A DNA stretch of 64,000 bases, taken from the NCBI GenBank assembly GCA_014871385.1, contig CM026423.1:21012049-21076048 (forward strand), in the 5' to 3' direction. Source of the stretch: Ceratodon purpureus (lineage: Eukaryota > Streptophyta > Bryopsida > Pseudoditrichales > Ditrichaceae). Below are positions 1 through 64,000 of this stretch, one piece after another; positions within the stretch are counted from its first letter, which is position 1; each line of letters begins with the position of its first letter. The notes beneath the pieces were generated by a model that was not told the origin of the DNA, did not search any database, and saw nothing but the letters and a program-made list of their open reading frames with translations. The position numbers and the translations under genes are program-made.

Positions 1-488
1 ACCTTGCATGTGGATTACATCAAACTTAAAGCTAAAGCACCACATTTTGGTGATGCATATTCATACATCATATTTTTCGAAAGATTTTAGATAGTTTTCA
101 GAGGTAGTTCAACTATTTCCCTGCTCTGTCACGATTTTATACTTCATGATACGAGCCATCTTGTTGAAAGTCTCTGACTTCAGATTGGCTTGTATTTGTT
201 TCTATGACGATTGGCTCTCGGTAGTTGGCTTTAGAGTAATTTTTAATATGTTGGGTAAATCTACTTTTCGTTTCAAACAAATTTCTTGTATGTTGAATGT
301 TCGAATGAACCCTTTACTTGAAGCTGTCTGATGCTGAGCATGTGATCTTCGTTGTAGATGATCAAATCGATAGCCAATGTGAAAGCACTGGAAATACTGT
401 AAGCCAAGCCCACGGGGTTCATTTGAAGTACTTTTGGGCAATCATCCGCATTAAATGCTCAGGCTACTAACTCTTTTGGTGTCAACAG
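1..488. other. No gene recognised; leading flank
   Basis: Mixed-composition DNA with only short open frames. I see no recognisable protein motif before the splice acceptor at 487-488. It may be an intron or upstream part of the gene or fragment that supplies the LRR exon that follows. Confidence 0.4.
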
Positions 489-575
489 GAGCCTGTCCAA
501 CAATCAGTTGTCAGGTACAATCCCAGCGAGTCTTACCATGCTCGTGACAGCTTCGAACCCGCGTTTACAACAACT
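489..575 (+). pseudogene. Isolated leucine-rich-repeat exon (LRR receptor-like fragment)
   Basis: An 87-nt exon-like stretch has an AG acceptor just before 489 and a GTAAGG donor after 575. It encodes a plant LRR unit with the residues SLSNNQLSGTIPASL, which fits the LxLSxNxLxGxIPxxL consensus of LRR receptor-like proteins. No other LRR, malectin, transmembrane or kinase segment is visible nearby, so it is either the last visible exon of a gene extending to the left or a captured fragment. The flanking DNA is transposon-like, which favours a fragment. Confidence 0.5.
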
Positions 576-592
576 GTAAGGAACCCCATTCC

Positions 593-610
593 ACGCTCAT
601 GACTTCAAAA
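593..610 (+). repeat. 18-bp word shared with 9574-9591
   Basis: The same 18 bases occur in direct orientation at 593-610 and 9574-9591. This may be a remnant of a larger diverged repeat within the accessory region. The flanks do not match obviously. Confidence 0.4.
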
Positions 611-1079
611 ACATTGTACACTGCCCCGGTTCGAAAGTAAACTTGCCCAAACGTCACCTTACTTGAATCTTGACTTTGCTAGAAATGATAGGCTTCGGGG
701 TGGGGGACGAGCCTTTTCTAAATGCATTCATGTGGATCACGTATTATTAACACTGAATTTGGGCCACATGTGGTAGGTTCTGATTCGCGTCTATTTAGTC
801 ATGTTTTCCTAGTGCACCTTCAGAATCGAAGAGAGGCCTTTGTTTCATATATTGAGTATGTTTCTGTGATTTCCAGTCTTTTAGGACACAACCAATTCAT
901 TGGAACCATCCTGACTTGATAGCAGCACCGGGCAGATACACCTCGTGGACAGCTACTTCTCGAGTAAGATTATTTAACCAGGCCTGGGTTTTTTTTATGC
1001 GTCGATCCAATTGCATTTATGTACTACCAGAGATGGTGTTAAACTTTTTGCACAATTGGGTTTCACCTCTGACTTGTTT

Positions 1080-2010
1080 CGCGGTTACGTTCAGGACACG
1101 GGCTTCCACTGAGTTACCTGCCGCGGACTCCTTAATCACTTTATGCTTTCCTGATACTGGCCTTGGGAAGTTGTTGACCGTCCGCAATTCTTAGTCTTCA
1201 AACTTGCGGGAAGAAGTGCTTGGGCGGGCGACGCTGTGATTGGCCTTGAACTTCTGTTGGTAAGAACTTGAGCCCTGACCATGGACTTCTGCCCGTTTCC
1301 GGGATGTACAGAGCACTGGCTTTCACTGTGCCTGCTTGGAAACCGCTTCCTGGGCAGCTTTTGTTCACGAAGCACTTCCGCAGTGTTACGCGGACTCGCC
1401 CATCGTTCCGGCATGTTTTTCGGAGGAGGTTAAACACTTCCTTCCACTGAATGAGCCAGAGAACCCTGTTTGACACTGTCAGTTACTGCCAACGCAATTC
1501 TAAGCCCTTCTGATGCCCTTTACCTTGATTGGTTGTTGCTTTCACTTAGTACATGCTGTCATTTCTCTTACACACACTCGACCCCTGTTAGGCAGTGGCT
1601 ATTCACTTCGAGGGCCACTTGCTTTGTAGTCAAGCTGGCCGAAACCTTGTTAGCAGTAGTATCGTCACGGAAATGACACTTCCGTGTGCTGGATAGGCCC
1701 CACACCTTCTTCGGTAACCAGGTTACTTCCAAAGCACTTTGTTATCCTTGCACTTTCTGGAACTTCGCTGGTAAACTGGAAGGCTCGCAAGGAGAAAGTG
1801 AAGTACAAGTAAAAGTGAAAGACGTGAACAATGTGCGGAACTGGAAAGGACAGTAAGACCTGGTTCTGGGCAATGAACTGACGTAAGGAATGTCAAGCGC
1901 ACCCCTGAAACCGATGTTGCGTTGGGTCCCCGTAGTGACGTGGTACTTGTAGAAGTTTTTCATTCGAAGACTACAAACGGTTTAGGGCCGTACCTGTGGG
2001 GCTGAGACGA
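1080..2010. repeat. AAGTG/CACTT-rich noncoding segment
   Basis: Short words CACTT and AAGTG recur on both strands, for example clustered at 1670-1815. An 18-bp word at 1794-1811 is repeated exactly at 5958-5975. No convincing protein is encoded; the open frames overlap one another on both strands. The same vocabulary returns at 5.9-6.0 kb, 10.7-11.1 kb and 22.1 kb, so I read it as part of a large repetitive element. Confidence 0.45.
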
Positions 2011-2017
2011 GGTAACC

Positions 2018-4006
2018 CTACTTCACCCACATTTCGCCACCGAGCCCGTTTCCACTCCCCCACCACCCCCTAACCTCTAGTGACAACATTGACGAGCCAC
2101 AGCGCTCTAGGCATTCTGATTTCACGGAGACGGGAGTCGCTGGGATAAAGAGGCCAGGGTCTGCATGGACAAGGACGAGGCGCTTGAGCAAGGCCATGGC
2201 GGACACTGCGCCAGCCCAGCAGGGGCAGTCGTTGCCATGGGTGGTGGAGGTGGAGAGCGCTAGGAGCCATGGCACTGAGTTGATGGTCTTCCAGTACATG
2301 CGCAATGCCAGGAACCGGAAAGCGATTGGCGTTGGCGAATTGCCTGTCCTATCGAGCTGCTTCACGTCACGCCAGGTTCGCAAGTAGGCTTCTGCCGGGA
2401 CCACATGCAATGCGGTTGCATCAGGCGCGGATTCGAAATCAAGGATCCCTGCCCCAGCAGGTGGAAAACTACCTTCAACTCCTGAGCAACGTTGCGCGCG
2501 AGACGCGGGATGCAGAGCCTCGCGACTGTTGGGTGGGTGACATTTCCGCGGTTCCCTGTTCAGAACCTTATGGCCGCCAATTACGCCTTTGGGTACTAAC
2601 CCACAAACGACATGTTCTGGTTTTGTTTGACTACAGTCGGCTTTAGATGCCGCGCACTATCCGACATTGCAGCGCCTTGGAGTTCGTGTCCGTCACCAGT
2701 TTCTGCAAGACCGGATCTTCCCCACCCAGCGCTGGACAAGCTGTTCTAGGGTTTTGGGCCATGTAGACTTCTGTCGTTCGTTGGCCATTTTGTTCGGCCG
2801 ATACGTGGGTGATGTCGATACCATAGATCTTCTGTTGGATTCCGCTTTAGCGTGCTGTTATAGAGAAACACTTTCCGGCAGCTTACCGGAGTTGTTCGCT
2901 AACTCGTTAGGGTTAGGGTCCTTCTAGGACGTGCCCGTTTCCCAGTTCATACTATTGCTACTAATCATTGCAAAACATTGACATACCTTTCCTCCAACTG
3001 CTGTAACGTTTGGGATGTTGTAATGTGCAGAGTGCTGACTTATTTCCATGATGACAGTCCTTAGCCAGGAAGCGAGGCGTCATGCGGGGCAAAATGTTCT
3101 GGCCGGGGATGATAGCATTCTCACGAGGTCACCGGTGGCGGCCGGTTTGCTGCGTCGTGATTACAGTATTCGCTCTTGGCATTGCTCGGATGAGGGGTCC
3201 TTCTACGTCAATGGTAGCGTAAACGTATGGAGGCCTGTTCTCCAGAGTATGTCTACTCCTCCAGTCACTTCGGTGCATACGGTGACCGCGGCCTACCTGA
3301 CGGTTACAATTACGTGAGCCCACTCTCCACAGCATGAGTTGGTGACGCTCAACACGGAGTACTCCAGTCATTTGCGTGGTGCGGAAATCCGCTGATGCGA
3401 CCCCTGCCGTCGGATGCGTCGAGCTAGACCGGCTTTATTACAGAGGTACTTTATCATAATCATGCCGGTAATTTGGATTCGCTTCCACAGTACGTTCTAC
3501 AGACACCTTGAATTGCTGAGGCGGTAGACTGATTTCTGAGGTGACGACTTAGATTTAGTAATTACACTTCTGGAGGCCCTCCATTACGATGCAGCCGTTA
3601 TTAATGTCACCGAGGTGACACATTGGCTAATTGGGTATCCACATATCGGATTTGGTCATTACCAATTGCCCTAGCTCTACTATTGAATAGTACCGTGGCG
3701 CGTAAGTAGTCCACGGCCCCTTCTCTTCTCATTTGTTTCTCGCGATTATCTTCTCTGCGTGCTCGCCTTCTGAATTCCCGCACTCCCTCATCACGTGAAT
3801 TTCCTTCGGAACAGAGTCCCCGGAGCGTGTCGCGACAGCCTTGGAGGAGTTGGTTCTGGATGAGATGACGAAACAGAAGCTCCCTACTTACCCTGCGCAT
3901 ATATCAAAAACCAATCCTGCACGCCTGTATGCCGTCGTTGCCATGCGCTTGATTTCTCCTAATGTTTTCACCCGTGGACGTAGAAATCGCTAACTGGAAC
4001 ATGTTC
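2018..4006. other. Low-information region, no gene recognised
   Basis: Several overlapping short ORFs lie here (for example plus strand 2208-2387 and minus strand 2018-2410, 3607-3900). None shows a family signature. A plus-strand exon encoding part of the B3-domain gene downstream could be hidden here, but I cannot demonstrate one. Confidence 0.35.
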
Positions 4007-4177
4007 TGTCGACATGTTGCCAGGAGGTCCCCAGCCTCGTTCACCGCCACGACGGGATGGCCCGGAGCTGCCAGTGTTCCCTCCTGACATCACTCCGCGA
4101 CCCCAAGGAATGGCCTCTTCAAATGGGGCAACTCCCGCCGTCTTCGCGTGTGGCAACGCCGTCAGTGACAGTGCCGG

Positions 4178-4496
4178 ATGGATAAACTTCCTTCGCCACA
4201 TGCCGGGTCTCAGTCGGTGACATCCTTGTTTTCGAGGTCGTTGACGATCGGTGCCTGGTGGCGAGCGTTGCGGTACCATCGAGGTCGTCGTCCCCAGAAC
4301 GCCCCGGAAGAACCGCAGGTGGTGCACCTGGATGTTCCGGAAGATCCGCAGGTTCTGGCCGTGAATGTTCAAGAACTTCCGCAGGTGGTTAACGTCAATG
4401 TGATGGAAGACCCGCAGATGGTGAGCGTGAATTCGCTCCCCCTTCAAGAAGACGCTCCGGACCTCGCATGCCCGTGCTCACAAATCATCGCGTCTG
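4178..4496 (+). CDS. Exon with four 11-residue repeats, possibly upstream exon of the B3 gene
   Basis: The open frame runs into a good donor (GTGAGT at 4497). Its central part encodes four imperfect 11-residue repeats with the pattern E-x-P-Q-V/M-V/L-x-V/L-x-V/S. No known domain is recognised. It sits 0.6 kb upstream of, and on the same strand as, the B3-domain exon, so it may belong to the same gene. However, the donor leaves one base over while the B3 exon begins in phase 0, so at least one unseen exon would be needed. The start is not defined; an alternative open frame from 4014 overlaps it. Confidence 0.35.
4307..4438 (+). repeat. 33-bp tandem repeat, four copies
   Basis: Four diverged 33-bp units lie at 4307-4339, 4340-4372, 4373-4405 and 4406-4438. 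Each starts with GAAG or GAAC and contains CCGCAG. The unit length keeps the reading frame, and the differences between units fall mostly at single bases. That supports a translated repeat. Confidence 0.8.
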
Positions 4497-5114
4497 GTGA
4501 GTGTACAGTGGACCGCCATACCCTCTCCATACCTACATCCCAACTACATCACAGCGGTCTATGTCGTTATTCTTGTCTCGGGGTGTTCTGCGGCTCGATT
4601 TCAGCGTTGCGATATCCTGTTTTCTACACTAACCATTCCTTATGATGTTCGCGTGCCTGACTTGGCGCTTGCCTTTTGATGCAGCTGTCTAACATGGTGT
4701 TGGATAATAAGCAGCCTGCAAATTATTTCGGGTTTGATCACCGGAAATTAGTTACTTTATGTATAGTCAGTAGGCTTCAATATGCCACAGCTTCTTGCCT
4801 AGGACCAAGGGACTGCCATACGGATGCCGTGGATGCTTTACACCTCCATATCATATGGGGTTGCACAAGTATTTTGTATACATTGTGAGGTTGTGCAATT
4901 TCAGATTCTGCCTAGTCCTCTGAGCAGGAGCTGCGTGGGAGACAATTTTAGGCCGTGCATCTTTTGTAGACCCAGCTTAGTGTGGAAATTAGTACTGATT
5001 TCGCGATCAGTGTGGTCGGTGTCTAGGATTTACATAATTTTAGTCAGCATTGACGGGTCTCCAGTAAGAGATTGTAACTAACTGCACTTTAACGTGTGTG
5101 ATCCTCTGATGCAG

Positions 5115-5357
5115 GACATTCCGACCGCATTCTGGCGCTCCGTTGGTCCCGAGAAGTTCAACGGCAGCTTGATCACCCTGTCCGGACCTGGCGGTGAGCA
5201 CGTGGTGCAGAGCTCCCTTTGCGTCACTCCGAAACAAACCTTCTGCTTCTTCGGGAGCGGTTGGTCCGATTTCCGCGCAATGAATGACTTCCACGTTGGC
5301 GAGACAATTGTCTTCACGAAGGTGACCGAGTGTCAGTACAAGGTTAGAAAGGAATGA
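5115..5357 (+). CDS. B3 DNA-binding domain exon (REM-like), terminal exon
   Basis: The exon begins after an AG acceptor at 5113-5114 and ends at a TGA. About 80 residues form one whole B3 domain: IPTAFW at the start, then SLITLSGPGG (the L-x-G-P-G-G turn), FGSGWSDFRAMNDFHVGE (the GW..F...N.F..GE/D core), then a hydrophobic strand, IVF and CQYKV. This layout matches plant B3 proteins of the REM type, which bind short DNA sites in the nucleus. The upstream exons are not resolved, so I cannot give the full protein. The exon lies in transposon-like DNA and could be a captured host fragment or an element gene. Confidence 0.7.
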   Translation, partial: DIPTAFWRSVGPEKFNGSLITLSGPGGEHVVQSSLCVTPKQTFCFFGSGWSDFRAMNDFHVGETIVFTKVTECQYKVRKE

Positions 5358-5359
5358 GC

Positions 5360-6925
5360 GTTTCCTGCTGGTCCTGACTCTCCCCTTCACACACTACTTG
5401 GTAAACTCGGGGCTACTAGGCACTCCACTGCACTCGGTAGCCAATTTTGGGCAATGTAATCCATCGCTATCAGTACATGGACTACAACACTGTTAGCTGC
5501 TTTTTCTTACCGTCTCTACATCTCTTGACTAAGACCTTCCATGTTCTGCTCCAACCACACTGGGTTTGACATTCAGACAGTAATTGCACTACAATGTGCA
5601 GCTATGTCCTGTGTTCATGATTGCGTTATCTCTATGATGTACATAAACTTCGTCCCCTGTTTGCAGTATTCATCATCTACACCATGTGTTACCAGGGCGT
5701 GGTCTCGTTTACTCGTTTTCGCTTTTGATTGAATATAGACGGTGGTGTTTGCTCTTCACGTAGAAAGACCCAGTCACGAACTCAATTCCGAATGAACCCT
5801 CTTCGGACAAATCTGATAACTTCCCTGAGACTCCCCTGTTACTTACTCTGCACGGAAACTTTCCTACGTCTTTACTGTCACTTACGGTTCTGCTTTATTT
5901 TCGCCACAATTCGTGTGGAATGTCACTTCGTTGATTACTTTTGCAAGAGTCGACGCCGAAAGTGAAGTACAAGTACAACTAGAATAACGGTAGTAAAGTG
6001 AAGTGGAAGGGTCCGTCATACATGCGACATGCACTAGACTGTGACATGTACTAGTCGACTTGTAGAAGAAGCAATGCAAGAGAATAAGTACATGCGGAGA
6101 TCCGTAGTTTATTACTTGACAAGGAATAAGAGAACGCCGCAAATGAAGTGTCTCCTAAGCTTGCAACATCTGCTCCTGACTACACCACGCCATTGCTGAA
6201 CCTCTCAACACCAGAAATCTCTCTGACTCTCTTAAATGATATTGGGCAGGAGGTTTACTTGCAAGTCCATAGCCCGCGAATGCATCACGGCAAATCCCAT
6301 AACAGACAAAGCTTCAGACGTAGGACAGTTTTTGAGCTTGCTTATACGAGTGAGCAAACAAACATACACACGCAGGCCAGAAATATTCAAAAAGAACAAG
6401 TTTGCACAAATAGTCATCTTTTCGTTTTTGCAATAAACGCAATTACAGAATTGTAATGAAGTGAAATCCATGTTCAAATCAAGACGGTGTCAACTACATC
6501 TCCACCATCAGCAGACACTAAAAGGCAGAGTAACAGAATCACAGTGTGCTCACAGACATGGGGGCATCAAAGATGAACTATTTCTATTCGTGACTTCAAG
6601 GATTCAACTCAAAGAGCCCTCTACAAATTCCTAGCAAGCACAAATAACCAATAGCTAATCAGACAGAGACAGAAGCGCTTTCAGGAATGACAGATCTCAC
6701 ATGCATAAAGTGAAACACTGTAAGTTACAACTACTCACTCACCCAGTCATCACCAACAGGATGCCCACGTAAGAGTTCCTATCAGAGGAAACATTTGTAC
6801 AAGCGATATAATTTACAAAAATGAACACCATATCTGAAGAAGAGTGTTAGGGTCACCACCATGTTGTAGCAGTCAGAAACGCGTCTAGAAGCTCTATAGT
6901 TCTTGGCACCGAAGCCGTGTCCTTC
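5360..6925. other. Noncoding accessory DNA, with repeat of the 1794-1811 word
   Basis: No coding sequence is recognised. Around 5958-6010 an AAGTG-rich stretch contains an exact 18-bp copy (5958-5975) of the word at 1794-1811. The open frames present are short and overlapping. Confidence 0.4.
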
Positions 6926-7534
6926 CTATCCCTGTTCTGCAGCCCCACCAATCCAACTCTCGTGCCATGTACCCTGGCTCGATGCATTAGGAAGGGCAGC
7001 AGAGAGTGATTGCGGACCCGAGGTCGTCACGGGCGTGTATATCAGGGGATAAGGCACGCGGGAATCCGCCATGAGGTTCATGAGCTCCACGCTACATGCC
7101 ACGGTCCACCGCCAGGCCGCACCGGGCTTCGTCAGACGTGTTATATGTGTACTCTTCCGAACGTGGAAGCCGCGGCGCCTAGCACGCTCAACTTCTAGAA
7201 GCCATGGCCGCAGCTCCTCCGGGCTCTGTGGTGCGACGGAGACTAAGCACACAACCGCCGTGGTCCTCTTGGATCGCGCCTGACGCAACCTACCCATCCG
7301 GACCGTGGATTCGTACCACCACACCCCAATTGAAGCTCGTCTGATTTGACTACTGCGCCCACGAAACCCCAGCGTTGCGTTCACTGGGCGTGTCCGTCGT
7401 AGCACCTCACCGCGGAGAAAAAGGGACAACCTTGAATGACCGTCCTCACTTGCTCCGTATCTCCACCAAAACACAGGCAAGTGCAAAAGATCTATCATGC
7501 AGGTAAGTACTACTCGCGCGTGGGAAGCATACAT
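6926..7534 (-). CDS. Unrecognised 202-residue ORF
   Basis: The longest open frame of this stretch is basic and rich in arginine, serine and tryptophan. It has no motif I recognise. No splice-compatible neighbour or promoter was identified. It could be an exon of an element gene or chance. I list it only because it is clearly longer than its surroundings. Confidence 0.15.
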   Translation of the reverse strand: MYASHARVVLTCMIDLLHLPVFWWRYGASEDGHSRLSLFLRGEVLRRTRPVNATLGFRGRSSQIRRASIGVWWYESTVRMGRLRQARSKRTTAVVCLVSVAPQSPEELRPWLLEVERARRRGFHVRKSTHITRLTKPGAAWRWTVACSVELMNLMADSRVPYPLIYTPVTTSGPQSLSAALPNASSQGTWHESWIGGAAEQG

Positions 7535-9640
7535 CCATTCTCGTCCGGGCCCTCTTCAGGCTAGATACCCCGTACACATTTCCCAATGTGTAGATATGGC
7601 GTTCACTGTACATGGTCGCAGCACTTCCTGGACCACACCGATGCCGCTGACTTCAGCAGTCTTGGAACTGTCTGCAATTCAGAGAGGTTGCAAATCTTAT
7701 CGCAGGGTCACATTCCTAATTACCCCCAATGCAAAGGAACTGAGTTTTTCCTGCTTTCATCTGTTTCCGAGAATAGAGTAGCGAAAAGTGAAGACTTGTT
7801 ATTATAGTGCAGACGACCACATTAAATACGTTCGACAATATTGTCAATGCTGCAATAAAAGTGTTGCACAAAACACTGAAGATCCATACTTACTTCTTGA
7901 ACTTGACGCCACGTCAGATCTTGTCCTTCTGTGAAAACTCCTCCACAAATGCGACCGCAGTCGGGCTGTCTTAACTTGGACGTTAGGAATTGATAACCCA
8001 ACTCATGGAAATCCAAGTATCTTCCGTGGCTTCCTGAACATGCAGTAAATACCCTAAGTATTCTGTACCTAGGAGAATCTAGCAATGACAATGGGAGACG
8101 GCCGGATGCCCGTCGTGAATGCGTCTTTATGTGCCACATCAAGGGCTGAAGCCTCTGTCTGCAAACAAGAGACGTTGAGGGTCATGTAATGTACTCATCC
8201 GGAACAAATGGCGTCCAATTGAACACACAGATTACGCACCCAACACGACTCTCTTATATTGAATTGAACAAACTCCTGCACAAATGTAAAGCATGACTGA
8301 ATACAATCACAGGGCTTCGTTCAGAGAATGACTTGAAGCCGACCTACACTGTCATATTCAATGAAAAAGCATTCGAAGATGCGTATCAGACTTCCAGCAG
8401 AAATGACCAGGGAATCACCTCTACACGTGGATTGATGCCAGGCTCTTCCTTGAGATATTCCAACAGGACGTCTGCTCTAACTCCCTCCCTCACATTAGGG
8501 TGGCGTTGTATGGCAATTCATTGGTCGCTCACTTCCATTGCACAGATTTCTGAATAAGAATGAAGAGAGGAGTTTCTGCAGTCAAATGATATACCAGAAA
8601 GCTGTGAATTCGCCTCGAAAGAACAATGAAAACCAAGTCTGTAACTCATTTTAGAACATCACATGCCCAGCCTCTGAGTCCTCCATAGAACGACGTGAAG
8701 AAAGTCTGGCTGTGTCACTCTCGACGGCGACGGACTCCCTAAAGGACGCTCCTCCGAATCCAATGGAACACTACTCGCAAGACCTGGCTGAGATTTCTGT
8801 AGGCCTACCAGAGGACGAGTAGAAGACAATTGTCAGTAGTCAAAGGATCCCTCACAAAGTGTTGAATGCCTGGCTTGCACAGACATAAAAACAAATCCCT
8901 CTATCTACGTACAAAAAAATAACCCACTAAAAACAGAAACATACGTAGTGAACTTGCCGTCGTGAGCAGGCTCCACAGCCCAGCAGATGGGGCATACAAG
9001 AACTCACTTCCTCGTTAGCCAACCCGCACCTGGCAGCAAAAACTAATAGATGGTCTCATTCATTGCAAATTCACACGTTTATTGCACTAGGAAACCACAG
9101 TAGCTGACCTAAGGGATGTACCATGCTCCATGTTTTGGCACATGGAGAGCATCAGTGAGCATCCCTATTGAAGTCGGGGCTTCGTCATAATCTTCATTTC
9201 AATTTCCAAGTCCGTCTGCAGGACACACCTATGTCGGGTGCCCAGACATTGAAGTCATGCACGAACTGCCGATGTTTCTGCGGACATCCAGCGCGATTGA
9301 AAGGGATACAAGCAGACATAACCACGCCGGTGGCATGTCGTACACAGCACACTCATTACTCATATCGTAAAAACTTCCGAATGATCATATTTACATATCT
9401 CAAAATTAAGCATAGTTCCGTACATACACAATAGCAGTCAGCCGTGTGGCCATAACCCACACAGATATGTACTGTTACCATTGAAGGGGACAAACACCCC
9501 TTAGAATATCCTAGGTCCGGAATTCGCCACGCAAAGTGAACAGTCTAAATATCACCCGCATCGTTGGACACACACGCTCATGACTTCAAAATTTGACATC
9601 AAAATCTGCCACTGATCTCACGGCCCTGGCCGCCTCCAAT
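7535..9640. other. No gene recognised
   Basis: Only short ORFs (up to about 105 codons at 7822-8142, minus strand) with no family features. An 18-bp word at 9574-9591 repeats 593-610. Confidence 0.4.
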
Positions 9641-9645
9641 GTGTT

Positions 9646-12600
9646 TTACGATGTACTCCCGTCGCGCTTGCGCTTGGCATGCTTGCCTCCGCGACCTCTC
9701 CCCTTCCCTGCATCTGCGACCACAGCTGGTGCCCGGAATTTCTCCTGCACGCCAATTAACGCCAACGGCTTCATGTTGCTTACCTTCTCGACCCTTGCCA
9801 CGCCCTGTGTGGCTCGCCCACGCCCTGTAACTACCTTCTTCGCTCCTGCCACACACACATCTTCGCTTTGAGTCCCCGCTTGAGAAGCCGGCGCTGGACA
9901 CATTGTATTCCGCAGGGCCGCTTTCCTGGACGTTCTCATCGAGCCTGCTCCTTGGCTTGAGGACTTCTTAGTAGCTGGAGCTTCCGGAGGCACAGCCTGA
10001 CTATTTGACTGCACCATGTCCTTGTCAAGTCCAAGGGAATCCGTTGTAGGTACAATTTCGTGCTCTCGACCTCCGTCGCTAGAAGACGACGTGGCCCGTT
10101 GAATTTCCTCACTCATACTAGTGTCCTTAGGCATTTTCCCACTCCAGGGTGGTTGAATCTCCTGCACCTCAGGAACCCCCTCCGAACTGTCAAGGAATAC
10201 CGTCTCGGGAATTAGAGTGGTCAGAGCCTTATCAGCTCCACCTTCAAGTGTTGCATGGGGAGCCTTCCGCGCCTGGGTGAAGCACACCTCCTCAGTGTCC
10301 GCGAAGAATAGGCTCTCGTCGAAGTTGTTTGCCCCCCCAACCACTGTCCTCGGGGGACTCCCAGACTTACTCACCGCCGCTGGGGTTCTGTACGCCACAC
10401 CACCGGAACGTACTCCTGGGCCTTCAATGGGTACCCTTCCAGCATTTGACGAAGGCGTCTTCCAACTTCCCGAAACAGGTGCTTTCACATGCCCTGAAGA
10501 CGGCGTGAATACACTCTTCTGCTTCATCGACGTTGGAGTCCCAGAAGCGGACTCCACATTAACTACACACGCATTCACACAAAATGTTTCTACATGTTCA
10601 GTTCGATGTCGTTATCACAATTACAAATGATACAACCTAGATCTACTCAAGGAAAAAGGCAATTCACATTGTCTCGAGTGTTTGAAAGTGAATCACTGAG
10701 AAAAAACGGTTCTTAAAGTGGACCACCGAAAGGTCCAGCTTCAAGTTCATCCCCAGTGCTTCCGCAGTGACAGCACTTTGAAAGTGCTTCAGCAATCACG
10801 TACAGTAATCGGGCAGTTCCCAAAGTTAGTCGAAGTACATGTACAGCTTCGCTACTCAAATTCAGTAGAAGTCACCGTGAAGAGCAAGTGCGTCGTGGTA
10901 GACAGTGAAGTTGGAGCGGTACCCCGGAAGTGATAATTACATCAAAGTGCTGGACAAGTAACAGTTTACTGGAAAGATCACGAAGCGAAGTGTCGCTCAC
11001 TCCCAATGCCAGTGGTATTCAGGCCCGGGCAACCGTAAGCCTAAGGAGGGCACTCATCAAAGCACTTCTACACGAGTAAAGTGCCAAGCACGGGCAATCC
11101 TAGTACAAGCTTCCCCCATGGAAGTCCTTGCGACGGCAGTGGCCTCATAAGCTGCACATATGAACCACTGCACCTTCCCTTCAGCTGTCGCCACCATGTA
11201 AGTGACCAATGAAGTACTCCAGATAGCCTGCGGTGATGTATGGTTACTGAACCGAGAAAACCAGAGGATGAACATCCGAGGACGCACTGGCAAAGCACTG
11301 AATCCCTCGAGCAGTACATAGGACGTCCTTGGAATATCACATCCGCACCATTCAGAAACGAAAGCTAAAACTAAGTGGCAGAGGCCATTGTCTCTGCGGA
11401 AAATAAGAAAGTTATATCGAACACTAAATTAACAGTGCTTTGAACCTGTCACTGCTACGAAAGTCGCACGCATAAATTCAGAACCTCCTGTAAGACCTCG
11501 CGCTCAGTGAAAGTGACTACGCGGACATACAATTCTAAAATCTCCAGGAACAGTGTCTTCCACAACTTGAATCACAAGTCGGCAAAGAACACCATCACAT
11601 TAAGGACAGAAACATCCCAAAAACTAAGACAGAAGTAATACAAATAAATTACTGCACCCATTTCGTAGGAACCCTAAACCTCCGAACCCGAAGCTGGAAC
11701 ACACTTGACCAGGGCAGACATCCAAACTTACAGTTAGTAGATGCGGCATGAGACACATGTCCAGCGTCATGCCTATTGCTTCGACTCGCATGGCCCTCCA
11801 TCTTTGGAACCCGAAGTGGAGGTAACCGCACCTGATTCGCTCCAAAGCTATCCAACCAGTCCTGGCAGAATTCTTCACCACAAGCATAGCCGGCACACCT
11901 TCTTCTCCCGTCACTCAACCAAGCAGCAAGACAAAAGTGGTGATAGCAACATCCACAATCCGCAACGGAGATGTTGTGACACTGGAAGTTGAAGTCACAA
12001 ACTGGACAATTCGATATGTAGATAACCTGATTTCGCCCCACCGCGGGAACACTCGGATTCCGAAGTGGGATGGGTGTGGTCCCCATGCCGGATCCTACAG
12101 CCATCATCTGCACCTGCTCAGTCAACTTCGCCACCCACGTCTCCAAGCGAGTGGATGCCAGTCCTCTGAGGTGGATTTCACGCTCAACCTTCCGGAGATC
12201 ACTCTGAATCCCCTCCTGTTCTAGTTTCAGCTGCTCTGTCCGGGCACTCTCCCTGCTCAATATATGAAGTCCAAATTCCAAATCCTTATCAAGCACCCTG
12301 AGCTGCTCGTCCTCCACTGCACTGGTCTCTCCAATGACCACGTCGTCATTTTCCCCTGAATCCGCAGTCATTTTAATGGAATTGAAGTGCGCCAGCAGAC
12401 TGTCACGACGGCGTCTGATGTTGGCGCAGCTTAGTTCCTCCTCTCGCAGAGACTTCTGACGTTCAGCTAGCGCTCCGTCGATGCTCTTGCACTGCTGCTG
12501 GAGCTCCTTGCATCGGTGTTCTAGCACGTCCCTACAAGTCAAATGCCAGTCATACAGATTAGAAACTCGCTTAATTACACTGAAGTCGCATCTTTTGTAA

Positions 12601-13469
12601 AATCACACATAACCAGTGCCCCTCTGACCTTCCGTCCCAGGACCAGATTACATTAAAACCCAAACCCACGGCAGGTCACCAATGTTATTGATGTTCATGC
12701 TCACGAGGTCACCGTGTTAGCCATGAACAAGTCCGCAGGCCATCCTGTGGAGTGCACACAATTAGTGGAACCCTTGACGTAGATTTACACGATTTTCCTC
12801 ACTTATTGTCCTCGAGAAGTCAAGCGCCAACGTCGCTCCGACGTCGTTAACAGTTAAAGTCACCAATAACCACCTAAACCGAATTATCGTTTGTCGTGCC
12901 TCTAACAGTGCAAGAGAGACCGACATGTAGCTTAGTGGTCTGATTAGAAGCTCCTGATAGAATACATGTCCCAGTCAAAAAATTCTCGTTCTGTGACCAA
13001 GAAACAAGGACATCAGGCACTGCCCGGTCACCAAGAGTCAAGAGTCCTCTCTGTTTGTCCCAAAAATCCACAAAATAATCCAATGGAGCTCCTTTGCAGA
13101 TAAACTATTCTTCGAATGATCTGATTCAGTCGACGTCCCTGATGCTCTTGATCCTTCCGGGCATTTACACTGGCGCGTCGGATGTAGTCTGCAAGCTTCT
13201 CCAGATCGCAGTCATAGATCCGCTCCTCGGCTTCAATATCCATGCAGCATGGACCTTCCACCTTCTGAGGCTCTCGGCTCTCCGTGTGCATCGAGCTTAT
13301 CCGAGAAACTTTGTGCCTAAGGTTAGCACTTCACATTGGATATGCATATCTACCTCTGTTAGTGGCTCTTCCCAGATGTTGTCTTCATACGGGCTTTGAG
13401 TGGAGCACGTCGTGTCCATGCTCTGCTTTAGGTCGATGCTAATCGCTGATGTGGATAAGAATCTGCGGA
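9646..13469 (-). CDS. Coiled-coil and RING-like zinc-cluster protein (element gene, 3' half)
   Basis: A minus-strand multi-exon gene. The best-supported junction joins the exon 12531-11732 (acceptor AG before it, donor GTAAGT after it) to the terminal exon 10562-9646; the phases agree, one base plus two. The 12.5-kb exon encodes two coiled-coil stretches (about 50 and 60 residues, rich in E, K, R, L and Q). It then has a Cys/His cluster of the form CPVC, CGCCYHHFC, W, C-x4-C, FC, which resembles a RING or PHD-like treble clef. The terminal exon is serine/proline-rich and ends in a basic GRGRGGKHAKRKR tail, a likely nuclear signal. A further exon at 13316-13032 and another within 13364-13474 are likely upstream parts, but their junctions are less certain. 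Its 5' end may lie as far away as 21.8 kb. No known family is identified; it may be a transposon accessory protein or ubiquitin-ligase-like factor. Confidence 0.5.
10681..11000 (+). repeat. AAGTG-dense intron segment
   Basis: By eye this 320-bp stretch holds seven AAGTG and one CACTT, against about 0.6 expected for the pair at equal base frequencies. It lies inside the intron between exons 12531-11732 and 10562-9646 of the minus-strand gene. Neighbouring words such as GAAGT and AGTGC are also frequent. Confidence 0.6.
13364..13469 (+). repeat. 106-bp direct repeat, copy 1
   Basis: Matches 17022-17127 over 106 bp with three mismatches seen by eye, in the same orientation. On the minus strand it encodes part of an exon (residues FLSTSAISIDLKQS and TTCSTQS). 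The two copies bracket the RNA polymerase I fragment. Confidence 0.9.
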
Positions 13470-13997
13470 CACCATCAATACAGTAACGAGTCTTAAATAG
13501 ATGTTTAGCGAGAGTTGCAGTGTATAAGCGCTAATGAGATTTAACAACAAATTCCCGCACCAATCAGTGTCAAGTTTAACTAAAACTTACCTGGTTTTCC
13601 TAGGAAGCAGAGGGCAGGTCATGATAGGCGTTGAAATATCTGCTGAGGCTGCCATTAAAATATGTAGCAATCAAGGAATATCAAGTGTCACATTCATTGC
13701 TCCTCGCCCCGCAAGATGAAAAGTATTCAATCTGTACATCAAGTTTAAAAGAAGAAATTCAACTTATAATGATACTTCATAAATGAAGAGGACTAAGAAC
13801 CTCCGGATAGCATAAGAATATTCAAGTAAAAAGATGGCCAAGTCTACCAGGGAAAACAAAACCTTTAGACAACAACAAGAACTCAGTCATATGATTTCAC
13901 TAAAAATGCGAGAATAGCTCTGAGGGCTTCGCATCTCTAATCTGTAAATCCTAGCAGCTTTTAATACAAGAGAAGAAGATGAGAGGAAGATACATAC

Positions 13998-16568
13998 GTC
14001 ATCTGAGTCGAGGGTTCGCCAACTGACTGTGCAGCAAGACATCGAACTGGTTCACCAGGTTGCGCAAGACTGGAAGCATATTTTAGCGACATCAAGTATC
14101 TGAAGTCCTCCCTTTCTTTGTGCTTTATTAGGTGCAATCTCTTCTTCTCTTCCTCAGATGACTTACTGGTGGCAATGAATCCTTCTACCTTGTCATCGAA
14201 AGCCATAGACATACCCTCAAGTGATCCTCCTGCTCACTTGTTATCATCGTCATGTTCAACATCTTTGTGTTTGTGTTTCTTGTTTTGTTTTCTAGGCCGT
14301 TCCATCTGATCTTTGCCAAGCCGTAACCAGACGAGGTCTTTGTTCTGCAAAATGTGCATAAACACACCAATTGCATTAAGGAAACTGCGAAATTGATATG
14401 ACATTTGGTACATCTATGACATGATTGCATAATAGCATGTTAGATTTATACCTGCCTTGGAAAAAGGCGGTATTAAATAATTGCAGAAGCACATCAAATC
14501 ATTTCTCTTCTCTAACTGGGTTTTCTCAAAGCTTGGATATTCCCAAAGATAGTGAATAACTTTTCGAACTACTGTGATGAAGAAATCGGGAGTGTTGTGC
14601 TTACAACTGCTAGGAGCTCAAACTTCAACAGATGGCCTGTCTTTGTCACATCAACACCATCCTCTCCGTAACGGAACTGCACTATTGAACCGTCAGAGTC
14701 ACGGACAGTATAATCGTAGTGTACGTTCAAAAATTTCAAATTTTTCATAAGACATCTCTGTAAGTAACCACTTCGAGAGGTTTTGACAGCCGTATCCACC
14801 AGTCTGTATCACAAAGAGTTAGCATCAGACCATAAGTATTCAAACAATATTACCAAAAATATGTTAACACTTGTGCGAATCTGAAAATTGCAGTCGGCCG
14901 GCGTCTGAAGCCCACTACGCAAACTATATACTGAACATAGATACGCCTTTCAACCAATCTGCTGACGCTATTGTTCGCTCATGCTTTCCTGAGTTTGGTC
15001 TGATATAGAATTCCAGACCACTATGAAGACGTATGGGCAAATAGAAAAACCACAAATTCAAAAGCATTGCATCACAATAAATAGTATCTGAAAGAAGGGA
15101 GGAGGCAATGTTCAGTACCCATCTCTGCCTGCCACACAATGGAAATAATATTCTTGTGGACGAAGACCAGTCAAAAACCGGTCTCCAATAAAGCCACCAG
15201 CACGTGCGCTTGCGTCCCAAGGAGGAAAACACGGCAAAGTCTTCCCTGAACTCATACGAGGCACACGCTTGTCTTCAAGCTCCTGTTGTCCAAGCAATGA
15301 TGAGATTTGTGTGAAGTTGACCTGCAACAAAATCACGATGATGCGTGAGTTAACAGTTGAACATCCAGCGTAACATAGAAACGCAGGAAGAAATAGAACC
15401 AAGACCGTAACACACATTACGGAATAGCCGGGAATATGTCAACACAATCACATAGTGGAGAGTTGCATACGCGCGATCGGCAACAGTAGCTGCAAGAGAC
15501 AGAATACAGTAGAGGCTCAGGGCCTTACCAGCCCTCCCTTGGAACCGGTAATGGTCATCAGAGAAAGACAATTCGCGGGGAAAGGTTTAATGAGGCCCTT
15601 AGGGAAGATCGTACTGTTGATATCCGAAGTAATGCGGTTGAGGGCACTCGTCAGAAGCATATCAAGCCGTTTGCTAGCAGCCTCTCCTAATTTACTTTGC
15701 ATTCGCTTTTCCACTTCATCCCTGATCTCCTCCATATTCAACTCTGCTTCTATCAAACCATCAAATGTTATAGAAAGGCACACATGATAGCATTGCTGTG
15801 TAACTATGTACATAGCTCCAGAGTAAGATCCTCGTTGAATAGATCCAATACAAAAGACGATTGAAGCATCTGTACCATACAGTTCGCTAAACTTCTGTAA
15901 CCATGAAGATTTGTGGCGTTTTATCAAAGATATGATTAAGACACGGATGAAGAGTTTACCTCCTTCCTCATCAACACCAGCGAAGCGCGCATTGATGTTG
16001 TCCCCTAGATTGTCAGTTTCTGTCAACTTCTGGCGCCTCGCTTTCTCAGCCTTAGGAATTAAACGGAGGTCTCCAAATCCACAAGTGAACCCATGCATCT
16101 GTTTCCCATAACAACAGAGATGCAAGCAGTATTATTTTTTCTATGCACTTAGATGTAGCAGAATAAAAACTTATACTGGGCTGGAAAAATCCAACCACTT
16201 CCCACATCATATTTGGTGCTACATACTGTGCACTCCAAGTGAAATTGGTCAGAAAACGGTAACAAAGGCGTGCCACTCATCACCGTTTCACTCAAACAGG
16301 GCATGCAAAAACCTACTCTACGTAGATAGGAGAATGTTGCCGTATGTGAACCTCTAACCATAATAGATGCTAGAGACAGCAAATCCAAAAGATTAAACAG
16401 CCATGATACCCACCTGAAGGTAGGCAGTGAAGAGTCGACTGAAAACGGATAGCAAACGGCCAGCCATCTCAGGTCCATGAAGTTCCTGGAATGTGTGGAC
16501 GATACCGTATTTTCCAAATTCCGCCTTATCCCACTCAACTGCCTTTTCTTGAAGGTCGCGTGTCCATC
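13998..16568 (-). pseudogene. NRPA1: RNA polymerase I largest subunit fragment, six exons, truncated at both ends
   Basis: Six exons with canonical splice sites were read on the minus strand: 16568-16414, 16098-15960, 15749-15529, 15321-15119, 14803-14605 and 14344-13998. They encode the funnel-to-bridge-helix part of the Pol I largest subunit. Diagnostic stretches are [83 protein letters not shown] and [43 protein letters not shown] is the bridge helix region. The next expected segment (LNTFH and onward) is absent below 13998, and no N-terminal half is seen above 16568. The last exon has an in-frame TGA at 14236-14234. Retained introns show a DNA-level copy, not retroposition. It is therefore a dead fragment, probably captured by the surrounding element; the functional gene should be elsewhere. 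Confidence 0.88.
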
Positions 16569-17002
16569 CTGAGTCAGATATTCAGCATTTTACGAGATGT
16601 ACATTTCTTTTTGAGATGTTTGCAGCAGACCATCATTCACATTCAAAGTATGTCGTCCAATTCCCCCACCATACCTTGCAATTTTAGTAGAGAGGTCCCC
16701 GCTTGTCGAATTTTTGAAGTCTCGATACTGAAAGACACCGCGATCCTGACTCCGACTCAAATCACTAGCCCCTCAACCCTCGCCCCTGGAGACATAGTCT
16801 TGGAAGGTGATCGGAGATCCACTATTTCAGGCACTGTCCCTGGGTCCATCGTAAGAACGGTTGAGAGACCAACCATGAAGGGACCGTAAAGGGGCCCCTG
16901 GTGATTTTTTGGTGAAGCGAGCAGTGCGTATATTGGCAGGAGTTCCTGAAAGAAACTCATACGCATAGCTATGCTTAGCAACTTTAGATGTAGTAGCTGT
17001 CT

Positions 17003-17048
17003 CAGATGTTGTCTTCATACGGGCTCTTCCCAGATGTTGTCTTCATAC
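17003..17048 (+). repeat. 18-bp near-tandem duplication at the edge of repeat copy 2
   Basis: The word CAGATGTTGTCTTCATAC occurs at 17003-17020 and again at 17031-17048. This is a short partial duplication of the edge of the 106-bp repeat, as left by slipped or template-switching repair. Confidence 0.8.
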
Positions 17049-17127
17049 AGGCTTTGAGTGGAGCACGTCGTGACGATGCTCTGCTTTAGGTCGATGCTAA
17101 TCGCTGATGTGGATAAGAATCTGCGGA
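17022..17127 (+). repeat. 106-bp direct repeat, copy 2
   Basis: Matches 13364-13469 in direct orientation with three mismatches seen by eye. The 3.55 kb between the copies contains the whole RNA polymerase I fragment. Confidence 0.9.
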
Positions 17128-17799
17128 TGTTGCTTTCAGTCGAGGAAGCTCTCAAAAATGCATACAATAATATAGGAGCGGAATTTTTGTCCAGCGATTC
17201 ACTTGGGGAGTGCTCTGATTGCGCAGACGCACCCTTGTAGTCCGACTCTTCCAAGAATTTGGATGCCTTGGACATCACCATTTCGCCTTCCCCGTCAGAC
17301 CTGGCCAAATCGCCATCACTTTCGCTACAAGTGACGCAGTCGAACAAATCCGTTTGGCACGAGTTCTTCCTTGTCTTCACTGTCACTATGAGAGACATGA
17401 GAGCCATTCATGCTGGCGCTTCGGCCGAGAGGCCTAGACGATGCACTACTCCGAGTGCTGATGAACTTCCCATTCACTTTGTGGTCATCGTCGCCACTCT
17501 CGGAGGCACTCAAACTCTTCACACTCCACGAAATGGCGGCAACGAGACCCCAATATTGTGGTCCGCTGCGATGCCGCCGAAAAAACCGGATGCCTTGCGG
17601 AGCTGGAGCGGCCGAGATGAGGTCTCCGTGCTATCAATGTGGCATTTGTTGTACCCTTTCTTCTCCTCTGTCCAGCTGCCTTTCTCCGCCGAGCTCTATT
17701 CTCCACCTCAGATGTATCCTCACGTTATTTTAAAGGAGTCTTTAATGGATTCCAGACAGTCGTAATATCCTTCTTGATTGTCAACTACGATGCCGGAGA

Positions 17800-20233
<2,434 letters not shown>

Positions 20234-21120
20234 CTAGCTGAGATGGCAAGTCTTTGACATTGAAGATTGCAGGTGATGTTCGAGTACTTCCATAGGTGGA
20301 AGTTAAATTTCGCCCCTTCCCGGGTGAAGGGGAGGTTAAGGTGGAAGTCTTTGTGAACTTCGGAGAAGAGCCTCCGGATTTTAAAGTAGATCAGGGAGTT
20401 TGTGACGCGGCCGGCATGGATTTGATGGATATCTGTGCACGCGTTGTCTTGGTACACCGTACTTGTGGACCACTTCGACTTCGGGGAATGTGGTCTTATT
20501 CAGACCAAGCATCGTGGCACGAAGCCGAATATATTAAGGGTTTCTTTGGACCTTTAACGTCGCTCAAGAACTGAACACGGCGACCACAAAAACAGAAGCC
20601 ACCCGAAACCAAATAGATAGACATTCGTAACCTCCACAGCACATGTTTTCAATTCATAGAGGACTACAGTTCCACCGCAAGTCCTACTCCCGTGTGAACC
20701 ATCCATCCATAGTAGGCATGACATTAACCCTGCTCTCATTCCTTAAGCTTCACAGGGGACTTCTTTAGCGCTATTAAGACATGTGCAATTTCCCAGTGCA
20801 CTTATATCGCCCGAAAATGATCACTGAAGCAGTGATCAATCTAGAAAGTAGAACATAGAATTCGCATACTCAATAACTTCAGACCAAGGTACGCGAGGGG
20901 ACACCAAAAAAAACAAACCCTAAACGTAGTAACGTTGGCGATGCAGGAACGAATGCCACATTCACTACAACAAATCTGCAGGGTTGTGGAACCTTGAAAC
21001 CAACATCGACTGACTGTCCTGAGGTGCACTGTAACCGTACCGAGCAAGTTCCGAACAACCTAACCCCATGGTACAAATATGAAGACCCAGGTTCACAAAA
21101 ATAGGTAAAGTCAGGCACTC
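20234..21120. other. No gene recognised between GH9 fragment and element exon
   Basis: The missing 5' exon of the GH9 fragment was looked for here and not found. Short overlapping ORFs only. If the exon at 21.1-21.8 kb is the first exon of the 9.6-kb gene, this is intron. Confidence 0.4.
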
Positions 21121-21796
21121 ACAGCTTGGGACCTATCCCGGCGCAATCAGTCTCGGCATCTCCTAGCATCTCAACCACCGCCATGCTCTGATCCTCCGAC
21201 CACGAAGTTCGCTCAGAGGTTGCTCCACCTTGACGTCGGTCCACACAAAGGCTTGCACCGTGCCCTACCTGTCCCGGACAGTGAATTCCCTGAAGCTCGT
21301 CCCACTTCGTGTGTAGAGCCTCCTCCACTCTGCCGTCCTTCTGCCACGAAATGTACTGTTTCCGACAGACGTCGTGTGCAAATTTTGCCCAGTTGATCTT
21401 GGCCTTCCCGTCCCTCTCCGCCAACCAACTCCTTAGAAAAAACCGCGCAAATTCCTTGTTTGGAGGTGCATGGTTGTACATAGCATGGTACTGCTGCCAG
21501 ATTTCACCACACTCCTTCTCTGTGATAAACTCATTTGCCACAACTCGATACCCACTGCCTCCTTTGTTTGGAAACACTCTCTTGAAGTGAGCCTCGCTGA
21601 CATGTGACGTCCCGCATTCTGTCTTCGCACAGATGCCGCTGTCCTCTAACTTCAGGTTCTCGGCAAACTCCTGAACAGTCCACCGACACCGTTGGTGGAG
21701 CCCTTTCGCGAACTTGATCTTCTCGACATTTTTCCTGTTCAATTCAGGATCAGGTTTCGTGAGCACGCCCACCACCTCAGCCTTTGCAGAATCCAT
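21121..21796 (-). CDS. First exon of an unrecognised gene (about 225 codons)
   Basis: I start at the ATG giving MDSAKAEVV, one codon inside a longer GTG-initiated frame. The exon runs 676 nt to a GTGAGT donor at about 21120, leaving one base over. The product is rich in K, E, W and C, with a small Cys/His grouping (GICAKTECGTSHVSEAHFKR). It has no family I recognise. It is on the same strand as the captured fragments and the coiled-coil/RING gene, and could be the 5' exon of that gene, with the fragments sitting in its introns. Telomere-box-like words (CCCTAAA type) in the 600 bp upstream resemble plant promoters. Confidence 0.45.
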
Positions 21797-21849
21797 CCAC
21801 ACGCAAGTCCTACGATCAGGTTACTCTATAACAGCAAGTCCACCTGTGC

Positions 21850-22420
21850 AATCGCGAAGCCCTAAACCGAAGGACCCTGAAACCTGTTCTGTCGAATGCT
21901 TGGAAATTTGACACACTAAACCCTCGAACCAAGGTCTGTTCCAACAGAATTCCCTCGCAAACTAAATCCCCGGCCACGCACCCCCTCAGACACAGGATCA
22001 ACAAACATTCGGAAAGAAAAATTTCGCACTTTCTCCCAAACCCTCGCAGGCAACGTAATCCACCAACCAGACTATGCAACTCGCTTACTCTCCCGCAAAG
22101 TGTCAAGACAGTGAAGTGCACCATAACTGACTGTGAAGGTTCTATTTCGCTTGACCTATCCTCAAGCTGACTCCGTAGACCCTCACCAACAGACTCCGTA
22201 GACCCTCACCAACATAAATGACGCCGCAACGCACCTGCATGCATCAACTCCCCTGCCTTGGGAAAAGGTGTTGATCGGGTTGAAGGGTAGAATTGGCTGC
22301 GGAGCATTCACAACACTTCCTTCCGGGATCCTCCACAATGAAGACGTTTAACTCGACTCCTGTGTCCACCCTTAAACCCTTCCAACAAGTGTCACCCTAA
22401 ACCCTACTCTCTTCTGTGGC
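21850..22420. promoter_or_regulatory. Telo-box-like cluster upstream of the 21.8-kb exon
   Basis: Several CCCTAAA or AAACCCT-type words lie between about 21858 and 22405. In plants such words (telo boxes) occur in promoters of growth-related genes and recruit telobox-binding factors. Their position just upstream of the minus-strand ATG at 21796 suits a promoter. Confidence 0.35.
22160..22215 (+). repeat. 23-bp tandem duplication
   Basis: A 23-bp unit containing GACTCCGTAGACCCTCACCA occurs twice in succession around 22169-22212. Confidence 0.8.
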
Positions 22421-22513
22421 AGTTGAACAGCCCATCGCGTTCCCAAACGTTCCCACAGTACAAAAACAGGGCACTTTGAATTCACTGTAAATTGGTCACA
22501 TTTTGCACTTTGT

Positions 22514-22713
22514 GGTCCACTTTATTGTGCTTCCCCCCATATATATTACACTTCTCACAAAGAAGTCATCAAAAACTATAATCTAAAACCCATAACATGC
22601 ATCCACTGGTATATAAATATAGTCACTACAGTCAAACCATGAGAAGTTTATTCATAGAAACTAGAAAAATTATTGCTCATTTATGTCTGGGGGAGAGCAC
22701 AATAAAGTGGACT
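22514..22713. mobile_element. MITE-like element, about 200 bp, with about 25-bp inverted ends
   Basis: The left end (22514-22538) contains CCACTTTATTGTGC followed by a C-run. The right end (22688-22713) is its near-perfect inverted copy. A third, direct copy of the same word with small changes lies at 23437-23461, so the word belongs to a larger repeat family. No internal coding. Target duplication is not clear. Confidence 0.5.
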
Positions 22714-22781
22714 AGAAAGAGCAACATGTAATCACTAGGAAGTGAATATGAAGTGTGCTGTTTTTCAAAGCTCAAAGCTGA

Positions 22782-22835
22782 TTTTGAGCATTTTGGTGTA
22801 GTTTTTGAGCATTTTGGTGTAGTTTTGAGCATTTT
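22782..22835 (+). repeat. 22-24-bp tandem repeat, about 2.5 copies
   Basis: Units containing TTTTGAGCATTTTGGTGTAG are repeated in succession; the last copy is partial. Confidence 0.85.
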
Positions 22836-22839
22836 AATC

Positions 22840-23960
22840 ACTTCTTAGGGTGTCATAAGTTGTCTCATGCGAATCTACATTAATCTACATTAAGAGAACA
22901 TGTTCAACTGAAACTTAATTTGACCACTAGTTCTAAATCATAAAAATGAACTTTTCCAAAATCTTAATTTCTTCATATGGTGCCCTCTATTGTCTTTAGA
23001 GGATGTTTTTTCCAATTTAGAAAACAATGTTTGGTGAAAAAAAACACACAAAAAGTATTGCAAAAGTGACCCTCTTCAGAAACATCTTTGCGGTGCTTTT
23101 AGAATTTTAAACCAACTATTGAGTATATGAATTGACTATTTTAGAATACCTTTCAAACATATAGAGGGCATCATTCCTTCAAAAGTGATTTTTAGATAGT
23201 TTTTTGTTCTTTTCTAGCCACTTTTTCAAATTACTGCATTAACTTTGCTTGGATTTGAAGCCCTCATACAATAACTTTAAAGTGTCTACTTTGCATGAAA
23301 CTTTTCTAAGTTGTAGAAAAACAAGCTGAGAATCTATATCAACAAACAAAATTGACTTCAATAATAGATTCTTTCTATCACTTTTTTGGAATTTTTGCAA
23401 AAAGGCTCAAACTGACAAATAACTAAGCACTTTTTTGGTCTACTTTATTGTGCTCCTCCCCATCTACAACTAGATTATTCTATTATATCCCTCAAAGAGA
23501 TGCTACATTGAAGTCTACAAGTACTTGAATGCAACATTCCTCTGAGAATGCAGTGTGCGACTTCATTTTTGTACTAGTGTAGCTTGTTTTTACCAAATTG
23601 CAGAATACAATTTGAAACCGGACCAACTCCATCTGACTAGTTTATGCTGTCACTAGTAGGAAATAGGAACTTGTAATTCTACTTGACCTTCATAAATTCC
23701 GGAAGCTCCCATAAGCTTTGGAAGGTCCTATCGAAGCTTCCTAAAGTCTCTAGGACCTTACCTTGGAAATTTCTTCTAGACTAGTGTAAATAGACAGTCG
23801 AGGGTTGTTGCTCCTCACTCTCCTCAACACTAGTTGTATCTGCTCTTCCAACTATCAATACAACTTCTAGTTTTCTCACTTCAACTAGTGTTATTTTGAG
23901 TCTTGTGTGAGGAATCCCCTCATGTCTAGTCTATTCTGGCCTCAGGCTTTGAAGTATCCT
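22840..23960. other. AT-rich repeat-derived DNA, no gene
   Basis: No coding sequence. The end of this stretch (about 23.65-23.95 kb) resembles the leader or terminal region of a retroelement in texture, but I see no paired LTR, primer-binding site or reverse transcriptase. Confidence 0.3.
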
Positions 23961-24830
23961 CTCAATATAGTGTTTTGTTCTATCATAGAGTTGTCCTATG
24001 CAACAACCGCGTATTTTATAAAGGCTTACTCCATATTCTTGATGAGTTATTTGTCAACATAAGTAAGAGAGGCATACATTTAGTTCCAATAGGAAGGGCT
24101 TACACATGGAAAATAAAGTCAAAGCATATTCTAATCCATGGAGCAGATTACAAAAGGCAGATTACAGTCTTTGTGTCATCAACACCAATTAGAAATGTTG
24201 GACAAATTGCATGTGAGGAAGCTAGATGGCATCTCACATACTTTGAGAATCATTGGTCAAATGTAGAAATTTGCAAAGCATTTGTCGTGAAGATATTGCA
24301 AACATATATAGAAGGATAAATTAGGTGTTTGAAGCTCGAGAAGGACAAAAAAGTGATATGGTTGATGGATTGCTGGAATACAAATCAAAAGAGTTCAAAT
24401 CTTGAATGAAAGAGAATCATCAAAAAAATCCTTATCATTTTTGTGCCAACAAATTGTAATAGAGATCTTCTAATCAACTGGTATTATTCTTCAAGAGCAA
24501 TTCAAACAAAAGATCAGGCAAGAATTCGACTCATTCACCTCTAGTGACATTATGCAGCAACAACAACATACAAAATCAAAAGATATCAAGGTGGTCACTA
24601 AGATGACAAGTTTGAAGCCTCAACTATGTGCTTGGCGACTCAAAGCATGGCAACATATTCAACGATCTTACATGATCCAGATTGGGTTGAATCAATGTTG
24701 TCTTCGACAAGCTTTTCAACCAAAATTTCAAAGCATAGATGTGGGCGTAATGTTTGAGGTAGATATAGAGAAAACAAAACCAAACCTTGCTGAAAATGAA
24801 GAGAACGTTGATACAAATTAGACCATTGAA
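23960..24830 (+). mobile_element. Degenerate pogo/Jerky-type DDE transposase remnant
   Basis: Translated pieces in shifting frames resemble the DDE_1 endonuclease of pogo-like transposons: GIHLVPIGRAYTW, then ILIHGADYKRQITVFVSST (about 24.06-24.19 kb), FVPTNC (24.44 kb), ILQEQFKQKIRQEF (about 24.49-24.53 kb), and LKPQLCAWRLKAWQHI with RQAFQPKF (24.61-24.73 kb). The family order VP-TW, KRQIT, FVPANCTS, LQPADV-LQRPFK and LKP-W--AW is kept, but stops and frameshifts break it and the catalytic residues cannot all be placed. The protein is not functional. Confidence 0.65.
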
Positions 24831-26020
24831 ATTGTCATGAAAGATTCATTCCCAAGGGTTACAAAGATTGCAACATCAAACAAAAAGTCATTATTTTCTA
24901 CAACGATGAAACAATGTCAGCCTAGGAAAGACAAGCAACGGCATCCTTCAAAGGACAATTTAAATTGAAGAGTCAACATGGAATCTTTTAGTTGTAAGTT
25001 GCTCCAAATCATTTAAGGTCCAAAAGAGAGATTATTTTTGTTCAAGATTTAGAGACACTTACAGATGTTCACAATTAAAGGTTTGGAGTACTCTAGTAGA
25101 ATTATATTATTGGATGAATAACTTGATTTCCTACATCAGAGACCAATAAATTGTGAATTAATGAACTTCTCCTAACTAAACACGGAACACTAGAATTCTA
25201 TCAAAATTAGGACAAATCTCAAGTCTGGAACATATGCTTAGGTATATACTAAAAATGTTTGTGTTCATTTTCAATAAGTTAACTTTCATGAAAGGAACAA
25301 AAACTACTTGGAGGAAGAATGTCTGAGGCCATAAGCTTTCACAAGCTTGGTTGTAGAACGACTTCACATCTTTACACCCAATGAAACTTGCAAATGAATA
25401 GCAATGACTTTGACTCACCATCTCCCCTTCTCCGACTCAAGGCTCAGCTATTCCGACCCGACATCTTCTTCCCCCCCCCCCCCCTCCCCCCGCCCCGGCC
25501 CCGCCCCTTCTCTGACAGACATTACACCGACCTAGTTTCGGCAACTCACACTCGTAATCTCCTCTCTCTCTAACTTACAGTCCATCTCCAAATCTACCCC
25601 GCTTTAGCCTTACTCCCACTTCAAGACTTAGTTCAAATCTTCTGATTTGGCAACCCTAAATCTTATTCCTTCAACACTTGAGGATTGAGCCATTTAGTAC
25701 ACGAGACCCTTGTGGGCTTCGCACCAAGCTAAACAACATCAATATGACCTTAACTTGTAGAGAACGTGTTTATATTAGTGCCATCTTTAGAGCATCTGTT
25801 AAGTTCATGATGCGTTAAAATCACTGTGGAACATATTTTGTACTATTTTGCTGGATTTTGATAGTACAATAATTTAATTTAGTTTTTTTTGGCAAATAGA
25901 GTCAAGAATTTTCAAAAAATTTAAGTAGACTTATAATTAATTATTTTTCAATCTAAGATGCTAGTTGAATACGATAGAATAACATGACATATCAAATACT
26001 ATAAAGAGATAGAAAACAAG
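24831..26020. other. AT-rich intergenic DNA with a poly-C tract
   Basis: No gene seen. A pyrimidine tract dominated by C runs from about 25470 to 25508. The rest is AT-rich filler. Confidence 0.45.
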
Positions 26021-26023
26021 ATT

Positions 26024-26882
26024 TTAACCCCTAAACGGCCATTGTCCTGGAATGGGCTTTTTTGAAATTTGGGCAGGTTCCTAAAAATTCATATTTACTT
26101 GAAATTTTTTGAAATTTTTTGTGGTAAAAGGTTTTTTCAAGAGGTTTATGGGGATATTTTTTTTATTTTTTTTGGATGAAGTGAGAAAAAGTTATGCTCC
26201 TCTGAGCATAATACGCCCTTCCGCGGGCAGGCTCTCAGCCACTGTGAATGCAGCAATTTCTGCCCAAAACTGCCCAAAACTGCCCAAATCTGCCCAAATC
26301 TGCCTAAAGATGGAACTCTGAAATTCCACCAAAAATTGAGATTTTGATATTTTTCAAAAATAAAAGTTTCTATGTATTGATAAGGTAGCAGAGCATGTTC
26401 TCACCGTTTGGATTTTTAATCCAGTTTTTTTTCATATGCTATTTTTATTGTCAAAAAACGGCCTTTGTTTGTGAATTTCAGTGTACCCCCTAGCGGAAAA
26501 TGATTGTTTTGGTAACCTTCTACAATTTTTTTGAATATAATTTTTTTAACACAATTAGCTAACTCGGTCTTCTTTGACGTGCATCAAAACCCCCAAATTC
26601 CATAATGGAAAAAAATGGTTTTTTGGGCCTTCAAAACTCTGCTGATCCCTTTTTAGGCAGGGAAAAAAAACTTGTTTTTCAACTTTGAACATTATGATCT
26701 TGCAATTGATGAGGAATCAGTGTGTAGGATTTGGTGGACATGTAGACATAGAAGTTAGCTACAAGATCGTAAGGTTAGATGTACTAATTAAGACCCCGAG
26801 TTTGCAAAATCCACCTTGCTTTGAAGAGGGGCTGTTTTCAGGCAGTTTTGATGAAAAACACCCTTGGCCGTTTAGGGGTTAA
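26024..26882. mobile_element. 851-bp element with 14-bp inverted ends and TTAA flanks (piggyBac-like MITE)
   Basis: The element spans 26028-26878. Its left end CCCCTAAACGGCCA is the exact reverse complement of its right end, and each end abuts TTAA (26024-26027 and 26879-26882). TTAA target duplication with CCC-starting ends is the rule for piggyBac transposons. No transposase is encoded, so it would be a non-autonomous derivative. It contains a 10-bp tandem repeat. A PIF/Harbinger-type element with a TAA duplication is the main alternative. Confidence 0.7.
26261..26309 (+). repeat. 10-bp tandem repeat, four to five copies
   Basis: Successive TGCCCAAAAC or TGCCCAAATC units inside the TTAA-flanked element; the last unit is imperfect. 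Confidence 0.9.
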
Positions 26883-29043
26883 ATTCAATGCAATTGAAAT
26901 CATAAATTTTTCAAGTAAGCCTTGGAATATTCAAATTCATGGTTGTTGTATCTTCTACCTTATCAAGAATCTTCATTTAAATTTCTAAAGTTTGTAGTAC
27001 ATGGTCATAATCTTCATTATATTATTCCAAACCTTATTAAATCAAGTGTTGAGCTACACATAGCAAAATAACCTCTCCTCACTTCAAATACTTACTTTGT
27101 AATTGTTCTTTACCTCTTTTTGTAACTTTTGTAATTGATCTATGCGGAATCAAGCTACTTTTTACCTACAAAATGGAGTAATCTATGAGAAATTCCACTC
27201 TATACTCCAAATTTTCCCTTGACTTATTTAGTAGAGGCTTATTCTTCACAGATGAAGGACTCGTTGCCTCAACGATAAACTTGGCACTCAATTTAATGAC
27301 AAGCGCCTTCCAAGCAAGGCATTCATTGGTAGATGCAAAAAGCCCCATGTCAACATTTTTTTGATGAAAGTGTTAAATTATTTTGAAAATTTAAAAAAAT
27401 AGGTTCAAATTAATTAAAATTAACTAAATAGGTCCCCATCAATAGTTTGGGTCCTTTGTACAAAAAGGAAATTCAAAATCACTAGAAGAGGCCACAGACT
27501 CTCTGAAATTAGAATTCTTAAAATTAGAATCAAAGAGTAGAAGGAGAAGGGAGAGAAGGGAGGGCCGTCCATTCATTAAGGCAAAGGCGAGGTCTAAGAT
27601 AGACGGTGCTAAAACCATGTATTTAAGCGATTTAACCAACTTGAATCAAACAATAGTACTTGCAAAAATTAACATACTTGCAAGAATAAGAAGACCTGTT
27701 TGGCAACATCTAGACTAGCATATCAAACTACCTCAATCAATGAAAAATGTTCAAAATGAAATCATCAAAATGCCCAATAGACATGTCCTATTGACACTAT
27801 CATCAGTCAAGACCAAGGTGTGAATTGGCCATGGTGGTATAACAATCCACCCACTTTGTTTCCTAAACGCAACTGTGAGTGCATCGAACTTACAAATACT
27901 AAGTTATTAGTTACAGTTACCAGCAAGGTTATCGGAGTATAGGAATATTCACATATTTTCAAAAAAATTCTACATACTTTTGGCTATATTTATACATACT
28001 TACAAATTATTTTTTATACTTTTAAATACCCATCATCAAAATATTCTAAATACTTTAGAAGTACAAAAAATTTGTACGTATGTGAAAGATTCCTGGAACA
28101 AATACAGTATATTCTCTGTACCCGGGTAACCATGGTTACTAGGATGGTTATGAGTCTTGCATGTTTTTGGTGCTCACTGCTCAGCTTTTATGCTCGTACC
28201 ACAAGCACGGGATTAGCAAGCGCACGGATTAAGCACCGTCTACCTTATTGCGAAGGGCTGGGTCGCACATGTAGATGAGGATCTGCGGATGCCGAGGATT
28301 TGGAAGCTCAGTGCCTCGACGGATGCACGGTGGTGCGGCCATCAGGAGGGATCGGAGCTGCAAATGCGCTTCTGTATGCGCTTCTGTGGGATGTCTATAA
28401 TACTGAAGAAACGCCGTGGGAGGCGAGATGCGAGTCAAAGATCATGAACACAAACAATACGAGTCACAAAGACCACAAGATCACGAGCACGAGCACGGCG
28501 AAGTCGAAGACGAGTTGAGCAGCGAGCAATGGCGAGGCGGCGCTGGACAGCACCTGCAGAGGGGAGGAGTCGCTGCGGGGAGGGGACGAGGGGATGAGCC
28601 GCTTCGGAAGAGCAGGAATAGAGCATGGGCGGGAAGGGGAGCGACGCGGCAAGGGGAGCGACGGGCGGACGGACAGACGCTCATCCCGTGGAGAGGCTGC
28701 ACGGGTGGAGAGGCGGCCCAGGTGCAACGCTCGTCGGGGGCATTTAGAGAGATCCAGTGTTTTGTTCCACGCCCTTGAGGTATTGTTATTACTGTTATTT
28801 GGAAAGATGCTGTGAGCTCTGAGCTCTGACTGGAGTCATCAGGGTTTGTTCGGAGGAAGTGCTTGCGCTGGATTGCAGTGTTTGAGAGGGGATTGCAGTG
28901 TTTGAGAGGGGATTTCACCTGTCGATGGCTTTGAATTTTTCTTTGGATGCTAGCAGGTGTGTTCGCCATGAGGCTAAGTTGCGGCAACGTTCATCTGCGC
29001 TACATGGTCCTCGTCCTTTTACTCTGTTTTAGCTCTTCTTCAT
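26883..29043. other. Intergenic; AT-rich then GC-rich upstream region
   Basis: 26.9-28.1 kb is AT-rich without genes. From 28.2 to 28.9 kb the DNA becomes GC-rich and CpG-rich, with overlapping ORFs on both strands and no recognisable product. It probably includes the promoter and leader of the nucleoside-hydrolase-like gene. A 20-bp word around 28874-28912 is repeated twice in tandem. Confidence 0.4.
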
Positions 29044-30336
29044 ATGTGTCAGATGCATTCTTTGCAATGGCAGGCTTCCTTCCTGTTTCTGGGTTTGTTG
29101 CTGCTGGTGACATCATATAATGCAAAGGAGGTGAGCAGCGCCGAACAGTTCATGTCTATGGGACTCTCACAGCGCGAACTTGGGGTTTATCTAAAGCTCG
29201 AAGAAGTTTCCCAGAGACGCAAGGAAAATAATCAGGTTCCCAGACCGGTTGTGGTCATCACGGATGTGGGTAAAGACTACGACGATCTGGCTGCATTGGT
29301 CGTGCTCTCAGAATTTCACCATTTTGGGTTCATCGAGTTGCGTGCGGTGGTGGCTAACCTGATTCCTGCAGAGAAGAGGGCGCACCTTGCCAAGGCCGCG
29401 CTAGAATCCTTAGGTCTGGGAGATGTCCCAGTAGCATTTGGCACGCGTGGGTCGCCCGATGATCATGAAGTATTGGACCACGAATTTAAAGGGGCCGAAT
29501 TTAGCAGGGGTGCCTCTGTGGAGCTGGAAAACGGGAAAGCCCTTCTAACTAGAGTCTATCAAACTGCTAAGGAGAAAGACGAGAAGTTGTACCTCCTCTG
29601 CCTGTCATCGCTGCAAGACATATTCGAATTTGCATCCGCGAATACGGATTTGGTCGTCAAATACACTGCTGAGGTTCATATGCAGGGCGGCGTCTCAGAA
29701 AATGAGCACAATCTGAAGCCAGACGGCAATGCTGCCAACAACCGCTTCAACTTGGATGCTGCGGTTGAATGGTATTTATTCATACAAAGACACGCTATCC
29801 GAAGCCACATCTACACCAAGAACGCTGCGTTTATAGCCTCCCTTGACTCGGGTGTATTTAAGGAGCTCGCGGCCACAGGCCACCCCATCGGGGCTTATCT
29901 TCGTAGAGTGCAGGTGGAGCAGGATGTGGCATTCTACAAGCGAGCCTGCGAAAGCGATCCAGGAAAGCGGTTTGCGCCGTTCATGGACCAAACATGGTTT
30001 CTGGATCACAAGACCAATTGGCACCTGCGGCCGCATCCATCTGAAGGAGACACCCTGCCCGTAGGTGAGGAAGTCATTCCATATCTCACCAAGATTGTGC
30101 TCTACGATGTGCTTGCAGCTTTGGGTGTTGCTGGCGATGATGTTGTGGATGTGCTCAAAAATGATATTAAGGTAGAGTCTGAAGTGCTGGGAGAGTCGGG
30201 ATCTGGTAAGACTATGCATTATTCGGTTACAAACAAGCCTGTGACCTCAGAAGATGCGGATAGGATATCCCTAGAAGTGGCATCTCTCCTTAAAGGCGCC
30301 CTCAGCGGTCGCTCGAAGAGTGTTGATTCTCAGTGA
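29044..30336 (+). CDS. Secreted nucleoside-hydrolase-like protein, intronless
   Basis: A single 430-codon exon starts at ATG 29044. Residues about 11-27 (ASFLFLGLLLLVTSYNA) form a signal peptide, so the product is probably secreted. TDVGKDYDDLAAL near residue 73 corresponds to the N-terminal Asp cluster of inosine/uridine-preferring nucleoside hydrolases (usual form DTDxGxDDAxAL). AEVHMQGGV and DGNAANNRFNLDAAVEWY match the later GG and N-x-x-FN-x-x-D-x-x-A elements. The family hydrolyses N-glycosidic bonds of nucleosides and binds calcium through these Asp residues. The first Asp of the usual DTD is replaced here (ITDVG), so activity is uncertain. The lack of introns and its company of HET genes suggest the same origin as those genes, possibly fungal. 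Confidence 0.72.
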   Translation: MCQMHSLQWQASFLFLGLLLLVTSYNAKEVSSAEQFMSMGLSQRELGVYLKLEEVSQRRKENNQVPRPVVVITDVGKDYDDLAALVVLSEFHHFGFIELRAVVANLIPAEKRAHLAKAALESLGLGDVPVAFGTRGSPDDHEVLDHEFKGAEFSRGASVELENGKALLTRVYQTAKEKDEKLYLLCLSSLQDIFEFASANTDLVVKYTAEVHMQGGVSENEHNLKPDGNAANNRFNLDAAVEWYLFIQRHAIRSHIYTKNAAFIASLDSGVFKELAATGHPIGAYLRRVQVEQDVAFYKRACESDPGKRFAPFMDQTWFLDHKTNWHLRPHPSEGDTLPVGEEVIPYLTKIVLYDVLAALGVAGDDVVDVLKNDIKVESEVLGESGSGKTMHYSVTNKPVTSEDADRISLEVASLLKGALSGRSKSVDSQ

Positions 30337-33300
30337 GGAGCAAGTGTGTTGGGAGTGTGAGGAAGCCACTTGGTGCTAGGTCGAGTTGCGAGGTTGCTAA
30401 AGAGGGACAGAGGGAGCAACAACTTGCCGAGTCCTCAGCAGGCTGCGACTGCGAATACGGAGACCGTTGGGACGGCCATCAGGCGGATGGCGATTTGGTT
30501 GGGCATCGGCATCGCTGTGGGGTTGTACTTTGTCTGACGGGTTTTGGAGCGCGCGGGGAGCTGCAGTTTGAGAGCCTGGGGTCTCCTTCCAGCCTCCGTT
30601 ATAAGGCTCCAAGTGATCGTCCTTCGCAACAGCCTCCTAGAATGTAAGTCCAGGATTGCGCTTCTAAACTCCAGATCATGTCCTTTTAGGGTTTAGATTT
30701 CTGTTGGGTGGAGGGTGGAGGGCTCTTGGGATGGGGGGCAGGAGAGCTCGGGGTCCTTCGTGGTTTGGGCAAGGAGGTGAGCATGTTGTTATGCAAGGAG
30801 GTGAGCATGTTGTGTTGCAAGGCCACCCCTCATTAGTGTTTGTCGTACTTGGGCATTGGAGTGTGCTTACTCGGGCATATGGTCAGAGGTGTTGCAGTGC
30901 TGGATTTCCTGGTTCTGCAGTATGTCTGTGCTCGTGTCTAGGTCGAGATGAACGGGACGACGGGGCCAATCACTACCTTCATCGTGGAGCCTATTGTTCC
31001 TCACAACGATGAGTACTACCTTTCGATCGTTACAGTTAGGGTGCAAGAGATTGACAGCTTGTATCAAAATAGGGCGGGGGCATTGGGTTTGAGGCTTTTG
31101 ATGATTCCTGCAGTGGCTAAATATTTGGCAGTGACCGCCATACTAGGCCAAGCAGAGAGGAAATGAGCTGCCCCAATCATTGGTTACCAAATACGTTGAA
31201 TACCTGATACTATGGTTTTCAGAGTGCAGAAACCAGGAGACCTGCCTTTACCAGTACTTTGTTGATATGTGGAGTACCGTAACACTGTGAGGAATAAAAT
31301 TCAGCAAAACATGCTCGGCCTTATTGTCGGTTTTATCTGTGCGCAACTTGTCGAGACAGCATGCAGCATTGAGAACTTGAACCTATGTTGAAATGAACTC
31401 CACGAAAGTCGGTCACGAGACTTCGTCAGGTTAATGAAGAACATTGACAAGTCCTTTCATTGCCTAATTTCATCTGGGGAAAGAGTTACAAAGCCATGGA
31501 TGGCACTTGAACCAACCTGGTGTACTGCTTGACGGTTATGGAAGAATCCAGAAAATGATGTTTCGCATTGATGTTACAGATTGTTGTCATGTACATTGGA
31601 GTTAGAATCTGCAAGTACTACTTGATCTGTCAGCTCCTATTAACCGGGATGAGGGCTAAACTAATCTTCCCTCTTGTTTGTTTAAGGGCAGGATTTGCAG
31701 TTTAGACGTGAATAAGCCTTTGAAAGTGAGCCTTCTATAAGCAAGATGGAGCAGCTTTCAATGTAATTCACTTCTCCAAATCGAGTTTTGAAGAGGTCGA
31801 TACCTACATTTGTGATGCCAACGTTCGCCTTCCGTGACTACCTGAAGCACAAAAAGGCTCTCTACGTAAGTGCACTACAAATTGGATATGATAAAGCGTC
31901 AAACGAGCTAATGAACTCCTACTCTCCCCTCATAGGAGGAGACTGGTCACAGCGACGGCGCTGAGCAATCGTAAAGAGCATGAACAGATGAGACAATCCA
32001 CAAGACCAGCGTCGTGCACTTAGTCGACAAATCTGCAGCACATTAATAAACAAAGCGTTTGGGTTCGATCCAAATAAGTTAATGTTTCGATTTCTTTCAG
32101 AACCGAAACCGAATACCATTCACGGATTGTAGCATAGTTATTCCTCTCGAATTTTCACCCGGGGCTGTAAGTTATATGACAGAGTCCAGACCATGTTGTG
32201 GACTCGAAAGACTTTTGGCAACCTCGAGCTTTCAGTCGTCTTGACTTCGGCAGAGTTCTAGACCCAGCTAGGTTTTTCACCCATTCACGTCAGATGTGTA
32301 AAAACAACCCCATCAGAGACGAACATGATGTGGAGTGAAATCATGTCTCTGCTTCACGCACAAGAAGAGCATCCAAATGACTGGGACTAGTAGCCTACTG
32401 CACATTACGTCTTTATTAAATCTTGGCTGCAGTGACAAAGCTACGAATCACTCTGTCGTCTTGACCTAGAGCTACCGTGCTTCAAAAGAATGAACACTAC
32501 CATAAGTCAGTTATGAGCAGGATTGGAGTGCTTCCGTGCAGTAAGAGCATACTTAATATTGCCTTACCAGGTGCCTAGTTGCCCTGATTCTATTATCGTC
32601 AGGTGGAGTTCTAAAGCTGCAATGCGGTCACCGGTAAGTTCTGCGAAACCAGAACCTTGAAGGGAGGAAGCAGTAAGATTTGGAGATCAACAGAATTCTA
32701 ACTTAGTCTTGCCGTATGCCTGAAACCCAGGCTATTCCGGTCCATGTTCATGTGGTTCCATGCGTGGACAGTGAGGCCAGGGGGTAAGTACTAAGCTGGG
32801 ACTGGAACTCAATGAGGGAGGATGCTCTCATGCCGCGCCTCACTTTTGGGCCATGCACTGTACTGATCGGAGATGTTCTCAGCTCTATTTCTTCAATGTG
32901 TTTAGCTTCTGAGCTTGTAATTAGGTTTCTCAATCACATAGTATATAAAACTCTTGCGTATAGTCTCCAGTGTCCATGTTCATATCTAACGTACAAATGT
33001 AACACGTAGTTGCTACGCTCGCGCTGCAACAACGACGATGGGAACATACATGCTCTCACCATATAAGTTATGACCTGGTAAACCCGCATGGCCAGAAATG
33101 TGGACTAGTCGACCCGGTGGGAACGGGTCACGCCTAGAGACCGGCACTCTCTCGCACGATCATTATCTAGTACATGCCGTGCTTTTGCAGAGGACAGTAT
33201 TTTTAATACCTTAGGTCAGAGCGATGTTTGTGTGGAAAGGGATGACATGATTGTGTCAGTACTGCTGTAGATAGATTGCTTTGCTTCTGCACACACTGTT

Positions 33301-34264
33301 TTGGATTTTGGTGGATTGGCGAAGTTCGGTTTTTAGATGGCTTGGGTTTCCGGTACTTGGTGATTTTGGCGCTGGATTTTTGACTGCGGCGGCTGAAGTC
33401 GGGCTCGGGCAAGCTACGCAAGAGTAAATCACAGGAAAACTGTCTAATGTTGCTTGGGAGCGTTTATACTCATGTTTTGTTGAGTCAGGTTTTGAGCCTC
33501 CATAGCAGTACCGACAGGGCGTACGCGAGCAGTGAGTGATACCTTTTACTCCATAGACGTTCCCAGGTGCAAATCTGTGTCCTTGTGAGCGATGTTTGAA
33601 TATGGACAGATTTCCAAGCTCAGGCTTGGTATCCTGAGCTGTGGCCATCGTCCGTCTACAATATAGGTATTTGGGTTTGTAATCACTTTCTAACTTTCAA
33701 TCAGTTGTGTCTGATCTAATTGTTGTGCAATTTGCTTGCAGTTGAGTGGTTATCTTCTATGGTTAGTTGCAGCATCGACCTATTCCATCTCTTTCTGTAT
33801 ATGACCCAAATTTCCGTATTTGGGAATTATTTCTTATTTCTTTCATGTTGAGAATTCGGTGAAGGAGGTAAATCCATGTTCTACTCATACGTTGTTTTGC
33901 TGATGATGGGCCTTCCCCTATTTGTATGCAAAGTGGGATTTCAAAATTGATCTGTTGGTTTGATAAAGTTCAGTTATGTTTAGGATTGGGAATTGGCGTC
34001 CATAGTGCTCTCACTAGTATGCCTACAGTTGTGAACCTCAAGCACTGCGACTCATATACCGTAAAAGTTGAGGGTTTGGGGGTTTTGGAGACACTAGAAA
34101 GGTTCGGTAGAGATCGAGGAACCAATCTCGCGGTTACTTTATAGATCTGGGCCTGCAGATCATTTAGACTGCCTGAATTTGGAGGTGCTAAGTCGGTTGT
34201 GTATGTCTGTAGATAAAATGAAGTCAGTGTCTACAGACAACTAGCGATTCAACACGCAAACGCC
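30337..34264. other. Intergenic region, no gene recognised
   Basis: 3.9 kb between the hydrolase-like gene and HET gene 1. Only short ORFs. A 21-bp word (GCAAGGAGGTGAGCATGTTG core) is tandemly duplicated at about 30771-30815. Teloboxes, tRNAs and transposon ends were not seen. Confidence 0.45.
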
Positions 34265-36388
34265 ATGGCCGAACACTCTTCATTGGGTCATTACATGTGC
34301 ACGAAATGTCGTGATATAGACTTTCGTGGAGCATTCTTTGTGAAGCGGAGGCAACCAGTTGACATCTACGAACTCTGCCTTGACAGATCCTTCTGTGACA
34401 TAGCTCATATTCTCAACACTCATCGAGATTGTCGCTGTTGCTCCTTGATACTCTCCGGCATTCAGCATTTCTATCCGGCTTTGCTTGAGGAAAAGAAAAC
34501 CAAAGTTACTTGGCAACGTCAAGGTACACGAGCGACTGTGAAAGCTCAGAATGGTGAGGTAGAGTTCAGAAGCGTGGTGCAAATCTTTTTAGGAATGGAC
34601 ATCGACAGAGTTAATTTTGCTATCAACTTACTGTCACCATCGAAGGAGGATGTCGGTTTCAATGCGTTGAGAGCACGCCGTGTTAGCCAACGTCAGGCTG
34701 AGCTGCCTCTCATCGCCGACTGGATCAGTACGTGTAAGCACATGCACAATGATTGTCAGCACAAACTCTGGCAGCGGGCAATATCCATTGATCAACTTCG
34801 CCTGCGAGTGATCGACGTCCAAGCCCGCTGCATTGTTGCTGCATCCAAGGATTGCGAGTACATAGCTCTAAGCTATGTCTGGGGCAAGGCTTCAATGCCC
34901 ATGACTCTAAAAGGAAACCTCGAGACATTCTCCCTTCCCCAAGGTTTAGACCTAAAACCCTTGCCTCAAACCATCTCGGATGCCATGGAGCTTGTGAGAG
35001 CAGTCGGACAGCGATACCTCTGGGTCGACGCCCTCTGCATCATTCAGGATGACGAGGAAGACACATTGCACCAGATTGGCAACATGAATCTTGTATATGG
35101 TCTCGCGCTCTTCACAATCATTGCAGCTGATGGCGAGGGGGCAGATGCTGGGCTCGTGGGTGTGAAGTCGGATTCGCGGAACATTGTGCAAGGCATCGAA
35201 GAAGTGGAACTGGGTCTGCATCTCACTGTCTCATTGGGTGGGTTCGGGCCACATCGTCGCTCTCTCTCAAAATGGAACACACGCGCCTGGACCTTTCAGG
35301 AAGCGCTGCTGTCTCCGCGCATGGTCATTTTCTCCGGTGGTGAGATGACCTGGGAGTGCCGCGAAGCAGTCTGGACCGAAGATCTACAAGTCTCGCCTGG
35401 CGCAATCGGCAGCTTCACCACGCCGCACTTCAGCAACTCCATGACACCTCTGCTCGAGGGTCGGTTGGCGGCGATGAATGCCCATTCTTCAATGGAGGTC
35501 AGCCCGTTCACAGCCATGCCCCTTCACAATCTCACTGTATATGAGAATGCAGTACGTGATTACACGGCCCGCGAGATGACCTATCCGTCAGACGGGCTGA
35601 ATGCGTTTGCAGGCTTGGCCAAAACGTTTGAGACGGCATTGGCCACAGGTTTCGTGCAGGGCTTACCACAAAATCGTCTCGACATGGCCTTGATCTGGAC
35701 CCCTGAGCAGGCACTAAAGCGCCGCTCTGGCTTCGCAAGTTGGTCGTGGGTGGGATGGATCGGAAAGTCACGATACATCAGCATGAACCCGAATGTCATC
35801 AAGCCCATGGTTCACTACTATGTGACCGAAAACAAAACTGGGGGGAATCATGCATTTAGTCGTCTTCCGCAGGAGTGGGAAGAAGAAAACTACAAGCCTT
35901 CAATGCGGCCTTGGAGAGTGGTCAAAAGTAGCTCTCCCACTGCCACTCTACCCATACCTCAGCCCGGGAACTTGGCCTCATCATACAGCCTCTCCTTCTA
36001 CGCGCTCACAGCGTCCTCGGAGCATTTCCGGCTCGAAATGCTGAAACCGCCACTTCCACTCTTCCTGACGCTCTACGACCACACCAATCATAGTGTTGGC
36101 AGCATGGGTCTTGATGCTGGAGTCTACCCGGCTGTTGGCAAATACTCGCTGATCGTGCTATCGGAGTGCTCTCATCGCGTGCAGCAAGCGGGGCTGGGGT
36201 CGTCTCTTCCAACAATGATAACACTTTCGACGCAGAGTGGGGAGAGTGACAAGGCCGAGCTGTCTTTGTTCAACGTGATGTTGGTTGGGTGGGCAGGTGG
36301 TGTGTGTGAGCGTGTGGGATTGGGTTGGATGTATAAGGCAAACTTTTGGAAGGCGAAACCAGAGTGGACTTGGGTGGTTCTGCAGTGA
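34265..36388 (+). CDS. HET-domain protein 1, intronless, fungal type
   Basis: A single 707-codon exon. An N-terminal Cys-rich part (CTKCRDIDF, CRCC) is followed by a complete heterokaryon-incompatibility domain: YIALSYVWG near residue 198, YLWVDALCIIQDDEED near 250, LVYGLALFTIIAADG, then WNTRAWTFQEALLSPRMVIF near 340 and WECREAVW. In filamentous fungi this architecture belongs to proteins that trigger cell death after non-self recognition. HET domains are rare in plants; fungal-derived HET genes in mosses are known from the literature as I recall. No intron, no transmembrane segment and no partner domain such as NACHT or WD40 is seen. The 349-residue C-terminal half is typical of stand-alone HET proteins. 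It lies 1.2 kb upstream of the Mutator-like insertion, and a second HET gene lies beyond it on the same strand. The frame is intact. Confidence 0.9.
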   Translation: MAEHSSLGHYMCTKCRDIDFRGAFFVKRRQPVDIYELCLDRSFCDIAHILNTHRDCRCCSLILSGIQHFYPALLEEKKTKVTWQRQGTRATVKAQNGEVEFRSVVQIFLGMDIDRVNFAINLLSPSKEDVGFNALRARRVSQRQAELPLIADWISTCKHMHNDCQHKLWQRAISIDQLRLRVIDVQARCIVAASKDCEYIALSYVWGKASMPMTLKGNLETFSLPQGLDLKPLPQTISDAMELVRAVGQRYLWVDALCIIQDDEEDTLHQIGNMNLVYGLALFTIIAADGEGADAGLVGVKSDSRNIVQGIEEVELGLHLTVSLGGFGPHRRSLSKWNTRAWTFQEALLSPRMVIFSGGEMTWECREAVWTEDLQVSPGAIGSFTTPHFSNSMTPLLEGRLAAMNAHSSMEVSPFTAMPLHNLTVYENAVRDYTAREMTYPSDGLNAFAGLAKTFETALATGFVQGLPQNRLDMALIWTPEQALKRRSGFASWSWVGWIGKSRYISMNPNVIKPMVHYYVTENKTGGNHAFSRLPQEWEEENYKPSMRPWRVVKSSSPTATLPIPQPGNLASSYSLSFYALTASSEHFRLEMLKPPLPLFLTLYDHTNHSVGSMGLDAGVYPAVGKYSLIVLSECSHRVQQAGLGSSLPTMITLSTQSGESDKAELSLFNVMLVGWAGGVCERVGLGWMYKANFWKAKPEWTWVVLQ

Positions 36389-37577
36389 GTAGTGGACGTT
36401 ACTTATCAGCTTTCCTCCATCGCTAGATCAAGCCACCTTTCCAACTTAATCTATGATCGGCTCAAGTGGAAGTGCAATTTCATTCAAACAAAATCGTAAT
36501 CCATGGCAACTTCACACGGCTTAAGAACGGCCTGTTTAGTACCGTATTCCGACAGCACTGCGATCAGCAAGTACTTGTCAACAAGTACTTTCGACAGCAC
36601 TTTCTTTCTGGCTAAGCTCAGGAAGAAAGGCATTGATCCCTGAGTGATGAATAGTTCTGAATTAGCAGGAACTTTTCTGCATCGCCGTGGAAAGTTCAGT
36701 TTGAGAATCAGGACTCGCAAAGGTTGCAGATAAATTGTCGAAAGACTCGGCTGTTAACCCTTTCAGCAAGCAGAAATTCAATTGGTATTTTTTCCTGGTG
36801 CTCAGGGCGACTCATGAGCTCTGTAAATCTGCTTCAATGCAATACTGTCCCAGATTTATGAAATCAGTCACAAACCTTATGATCGGAACTCAAGAACTAA
36901 AAGTAAGTTATACATGTATACTTGGAATGAACTGTTACATACTTTATCATCACTCTTGAAACGCCTTTGGAATTTGTCTTCCTTCAAAGATGAGATTCAA
37001 AGCCCTCAGCTGGTTCAAGTTTGTTCAAATTGTACAAGTCTAACATAGCGCTTAGAGCTAACAAATGCACTTGCATCAGCCCTGGTTGATAAGATTCCAT
37101 CCAACAACCTTTTGCTAATTAATTTTCACAATCTATAAGCAAGATTGCTATCTTGGATTTGTTACGATTACCAGCAAAATTTACATTGCGATTCCGTCTA
37201 TCAATCCCTGCCTATGCTGCTGATATTTAGACTCCAATATGATGAGGATGTGTAAATATGCAACTTCTCTCTGCTGCATATAGTGAAGACCTTACAAGTG
37301 ATTTTTCCACTCCCAAGAAAAATGAAATAGAACCCTCGATATCTGTCTTACAACCAAACGTTTCCATTCGAAGTTAAAACACTGAGAGAAAGATTTCATA
37401 AGAGCTGCAAGCTCCTCTGCAGACTTCACTCCTCTTGTGCTAAAGAGGCCAATGTGACTGTAGACCGAGGGTGCTAGAGAGAAGTGTTATATCTCTCATG
37501 AGCACACCAGTGACTTAATTGCAACGAAGCAAACTTGGATTAAATCACAGGGAAACAATCTCTAAACGCGGGTAGAA
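36389..37577. other. Intergenic between HET gene 1 and the Mutator-like element
   Basis: About 1.2 kb of AT-richer DNA with only short ORFs. It probably includes the 3' UTR of HET gene 1. It carries none of the GTCTCG enrichment that begins at 37587. Confidence 0.5.
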
Positions 37578-37586
37578 CATTCAATC
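37578..37586 (+). repeat. 9-bp target-site duplication, left
   Basis: CATTCAATC directly before the left terminal inverted repeat; an exact copy is at 48688-48696. Confidence 0.95.
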
Positions 37587-37903
37587 CCCTGACTATAATC
37601 CTCGCCCACGTCTTAATGGCATTCGCTATTTCTGTTCCCTTCCGCGGCGGTCCCGCGAGACAGGGCCCACGGCGCGAGACCCTTCTTTCGCTCCAGAATT
37701 CTTTCCGTCGCTCCCCCCCTCTCGCGAGCCGTGCCCGGGCTCGGGATGCCACGTCGGACCCCGTCTCGAAACCCTCCCTGCCACGTCCGCATCCTCCACC
37801 CTGTCTCGTCTCGGAACCCAGAAAGACGAGACACCCCATGCATGGGCTGTCTCGCGAGACAGCCTCATGGCACCATGGCCCATGGGCATGCATGGAGATT
37901 TTC
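37587..37903 (+). repeat. Left terminal inverted repeat, 317 bp
   Basis: Inverted match to 48371-48687, starting CCCTGACTATAATCC. It contains eight GTCTCG/CGAGAC hexamers, four on each strand. It also has a 20-bp perfect palindrome at 37845-37864 built from two such words, and two CATGCATG words (an RY-type B3 site). Confidence 0.95.
37845..37864. promoter_or_regulatory. 20-bp palindrome in left TIR, candidate protein-binding site
   Basis: GGCTGTCTCGCGAGACAGCC is a perfect palindrome made of two inverted TGTCTC words two bases apart. The mirror copy in the right TIR is at 48410-48429. It is a natural candidate for a dimeric transposase or accessory-factor site. Confidence 0.6.
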
Positions 37904-38295
37904 CTACCTTTCCGGGGCTTCCCTCTCGTAGGCCTGAGACGTGGAATAAGTCTCGTCTCGGTTTCCCGCTCGCGATTCCCAGGCGGGAGTTTGTTGTCTC
38001 TAAGTGCTCCATCGATTTCAAATTCTAGGGTTACCCGCCGTCTCGCCAGGCCCAGACGAGTGGCATCAGTGTCTGTCTACGGCGGACCCGTTTCGGTGCC
38101 CTCCCTGTGTCTTGCATGTTCCCGCGATGCATCGTCCGATACCGCTCGTTTTTTTGGCCGTGTCGATGCCGAACCCGTGAACGCGAGACCGAAGGTGTCT
38201 TCAGGAGTGGCATCGGCTTGTACCGCACCTGTTTGCGGGACAAGCGCAATCTGTTGTGATGCGTGACGCGTGATACCCCGAGAGGTGCGGTCGGG

Positions 38296-41200
38296 ATGGA
38301 GACCCTGCAAGAGGACGCCGCGAGACGAATCCTGAAGGACGATCTTCCGCGAGACAATGGAGCGACCGTGGCTTCCCATTCTGTCGACGTGAAGGTGGAG
38401 GTAGACACCTCCTGGATTGGACCGTGGGAGACAATCTACATGCAGAAGAACGGTCACATTCTGCAGGGATACCGAGACGCGGTACAGTTCCCACCTCGCG
38501 GTCCCTTCACGTTCAAAGACATCAAGTGGGACTTCCGCCAACCGAATTCGTATCCTGATGTTGTCGAATACTGTGGACGGAACGTCCCGGAGTCCGGGCT
38601 TGGAATCGGGCGCTCCGAGGGTGATGTCTCGGAGAAAAGGTATCATGTTGCTTACATTCCGTGGGAAAGAGTGGAGGACTTCGTCGAAGGCGAAAGCAAA
38701 CGAAGGTCCGATGTCCAGACAAGATTCTTGAAACGACCCAAGGGGAAGCCGCCTGGTCACGAGCCGAGACACAATACTGGCCTTCATACTTTCTGGTTAG
38801 TTCATTTCCGAAACCGAATACTTCTGGGTAACGTTTTGTATGTTCTTCTATTTGTTTATACGTGATGTCCGTGTCCCGATGTTCTTCGATAACGAGACAG
38901 CATTCGCGAAACGGGTTCCGAGACAGTCGATAACGGCTCGCTAACTTAGTATTGTATTTTCGGCACAGGTACGAGTGCCAGTACGGGCCGAAGGACTTGT
39001 CCGACAAGGTCCTCACAATTACTCCCGAGATGGAGACGAAGAAACCGAAATACAACGTCAAGGGCAAGTTGATTCCCAACGGGCGTGGGAAGGGGAGGCC
39101 CAGAATTGGCGCTGCTGCGACTGGAATGAGCATCAAGAGAGGATGCGTGTGCAGATTCCAGGTGAAGCAGCTGTACTATCTCCGAGACGTGGTCGAAATT
39201 GTATATTATAACCCGAGACACGAAAATCCTGCATCGCTAGTGGTCCACGGCGCCGTCCTACCCGGCGAGCGTGGTCGTTTCGAAAAACAAATCCCGACGG
39301 AGCTCCGGAATTGGGTACTGTCGAGCCTCCGGTCTGGCGTTTCCAGTAACAAGATTCTTTCTACCCACCGTGCCGAGGTGATGCGTCTCGTAGCCGAGGG
39401 TGTTCCGCCTGAACGATGTCACTTTCTACAGGAGTGGGATGTCCGAAACATCGCCAAGGAATTGAGGAAAACAGAGTATCAGAGAGACGACAACGACGCC
39501 GAATCCGTGAAGATGTGGGTGGAGGCTAACCCGGACGATGTTTTTTTCTACCGTCTCGTTAAGAAAGGCACTGTCTCGGGAACTCTCACGTCTGCGAATT
39601 TGCCGTTTGTCATCGGCATCCAAAACGAGTTCCAGTTCAAGATGATGCTACAGCACGGCCACGAAAGTATTGTCTCGATGGACGCTACGTTCGGAACAAA
39701 TCACTAGAAGGTGAGGCCCATATATTTCGACTTTGTCTCGTTCAGTACTCATTTCGTTTTTCGAGACATTCACATCTGTCTCGCTCTTGCAGTATCCCCT
39801 GTACACTCTGATGGTGTTCGACAAGTGGCGGAATGGAGTCCCTGTTGCTTTCATTATCGCGCAATCCGCAAAAGAGAAAGACATCACTCCCTGGCTCACC
39901 GCAATCAAGCAGAAGCTAGTTTCGAAGATGCCAGAGTGGCTACCGAGTGCATTCATTGTCGATGATGCATTAGCTGAGATTAACGCCATAATGTACGTAT
40001 TCTGATATCTCTGTCTGCGTACTGTCTCGTGATTTGCCGTCTCGCAAGCTGTCTCGTGACATACCGTTCCGCACACTGTCTCGTGATTCCCCATCACGCA
40101 TACTGCACCTCCACTTCTGTACCCCTGATATGTCTCGTGCGTTTCATAGGTTGGTATGGCCCAAGATTAAAGTATTCCTATGCCTCTGGCATGTGAGGCG
40201 GGCCTGGCAAAAGAACGCCTGTGCCAAAATTAAAGGAATAATCACCCGAGCGTGGGCGCTGCGGGAAATGGGAGCGCTCATGTACATCGAGGAGTCCCCC
40301 GATTCGAGGTTGTCTGTCTTGGACTACGTGAAGGCTAGGTTCGCGAGACTGAAGACATTAGTGTCCGGCGCTGCTGCTTTCTGGGCGTACATTGAAAAGT
40401 ACTGGATGATAAAGCCCGAAATGTGGGTGACAGGGAACAGGCACATACCACATGCTGGTCAAGACACGAACGCAGGAATTGAGTCATATCATGGACACAC
40501 AAAGGCCACTCTGAAGGCCGAGAAGAGTCGGTTGGATGGAAGGCGTCTCGATTGGCTCATTCACGAGCTCACAAACGACGTCGTAACGAAATACGACTAC
40601 AACCAATACATGAAGGAGAATGGCTTCATAACAAACAAGAAGGCAGAGCAGATCGTTAGAAACTCCATTATATCGGCGAACAAGATCCCGGACTCCTCTG
40701 TCTCGCTGCCGTCTCGACCCGGTGACCCCGCCATAGTCACGTCGTCCAAGCGAGCCCACATTAGATACGCCGTGTACAATCCCGATACCGAGTGGGCTGT
40801 TTGCGAATGTGTATGGGCCCAGAAAGGAAATCTTTGCAAACATCAGCTGAAGGTTCTTCGTCTAATGAGGCCTGACCTTGCCGACGGGACGATTGTGAAG
40901 GTCTGCGGGACACTGTACGGTACCAAGCTAGGCGGTGTCTCGGCTCTCCTAAATCCCCCGGGACCGGGAATTCCAAGCGAGACTGAAACCGGACCGTCGC
41001 AGGATGTCCCCGAAGACTGGAATGCCAACAGCGAGACACAGGATGTGCCCACGGTCGACCCTCCACCGAGTCAAGAAGACGAGGTGGCAAGAATGAAGCG
41101 CATCATAGACCAGACGGGAAGAGAAATCACGGAACGAGCTGCGAGACACTACGTCATTCAGAAGCACCTGGCGGCGGAATTGGCAGAGATGAATACGAGA

Positions 41201-41368
41201 CACGCTGCCATGGAAACGAGGATTTTAGCCGGTCTCCTTCATCCAACGGAGCGAGACGCCCCAAGATTTGAGAGGAATGACCCGAACAAGCCCAACTCGC
41301 TGAAACGGAATAGGGATTTCCTCGACGGGGGACGCGTCGGACGTCCGCCCAGATCCACGCAGGAGTGA
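38296..41368 (+). pseudogene. MULE transposase, four exons, one in-frame TAG
   Basis: Exons 38296-38795, 38969-39710, 39793-39992 and 40150-41368 have GT-AG junctions and matching phases, giving 887 codons. The catalytic triad of the Mutator DDE fold is visible: Asp in SMDATFGTN (codon 405), Asp in VDDALAEI (codon 471) and Glu in NAGIESYHG (codon 592), followed by CLWHVRRAW-type helices. A SWIM zinc finger, CEC then CKH, lies near codons 699-714. The C-terminus is coiled and basic, with a GRVGRPPRS AT-hook-like end. The start ATG (METLQEDA) was chosen over an upstream GTG. Codon 413 is TAG (39705-39707), three bases before the exon 2 donor. MULE relatives have tyrosine at this place. The break truncates the protein just after the first catalytic Asp, so this copy cannot make a full transposase unless the stop is read through. 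Confidence 0.9.
40024..40137 (+). repeat. GTCTCG array within transposase intron 3
   Basis: Five GTCTCG hexamers lie in a 157-bp intron, at 40024, 40039, 40051, 40078 and 40132, in the same orientation. Four of the five are followed by TG or TGA-like bases. The array cannot be explained by codon use. Confidence 0.9.
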
Positions 41369-41434
41369 CCCCACGTCCCTGTCTCGGATTTCTATATTCG
41401 ATGTGTCTCGGATCGAGACAGCGGGAACTCTACC

Positions 41435-41440
41435 TATAAG
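41435..41440 (+). promoter_or_regulatory. TATA box of the 128-codon ORF
   Basis: TATAAG in CTATAAGTAC lies 115 nt upstream of the ATG at 41555 and only 67 nt after the transposase stop, suggesting a separate promoter. Confidence 0.5.
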
Positions 41441-41554
41441 TACACCCGCCACGACTCGTACTTTCTTTTTATTTCTGCAAGTGTTGAGTGGGATTCATAA
41501 TCACGGGGTACCAGTTTCCGTAGTTCCCGTTTGGCGTTCAATTGGGTTCGCAGA

Positions 41555-41941
41555 ATGGAGTCCATGAACGTTAACTTCTTCAATGGGGGGGAGGACACGG
41601 TCCCGGGAGTTCATCCGGAGGGGCCTGTCTCGGGTGCCACAGGCTGCTGTGATCTCCAGGAATTGGAGGCCGACGCTTTAGAGGTACTGGAGCAATTGTT
41701 CTTGGAGGCATCATATGATATAGCGTTATCGTCTCGGAGAATGAGCTCTGCGAAACGGAATCCAGTGGACGTGTACCGTATACCGAGACAATACCTTGGC
41801 GGGCAGTCCCGAACACGAACTGTCTCGAGGCGAGACGGGGTCGACTACGAGTCCCTTACGTACGTAGGCATGTGTCTCACCCCTTGGAACCCCACTAGGT
41901 CAAGGAGGATGTTAGGACCATCAGCATTCGGTAAACTGTAG
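41555..41941 (+). CDS. Small element-encoded protein, 128 residues, unknown
   Basis: I start at ATG 41555 (MESMNVNFF); the frame extends eight codons upstream only from a TTG. The product has an acidic helical middle (LQELEADALEVLEQLFLEA) and a basic C-terminal half rich in R, S and T (SSRRMSSAKR, RTRTVSRR). No known family is recognised. It lies between the transposase and the convergent Ulp1 gene, has its own TATA box and itself contains several GTCTCG words. An acidic helix followed by an Arg-rich part would suit a small DNA- or RNA-binding adaptor, but that is inference. Confidence 0.5.
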   Translation: MESMNVNFFNGGEDTVPGVHPEGPVSGATGCCDLQELEADALEVLEQLFLEASYDIALSSRRMSSAKRNPVDVYRIPRQYLGGQSRTRTVSRRDGVDYESLTYVGMCLTPWNPTRSRRMLGPSAFGKL

Positions 41942-42396
41942 CTCTAGATTGTGTTGTAGCGAATTTATTGAAGTTCTGTCTCGGATTGTAGCCTAGGAAT
42001 TATCGATACTCTTTTATGCTCAATGTAGACAAGTATCGGATGTAAAAGAATCTTCCGTTTTCTAATTATACGTCACACGGTTTCCCGTGGAAAATTTTGT
42101 ACAAAAAAATTTCTTCTTTCCTCTCCGACCCCTGGGAGCCAAGCATCCCACATACGAGACACTGAGCTCTCAACTAGTCACAGGGAGTCCACTACAAACG
42201 AGAGGCGAGACAGTCACTTCCCTTCCTTGGACTGTCTCGGACTATACCATTCATCTATACACTGTCATTGTGTCCTTCAACTATGCACTACACCTCTACT
42301 ACTGTACGTCTCCCTCCCATCCCCAAAACTGGTACTATGTACTGAGCAGTCCTGTACAAGTCTCCTGCCTGTCTCGCCCCAAAACAAAAACGCAGT
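41942..42396. other. Spacer between convergent element genes
   Basis: The 3' regions of the 128-codon ORF and of the Ulp1 gene meet here. It still contains GTCTCG/CGAGAC words (for example near 41977 and 42205). No gene is seen. Confidence 0.5.
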
Positions 42397-45300
42397 CTAC
42401 AGCCGTCGTCTCGCCGAGCCTGAAGGAGAGTGCACCATCTTCTCGAATTTCTCACGCTTAGACTTCCTGGACTTGGTGGCGCTTCCGAGCCTCGCCTTTG
42501 TGTCTTCCTCCTCCTCAGAACCTGGTGCTCGTGGTTCACGGATGTGGAACGCATCCACCTTGTACCCGGTCCGAGACATCGCTGGCGAAATACCGAACAG
42601 TTGGACCCCGCCTTTTACTGTGACGTAGTCCGGGACAACGATATCCCCCTCCATCAGGTTAGGCAAGTCATTCAGTCCAGTCCCGCAGATCCTCGGTCTT
42701 GGTAATCTGTCGTCCGCACGGGCTGTCTCGATGTACAGCTGCTCCAAGAACCACAACTGCATTTGCTGCCCAGTCCATTTCAACCACCGCTTCTTCTTCA
42801 TTTTCTCCGCAGGCTTCGGGAAACGACAACCATATCCACGAGTGACCATGTACTGCCAGAACTGGAAACTCATTGCGTATCCGCACTCCCATGACTCCTT
42901 CTGGTTCGGAGCCTTGAGCGAGACACATCCGCGAGACACTACCTTCCACCAGTCCTGCGATCCCGGAACAATTCCCCTGGAGCTCGCCCACGCGATGTGC
43001 ACCAACGTGACGAAGTTGTCTCGAGCCTCCGTGTCGTGTATGTGGAGGAGGGATCCAAGGTGATATGTCGTGTCAAGCTCCACAACAAACAGGGTCCAGT
43101 GATCCTTATCGCAATAAGGGATCACCAACGTGTTCTCCCGGCCATTGCAACCTGAGAGCCACCGGATTCCGAAACTCCCCAGCCATTCCCAGTCCCCGTT
43201 GCACTCCAGGATGTGCGCATCCAAGACAGTATTGACGTTGGATTCTGCCACCACATACTGTCTCGCGACGTGGTCCGGCGATCTCAGAACCAAGTGCCGC
43301 AGGAGGAGGTCCACGAATGGCCCAATCATGCACGCCTGTGGTCTGAGTACGCACTCCCACTCTTGGACCAGGACAGGGATCTTCACGGCAATCCGGGGGT
43401 CGTTACCAAAGTAGATGATGTAATCCCCGTACTCCGTCTCGGCCACATGCCCTTGCCTGAAATAGAAGACAGTGATAATGTTAGATCCGAGACAGGGTAG
43501 AACCTGGACAGCGCTATAGGAACATGATATCGGGACACCGCGAAACATTTTCAAGAATAAAAAACATGGACACAACGAGCCTAAACATACCATGAGTAAT
43601 AAAACATGCCATTCACGAACTTAAGAACTTACTTGAAGCAGCCAACGTGGAATGGAATCATCAATACCCCAAGCACTGCCTTCCAATCCATCTGTACTCC
43701 CTCCGAGACAAGCTCCGTCTTGAAATCCTTCGGGGGCTCCAATGTGTTCGGAACAGGCGTGGCAGGGTCCATGAATTTAAAAATCCAGTGGCTCCCCGGT
43801 TTCAATTTACTCGGCGGTATTGGTGCGCCAAAGTCGAGGTCCCAAATCTTGAGTCCTTCCTCTCGTGACCCAATTCCAGAGGACTGTCCCTCGTCTGACT
43901 CCGGCTCCTTGTCCTCCTCGACCACTGTCTCGGACGCCGCCACTGCGTCTAGTAAAGACACAATATTGCAACCCCCGTTAATTAATGTCCCTCTGGACAC
44001 TGTATGATGAGTTGGTGTGCAAGAAAGTAATTGCGAGAATCCGAAACAGTCCATCTGGGATGCAGAGGGAATGCCATCGCCCAATGGCAGGGAACTGAAC
44101 CCGTCTCGCAATTCTTGGGTCCATGTTCCGGGACACTCACCTCTGGGTTTCGCGGCTGCCACTGTCTCCAATGAGGCAGCCTCCTTTCGCGGACTCTCGT
44201 ACCGGCGAGGCGAATCCACGGAGGCAATGTCAACAACCTCATTCATTTTGTTGTGAAATGGGGATGAAGGGCTCGCTGTCTCGGTCCCTTCCGAGTCTTG
44301 TGCAGGTTCGTCGACAGGTATCGCGTGACCATGGACGTTCAAGTGCCCGTACACCAACCTGTCTCGCGAAACCCCGTCAACAGCCGTCTCGGCAGCGGAC
44401 CACCGGTCTTGAGCGACACCATTCAAGAAAGTGCGCACTGACAACGCACTGCGCAAACCAGAGGCCCAGGCCGGCTCTGCAAAGAAGGTCCAAGCCGTTA
44501 GCTTCGGAACGCATGAACTATTTCCGAGACATTCTTACTACAAGACATCAGAACATGGCCTCTGTGTCGGATATGAACTTACCATCCGCGAGAGGGATCC
44601 AACGGAGATCTAGGTCCTCCCGTCAAGTTAATGCTTGCCGCAAAATCTTCAAGCACTCTGGGAATACCTCTTCCGAGACGGGCGCCGTCAACTGCCACGC
44701 CGTCATGAAGGATTCCGTCTCGGAAGATGCAAAGTCCTCCAGTGCCCGAGCCTGGACTGAAAGGAGCCACGCCTGCAGGTCATCCGAGACACCGCTGTGG
44801 AGGGACATGCATGCTGCTGTAATGGCGTCCGACGTCTCCGTCTCGGCGTTTGGATCAGCACCGAACAGTGTACTCCCAGCGGCCTGAACGAGACACCTCG
44901 CTGTGTCTAGAGCTCCAGGCGAAGACAACTTCTCTTGGACACTCTTGTCCAGTGCTCCTTGCAGTGGGTCCGCTGAGCTGTTATACCAGAGCACGAGGAA
45001 AATATGAGGGGCCCGTGACGGTTTTTTTTTTTATTTTAAATTATGTTGAATTGAATAAAGTACCTCAGGAGGAAAAAATAAAAATAAACAAGTACACAAT
45101 ACTGACCTGTACCGAATATTGTGGACGAGGAGGAAAACGCGAATGATCTTTGCCTCCAGACCTGCTCCGACTGGCAGCGTCCGTCTCGTACCGAGTGCCT
45201 TGACCACGTCTCGCGCCTCCGTTTCGTTGTGCTTCCAGGGCATGGGAGGTAGCCTCTCCGAGACAGCGGGGTTCTTCGCGCATATGTGGTACAGGGGATT

Positions 45301-47163
45301 CCAACCCCATGACACTTCCTCCAACTCCCCAGCCTTGGACTCCTCCCACGCTGCAACCCTGTCCGCGATGAATTTCTCCTTCAGTCTGGCGTTATGAAGG
45401 CGCTGGGCATCTACGGCCTCCTCGTGTTTCTTCCAGTCGTGGACATTGACGTAGTAGTCCATGGAGGCGTTCGCGAGACGATCCATCTCTGTCTCGGACA
45501 TTTCCCCGGTGTCCAACACTTCAGAAAGATCTGCCGCTAGACCGCTATCTCTCTCGGAGTATAGAGAATTCTGCAATTCAGAGAGTACGGCAGTCCTCCC
45601 CCGTTAGCAACCTTGAGGCACAGATTGAAGTGCGAGACAAGTATGAAAGATAGACGGAAATGAATTAAAATATCGCAACATATTCACGACAAGTACAAGT
45701 TATTATAAAATAATGAAGTTGAGAACTCCAGGGAGGAGATGTCGTACCTTTCGATTCAACTTCTGGAATCGGAAGTAGGTAAGCGAGATGATTGTCTCGC
45801 GCCCCTCCTTCTTCAAGAACTCCCCCAGTCTGGTCCGAAGAGTTCCCTTGTCCCACGTGTGGAACTCCCTCTCCTCCTCGAAAAGCCCATAATCCATTAG
45901 GATGGTGAGGCCCGTGTGTCCCAAGCGTGTCTCGGGCTGGCGAATTGGATCTATTGTAAACAGGGACTCCGCTGCCTCTTGAGCCTCCTCCACAACCTTC
46001 TCCTTGTCTCGCATTAAGGCGGACATTGGGCTCAGGGGAACCTCCATCGGGGCCTCGTCGACCACCATAGCCACCGCTCCAGTATCCTCTGTGTGGACAG
46101 TGGGAGTGGAGACGGCCATATCAGAGCCGTCCCCGGGACGTATCCGAGACGTATCCGAGACGTACCCGGCTGTCTCGTCCCGGATTGGGGATGGCGGTTT
46201 CTCGTCCGATGGTTTCGGTCGCTTCGCTGCCGTCGTGTTTGTCTCGCTCCTTGCCGCTGGGACCCTCTGTGCCGGGGTGGTCTTGCGTTTGTTTTTCCGA
46301 GAGTAAAACTCCCTCTCCTCGGGTTCCTCCTCCGGCTTGGAAGCCTTCACTTCAATGTCTCGTCCTTTCTTGTCTCGCTGTCGAGGAGTGAGTCCTGCCC
46401 GAGGAAGAACGATGAACGTATCAGGTACAGCTCCCGTGGCGTCCTCTTCGCCTGCAGATGTGTCTCGCCGGGGCGGTGACAGGATGATAGGGACAACAGC
46501 AGGCGTCGGTGCCGTCTCGGGATTGGGGATGAACGGTCTTCGCTCCACCACGGGCGAGTCCGAGGCCACAAAGTCACTGTCTGCCTCTGCCTCGGAATCT
46601 GAACTGCTCAGCACCATTTCCAAAGTCCTGACAGCCAACCTATCAGGGACAGATTTTCTCTCGGCCTTCATGGGTTTCTTCGTCTGCTTCTTCGGCGATC
46701 TATCACTCGGACCACGAATCGCAGGGACGCCTTGTTGGAATTTGACCGGCTCCCCTCGCCGCAACATAGCCTGTGTCTCGTTCACGTAGTCCCTCACCAA
46801 CTTCTGGGGCGAGACACCCGCTTGCAGCTTATCAATGGTAACGTTCTTCTCAAGCAGATTCGGGTACATCTTCTCCGGGATGACGTTACCGTTCGCGTCG
46901 ACATTTAGGGGGCACCCGTGCCATCTATGAGTATTTAGACGCGCCTTCTGAGCACACATGGGCTCCCCATTCTTGCCACGGCATTTGTGCTTGCAGCAGA
47001 ACAATCGACGTCCTAACATCACCGGCGCGCTATGACACTCCAGGAGCAAATTCTTCCACTCCTCCCATGTGTAGTGTTCCGTGAACAACTTCTTGTCGCT
47101 TTCGTGGACCTCCGTGACGCCGTCGTCCGTGATCTGGAGGTTCCTCCTGTACTCGGGAGCCAT
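42397..47163 (-). pseudogene. Ulp1-type (C48) cysteine protease gene of the MULE, five exons, one in-frame TGA
   Basis: The exons, on the minus strand, are 47163-45748, 45570-45107, 44977-44583, 44476-43633 and 43456-42397. All junctions are GT-AG with matching phases, giving 1,393 codons. The N-terminus has a Cys/His cluster (CCKHKC, C, HRWHGC, residues 56-84), then a long Pro/Ser-rich acidic and basic linker. The last exon holds the SUMO-protease-like fold: DKDHW (catalytic His, about residue 1158), LLHIHDTE (Asp, about 1178) and QKESWECGYAM (Gln and nucleophile Cys, about 1230). Such proteases cleave SUMO or SUMO-like tails; in MULEs their role is unknown. Exon 3 has a TGA at 44625-44623. 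A CGA-to-TGA change would explain it. The stop removes the protease domain. A TATA box lies 60 nt upstream of the ATG. Confidence 0.85.
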
Positions 47164-47222
47164 GTCTCGCTAAGTTGAACCTAAAACAAACAGGGGCGGA
47201 GGTTAGTAACCTGGATGCGAAG

Positions 47223-47228
47223 TTTATA
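47223..47228 (-). promoter_or_regulatory. TATA box of the Ulp1 gene
   Basis: TATAAA on the minus strand, about 60 nt upstream of the ATG at 47163. Confidence 0.55.
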
Positions 47229-47559
47229 AGACCTTCCGAGACACAGACACAGCGCCGAGACTGCGAGACAGCTGCGAAGCAAAAACTGTGCACATCAAAT
47301 TCGGCAGGAACTGTGGACGACAGGAAGGAGCCTCTACGACGGATCTTTGTCTCGGCGAAACATGAACGACGAATCGGAACAGAAATTAAGATTCTATGCA
47401 CAAAATTGGTATACTCAAGAACTCCCTCCCAATTCCAACGCAAGACACTCCTGTAACGGGGGCGACATCGTCGTCCTCATTTGATTTCGACAATAGCAGC
47501 GAGGCCACCCACAACGACCGCAGACAAGATACACCTGAACAGTATTCCACGAGACATGT

Positions 47560-47620
47560 CTATCCTAAACCCTAAACCCCAGAACGTCGTGACGTATGAC
47601 TACTAAACCCTAAAACTAAT
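47560..47620. promoter_or_regulatory. Telo-box cluster upstream of the Ulp1 gene
   Basis: CCTAAACCCTAAACCCC and ACTAAACCCTAAAAC lie within 60 bp, about 0.4 kb upstream of the Ulp1 ATG. Telo boxes are bound by plant telobox factors and often sit in promoters. Confidence 0.5.
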
Positions 47621-47984
47621 CTCTGTGACAAACTCCGGCAACAAAATCGCTATCGTCTCTCCAGAACACCATAAAAATAAACACATAGAAGATGATGAAC
47701 GTATACATACCTCGATTGTCTCTGCGAAATCGCCTCTGCACTCCTCCTCCGACCAAATCGCACAAACTCCTCGATCGCGGCTCCAGCAACAGACTCCGAC
47801 TCCTCAGTTCTCACAACACTCTCAAACTCTATCACAACACTCTCCGCCCATGAAAGCGCCTCTCGCACAACACTCTCCACCTCACAAACACTAAGCGTAA
47901 CACATCTAACAATGGCGCGAGACAGCGGAGAAGGAAACGGAGAGAAATTGGCAGAGAAATTAGCAAACTTTGACAACGCGCGCA

Positions 47985-47990
47985 TATAAA
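47985..47990 (+). promoter_or_regulatory. TATA box of the 71-codon ORF
   Basis: TATAAA lies 81 nt upstream of the ATG at 48071, in a stretch with several CTCTCG or GAGAC words. Confidence 0.55.
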
Positions 47991-48060
47991 CCCTCGCACC
48001 TCCTCTCGAGGGAACACTCTCACCACCCCACGAGACAACTCTCGCAACTCTCCTCAGGCA

Positions 48061-48069
48061 ATGGCATAA
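48061..48069 (+). promoter_or_regulatory. Minimal upstream ORF (ATG GCA TAA)
   Basis: A two-codon upstream ORF ends one base before the start codon of the 71-codon ORF at 48071. Such an arrangement would allow reinitiation or dampen translation. Confidence 0.45.
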
Positions 48070-48070
48070 A

Positions 48071-48286
48071 ATGAGTCCGTTTTTCCAGGAGGCTGCCAAT
48101 TTATACAGGGAGCAGGGGGGAGACGCCATCATCACACCTACAAAACCTCAGAAATCAAAATCGAGGAAAAGGCTGCAAGAGACGGCGCATGATCTCCACC
48201 CACAAAACCCCATCATCACCTCAACACCCGAAACAGCTCCGACGAGACAGACTGAAAGCAGAAGTGACAGGAGAAAGCAGAAGTGA
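48071..48286 (+). CDS. Small basic element-encoded protein, 71 residues, unknown
   Basis: The ATG lies 81 nt below a TATA box and directly behind a two-codon upstream ORF. The product is hydrophilic and basic, with KPQKSKSRKRLQ in the middle and RSDRRKQK at the end, which looks nuclear. No family is recognised. It lies just inside the right TIR (48371) and is transcribed towards it. Nucleic-acid binding is possible on charge alone. A minus-strand ORF overlaps it but lacks such a promoter. Confidence 0.4.
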   Translation: MSPFFQEAANLYREQGGDAIITPTKPQKSKSRKRLQETAHDLHPQNPIITSTPETAPTRQTESRSDRRKQK

Positions 48287-48370
48287 CACCCACGAAAATG
48301 AGACATCATACCATAAAACGTGGAAGGTCATTCGACAGGACGTGACGAATTCTGTCCGTCTCGGATGGAT

Positions 48371-48687
48371 GAAAATCTCCATGCATGCCCATGGGCCATG
48401 GTGCCATGAGGCTGTCTCGCGAGACAGCCCATGCATGGGGTGTCTCGTCTTTCTGGGTTCCGAGACGAGACAGGGTGGAGGATGCGGACGTGGCAGGGAG
48501 GGTTTCGAGACGGGGTCCGACGTGGCATCCCGAGCCCGGGCACGGCTCGCGAGAGGGGGGGAGCGACGGAAAGAATTCTGGAGCGAAAGAAGGGTCTCGC
48601 GCCGTGGGCCCTGTCTCGCGGGACCGCCGCGGAAGGGAACAGAAATAGCGAATGCCATTAAGACGTGGGCGAGGATTATAGTCAGGG
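48371..48687 (-). repeat. Right terminal inverted repeat, 317 bp
   Basis: Inverted copy of 37587-37903, with no mismatch seen by eye. Two long overlapping frames translate identically in both copies. Confidence 0.95.
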
Positions 48688-48696
48688 CATTCAATC
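48688..48696 (+). repeat. 9-bp target-site duplication, right
   Basis: CATTCAATC directly after the right terminal inverted repeat, identical to 37578-37586. Confidence 0.95.
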
Positions 48697-49682
48697 ACCT
48701 GTAAGAATCCATAGTCCTGATATGCACTTGCAATCTCTAAGGTAATCCTCACAACTATTAAAGGCTTCCTGGCAAACAGGGAATGCAGAGGAACTTCTCG
48801 GCTACATGGTGAAACTTCTTGGGCAGATTGAGGGGACAGAGCCACTAAGGAAAACATGTAAAAAAAAAGCAGGAGACAGTGTAACCTGATCCCCGAGGAA
48901 GTGAGCACATGATCTCACCCTTCACATCGAATCCACACTATTCAGCCGTGCAATATTCTTCGGAAACCTGCTTGCTCAACAATATATACATATCTCTCTC
49001 CTCCCTCCCCCATGGTTTGTGCTTCACAGAACGATTCATGCCGTTGCTCCCTCTCTCAACAGCCCAGGCCACTCAAATTCAGAGATGCTGAAATGGCGAT
49101 GGCTACAGTAGTTTCTGTCAGTTGATTATCATCCTGTACTGTGCCGAGACTGCTCTAGAATCCGCGGAATTCTCTCTGCTTCACCATGAGTTTGCTTCTG
49201 ACGATCTGTTAGGGTTGCAATTATACAATGTCATGCTCCTCTAGTCCGAAAGCAAACTGTCCTCTTTTTTTTGCAGCTAGTTGCCTAGTACTAAACCATA
49301 GTGAGCTTCAGAACAGGAAATCTCGAACTTGATCGATATTGAGAACAGTGTTCGGCGCAGCTTTGGAATCAAGTTAGGGTGGCGCTTCTCGCAGATTGCT
49401 CTTCATCGTCGCCTTGCAACTCCTCATCCCTTAGGGTTGAAGTTCCATTTGATCATCCTTATCAGTTAAGGTTTTTGAAGCTGGCATTTTAGTAGCTTCC
49501 GTTTATTCTCCCGGAGAAAATGTCTTGACACCGGTAACCGGCAGTGGTTTGTTTGATGGCAAGGAATATGAGTGATTCTTCAGGACAACCTACCAGTGCA
49601 CTTGTTCGTTAGAATATTTGGAGGTTCTTTTTCCCTCACTGAGGCAGTAACTCCACTGGTTGCTTGATCATTCTCTTGGACA
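48697..49682. other. Upstream region of HET gene 2
   Basis: About 1 kb without a recognisable gene. It probably contains the promoter and leader of the HET gene at 49683. The Mutator-like element inserted 1 kb upstream of that start codon. Confidence 0.45.
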
Positions 49683-51779
49683 ATGGCATCGCAAATCCAT
49701 CAGAGAGAACAAGCCGGTTTCCCATTGAGAGTAATATGCATTAAGGAGACGCTCGAAAGTGACGGAGGAATATGCTTCGGTGTGCCTGGCAACTGGGATT
49801 TTCATATAATCTCTCATACATGGACAGAAGATGCGAGGAATTGGTCGGTGGAGATTGCAAACATCATGGACGAGAGGAAGAGCAGCGATGGTTTAGATGC
49901 TTATGCCGAACTCTTCAAGCAAGAGAGCTTTGCAGGGAAAAGAGGCTACACTGACCTTCTGGAGTTTCTGAGCATGTTGGCTGCTGATGGAGTGCAGGGA
50001 GTGTGGTTTGATGCGCTGTGCATAAACCAAAAGGATGATGGAGAGAAGAACAGAGAAATAGCACGAATGAGCGAGTACTATGCACGCTCTAGAGGCTGTT
50101 ATGTTTGGTGTCATGGCATGGGGGGGGGTTTCCGGTTCTGGGCAGAGCCAGGAACGTCTCCGCGTTACTTTACTTTGCCGCGCTGGTTTTCACGGGTATG
50201 GACCTTGCAGGAATTTGTGCTGCCAATGAAACTGGCGTTCATTGTGGGCATGGATATGGCAGGCTGCACGGCGATGTTCGCCTATAAGGGCTATTGTCGA
50301 TCCAAACGCTTGAGTTGGGAGCCAGCCAAGCTCATGGATGACCTAATCAAGGCCAGATTTTGGAGGCACTTTGGTTCTACTCGTCAAGTTAACAGTCGTG
50401 AACTTTTTCCTTGTCCGCACTGCAATCACCAGCAAAATGGCCACGTTTACTTTGTAGAAAGAGAAGAATACTTTGAGCTTATGAACCGAAGCAGCTATAA
50501 ATCTATCCAGGTGGGCAGGCTCCCTTCAAATTTCTGGACCGAATTCAAGTCCCCATTGTACCGCTTGCTGACGATCTTGTCTTGTAGTGACCAGCTTCGC
50601 CGTCTGCAGCTTGTAGCTCTTGTTGTCCGGGAAATCAGTGTGCGTGACTGCTCTGAATTTCATGACGAAGACAGACTCTTATCTATCTTAGGGCTTCTCC
50701 AAGTAGACGTTGGAAGAGTTCAACTAAGAACTGGCAGGGCGTTGCATGACCAAATCTACGATGTGGCTCAGAGTCTAGTGAACAGCCCAATCGATGAACA
50801 TCACCGTCTACTTTTATTGCTTTGCGTTGCTCAGTATCGTGGTAGCCCGATCAGATCCATGTCGTGGGCACCAACCTTCACTATCCAAAAAGTGTTGGGG
50901 GATATGTGGCTTCAAAGCCTCTCCGTGTTTCACATCTTCAAATGCATAGCCCAAGTTGAAGAACTTGGTAAACTGGGCTTAGCACTACAGTGCCCTTTCT
51001 TGCAAGCCAAGGCTGTGCCGTTTGTAGAACACCGGAAACAGTGTAGCACTTGTCCACAATGTCGACAAGCTGCTCGAATTCCCCACACGAATCTCTTTGT
51101 ACTTGAGGTTCAGAAATGCGACCAGTATTCTGTACTTCTCTGGGCTCATTCCGACGTAGACCATGATGATGAGCTGCGATTTTTGAGCGTCTCACCTCCA
51201 ACTCTCACCATGTCTATCAAGAGTGACATTAATGTTGAGAGGCTGCGTACCATGTCTTTCCATCTGTATCTACTTCTGATAGCCGAAGACCAGCTCCCGA
51301 ATTCCTCACAACCATATGGATTGTTCCTGGTTTGTATTGGCAATGATGTTGCAAACCTTCACAAAGTTGGTGTGTTTATTGGTGGGCCTGGATGGGATCC
51401 CGAGACAATGGAAGAGGCTTATGATACACCTGACGCTCAATCGGATGATTCAGACGTAATGTCAGAAGGAGAAGATGGATGCTTTAATAATGAGGAATTG
51501 GAGGACTTTCAAGAGTCTCAGGTCGTCCCGTGGAAAGACGAGTTTCCCACTGAAGATCTTGACGATGATCAAGAGCTTGATAACGATGAAGAAGAAAACG
51601 AAGATCAAGACCAGGACGAGGAAGAAGAGGAGGGACATGAGAATGACAATGAAGTAGATGCAGTCAATCCAAAGTGGGAACAAGATGTACAGTGTATGAA
51701 GTGGTCTAGATTCACTGTGGGTGGATTTGGAGAATTTGTGCCTTCAAGCATTTTTAGTTCAGACAAAATTGTTGAGTGA
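49683..51779 (+). CDS. HET-domain-like protein 2, intronless, with acidic tail
   Basis: A single 698-codon exon. A HET-type core is visible: HIISHTW near residue 42, GVWFDALCINQKDDGEKNREI near 107-127, YYARSRGCYVWCHG, then PRWFSRVWTLQEFVLPMKLAF near 165-185. Two CxxC pairs follow (CPHCNHQ near 245 and CSTCPQCR near 456), probably zinc ligands. The C-terminus, residues about 580-660, is a strongly acidic stretch of D and E runs. The HET fold in fungi mediates non-self-triggered cell death. It is only distantly similar to HET protein 1, so the two are not a recent duplication. The frame is intact and without introns. Neighbours are the Mutator-like element upstream and two unknown membrane-protein genes downstream. 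Confidence 0.85.
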   Translation: MASQIHQREQAGFPLRVICIKETLESDGGICFGVPGNWDFHIISHTWTEDARNWSVEIANIMDERKSSDGLDAYAELFKQESFAGKRGYTDLLEFLSMLAADGVQGVWFDALCINQKDDGEKNREIARMSEYYARSRGCYVWCHGMGGGFRFWAEPGTSPRYFTLPRWFSRVWTLQEFVLPMKLAFIVGMDMAGCTAMFAYKGYCRSKRLSWEPAKLMDDLIKARFWRHFGSTRQVNSRELFPCPHCNHQQNGHVYFVEREEYFELMNRSSYKSIQVGRLPSNFWTEFKSPLYRLLTILSCSDQLRRLQLVALVVREISVRDCSEFHDEDRLLSILGLLQVDVGRVQLRTGRALHDQIYDVAQSLVNSPIDEHHRLLLLLCVAQYRGSPIRSMSWAPTFTIQKVLGDMWLQSLSVFHIFKCIAQVEELGKLGLALQCPFLQAKAVPFVEHRKQCSTCPQCRQAARIPHTNLFVLEVQKCDQYSVLLWAHSDVDHDDELRFLSVSPPTLTMSIKSDINVERLRTMSFHLYLLLIAEDQLPNSSQPYGLFLVCIGNDVANLHKVGVFIGGPGWDPETMEEAYDTPDAQSDDSDVMSEGEDGCFNNEELEDFQESQVVPWKDEFPTEDLDDDQELDNDEEENEDQDQDEEEEEGHENDNEVDAVNPKWEQDVQCMKWSRFTVGGFGEFVPSSIFSSDKIVE

Positions 51780-53788
51780 GTCTTTGTTAAATTTAAGCAT
51801 TGCATCAATTTAATGCAGTTTTTCTCGTGAAGTGTATAATCCTCAAGTATTTCTGAAGAGATGAAGAGCTGCAATGAGACTTCTCTACGAATCCTTAAAG
51901 TTAAAGCAGTTACGAGATCACTGTAAACAAAGGACAAATTTGAGATTTTCATAAGGGTTGGACACTGGTGAAGAGTTGGAGCAGCGCCACAATCATCATT
52001 TGCGGTGCAGCTGTTTCTTCTTCTTAGGTAATCTCCGTCTTCTCAATTCTTTTTTATCATCATTTCTGTTAACGAATGCGTCATGAATGTACAGTGCGAG
52101 ATAAGAGGGCAAGGAGTCCTCAAAGCCTTCTCCTGAGGATGAAATGGTTGTTGAGGTTGGGAGCTTCAGGACAATGTAGGAACATGTAACACTACTAATA
52201 ACCCTGCTTTATTATGATAATCATTGCCACTACGTACACATATGCGGGTCCAAAATAAGCTGAATTTCAATTAGTCATAACTTTGCCATAAAAACGAATT
52301 TATTGTTGGAAAATTTCCCCATGTTCTTCATTAGTCATTACACTTCCCCTCAATTTTCACGATTTTTCAATTTTTCCTAAAATTTCTATAAAATTTCAAA
52401 AACTCGGCTCATTGATCTTGGCCTGTGGGGCTTCACACTATGACTGGCCGAAGTTTTCAATTAAAAAAATGCAGTGTATATTTTGAGCCCGAAAGTTTGG
52501 AATCTCGCTTTAGTTCAGTCTGGATTTTGATATTTGATAGTCGGCCTCTCAACTTGATCTCAGTCTGAACCGCCCTAAAGATATGAATTTTGAGATATAT
52601 TACTAGTAGCCCGATTTGCTACACGATGGAAGTGGCTCTTGCCTTAAAGGCAGACGTGAAGCTACAGTGTTCCCTTGTTCTTGCCGACTTCAGCACAGCC
52701 TGTGCACAGTGCACATGGGATTCGATGCCATAGCTCCAGCATCTCTCCCGACACTGCCCACATCTGGTTGTCGGATTGATGTTTTCCTTCATCTTCACCA
52801 TGCCTTCTTTCAGCTCTGCTCACTCAATGAACACGGATTCAGAAGTTCTTTCAGTTCTGCTCTACTCGTGTTTGATGAGGCACGTATGTACTAGTATACT
52901 AGTATTTCAGATGCGAGATTCCCTCTGTTTTGGAGTCACGATGGTTCTGAGATGCCGGCCTGGAGACCACTTTGTAGGACGCGGGCGGTAGGATTTCACC
53001 ATCAGTGGCGAGGGTTAAACACTCTTGACAAGAGAGATCCGAGCTTTGTGTTTTGGATATTTCTGAAACCCGTCCTCTACAGAGCACTTGGGGGTTTGAC
53101 CGACGGCGATGGTAGTACGTGGGGATGCCGACTGTCTGAAGGTCCTCGGTTGTGTGAACAGCGGAACCATTTCGTAGTGCTTCGTGTTTGCTCCTGTACC
53201 GTTCCCAGTAGTTTCATGAGTCGGATTCTTGGGGCCAATGGGTTGCAGCTGTCTCTTCAGGAGGCAAAATCCCGACTGGAATAGTGGCATCGCCGAGTCT
53301 TCTAGTACCACCAAGCTCTGGTGTGGCTTTCGGTATAACCCTAATTAGGATGCTTAAATTGCGAGGATAGCTCATCTCTTCTGGTGTGATTGGTTGTGCT
53401 CTTGTATGTCCGTCGAGCAGGTGAATGCCCCGCACACTTGGAGTGTTCAAACTGATTCTTCTGCCTCGACTTGTGCGTAGCTGCGCTTCTCCTAGAAAGG
53501 TTAGTACTCTTTCGAACATTTGTGGAAGGCTAGAATTTGTAACTTTTGTCACATGTTTGCATGAATCTATCATAACATATGTAAGCTGTAAGCAATACCT
53601 TAGGCATCAAGGGCTTCCGTTGTTGAACAATAACATGGTGTTTGCCATGTATACACAGGTAATTTTTCTAGCAGAGAAATATGCTACAGAAATTCTGGTT
53701 CATTGGGCAAAGTGAACTTAGAGTGGAATTTGCGATATCGTTGGTCCAGAGAATTTGCTCCGTTTAAGGATCACAGATAAATTCCAAC
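51780..53788. other. Intergenic region, no gene recognised
   Basis: 2 kb between HET gene 2 and the first membrane-protein gene. It holds AT-rich stretches (52.2-52.6 kb) and short ORFs only (up to about 120 codons, overlapping on both strands). Confidence 0.45.
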
Positions 53789-55096
53789 ATGAGGATGTTG
53801 GCAGACGCATACGACAATGGCTTTAAAGTTTGTAGAATGGGAGGTAACCTGCCGAGCTTGGACTTCGCAGGACTAGCAGCTCTAGTCGGGGTTAACGCAA
53901 CAAAAGCTGGCATCCCTTATACTTGTCTCGTTCGTAGCCGGGTGCCCTACTTGAATCTCTATGTGCCGGCAGGCACCCTTGGACTTGCTCAGGCGGTGCT
54001 CGCTTGCATTGACTGGAGGCCAGCACGCATATTAATAGGCGCCGGAGAAGCGGGGTCGATGCTGGAGCTTTGTGGTGTCAAAGCCAGTGAAAATGCCATG
54101 TACGTGGGTCTACAATCTGCAACAGCTCTTCCAGTGCGGGGTGTTGTGGGAGAAGCTGTGGTACTAGAGCTCCTGAGGCAAGGGAAAAAGCAAGATTGTT
54201 CTCTCATTGGCCGTGATGCTGGAAGGTCAACATATGTTGTATGGGCGCAAATCCACGGATCAGACGACATCGATGGTGATGTACATGTACTTGGGGATGA
54301 AGGTGCTCTAATCAATTATCTTGCAACCACTGTGTGTGTGATAGTGTTGATACTTGAGGCTATGTGCCACGAGTGGTTTAGTTTTGCACTGGTGGCCATA
54401 GGAATGATCTTGAACGCAAGCATGGCCTTCCTGCTACGAGTGCAGAAGTTTGAGGTGGCATCCGCAAAACCTGCCAAAGGTGTACCTCCTGGAGACTCTG
54501 TGATAGTACTGAAGGATGATCCGGATGTGTTTTGCGTTTTGCGGGGCACAGAGAAGGCCATTCAGAAGCTGCTACAGAAGGAAGTTGTATTGAATGCAGG
54601 GTGGGTGGAGCGTCTGCCTCTCTTTCTGGTGTCGGTGGCTTTTATGATGTACTCAGCTCTGGTAGTCCTGGGCGTTCCGCACCTGAAACCCAGTGCCCAG
54701 TTATTGTTTTTGATTGTGGTTTGTGTTGGAGCAATGACTGACTTGGTGAAAGGTAGCTGGAATGGGAAGAGAGGCATTGCAAAAGAGGCCATGGCGAAGT
54801 ACGACATCAAGATCATGGATGTTAAGAAGTTCGGAAACCGAACAGCATCAGTTGCTTGTGTCGCTGCGGGTAGTAAAAGGTTGGACACACTAAAAGCTGC
54901 AGGGTTGTGCCCTACAACTGGCACTGTATGGCAGAATTGGTGGAATGCATTAGGAATCCTCGATGATGACGCCCTTGACAAGAGTGAGATTCAGATGAAA
55001 TTGGATACCCTGTCGGCGTCACTCCGAAAGGACGAGAAAGAGCTGTGGAATACATTGCAAGCAGACATGTTTGATGGCCGTGCACATGCAATCTGA
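53789..55096 (+). CDS. Unknown four-helix membrane protein A, intronless
   Basis: A single 435-codon exon from ATG 53789. A soluble N-terminal half of about 170 residues contains the patterns NLPSLDFAGLAALVG and ILIGAGEAGSMLELC. Two hydrophobic hairpins follow: residues about 176-195 and 198-219, then about 276-296 and 303-320, so four membrane helices. The soluble C-terminal part includes KFGNRTASVACVAAGS. There is no signal peptide. I do not recognise the family. A close paralog lies 1.2 kb downstream in convergent orientation. It lacks introns and sits beside the HET genes, suggesting a shared foreign origin, but the sequence alone does not show which donor. Confidence 0.75.
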   Translation: MRMLADAYDNGFKVCRMGGNLPSLDFAGLAALVGVNATKAGIPYTCLVRSRVPYLNLYVPAGTLGLAQAVLACIDWRPARILIGAGEAGSMLELCGVKASENAMYVGLQSATALPVRGVVGEAVVLELLRQGKKQDCSLIGRDAGRSTYVVWAQIHGSDDIDGDVHVLGDEGALINYLATTVCVIVLILEAMCHEWFSFALVAIGMILNASMAFLLRVQKFEVASAKPAKGVPPGDSVIVLKDDPDVFCVLRGTEKAIQKLLQKEVVLNAGWVERLPLFLVSVAFMMYSALVVLGVPHLKPSAQLLFLIVVCVGAMTDLVKGSWNGKRGIAKEAMAKYDIKIMDVKKFGNRTASVACVAAGSKRLDTLKAAGLCPTTGTVWQNWWNALGILDDDALDKSEIQMKLDTLSASLRKDEKELWNTLQADMFDGRAHAI

Positions 55097-56325
55097 GATC
55101 TTTTATTTTTGTGTTGTTTTTGAAGCTTTTCAGGTTTTCGGTGTTTAGCTTTGTCTTGACCAGAGTGTTATCCAAATCCCCATATGTTCGTGGCTAATTA
55201 GCATTGCCAGCAGCTAGTGACTAGAAGCACAGCAGTAGTCAGTACATCATGTTAAATCTACGGTCAGAGTATTGACTTTATAAACGAAAGGCACAGTTGT
55301 TGGGGAGAGATACACAATGATGGAGTAAACGTTGCTGGCATAACTAGATGGCAAGTAGGTGGCAGAATTTTAGAAAGGAGGTGGAGATTTTAGTCTTCAA
55401 GCATATTATAACTCTGGTTCTCCCATCTCAAGGTAATGCTATATATTCATCAGCAACTGCTGCAGTCCCAACTTCAACCATATCAACCATAGCAGATGAG
55501 AATGATGCAAGGGCAGTGCAACGATGGACTTCTGTATCGGCGTGCGGTTCTGCAACTCTCGACGAGGAGATCACGGATGTTGAACTATCTCATTTTTTGT
55601 TTTTGTTCTGTATACATGTATAATGAAAAGTTCAGTTGAATCTGGATTCTAGCATAGCAGTCCTTAATGCTCCGGATAGATCACTGTCTGCAGCCATTTT
55701 CTTCATTTATTGAGTGGGTGCTGGGGCTTCGCTATCAAACTTGCTCATAAGTGGAAAGGTTTGTCTGTTGCAGACCTCAAAAACTGTATTATTGCCTTGC
55801 ATGTATTTGGCCACCCGTTGATTCCACACCACTTATGAATCGGTTTCTCAAGCTCGCTTAATCCTTCGAAGCACTAGTTTGTAGAGAACCTTGACTCATT
55901 ACAGATCTTATCATATGCAAGGTTAAGCAAATTCATTCCTGAAAACTTCGGTACTCACTGCTGGAGATTATTTAGTACGAGTAAGCAGCAATGTACTTGG
56001 GAAAACATTCTTCGAATCAACGAGTTGCAGACATCAATTAAGAAATCAGCCTCTTAAGCCACTTGAACTAGATTTGCAATGAGTTTTTTAGCAATGATTG
56101 GATATGCACTACAAGTCTTCTCATATGTTATATATTTAACACTTGACTTTCATTTCATTGATAAGGGTTAACATTAGTCTAACAACAATAAATTCAGTAA
56201 ACAACATTATAGAAAAATCGTTGAATCTTCTAATGTATACATTATGACTATGGCCTCTTATGTGTATGAGAAGGTTATCTAGACCTATCAAAAGTGCTCA
56301 TTCTAGTAGTAGGTTATCTAGTCCG
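55097..56325. other. Spacer between the convergent paralogs
   Basis: 1.2 kb containing both 3' ends. AT-rich, with no gene seen and no obvious inverted repeat beyond the coding regions. Confidence 0.5.
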
Positions 56326-57639
56326 TTAAGTTGCGTGCCGAAGGCCTTCCAACATGTCTTCTTGTAAAATATTCCAGAGCTCTCTATCCTCTTCTAACAC
56401 CGGAGCACAAAGATTCTCTAATAGTTTCTTCTGAACATCACTCTTATCAATAGATTCATCATCAAGCACCCGTAATGCATTCCACCAGTTTTCCCATACA
56501 ATACTAGTAATAGGGCACAACCCTGCAGCTTTCAACGTTTCCAACTTTGTACTACCCGCAGCGACACAAGCAACTGATGCTGTTCGGTTTCCGAACTTCT
56601 TAACATCCACGATCTTGATGCCATACTTCATTATAGCCTCTTTTGCAATACCTCTCTTCCCATTCCAGCTGCCTTTCACCAAGTCAGTCATTGATCCAAC
56701 ACAAACCACAATCAAAAACATCAGCTGGGCAGACGGATTCATGTTCGGCACCCCAAGCACTACCACAGCTGAGTACATCATAAAAGCCACCGACACTAGA
56801 AACAGAGGGAGATGCTCCACCCACCCTGCATTCAACACAACTTCCTTCTGTAGCAGCTTCTGAATGGCCTTCTCTGTGCCCCGCAAAACGCAGAACACAT
56901 TCGGATCATCCTTCAGTACTATCACAGAGTCTCCAGGGGGTACACCTTTCGCAGGTGTTACGGATGGTAATTCAAACTTCTGTACTCGTAGCAGGAAGGC
57001 CATGCTTGCGTTCAAGAACATTCCTGTGGCCACCAGTGCGAAGCAGAGCCACTGATGGCAGATGGTCGAAAGCACCAACGCTATCACACAAACACTGGTT
57101 GCAAGATAATTCATCAGGGCACCCTCATCTCCATCGACGTGCACCTCACCATCAATGTTGTCCGATTCGTGGATGTTTGCCCAGACAACGGTCGTTGGCC
57201 TTCCAGAGTCACGCCCAATGAGACTGGAACCAACTTGCATCTTTCCTCTTCTCACCAGCTCTAATACCACAGCTTCTCCCACAATACCCCGCACTGGAAG
57301 AGCTGTTGCGGATTTCAGACCTACGTAGGTGGCATTTCCACTTGCTTTGACACGGCAAAGCTCTAACATCGACCCCGCTTCTCCAGCACCTACTAGAATG
57401 CGTGCTGGTCTCCAATCAATGCACGCGAGTACCGCCTGAGCAAGTCCCAAGGTTCCGATCGGCACATAGGCATTCACGTACGGCATTCTACTACGAACTA
57501 GACAAGTGTAAGGGATGCCTGCCTTTGTTGCATTAGCCCCAACCAGAGCTGATAGTCCTGCGAAGTCCAAGCTTGGCAGGTTGCTTCCTACTCTGCAAGC
57601 TGTAAAGCCATTGTTGTATGCTTCTTTCAACATCCTCAT
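56326..57639 (-). CDS. Unknown four-helix membrane protein B, paralog of A, intronless
   Basis: 437 codons from ATG 57639. It aligns end to end with protein A (53789-55096): same start MRML, same NLPSLDFAGL and GAGEAGSMLELC blocks, same two membrane hairpins and the same KFGNRTASVACVAAGS block. The two are mostly identical in the second hairpin and diverge mainly around residues 140-220 and in the last 60 residues. The family is not recognised. The frame is intact. The head-on arrangement (tail to tail) points to an inverted local duplication. Conservation of reading frame and of the membrane segments in both copies suggests that both are or recently were under selection. Confidence 0.75.
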   Translation of the reverse strand: MRMLKEAYNNGFTACRVGSNLPSLDFAGLSALVGANATKAGIPYTCLVRSRMPYVNAYVPIGTLGLAQAVLACIDWRPARILVGAGEAGSMLELCRVKASGNATYVGLKSATALPVRGIVGEAVVLELVRRGKMQVGSSLIGRDSGRPTTVVWANIHESDNIDGEVHVDGDEGALMNYLATSVCVIALVLSTICHQWLCFALVATGMFLNASMAFLLRVQKFELPSVTPAKGVPPGDSVIVLKDDPNVFCVLRGTEKAIQKLLQKEVVLNAGWVEHLPLFLVSVAFMMYSAVVVLGVPNMNPSAQLMFLIVVCVGSMTDLVKGSWNGKRGIAKEAIMKYGIKIVDVKKFGNRTASVACVAAGSTKLETLKAAGLCPITSIVWENWWNALRVLDDESIDKSDVQKKLLENLCAPVLEEDRELWNILQEDMLEGLRHAT

Positions 57640-59915
57640 TGTTTAAATGCTTTTTTGACTCCAAATGAAAAGCATTCTACCTGCAGAACCAAAATTTGCA
57701 TCACATTATACTACTCGAATGAGACAACATTGAGCGTTTCGTAATACTGTACGTACAGCATTTTACAAATGTAGGACCACATGTGTATGCTTCATTCTCT
57801 TGCTCGCTGAAATTCAGTTCTCTCTGTAGAAGACAGAATTCAATGATTCCTCTCTAGAACCTAATTCCCAAGTAAATCTGCACTGTTCATACATTATTGA
57901 ACTCAATTGAAGATCAAATTGTGCGACTCACCCACGACTCAAATATAAAGGGATCACCTTCCCCTAACAACGCTAGCAGCTTAGAATGCTAAGTTACCAA
58001 TCAACCCATCATTGTGCAGAGCAAAGACCACACCTGCTTCACAACACAATTGGAGTCGTGCTACCAAGTCATCAGTGTCCTCACCACCAGGTCGTCAATG
58101 TCTGCATGCAATTGAACCAGTCACCATCACAGACGTATCTCGAGCTCCACAATGTTCAAACTAACCATCAGTATCAAAATCTGCAACCTCAAGTACCCCA
58201 CATATTCGACTGAACGGGTGTCAAGTACACTAGCCTAGAAACGTAGACTTGCAAGTACGTCCAACAAACACTACTCTGAAGTGAGCCTGCAAGCTGAGAT
58301 CTCCGGGCAGCGGAGAACGCAACGAACAGCAGTGACAGGCGCAGCAGAAACAGAGGATGCAAGCGAAGAAGCAAGACAGAAAATTTGGGCCCAAGCGAAA
58401 GAACAGAAACACGGTACCTCGATTTAATGGATTCCAACCATGGTGGGACTCGGTCTCCCAGTCGGTACATTAGGACAACTTGTATATGATAGTTTATTGA
58501 TCACCATTATTAAATAGGCTATCCGTGTCTGTATAAAGTGTGCACTGTACAGGCCGCGGTTCTGGAGCTTGAGTGTGGCACAGAGATCGAAACGTAGACA
58601 CTTGGGATTCGGAGCGAGCTACAGTGGCGTCCCCAGATTTATAATATTGCTGAATATCTGATAGATGACGCATACTCTAACAATGCAACTGGAGGTCGGT
58701 TCAAGGCTCCAAGCGGATCACTCACTGTTACGCCTTGCAAGTTGTAAGGAATACCGTATATAATTGTGATATACCCAGGCCAGTTTCAGCTGCCACTTTT
58801 ATATATTATTATTATTTATTTATCAGAGAGATAGAGAGGGGTCGGGGCAAGAGACGTTTCGATTGTTTGACCATTTTGGTTTGGCCAGAAGTCAGTTCTT
58901 GGGTCTCTTTTTTCTCCCTCAACGAGCGTGGCTTGGAGCCCAGGCTAGGTTGGGTACAATATTCTGGCCCTACCGGTTTTGGATTGCTAAGGGCTTTTTT
59001 TTAATTTTATTTGCCCACCTCCTACTCCCTCCCATGCATGGGCTGGCGAGCTACACTCTATTGGGGTATTTAGATAAATCCTATGTTCTCAGACGTGGTA
59101 CAATGTAGTGAAAGAGTATTCTAGAATGTCTTAAAATCATCCAAGTCCCTGAATATGCTCAATGTAGACATCTAAGGTAAAGTAGCCCATGACCACCATT
59201 AATCCATGAGTGCCAACCATAAAAATGTCTATAACTTTCATTGATACATTCATTAGCATTCTAACTTGAGTTATTGGTAATAATGGACATAAAAGTAGTG
59301 GTTAAGGGTTGAAATTTGATTATAAGGTGAAATTTGGTACCATTGAGATAGACTATGTTGGTAATAAAAAGATAAACCAATGCTTTTAATACTTTACAAA
59401 AATCATGTAGTTACAATAATACATATAGTACATTGTGGTATTAAAATGAAATTCAGTAAATTTTGCACACAATTAATAGTAATAGTTGAATGTTGATGAG
59501 TTGGATGATGGATTAATCATGTATTGTCTACAAGACTTTACTCCAACATCCTTTGAAAATTTACATTTTATTCAATTTTCATAAAAAAATCATGACATTG
59601 GTCTTCAAACCTTATTCTCCTTTTTCACATCATTAAGTGGAGATTAGTACCACAATGGTGTAGACACGTAATATCCATGTCCTATATTCTCATATTTGAT
59701 CCCCATGTATTTTCCACTTCAAAAATTTGTCACAATTTTGATATTAAGAATAAAATCGTGCAAAAACTTGCATTCCTCATTAAACCTCATGTAGAACGAA
59801 AGAGAATTATTACACCAAAAATAGAACTCTAAAAATACATCAGACTGGCTGAAGTTGCAATCAACCAAAATCCATAACTCAATGAACCAACATTTCAATC
59901 TGGCAGAGCGGCGTG
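57640..59915. other. Intergenic region, AT-rich, no gene recognised
   Basis: Upstream region of protein B followed by AT-rich DNA (58.8-59.9 kb). Short ORFs only. A TTATTATTATTTATTTAT simple tract is at about 58805. Confidence 0.45.
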
Positions 59916-62088
59916 TCAAGAGTGGCCACAAGGAGTGTGGAAACCCATGTAAGCTCCCGCTTCATACTGTCGCCAGACATCCAAGCCCCCGAAAGTGGCC
60001 ATCAACAGAGCGCTGAGACCCATCACACTGCTCACCAGGAACACGATCACTGAGGGCCGACCATACTTCACAATGGCTGCTTGCAGTACCCCGATGCCCA
60101 CGCACGAGAACAGAAAACACAGCGCTCCAAACAACATGGCGAAGTCCATCGGGATGCGGCCCAGGAGCCAGAACTGGAGAACTGACATGGAAGACGCGAA
60201 GAAGATCATGAAGGAGCTTGTTGCTGCTGTCACCTGCGTGCACAGGGATTCAGTCCAGGTTTGTACAAACCTTTCAGTAGCGGTATTGATTTTGAATCAA
60301 TCCAGGCAACACCTATGGCAATGGACATCTCTTTTATACGGGTCTTCAGTGAAAAGGACTATTGAGTTCAGTAGTAGAGTTATTGACTTCAATGCAACTG
60401 GCATGTGAAAGTTGATAGATATACAGATTGGATTTACAGATGGAGATTCTGGATGGAGGAAGACAGGGAGGACACTCGTGAAAATGATGTTGGAATTTAT
60501 ACCTGCGGGTGCATTCCAACCTCGATGAGCATGGGGTTGATGATCATGCCACCGCCGATGCCCAACATGCCACCCAACATGCCGGCCAGCAGGGCCATGG
60601 TGGGAAACAAGGTGTAGGCACCTGCGCCAGCCAACACGTCCACTTCCTCCTCCTGCCCAAGTGCAATCATTTTGTCAATCTTAAAAGTCATGTTACTCGT
60701 GTTCTCATGATCTGTTCACCACCTATGAGCAAACGCTCAATGAAATTAACCATTAACCTTAGTCGCCTGAGTTTGTAGCAAAGTGAGAATTAGGGGTAGT
60801 ACCTCTTCAGATTCAGATGTTACTGGAGTGTGGGACTTTGAGGAATGCTGAAATGCAATCCATGCCGTAAGGCCTAACGCAAGTGGCAACTGGGAGGAAG
60901 ACAAGAGCCAGTACGCTAAACCACAGGGTTCAACTTTCAGGATTCCCTGCATTCGATTTTTTGTAAGTTAGATGTTTGAGTTCACGACCTCCTCACAAAC
61001 TTAGCAGTATACATTGAAAATCCACGAACAACAACGCATTCGAGGGAATCGAACGCCGTCTGATGATGGTAACTGACAAATGGCTTACCTGAGTACCCTC
61101 TCCGCCTCTTACAATTTGCACAGCGAAGAAGAGCAGCCACACCAAAGCGAGCTTGATGAGCTTCTGAGGCGGACACTGAGTGCTCCAGCTTGTCTGTGGA
61201 TGCGCCGCAAGCAGAGGCTCAGTCAATCCATTTGCACCTTCATTGAACAACGTTCCAGAAGTCAGAGAACAGTATTTTAAAAACCGAATCCTCCCAAAAC
61301 CCCACACTCGCATGGACAATGTGTAGAATTGGCGCCACTCAAAATTCAAGAGCACTGGAGAATCTACCATTCTCTACGGCATTGGCACTCGCAGCAGCCA
61401 ACTTTGCCCTAGCTTTCGCAGCTGCAGCGCTCTCCTTCTTCCACCGCGAAAACCCACTCTTCACGCTTCGATTCGTCATGTAGAACAAGATGACTGTCAG
61501 CACGGAGATGAGAAGCCATCCAGGGAACATAATGTTGCAGAAAACACCGATGCTAATGCCCAGCAGCATGTTGGGGTTGAGCAAGAGCGCGACATCGTAG
61601 TCAATGAGGGGCTTCCCCGGCGATAACGGGTGCGTTTGCTGGATGTTCCAAGCCAGCACTGCGAGTGACCCGCCCAGAATCATAATATTGGACAGAGCAG
61701 CCGAGGTCTTCGCATCGAAGAGCAGCAACAGATTGAAGATGGGGATGAACAATCCGCCTCCTCCAACTCCGCCAGCAGCGCAGATACACGCCCCAATGGA
61801 ACTCAGAATCACAGCGGCAATCACCCGCGTGTTCACCTCCAGCTTGGGCCAATCCGCACCCCCGTCCTCCGGCGCTACACTCCTCATCCATGTTGTGGAA
61901 TTCTTCTCAAAAATCTCTAACCTAGTCAACCAGTTCCACACAACTGCACCATTGTCCGACTCTGCAATCCCCGAATTGGATACCAAACTCCTCTCCGACT
62001 GCGATTCCGCAACCACAAGTACCGACACACTCGCTACCACCGCAAAAAACAAGACCACCCAAGCAAGACACACCCGCCCCACCTCCAT
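59916..62088 (-). CDS. TauE/SafE family sulfite-exporter-like membrane protein, five exons
   Basis: Exons 62088-61368, 61237-61089, 60946-60803, 60652-60503 and 60233-59916 join in phase to give 493 residues. The product has an N-terminal hydrophobic leader (residues about 8-27), a lumenal or extracellular loop, then the first TauE repeat with AAGGVGGGGLFIPIFNLLL and DAKTSAALSNIMILGG. A cytosolic Lys/Ala-rich loop follows, then the second repeat with GMLGGMLGIGGGMIINPMLIE and the terminal helices LVSSVMGLSALLMATFGG. This two-fold glycine-rich layout is typical of plant TauE/SafE proteins. The bacterial relatives export sulfite, sulfoacetate or other organic anions; the plant substrate is mostly unknown. 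It is probably complete and active. The gene is divergent from the J-domain gene at 63178, with 1.1 kb between. Confidence 0.9.
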
Positions 62089-63177
62089 CCTGAATCCGGT
62101 ACTCTAATCTCCGTTTCAGAGCATCTAAATAACAACTAATTTCTGCAGCTCGCAGGCCCTTAAAAAAGCCGAGGCTTGTACCGAACTCTGCAATTGAATC
62201 TTCTCCATGAGACTCTACCGTCATCCTGCAGAGGAGCCACAAGCATCTGGAGAGAATGACAACAGGAAAATGGAGTCACTTGCTAAGAATAGAGGCAAAG
62301 TGGTCGTGAAACGCGCACATCCAATGTATGTAGACTGGAGCTGGTGGAAAGCATCCCAAGATTCGAGCAGGAATTATCTAACCAATTGCACAACACTGTA
62401 ACTTCTTTGTACCACACCTGTAAACCAACTCTGCAATGCTTGGAATGCAACGATAACTGCGTGAGAAACGAATTAGGATTTGAAGCTGCTGTGGCCATCT
62501 CCCACCTTCTTCTGCCATGCTTGCACTTAGCCCATCTGGAATATTTGAATCAGTTTCGCGTTGAGTACTACGGTTTGCATACTCGGAGGTGAAATTATCA
62601 ATTGGTTACCGGATCTGACATGACCAGAAGCAACATCTCTTGATGCACAACGCTTTCTCAGTTACCCATGTTGATGTCGTAGCTTATGTGGAGAATATTA
62701 TTATAGAAGAGTTGCAACTTTACAAGGATGCTCATCGGACTCTCCTCCTGGGTCATCACGCTCATCAATCTCATTCCAGCTCGCGTGTCGTTATGTCCGG
62801 TAACACAGTGTCTTCCAAATCCGCACATCCAGAAAGTAAACAGCTTCAATGAAGTGCACAGAAGGGATTCTACTGTGCTAGAAAAGCGAAAGCAAAGCTG
62901 TCCTCTTGGGGACTTGGACGCAATGGAGGCTCGACACGAGGAGGATGTGGGAATGGCGAGACAAAAAGCACGACCCTTGAGTTTACAGAAAAAGTATTCG
63001 GGGATGGATGTCAGCCAGACCATCCCTCTCGTCTTGCCCATCAGGCTCGCAGCTCACTCTCGAGCTCCTCTTTCTGTGGAATTGGCAATCAATTGGTTGT
63101 GCGCTAGGTTTCATTCTCGTGCGTTTGTAATCGAGTTGAAGAGCTGAATTGAGCTTAGATTAGTTTCAAGCCAATTG
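62089..63177. promoter_or_regulatory. Divergent promoter region between TauE/SafE and DnaJ genes
   Basis: 1.1 kb between two divergent starts; it must contain both promoters. Short ORFs (for example 62658-63041, minus) have no recognisable product. No clear TATA box was assigned. Confidence 0.4.
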
Positions 63178-63501
63178 ATGGCTCTCTTGTCAAGAGAGCT
63201 TCAATGGGCTAGACCCTGTGTGGAGGCCAATCTTCGCGACTCTTTTCTCGGCAGGAGGTGTCTGCGAGGGACTTCAGTGAGAGTGGTGGCTAGTTTCAGA
63301 GACGGAGTGGGGAGGTCGCGGTTAGGTGGGAGCTTCGGCAGGGAGAAGCGATGTCGGAGCAGAAGAAGGGTCGGTGTTCGTTGCGCTGCCCAGAAGTCTT
63401 TGTACGAGACTTTGGGTGTGTCACAGACCGCCACAGAGAAGGAGATTAAGCGAGCTTACAGGGGCTTGGCTCTCAAATACCACCCCGATGTTAACAAACA
63501 G
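63178..63501 (+). CDS. J-domain protein, first exon (chloroplast-type DnaJ), continues beyond window
   Basis: The start ATG (63178) is followed by a 70-residue leader rich in R, S, V and L and poor in acids, as in plastid or mitochondrial transit peptides, with CAAQKS near its end. The J domain then begins: [20 protein letters not shown] and [11 protein letters not shown], including the HPD motif that stimulates Hsp70 ATPase activity. The exon ends at a GTACTG donor after 63501 (108 codons). The remaining 0.5 kb of the window reads as intron. The rest of the J domain and any Cys-rich or C-terminal domains lie outside, so type A versus C cannot be told. Confidence 0.85.
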
Positions 63502-64000
63502 GTACTGGCTTCCTTGGCAACGAGACGAAGGTTAGGTTCTGCATGTGGGGCATTGAGCTTCTTCTTGTGCAATGGGTTACGCTGTAAATGTTTACAGAGG
63601 CTGCCGGAAGGGGATTTCTAGGTTCTGAGCTACCTTGCTTGAATTGTTTGGCTAGAAACGAACTGTTGGAAATCCAGACTGCCGTGTTCTAGGGTTCTGA
63701 GGGCAGATTCTTCAACTCGTGCATTTTAACGAACCGAATGTTCTTGAGGGATGCTTCTGCATTTTGGATTTGAATTCTGAGCTGAAGGAGGAGTTTTCAA
63801 TTATTTTCAAATCTGAACTCTCTCAGCCCATGGAATTTAGAAAACCAAGAATTCCCAATGCCTTCGCCGTGTGTCGGTTTTGAGGTTGAGCTAATACTGA
63901 CGCGCATAGTATAATTTGAGACTCGCTCGAAAGGCTCATCTGGTGAGGACACTCCTTACATCGTTAATGCACCAAGGCTTGACAGTTTTCTTTCGATTGT
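63502..64000 (+). other. Intron of the DnaJ gene (partial)
   Basis: It follows a donor at 63502. The frame read through from exon 1 stops at about 63620. No further J-domain exon is recognised before the window ends. Confidence 0.55.

Follow-up and report, generated by a model that had tools for sequence, protein, structure and literature searches.

Organization of the element and its genes

The window, a 64,000-nucleotide stretch of the Ceratodon purpureus genome, contains at positions 37587-48687 an 11-kb Mutator-like element (MULE) holding 114 copies of the word CGAGAC/GTCTCG, together with a transposase gene (A), a second large gene with a Ulp1-like part (B) and a small gene (C). Its features, in window positions, are as follows.

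37578-37586, no strand: 9-bp target duplication CATTCAATC, left copy
37587-48687, no strand: Mutator-like element, 114 words
37587-37903, + strand: left TIR, 317 bp, 8 words
37847-37862, no strand: 16-bp palindrome CTGTCTCGCGAGACAG, consisting of two words, in the left TIR
38296-38795, + strand: gene A (transposase), exon 1
38969-39710, + strand: gene A, exon 2, with an in-frame stop at its end in the window copy
39793-39992, + strand: gene A, exon 3
39993-40149, + strand: gene A, intron 3; length 157 bp, 5 words; contains a 27-bp tandem array (40021-40105)
40150-41368, + strand: gene A, exon 4 (last transposase exon), 1,219 bp, 10 words
41555-41941, + strand: gene C, 5 words; encodes 128 residues, with the frame open in all seven full-length copies
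42397-43456, - strand: gene B, exon 5, with the Ulp1-like part (matches 6dg4 weakly)
43633-44476, - strand: gene B, exon 4
44583-44977, - strand: gene B, exon 3, with one in-frame stop in the window copy
45107-45570, - strand: gene B, exon 2
45748-47163, - strand: gene B, exon 1 (first exon), with a small tandem array holding 2 words at 46119-46168
48371-48687, - strand: right TIR, 317 bp, identical to the left TIR, 8 words
48412-48427, no strand: palindrome CTGTCTCGCGAGACAG, second copy, in the right TIR
48688-48696, no strand: target duplication CATTCAATC, right copy

The MULE transposase domain is present in the model of gene A, which was spliced by hand (PF10551, E = 2.6e-15), and the target duplication of about 9 bp, with CATTCAATC flanking the element on both sides, is of MULE type. 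In the N-terminal transposase exon no Pfam DNA-binding domain was found; Cys and His residues and an AT-hook-like stretch are visible there by eye. The Ulp1-like part of gene B matches 6dg4 weakly (phmmer E = 0.0098) and shows, by eye only, His, Asp, Gln and Cys residues of the expected kind. Gene B gave no Pfam match to the C48 (Ulp1 protease) domain, and Pfam scans with pieces of its five exons gave none to DUF1985 or DUF287, while AlphaFold gave unusable models for both its N-terminus and its Ulp1 part (mean pLDDT 43 and 44, respectively). Genes A, B and C are all open in two of the seven full-length copies examined.

Non-coding DNA of the element is free of deamination bias (CpG 1.00, TpG 1.01, CpA 0.96), as compared with the DNA outside it (CpG 0.72, TpG 1.20, CpA 1.21), a lack of CpG decay also expected of a young or a horizontally acquired element. 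Searches of Rfam at gathering scores gave no matches; relatives of the last transposase exon were not found in viral_contigs or genome_contigs, nor were those of gene B exon 5 and of the TIR end in viral_contigs. No further MULE genes were detected by tblastn with A and B in 99.5 kb of non-element DNA around the fetched copies.

Enrichment and exact form of the word

Across 37587-48687 there are 63 GTCTCG and 51 CGAGAC, which together make up 114 of the 136 words in the whole window; the 52.9 kb outside hold 22, and the density is 9.8/kb in the element versus 0.42/kb beyond it. Once the duplicate right TIR is left out, 106 words remain (47 CGAGAC and 59 GTCTCG on the + strand), against 6.9 expected from site-masked dinucleotides. 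When seven further 11.1-kb stretches of the window (some overlapping) were put through the same test, the best hexamer was AAAAAA at 4.6-fold; the element itself reaches 16.9-fold. An initial annotation of this DNA had described a word scattered through every part of the element, and the excess proves larger than it stated. Its counts for the left TIR (8 in 317 bp), the last transposase exon (10) and the 157-bp intron (5) are correct; the HET1 gene does have few words, as it claimed, with four rather than about three.

Coding constraint was addressed in several ways. Codon shuffling (n = 500 each) gave a mean of 3.4 and a maximum of 9 words for gene A, where 21 are observed, and a mean of 8.4 and a maximum of 17 for gene B, where 37 are observed. 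With the protein fixed, synonymous choice leaves gene A with 34 places where the word could stand and gene B with 71; 21 and 37 of them, respectively, are used, compared with 2.7 and 7.3 expected. The dipeptides that the word encodes are themselves in excess (ET 24 vs 9.9, VS 21 vs 11.0, RD 17 vs 9.5), and exon words occur in all six frame/strand classes. Enrichment over a codon-matched null had been set beforehand as a check, and the excess is there; the earlier statements that exon words fall in different frames and that codon bias does not explain them are likewise sustained. Chance, composition and codon bias are excluded as the source by the codon-shuffle, dinucleotide, hexamer and synonymous-choice tests.

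A role in RNA, that is, in splicing, export or translation, would fit the 58 exon words of genes A and B. However, words lie in both orientations relative to transcription (12 to 9 in gene A, 25 to 12 in gene B) and also populate TIRs, introns and spacers, which makes such a role very improbable.

The real unit is one base longer than the hexamer first proposed: CGAGACR accounts for 100 of the 106 sites in the unique part, and CGAGACY is near chance. Another possible reader is a host protein, either an activator or a silencing factor. The element contains 71 TGTCTCG, each including the auxin response element TGTCTC. However, TGTCTC stays at chance when the next base is A, C or T (6 vs 5.3 expected) and CGTCTCG is also enriched (29 vs 1.6), and therefore auxin response factors do not explain the word. 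The word is, moreover, rare in host DNA, at 0.42/kb in the window and 0.24/kb (24 words in 99.5 kb) in the non-element DNA around fetched copies, which consists of flanks and inserts and is not a random sample. A host reader is accordingly regarded as hardly probable.

Spacing and independent origin of the sites

Sites are uniformly spread along the element (KS P = 0.33), with spacing slightly more even than random (cv 0.81 vs 0.98, P = 0.013) and a longest gap of 368 bp. A fixed pair geometry was rejected, as 61 pairs lie within 60 bp and 62 are expected. Masking the sites revealed no second strong dispersed word, only weaker excesses such as CTCCTC (24 vs 7.5) and GTACA (35 vs 11.4).

Sequences flanking different sites resemble one another no more than random places do (17.60 vs 17.49 of 40 bases), and only 6 of the 106 sites lie within the two word-bearing tandem arrays (40021-40105 and 46119-46168), which excludes tandem duplication as the main source. 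The sites are largely independent in origin and mostly not copies of one another. An explanation by chance, codon bias or tandem repeats, for which the two small arrays might speak, is refuted by the nulls and the flank test and has practically negligible probability. There are 76 one-off words with a purine as the following base, against 53 expected under an order-2 model with the sites masked.

Conservation among copies in the host genome

The host genome contains at least 21 left ends of the element, and the seven full-length copies carry 101-115 words each, in line with the expectation that sister copies keep the sites; 5 of the 125 word positions in their alignment are found in a single copy. 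Between the young and old consensus of these seven copies, word columns differ at 10 of 782 and other columns at 295 of 10308 (ratio 0.45, P = 0.006), as opposed to the private changes of the three old copies, with 37 of 782 and 432 of 10308 (ratio 1.13, P = 0.46).

In a larger set of 20 copies (12 young and 8 old, five of them partial), inherited changes affect 16 of 743 word columns vs 354 of 10034 others (ratio 0.61, P = 0.047) and private changes 76 of 743 vs 962 of 10034 (ratio 1.07). The young/old test alone is weaker (12 of 743 vs 268 of 10034, ratio 0.60, P = 0.093), changes common within a group give a ratio of 0.70 (P = 0.43), and the contrast between inherited and private changes has P = 0.049 for all DNA and P = 0.23 when restricted to coding sequence. 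Since non-CpG private changes spare word columns as well (ratio 0.69, P = 0.047), part of the signal may reflect mutation context. C>T or G>A makes up 54% (454 of 842) of the private changes of old copies; among the 280 young/old changes, 54 are C>T or G>A and 67 are T>C or A>G, a contrast in spectrum that is soft because the latter changes lack polarity. Overall, there is modest support for word positions seeing fewer inherited changes, with a signal that weakens as more copies are added.

Related families and their words

A transposase search of the genome yielded 783 first-look candidates and 103 listed matches, and four relatives were read as 5-kb pieces (percentages below give likeness to the window element). 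The 82% relative has 23 words, 22 of them CGAGACR, against 2.0 expected. The 54% family has 32 (2.6 expected) in the form CGAGACN, so that density is kept, and in its last exon one of seven sites occupies a position also used in the window element. At two loci of 42 and 45%, which are 87% alike and represent one family group, CGAGAC shows no excess (4 and 3), and AGTGTCAC occurs 13 and 12 times vs 0.27 and 0.26 expected. The initial annotation had asked whether related families carry different words, and this one does. At one of the two loci (L052), the last exon has three AGTGTCAC, which does not exceed the shuffle maximum of 3. Genome-wide, CAGTGTCACA is found 2,244 times and its reversed control 858 times; CAGTGTCACA clusters at all three of the transposase matches listed on C1 below 13.47 Mb.

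Biased mutation or conversion that writes the word, with no selection for it, would be compatible with sites that are mostly single and independent, with the modest excess of one-off words (which fits precursors or decay too) and with the sparing of word columns by non-CpG private changes. Against this stand the private changes of old copies, which overall do not spare word columns, and the 42-45% family, which carries another word in the same genome; we also know of no mutation or conversion process that writes a 7-bp word. Such a process is considered improbable.

The proteins diverge unequally between families. The Ulp1 part is 36% alike where the transposase exon is 54%, and beside transposases at 40-44% most of its matches are partial, at about 24-30% (E between about 1e-6 and 1e-3). 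The transposase N-terminus is at 30-36% where the catalytic part is at 42-53%, and since it diverges too, the reader cannot be singled out between gene B and the transposase.

Proposed function of the word

With moderate confidence, CGAGACR is interpreted as a family-specific recognition word, kept by selection at a density of about one per 100 bp from end to end of the element. The word is likely bound by an element-encoded protein, judging from sequence, with the fast-evolving, Ulp1-like gene B product and the transposase N-terminus as candidate readers. The self-labelling envisaged in the initial annotation is partly supported: it fits a dispersed word beyond codon bias, kept in sister copies and replaced by another in a related family.

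Whether its purpose is anti-silencing, as analogy would suggest, is an evenly balanced question. On that model, a sequence-specific double-stranded DNA-binding protein, most likely from the element itself, would coat the element and keep host methylation or silent chromatin off, and therefore density along the body, coding DNA included, would matter more than any single site. Sites would be gained and lost by point substitution and the word occasionally changed, which would let each family address mainly itself. The lack of deamination bias in the non-coding DNA of the element, set beside the many C>T or G>A private changes of old copies, is in favor of this reading.

Alternatively, the transposase may read the word, with dispersed sites serving transposition (loading, folding of the 11 kb, end pairing or avoidance of self-insertion) and not anti-silencing. 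The word-dense TIRs with their palindrome of two words, as well as an N-terminus that has the Cys/His residues and AT-hook-like stretch noted by eye and diverges between families, are in favor of this possibility. However, words cover the body at 8-9/kb, in exons as well, the N-terminal exon gave no Pfam DNA-binding domain, and the sites of known transposases mostly lie at or near the element ends, which renders it unlikely.

Returning to the recognition-word interpretation, it may extend to a whole superfamily, every family of which writes a dense short address of its own, exons included. In this view, proteins are bent to hold the address, single substitutions turn sites over at constant density, and sister families have another word and presumably another reader; belief and doubt are about equal here. 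If true, a self-recognition code would be laid over the genetic code, and sequence-specific transposon self-labelling would exist far from Arabidopsis in a stronger form, where the label invades coding exons and shapes proteins. The case opens to testing how one protein can recognise a whole mobile element, how its word and reader coevolve and whether tandem repeats are required. Copies with open genes and families that differ in their word are found in one genome, probably that of a tractable moss.

Comparison with known systems

A search of the open-access literature found no description of this word in transposons or of such moss MULEs. In En/Spm and Ac, subterminal short repeats confined to the ends are bound by an element protein. 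The moss element shares short repeated words with them and probably an element-encoded reader; unlike theirs, its words cover the whole body.

In Arabidopsis VANDALs, as described in the available portions of two reports (PMC5735166, PMC10398659), the VANC21 motif YAGTATTAY and the VANC6 motif AGTTGTCC/AC are located outside coding DNA, frequently within tandem repeats, and are absent from the exon probes tested; these elements are termed non-TIR MULEs, and both motif binding and demethylation by VANC have been demonstrated. Ulp1-bearing MULEs (KIU/Kaonashi) occur in Arabidopsis, grapevine, melon and rice, with motifs mentioned for non-coding regions only, and some VANC genes also carry a Ulp1 domain, according to the accessible part of a third report (PMC13317346). 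Because of the latter, Ulp1 is not a difference from VANDALs, contrary to the initial annotation; another difference that it proposed, spread into coding exons, is confirmed by the 58 exon words.

Within the scope of these sources, the moss element resembles KIU/Kaonashi in having an extra gene with a Ulp1-like part, albeit with a weak Ulp1 match, and VANDALs in being a MULE that carries other genes besides the transposase, in accumulating a short motif along its length, in having related families with different motifs and in the stronger conservation of its transposase relative to the other large gene. It differs from VANDALs in its long, identical 317-bp TIRs and in having no DUF1985 match in Pfam, and from VANC in that binding and demethylation are established there and putative here. 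It also departs from the VANDAL pattern in that its words fill exons and lie mostly outside tandem repeats.

Density and form of the word

The hexamer CGAGAC/GTCTCG (the word, on either strand) occurs 114 times in the Mutator-like element at 37587-48687 (CGAGAC 51, GTCTCG 63), and 106 times without the duplicate right terminal inverted repeat (TIR), compared with 6.9 expected from element composition once the sites are masked. Elsewhere in the window, 52.9 kb in all, there are 22 words, and no hexamer of comparable enrichment was detected in seven other 11.1-kb window stretches. The word is present in every part of the element. The sub-counts in the initial annotation were all correct except that for the flanking HET1 gene, which has four words rather than three.

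Words per kilobase in the parts of the element
Left TIR: 25
Left spacer: 10
Gene A exons: 7.9
Gene A introns: 24
Middle region: 12.7
Gene B exons: 8.9
Gene B introns: 5.1
Right spacer: 8.3

The seventh base matters, as CGAGACA (71; 1.7 expected) and CGAGACG (29; 1.6 expected) are abundant whereas CGAGACC (2; 1.9 expected) and CGAGACT (4; 1.6 expected) are not, and T is disfavoured before the word (9/106). Most sites appear to have originated singly, since both orientations are found (47 vs 59), close pairs in the element are at chance number, the sequences flanking different sites resemble each other no more than those flanking random places, and 6 sites lie in the pair of small tandem arrays at 40021-40105 and 46119-46168. 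One-off words followed by a purine show a modest excess (76 vs 53 expected), which is expected if point mutation makes and removes sites.

Words inside coding DNA

Gene A, the transposase (PF10551 match), and gene B, with a weak Ulp1 match at its end, were spliced by hand. At 12 of the 14 splice sites the dinucleotides are in agreement across the seven full-length copies, with a single copy deviating at one site in each gene. Gene C encodes 128 residues, and all three genes are open in two of the seven; the window copy carries one in-frame stop in gene A and one in gene B, absent from the two open copies. Words number 21 in gene A and 37 in gene B, against 3.4 and 8.4 in synonymous shuffles, and in both genes the excess holds for all six combinations of frame and strand, bearing out the initial view that codon bias does not explain them. 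The word is used at 21/34 protein-permitted places in gene A and 37/71 in gene B, where codon usage away from the sites predicts 2.7 and 7.3, respectively. The word-encoded dipeptides ET, VS and RD are in excess, and with the two proteins pooled no dipeptide is more over-represented than ET.

Copies in the host genome and selection on word positions

The left 414 bp matched at least 21 places at full or near-full length, and 19 further matches were restricted to the TIR. The copy set comprised the window copy and 19 other copies or parts, from which seven full-length copies were aligned. Four young copies (0.4% from consensus) carry 114, 115, 113 and 113 words, and three old ones (3.1-4.3%) carry 109, 101 and 108; 75 of 125 distinct word positions are common to all seven, so sister copies do retain the sites, as had been anticipated. 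Separately, left and right element parts lie ~234 kb apart on one contig (C9:14171410 and C9:14405334), through rearrangement, nested insertion or faulty assembly.

Changes that separate the young from the old consensus were taken to have passed through the transposing lineage. Among the seven copies, 1.28% of word columns changed in this way versus 2.86% of other columns (P = 0.006), while private changes in the three old copies fell on word columns at the ordinary rate (4.73% vs 4.19%, P = 0.46). When the set was enlarged to 20 copies, the young/old comparison gave 1.62% vs 2.67% (P = 0.093); the figures were 2.15% vs 3.53% (P = 0.047) for inherited changes as a whole and 10.23% vs 9.59% (P = 0.56) for private ones. 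The direct inherited/private contrast across the 20 copies yielded an odds ratio of 0.56 (P = 0.049; coding DNA alone, P = 0.23). Private changes at non-CpG positions, too, are under-represented in word columns (ratio 0.69, P = 0.047). The inherited/private results lend modest support to selection on the words.

Related families and other words

The last transposase exon has at least 103 listed matches among 783 first-look candidates, ranging from members of its own family to relatives at ~40% identity; words of relatives were counted in four 5-kb pieces. An 82% relative uses CGAGACR (R, purine) in 22 of 23 CGAGAC (2.0 expected), and 6/7 of its last-exon sites occupy positions used in the window element. 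The 54% family has 32 CGAGAC (2.6 expected) and shares only 1/7 last-exon sites with the window element, so word density is maintained with sites at different places. In its piece (C2:1245200-1250200) the hexamer is unchanged but base seven shows no preference, as if the reader had a different specificity in this family.

Two loci at 42-45% identity, 87% alike to each other, have CGAGAC near chance (4 and 3) and instead carry dispersed AGTGTCAC (13 and 12 vs 0.27 and 0.26 expected). Their last exons contain 5 (shuffle mean 0.31, maximum 2) and 3 (mean 0.30, maximum 3) copies of it. Clusters of CAGTGTCACA occur at all three listed transposase matches on contig C1 below 13.47 Mb. Three other clusters (C1:6016984-6040840, C1:6385917-6393226 and C1:1323536-1338670) adjoin no listed transposase match and are perhaps additional copies of this second-word family. 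Between families, divergence is faster in the Ulp1 part than in the transposase exon, and the transposase N-terminus is divergent too.

Surroundings of the element

HET-domain open frames (PF06985) flank the element at 34265-36388 (E = 6.3e-31) and 49683-51779 (E = 3.6e-10). The stretch 22001-28000 is AT-rich and CpG-poor (GC 0.34-0.38, CpG ratio ~0.4), possibly an old decayed insertion. Other features are as follows.

15517-16125 (-), partial gene for the largest subunit of RNA polymerase I (PDB match 7aoc, E = 1.7e-06)
53789-55096 (+) and 56326-57639 (-), two similar open frames in inverted orientation, each of ~436 residues and neither with a Pfam match
61339-62088 (-), TauE/SafE-like frame (PF01925, E = 3e-06, not reaching the curated cut-off), which we take to be plant-like in appearance

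Truncated HET genes are described from the moss P. patens in a section of PMC11228847.

Possible mechanism and comparison with VANDAL elements

The pattern would call for a family-specific, double-stranded DNA-binding reader, which many sites along the element body would serve better than few. The closest known parallel is the action of VANC on Arabidopsis VANDAL transposons, where, according to passages of PMC5735166 and PMC10398659, motif binding by the protein leads to loss of methylation across the whole element, and motifs differ among related families. The CpG ratio is 1.00 in non-coding DNA of the moss element versus 0.72 outside, indicating no CpG decay, and C>T/G>A makes up 454/842 private changes in old copies and 83/247 in young ones. 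This CpG retention and old-copy excess fit a lineage that is unmethylated while active, although a young or horizontally acquired element would also give the CpG pattern. On the VANC analogy and the CpG and mutation pattern, anti-silencing seems the likeliest purpose, with roughly even chances of being right; transposase-linked functions come next and are rather improbable.

The spread into coding exons, initially proposed as a difference from VANDAL, holds: VANDAL motifs are non-coding and often within tandem repeats, as stated in part of PMC5735166, whereas here the word exceeds the shuffle in exons. Section 9 of that paper considers simple base substitutions hardly able to explain fast VANDAL motif build-up; in the moss element, by comparison, most sites must derive from substitution or an unknown writing process.
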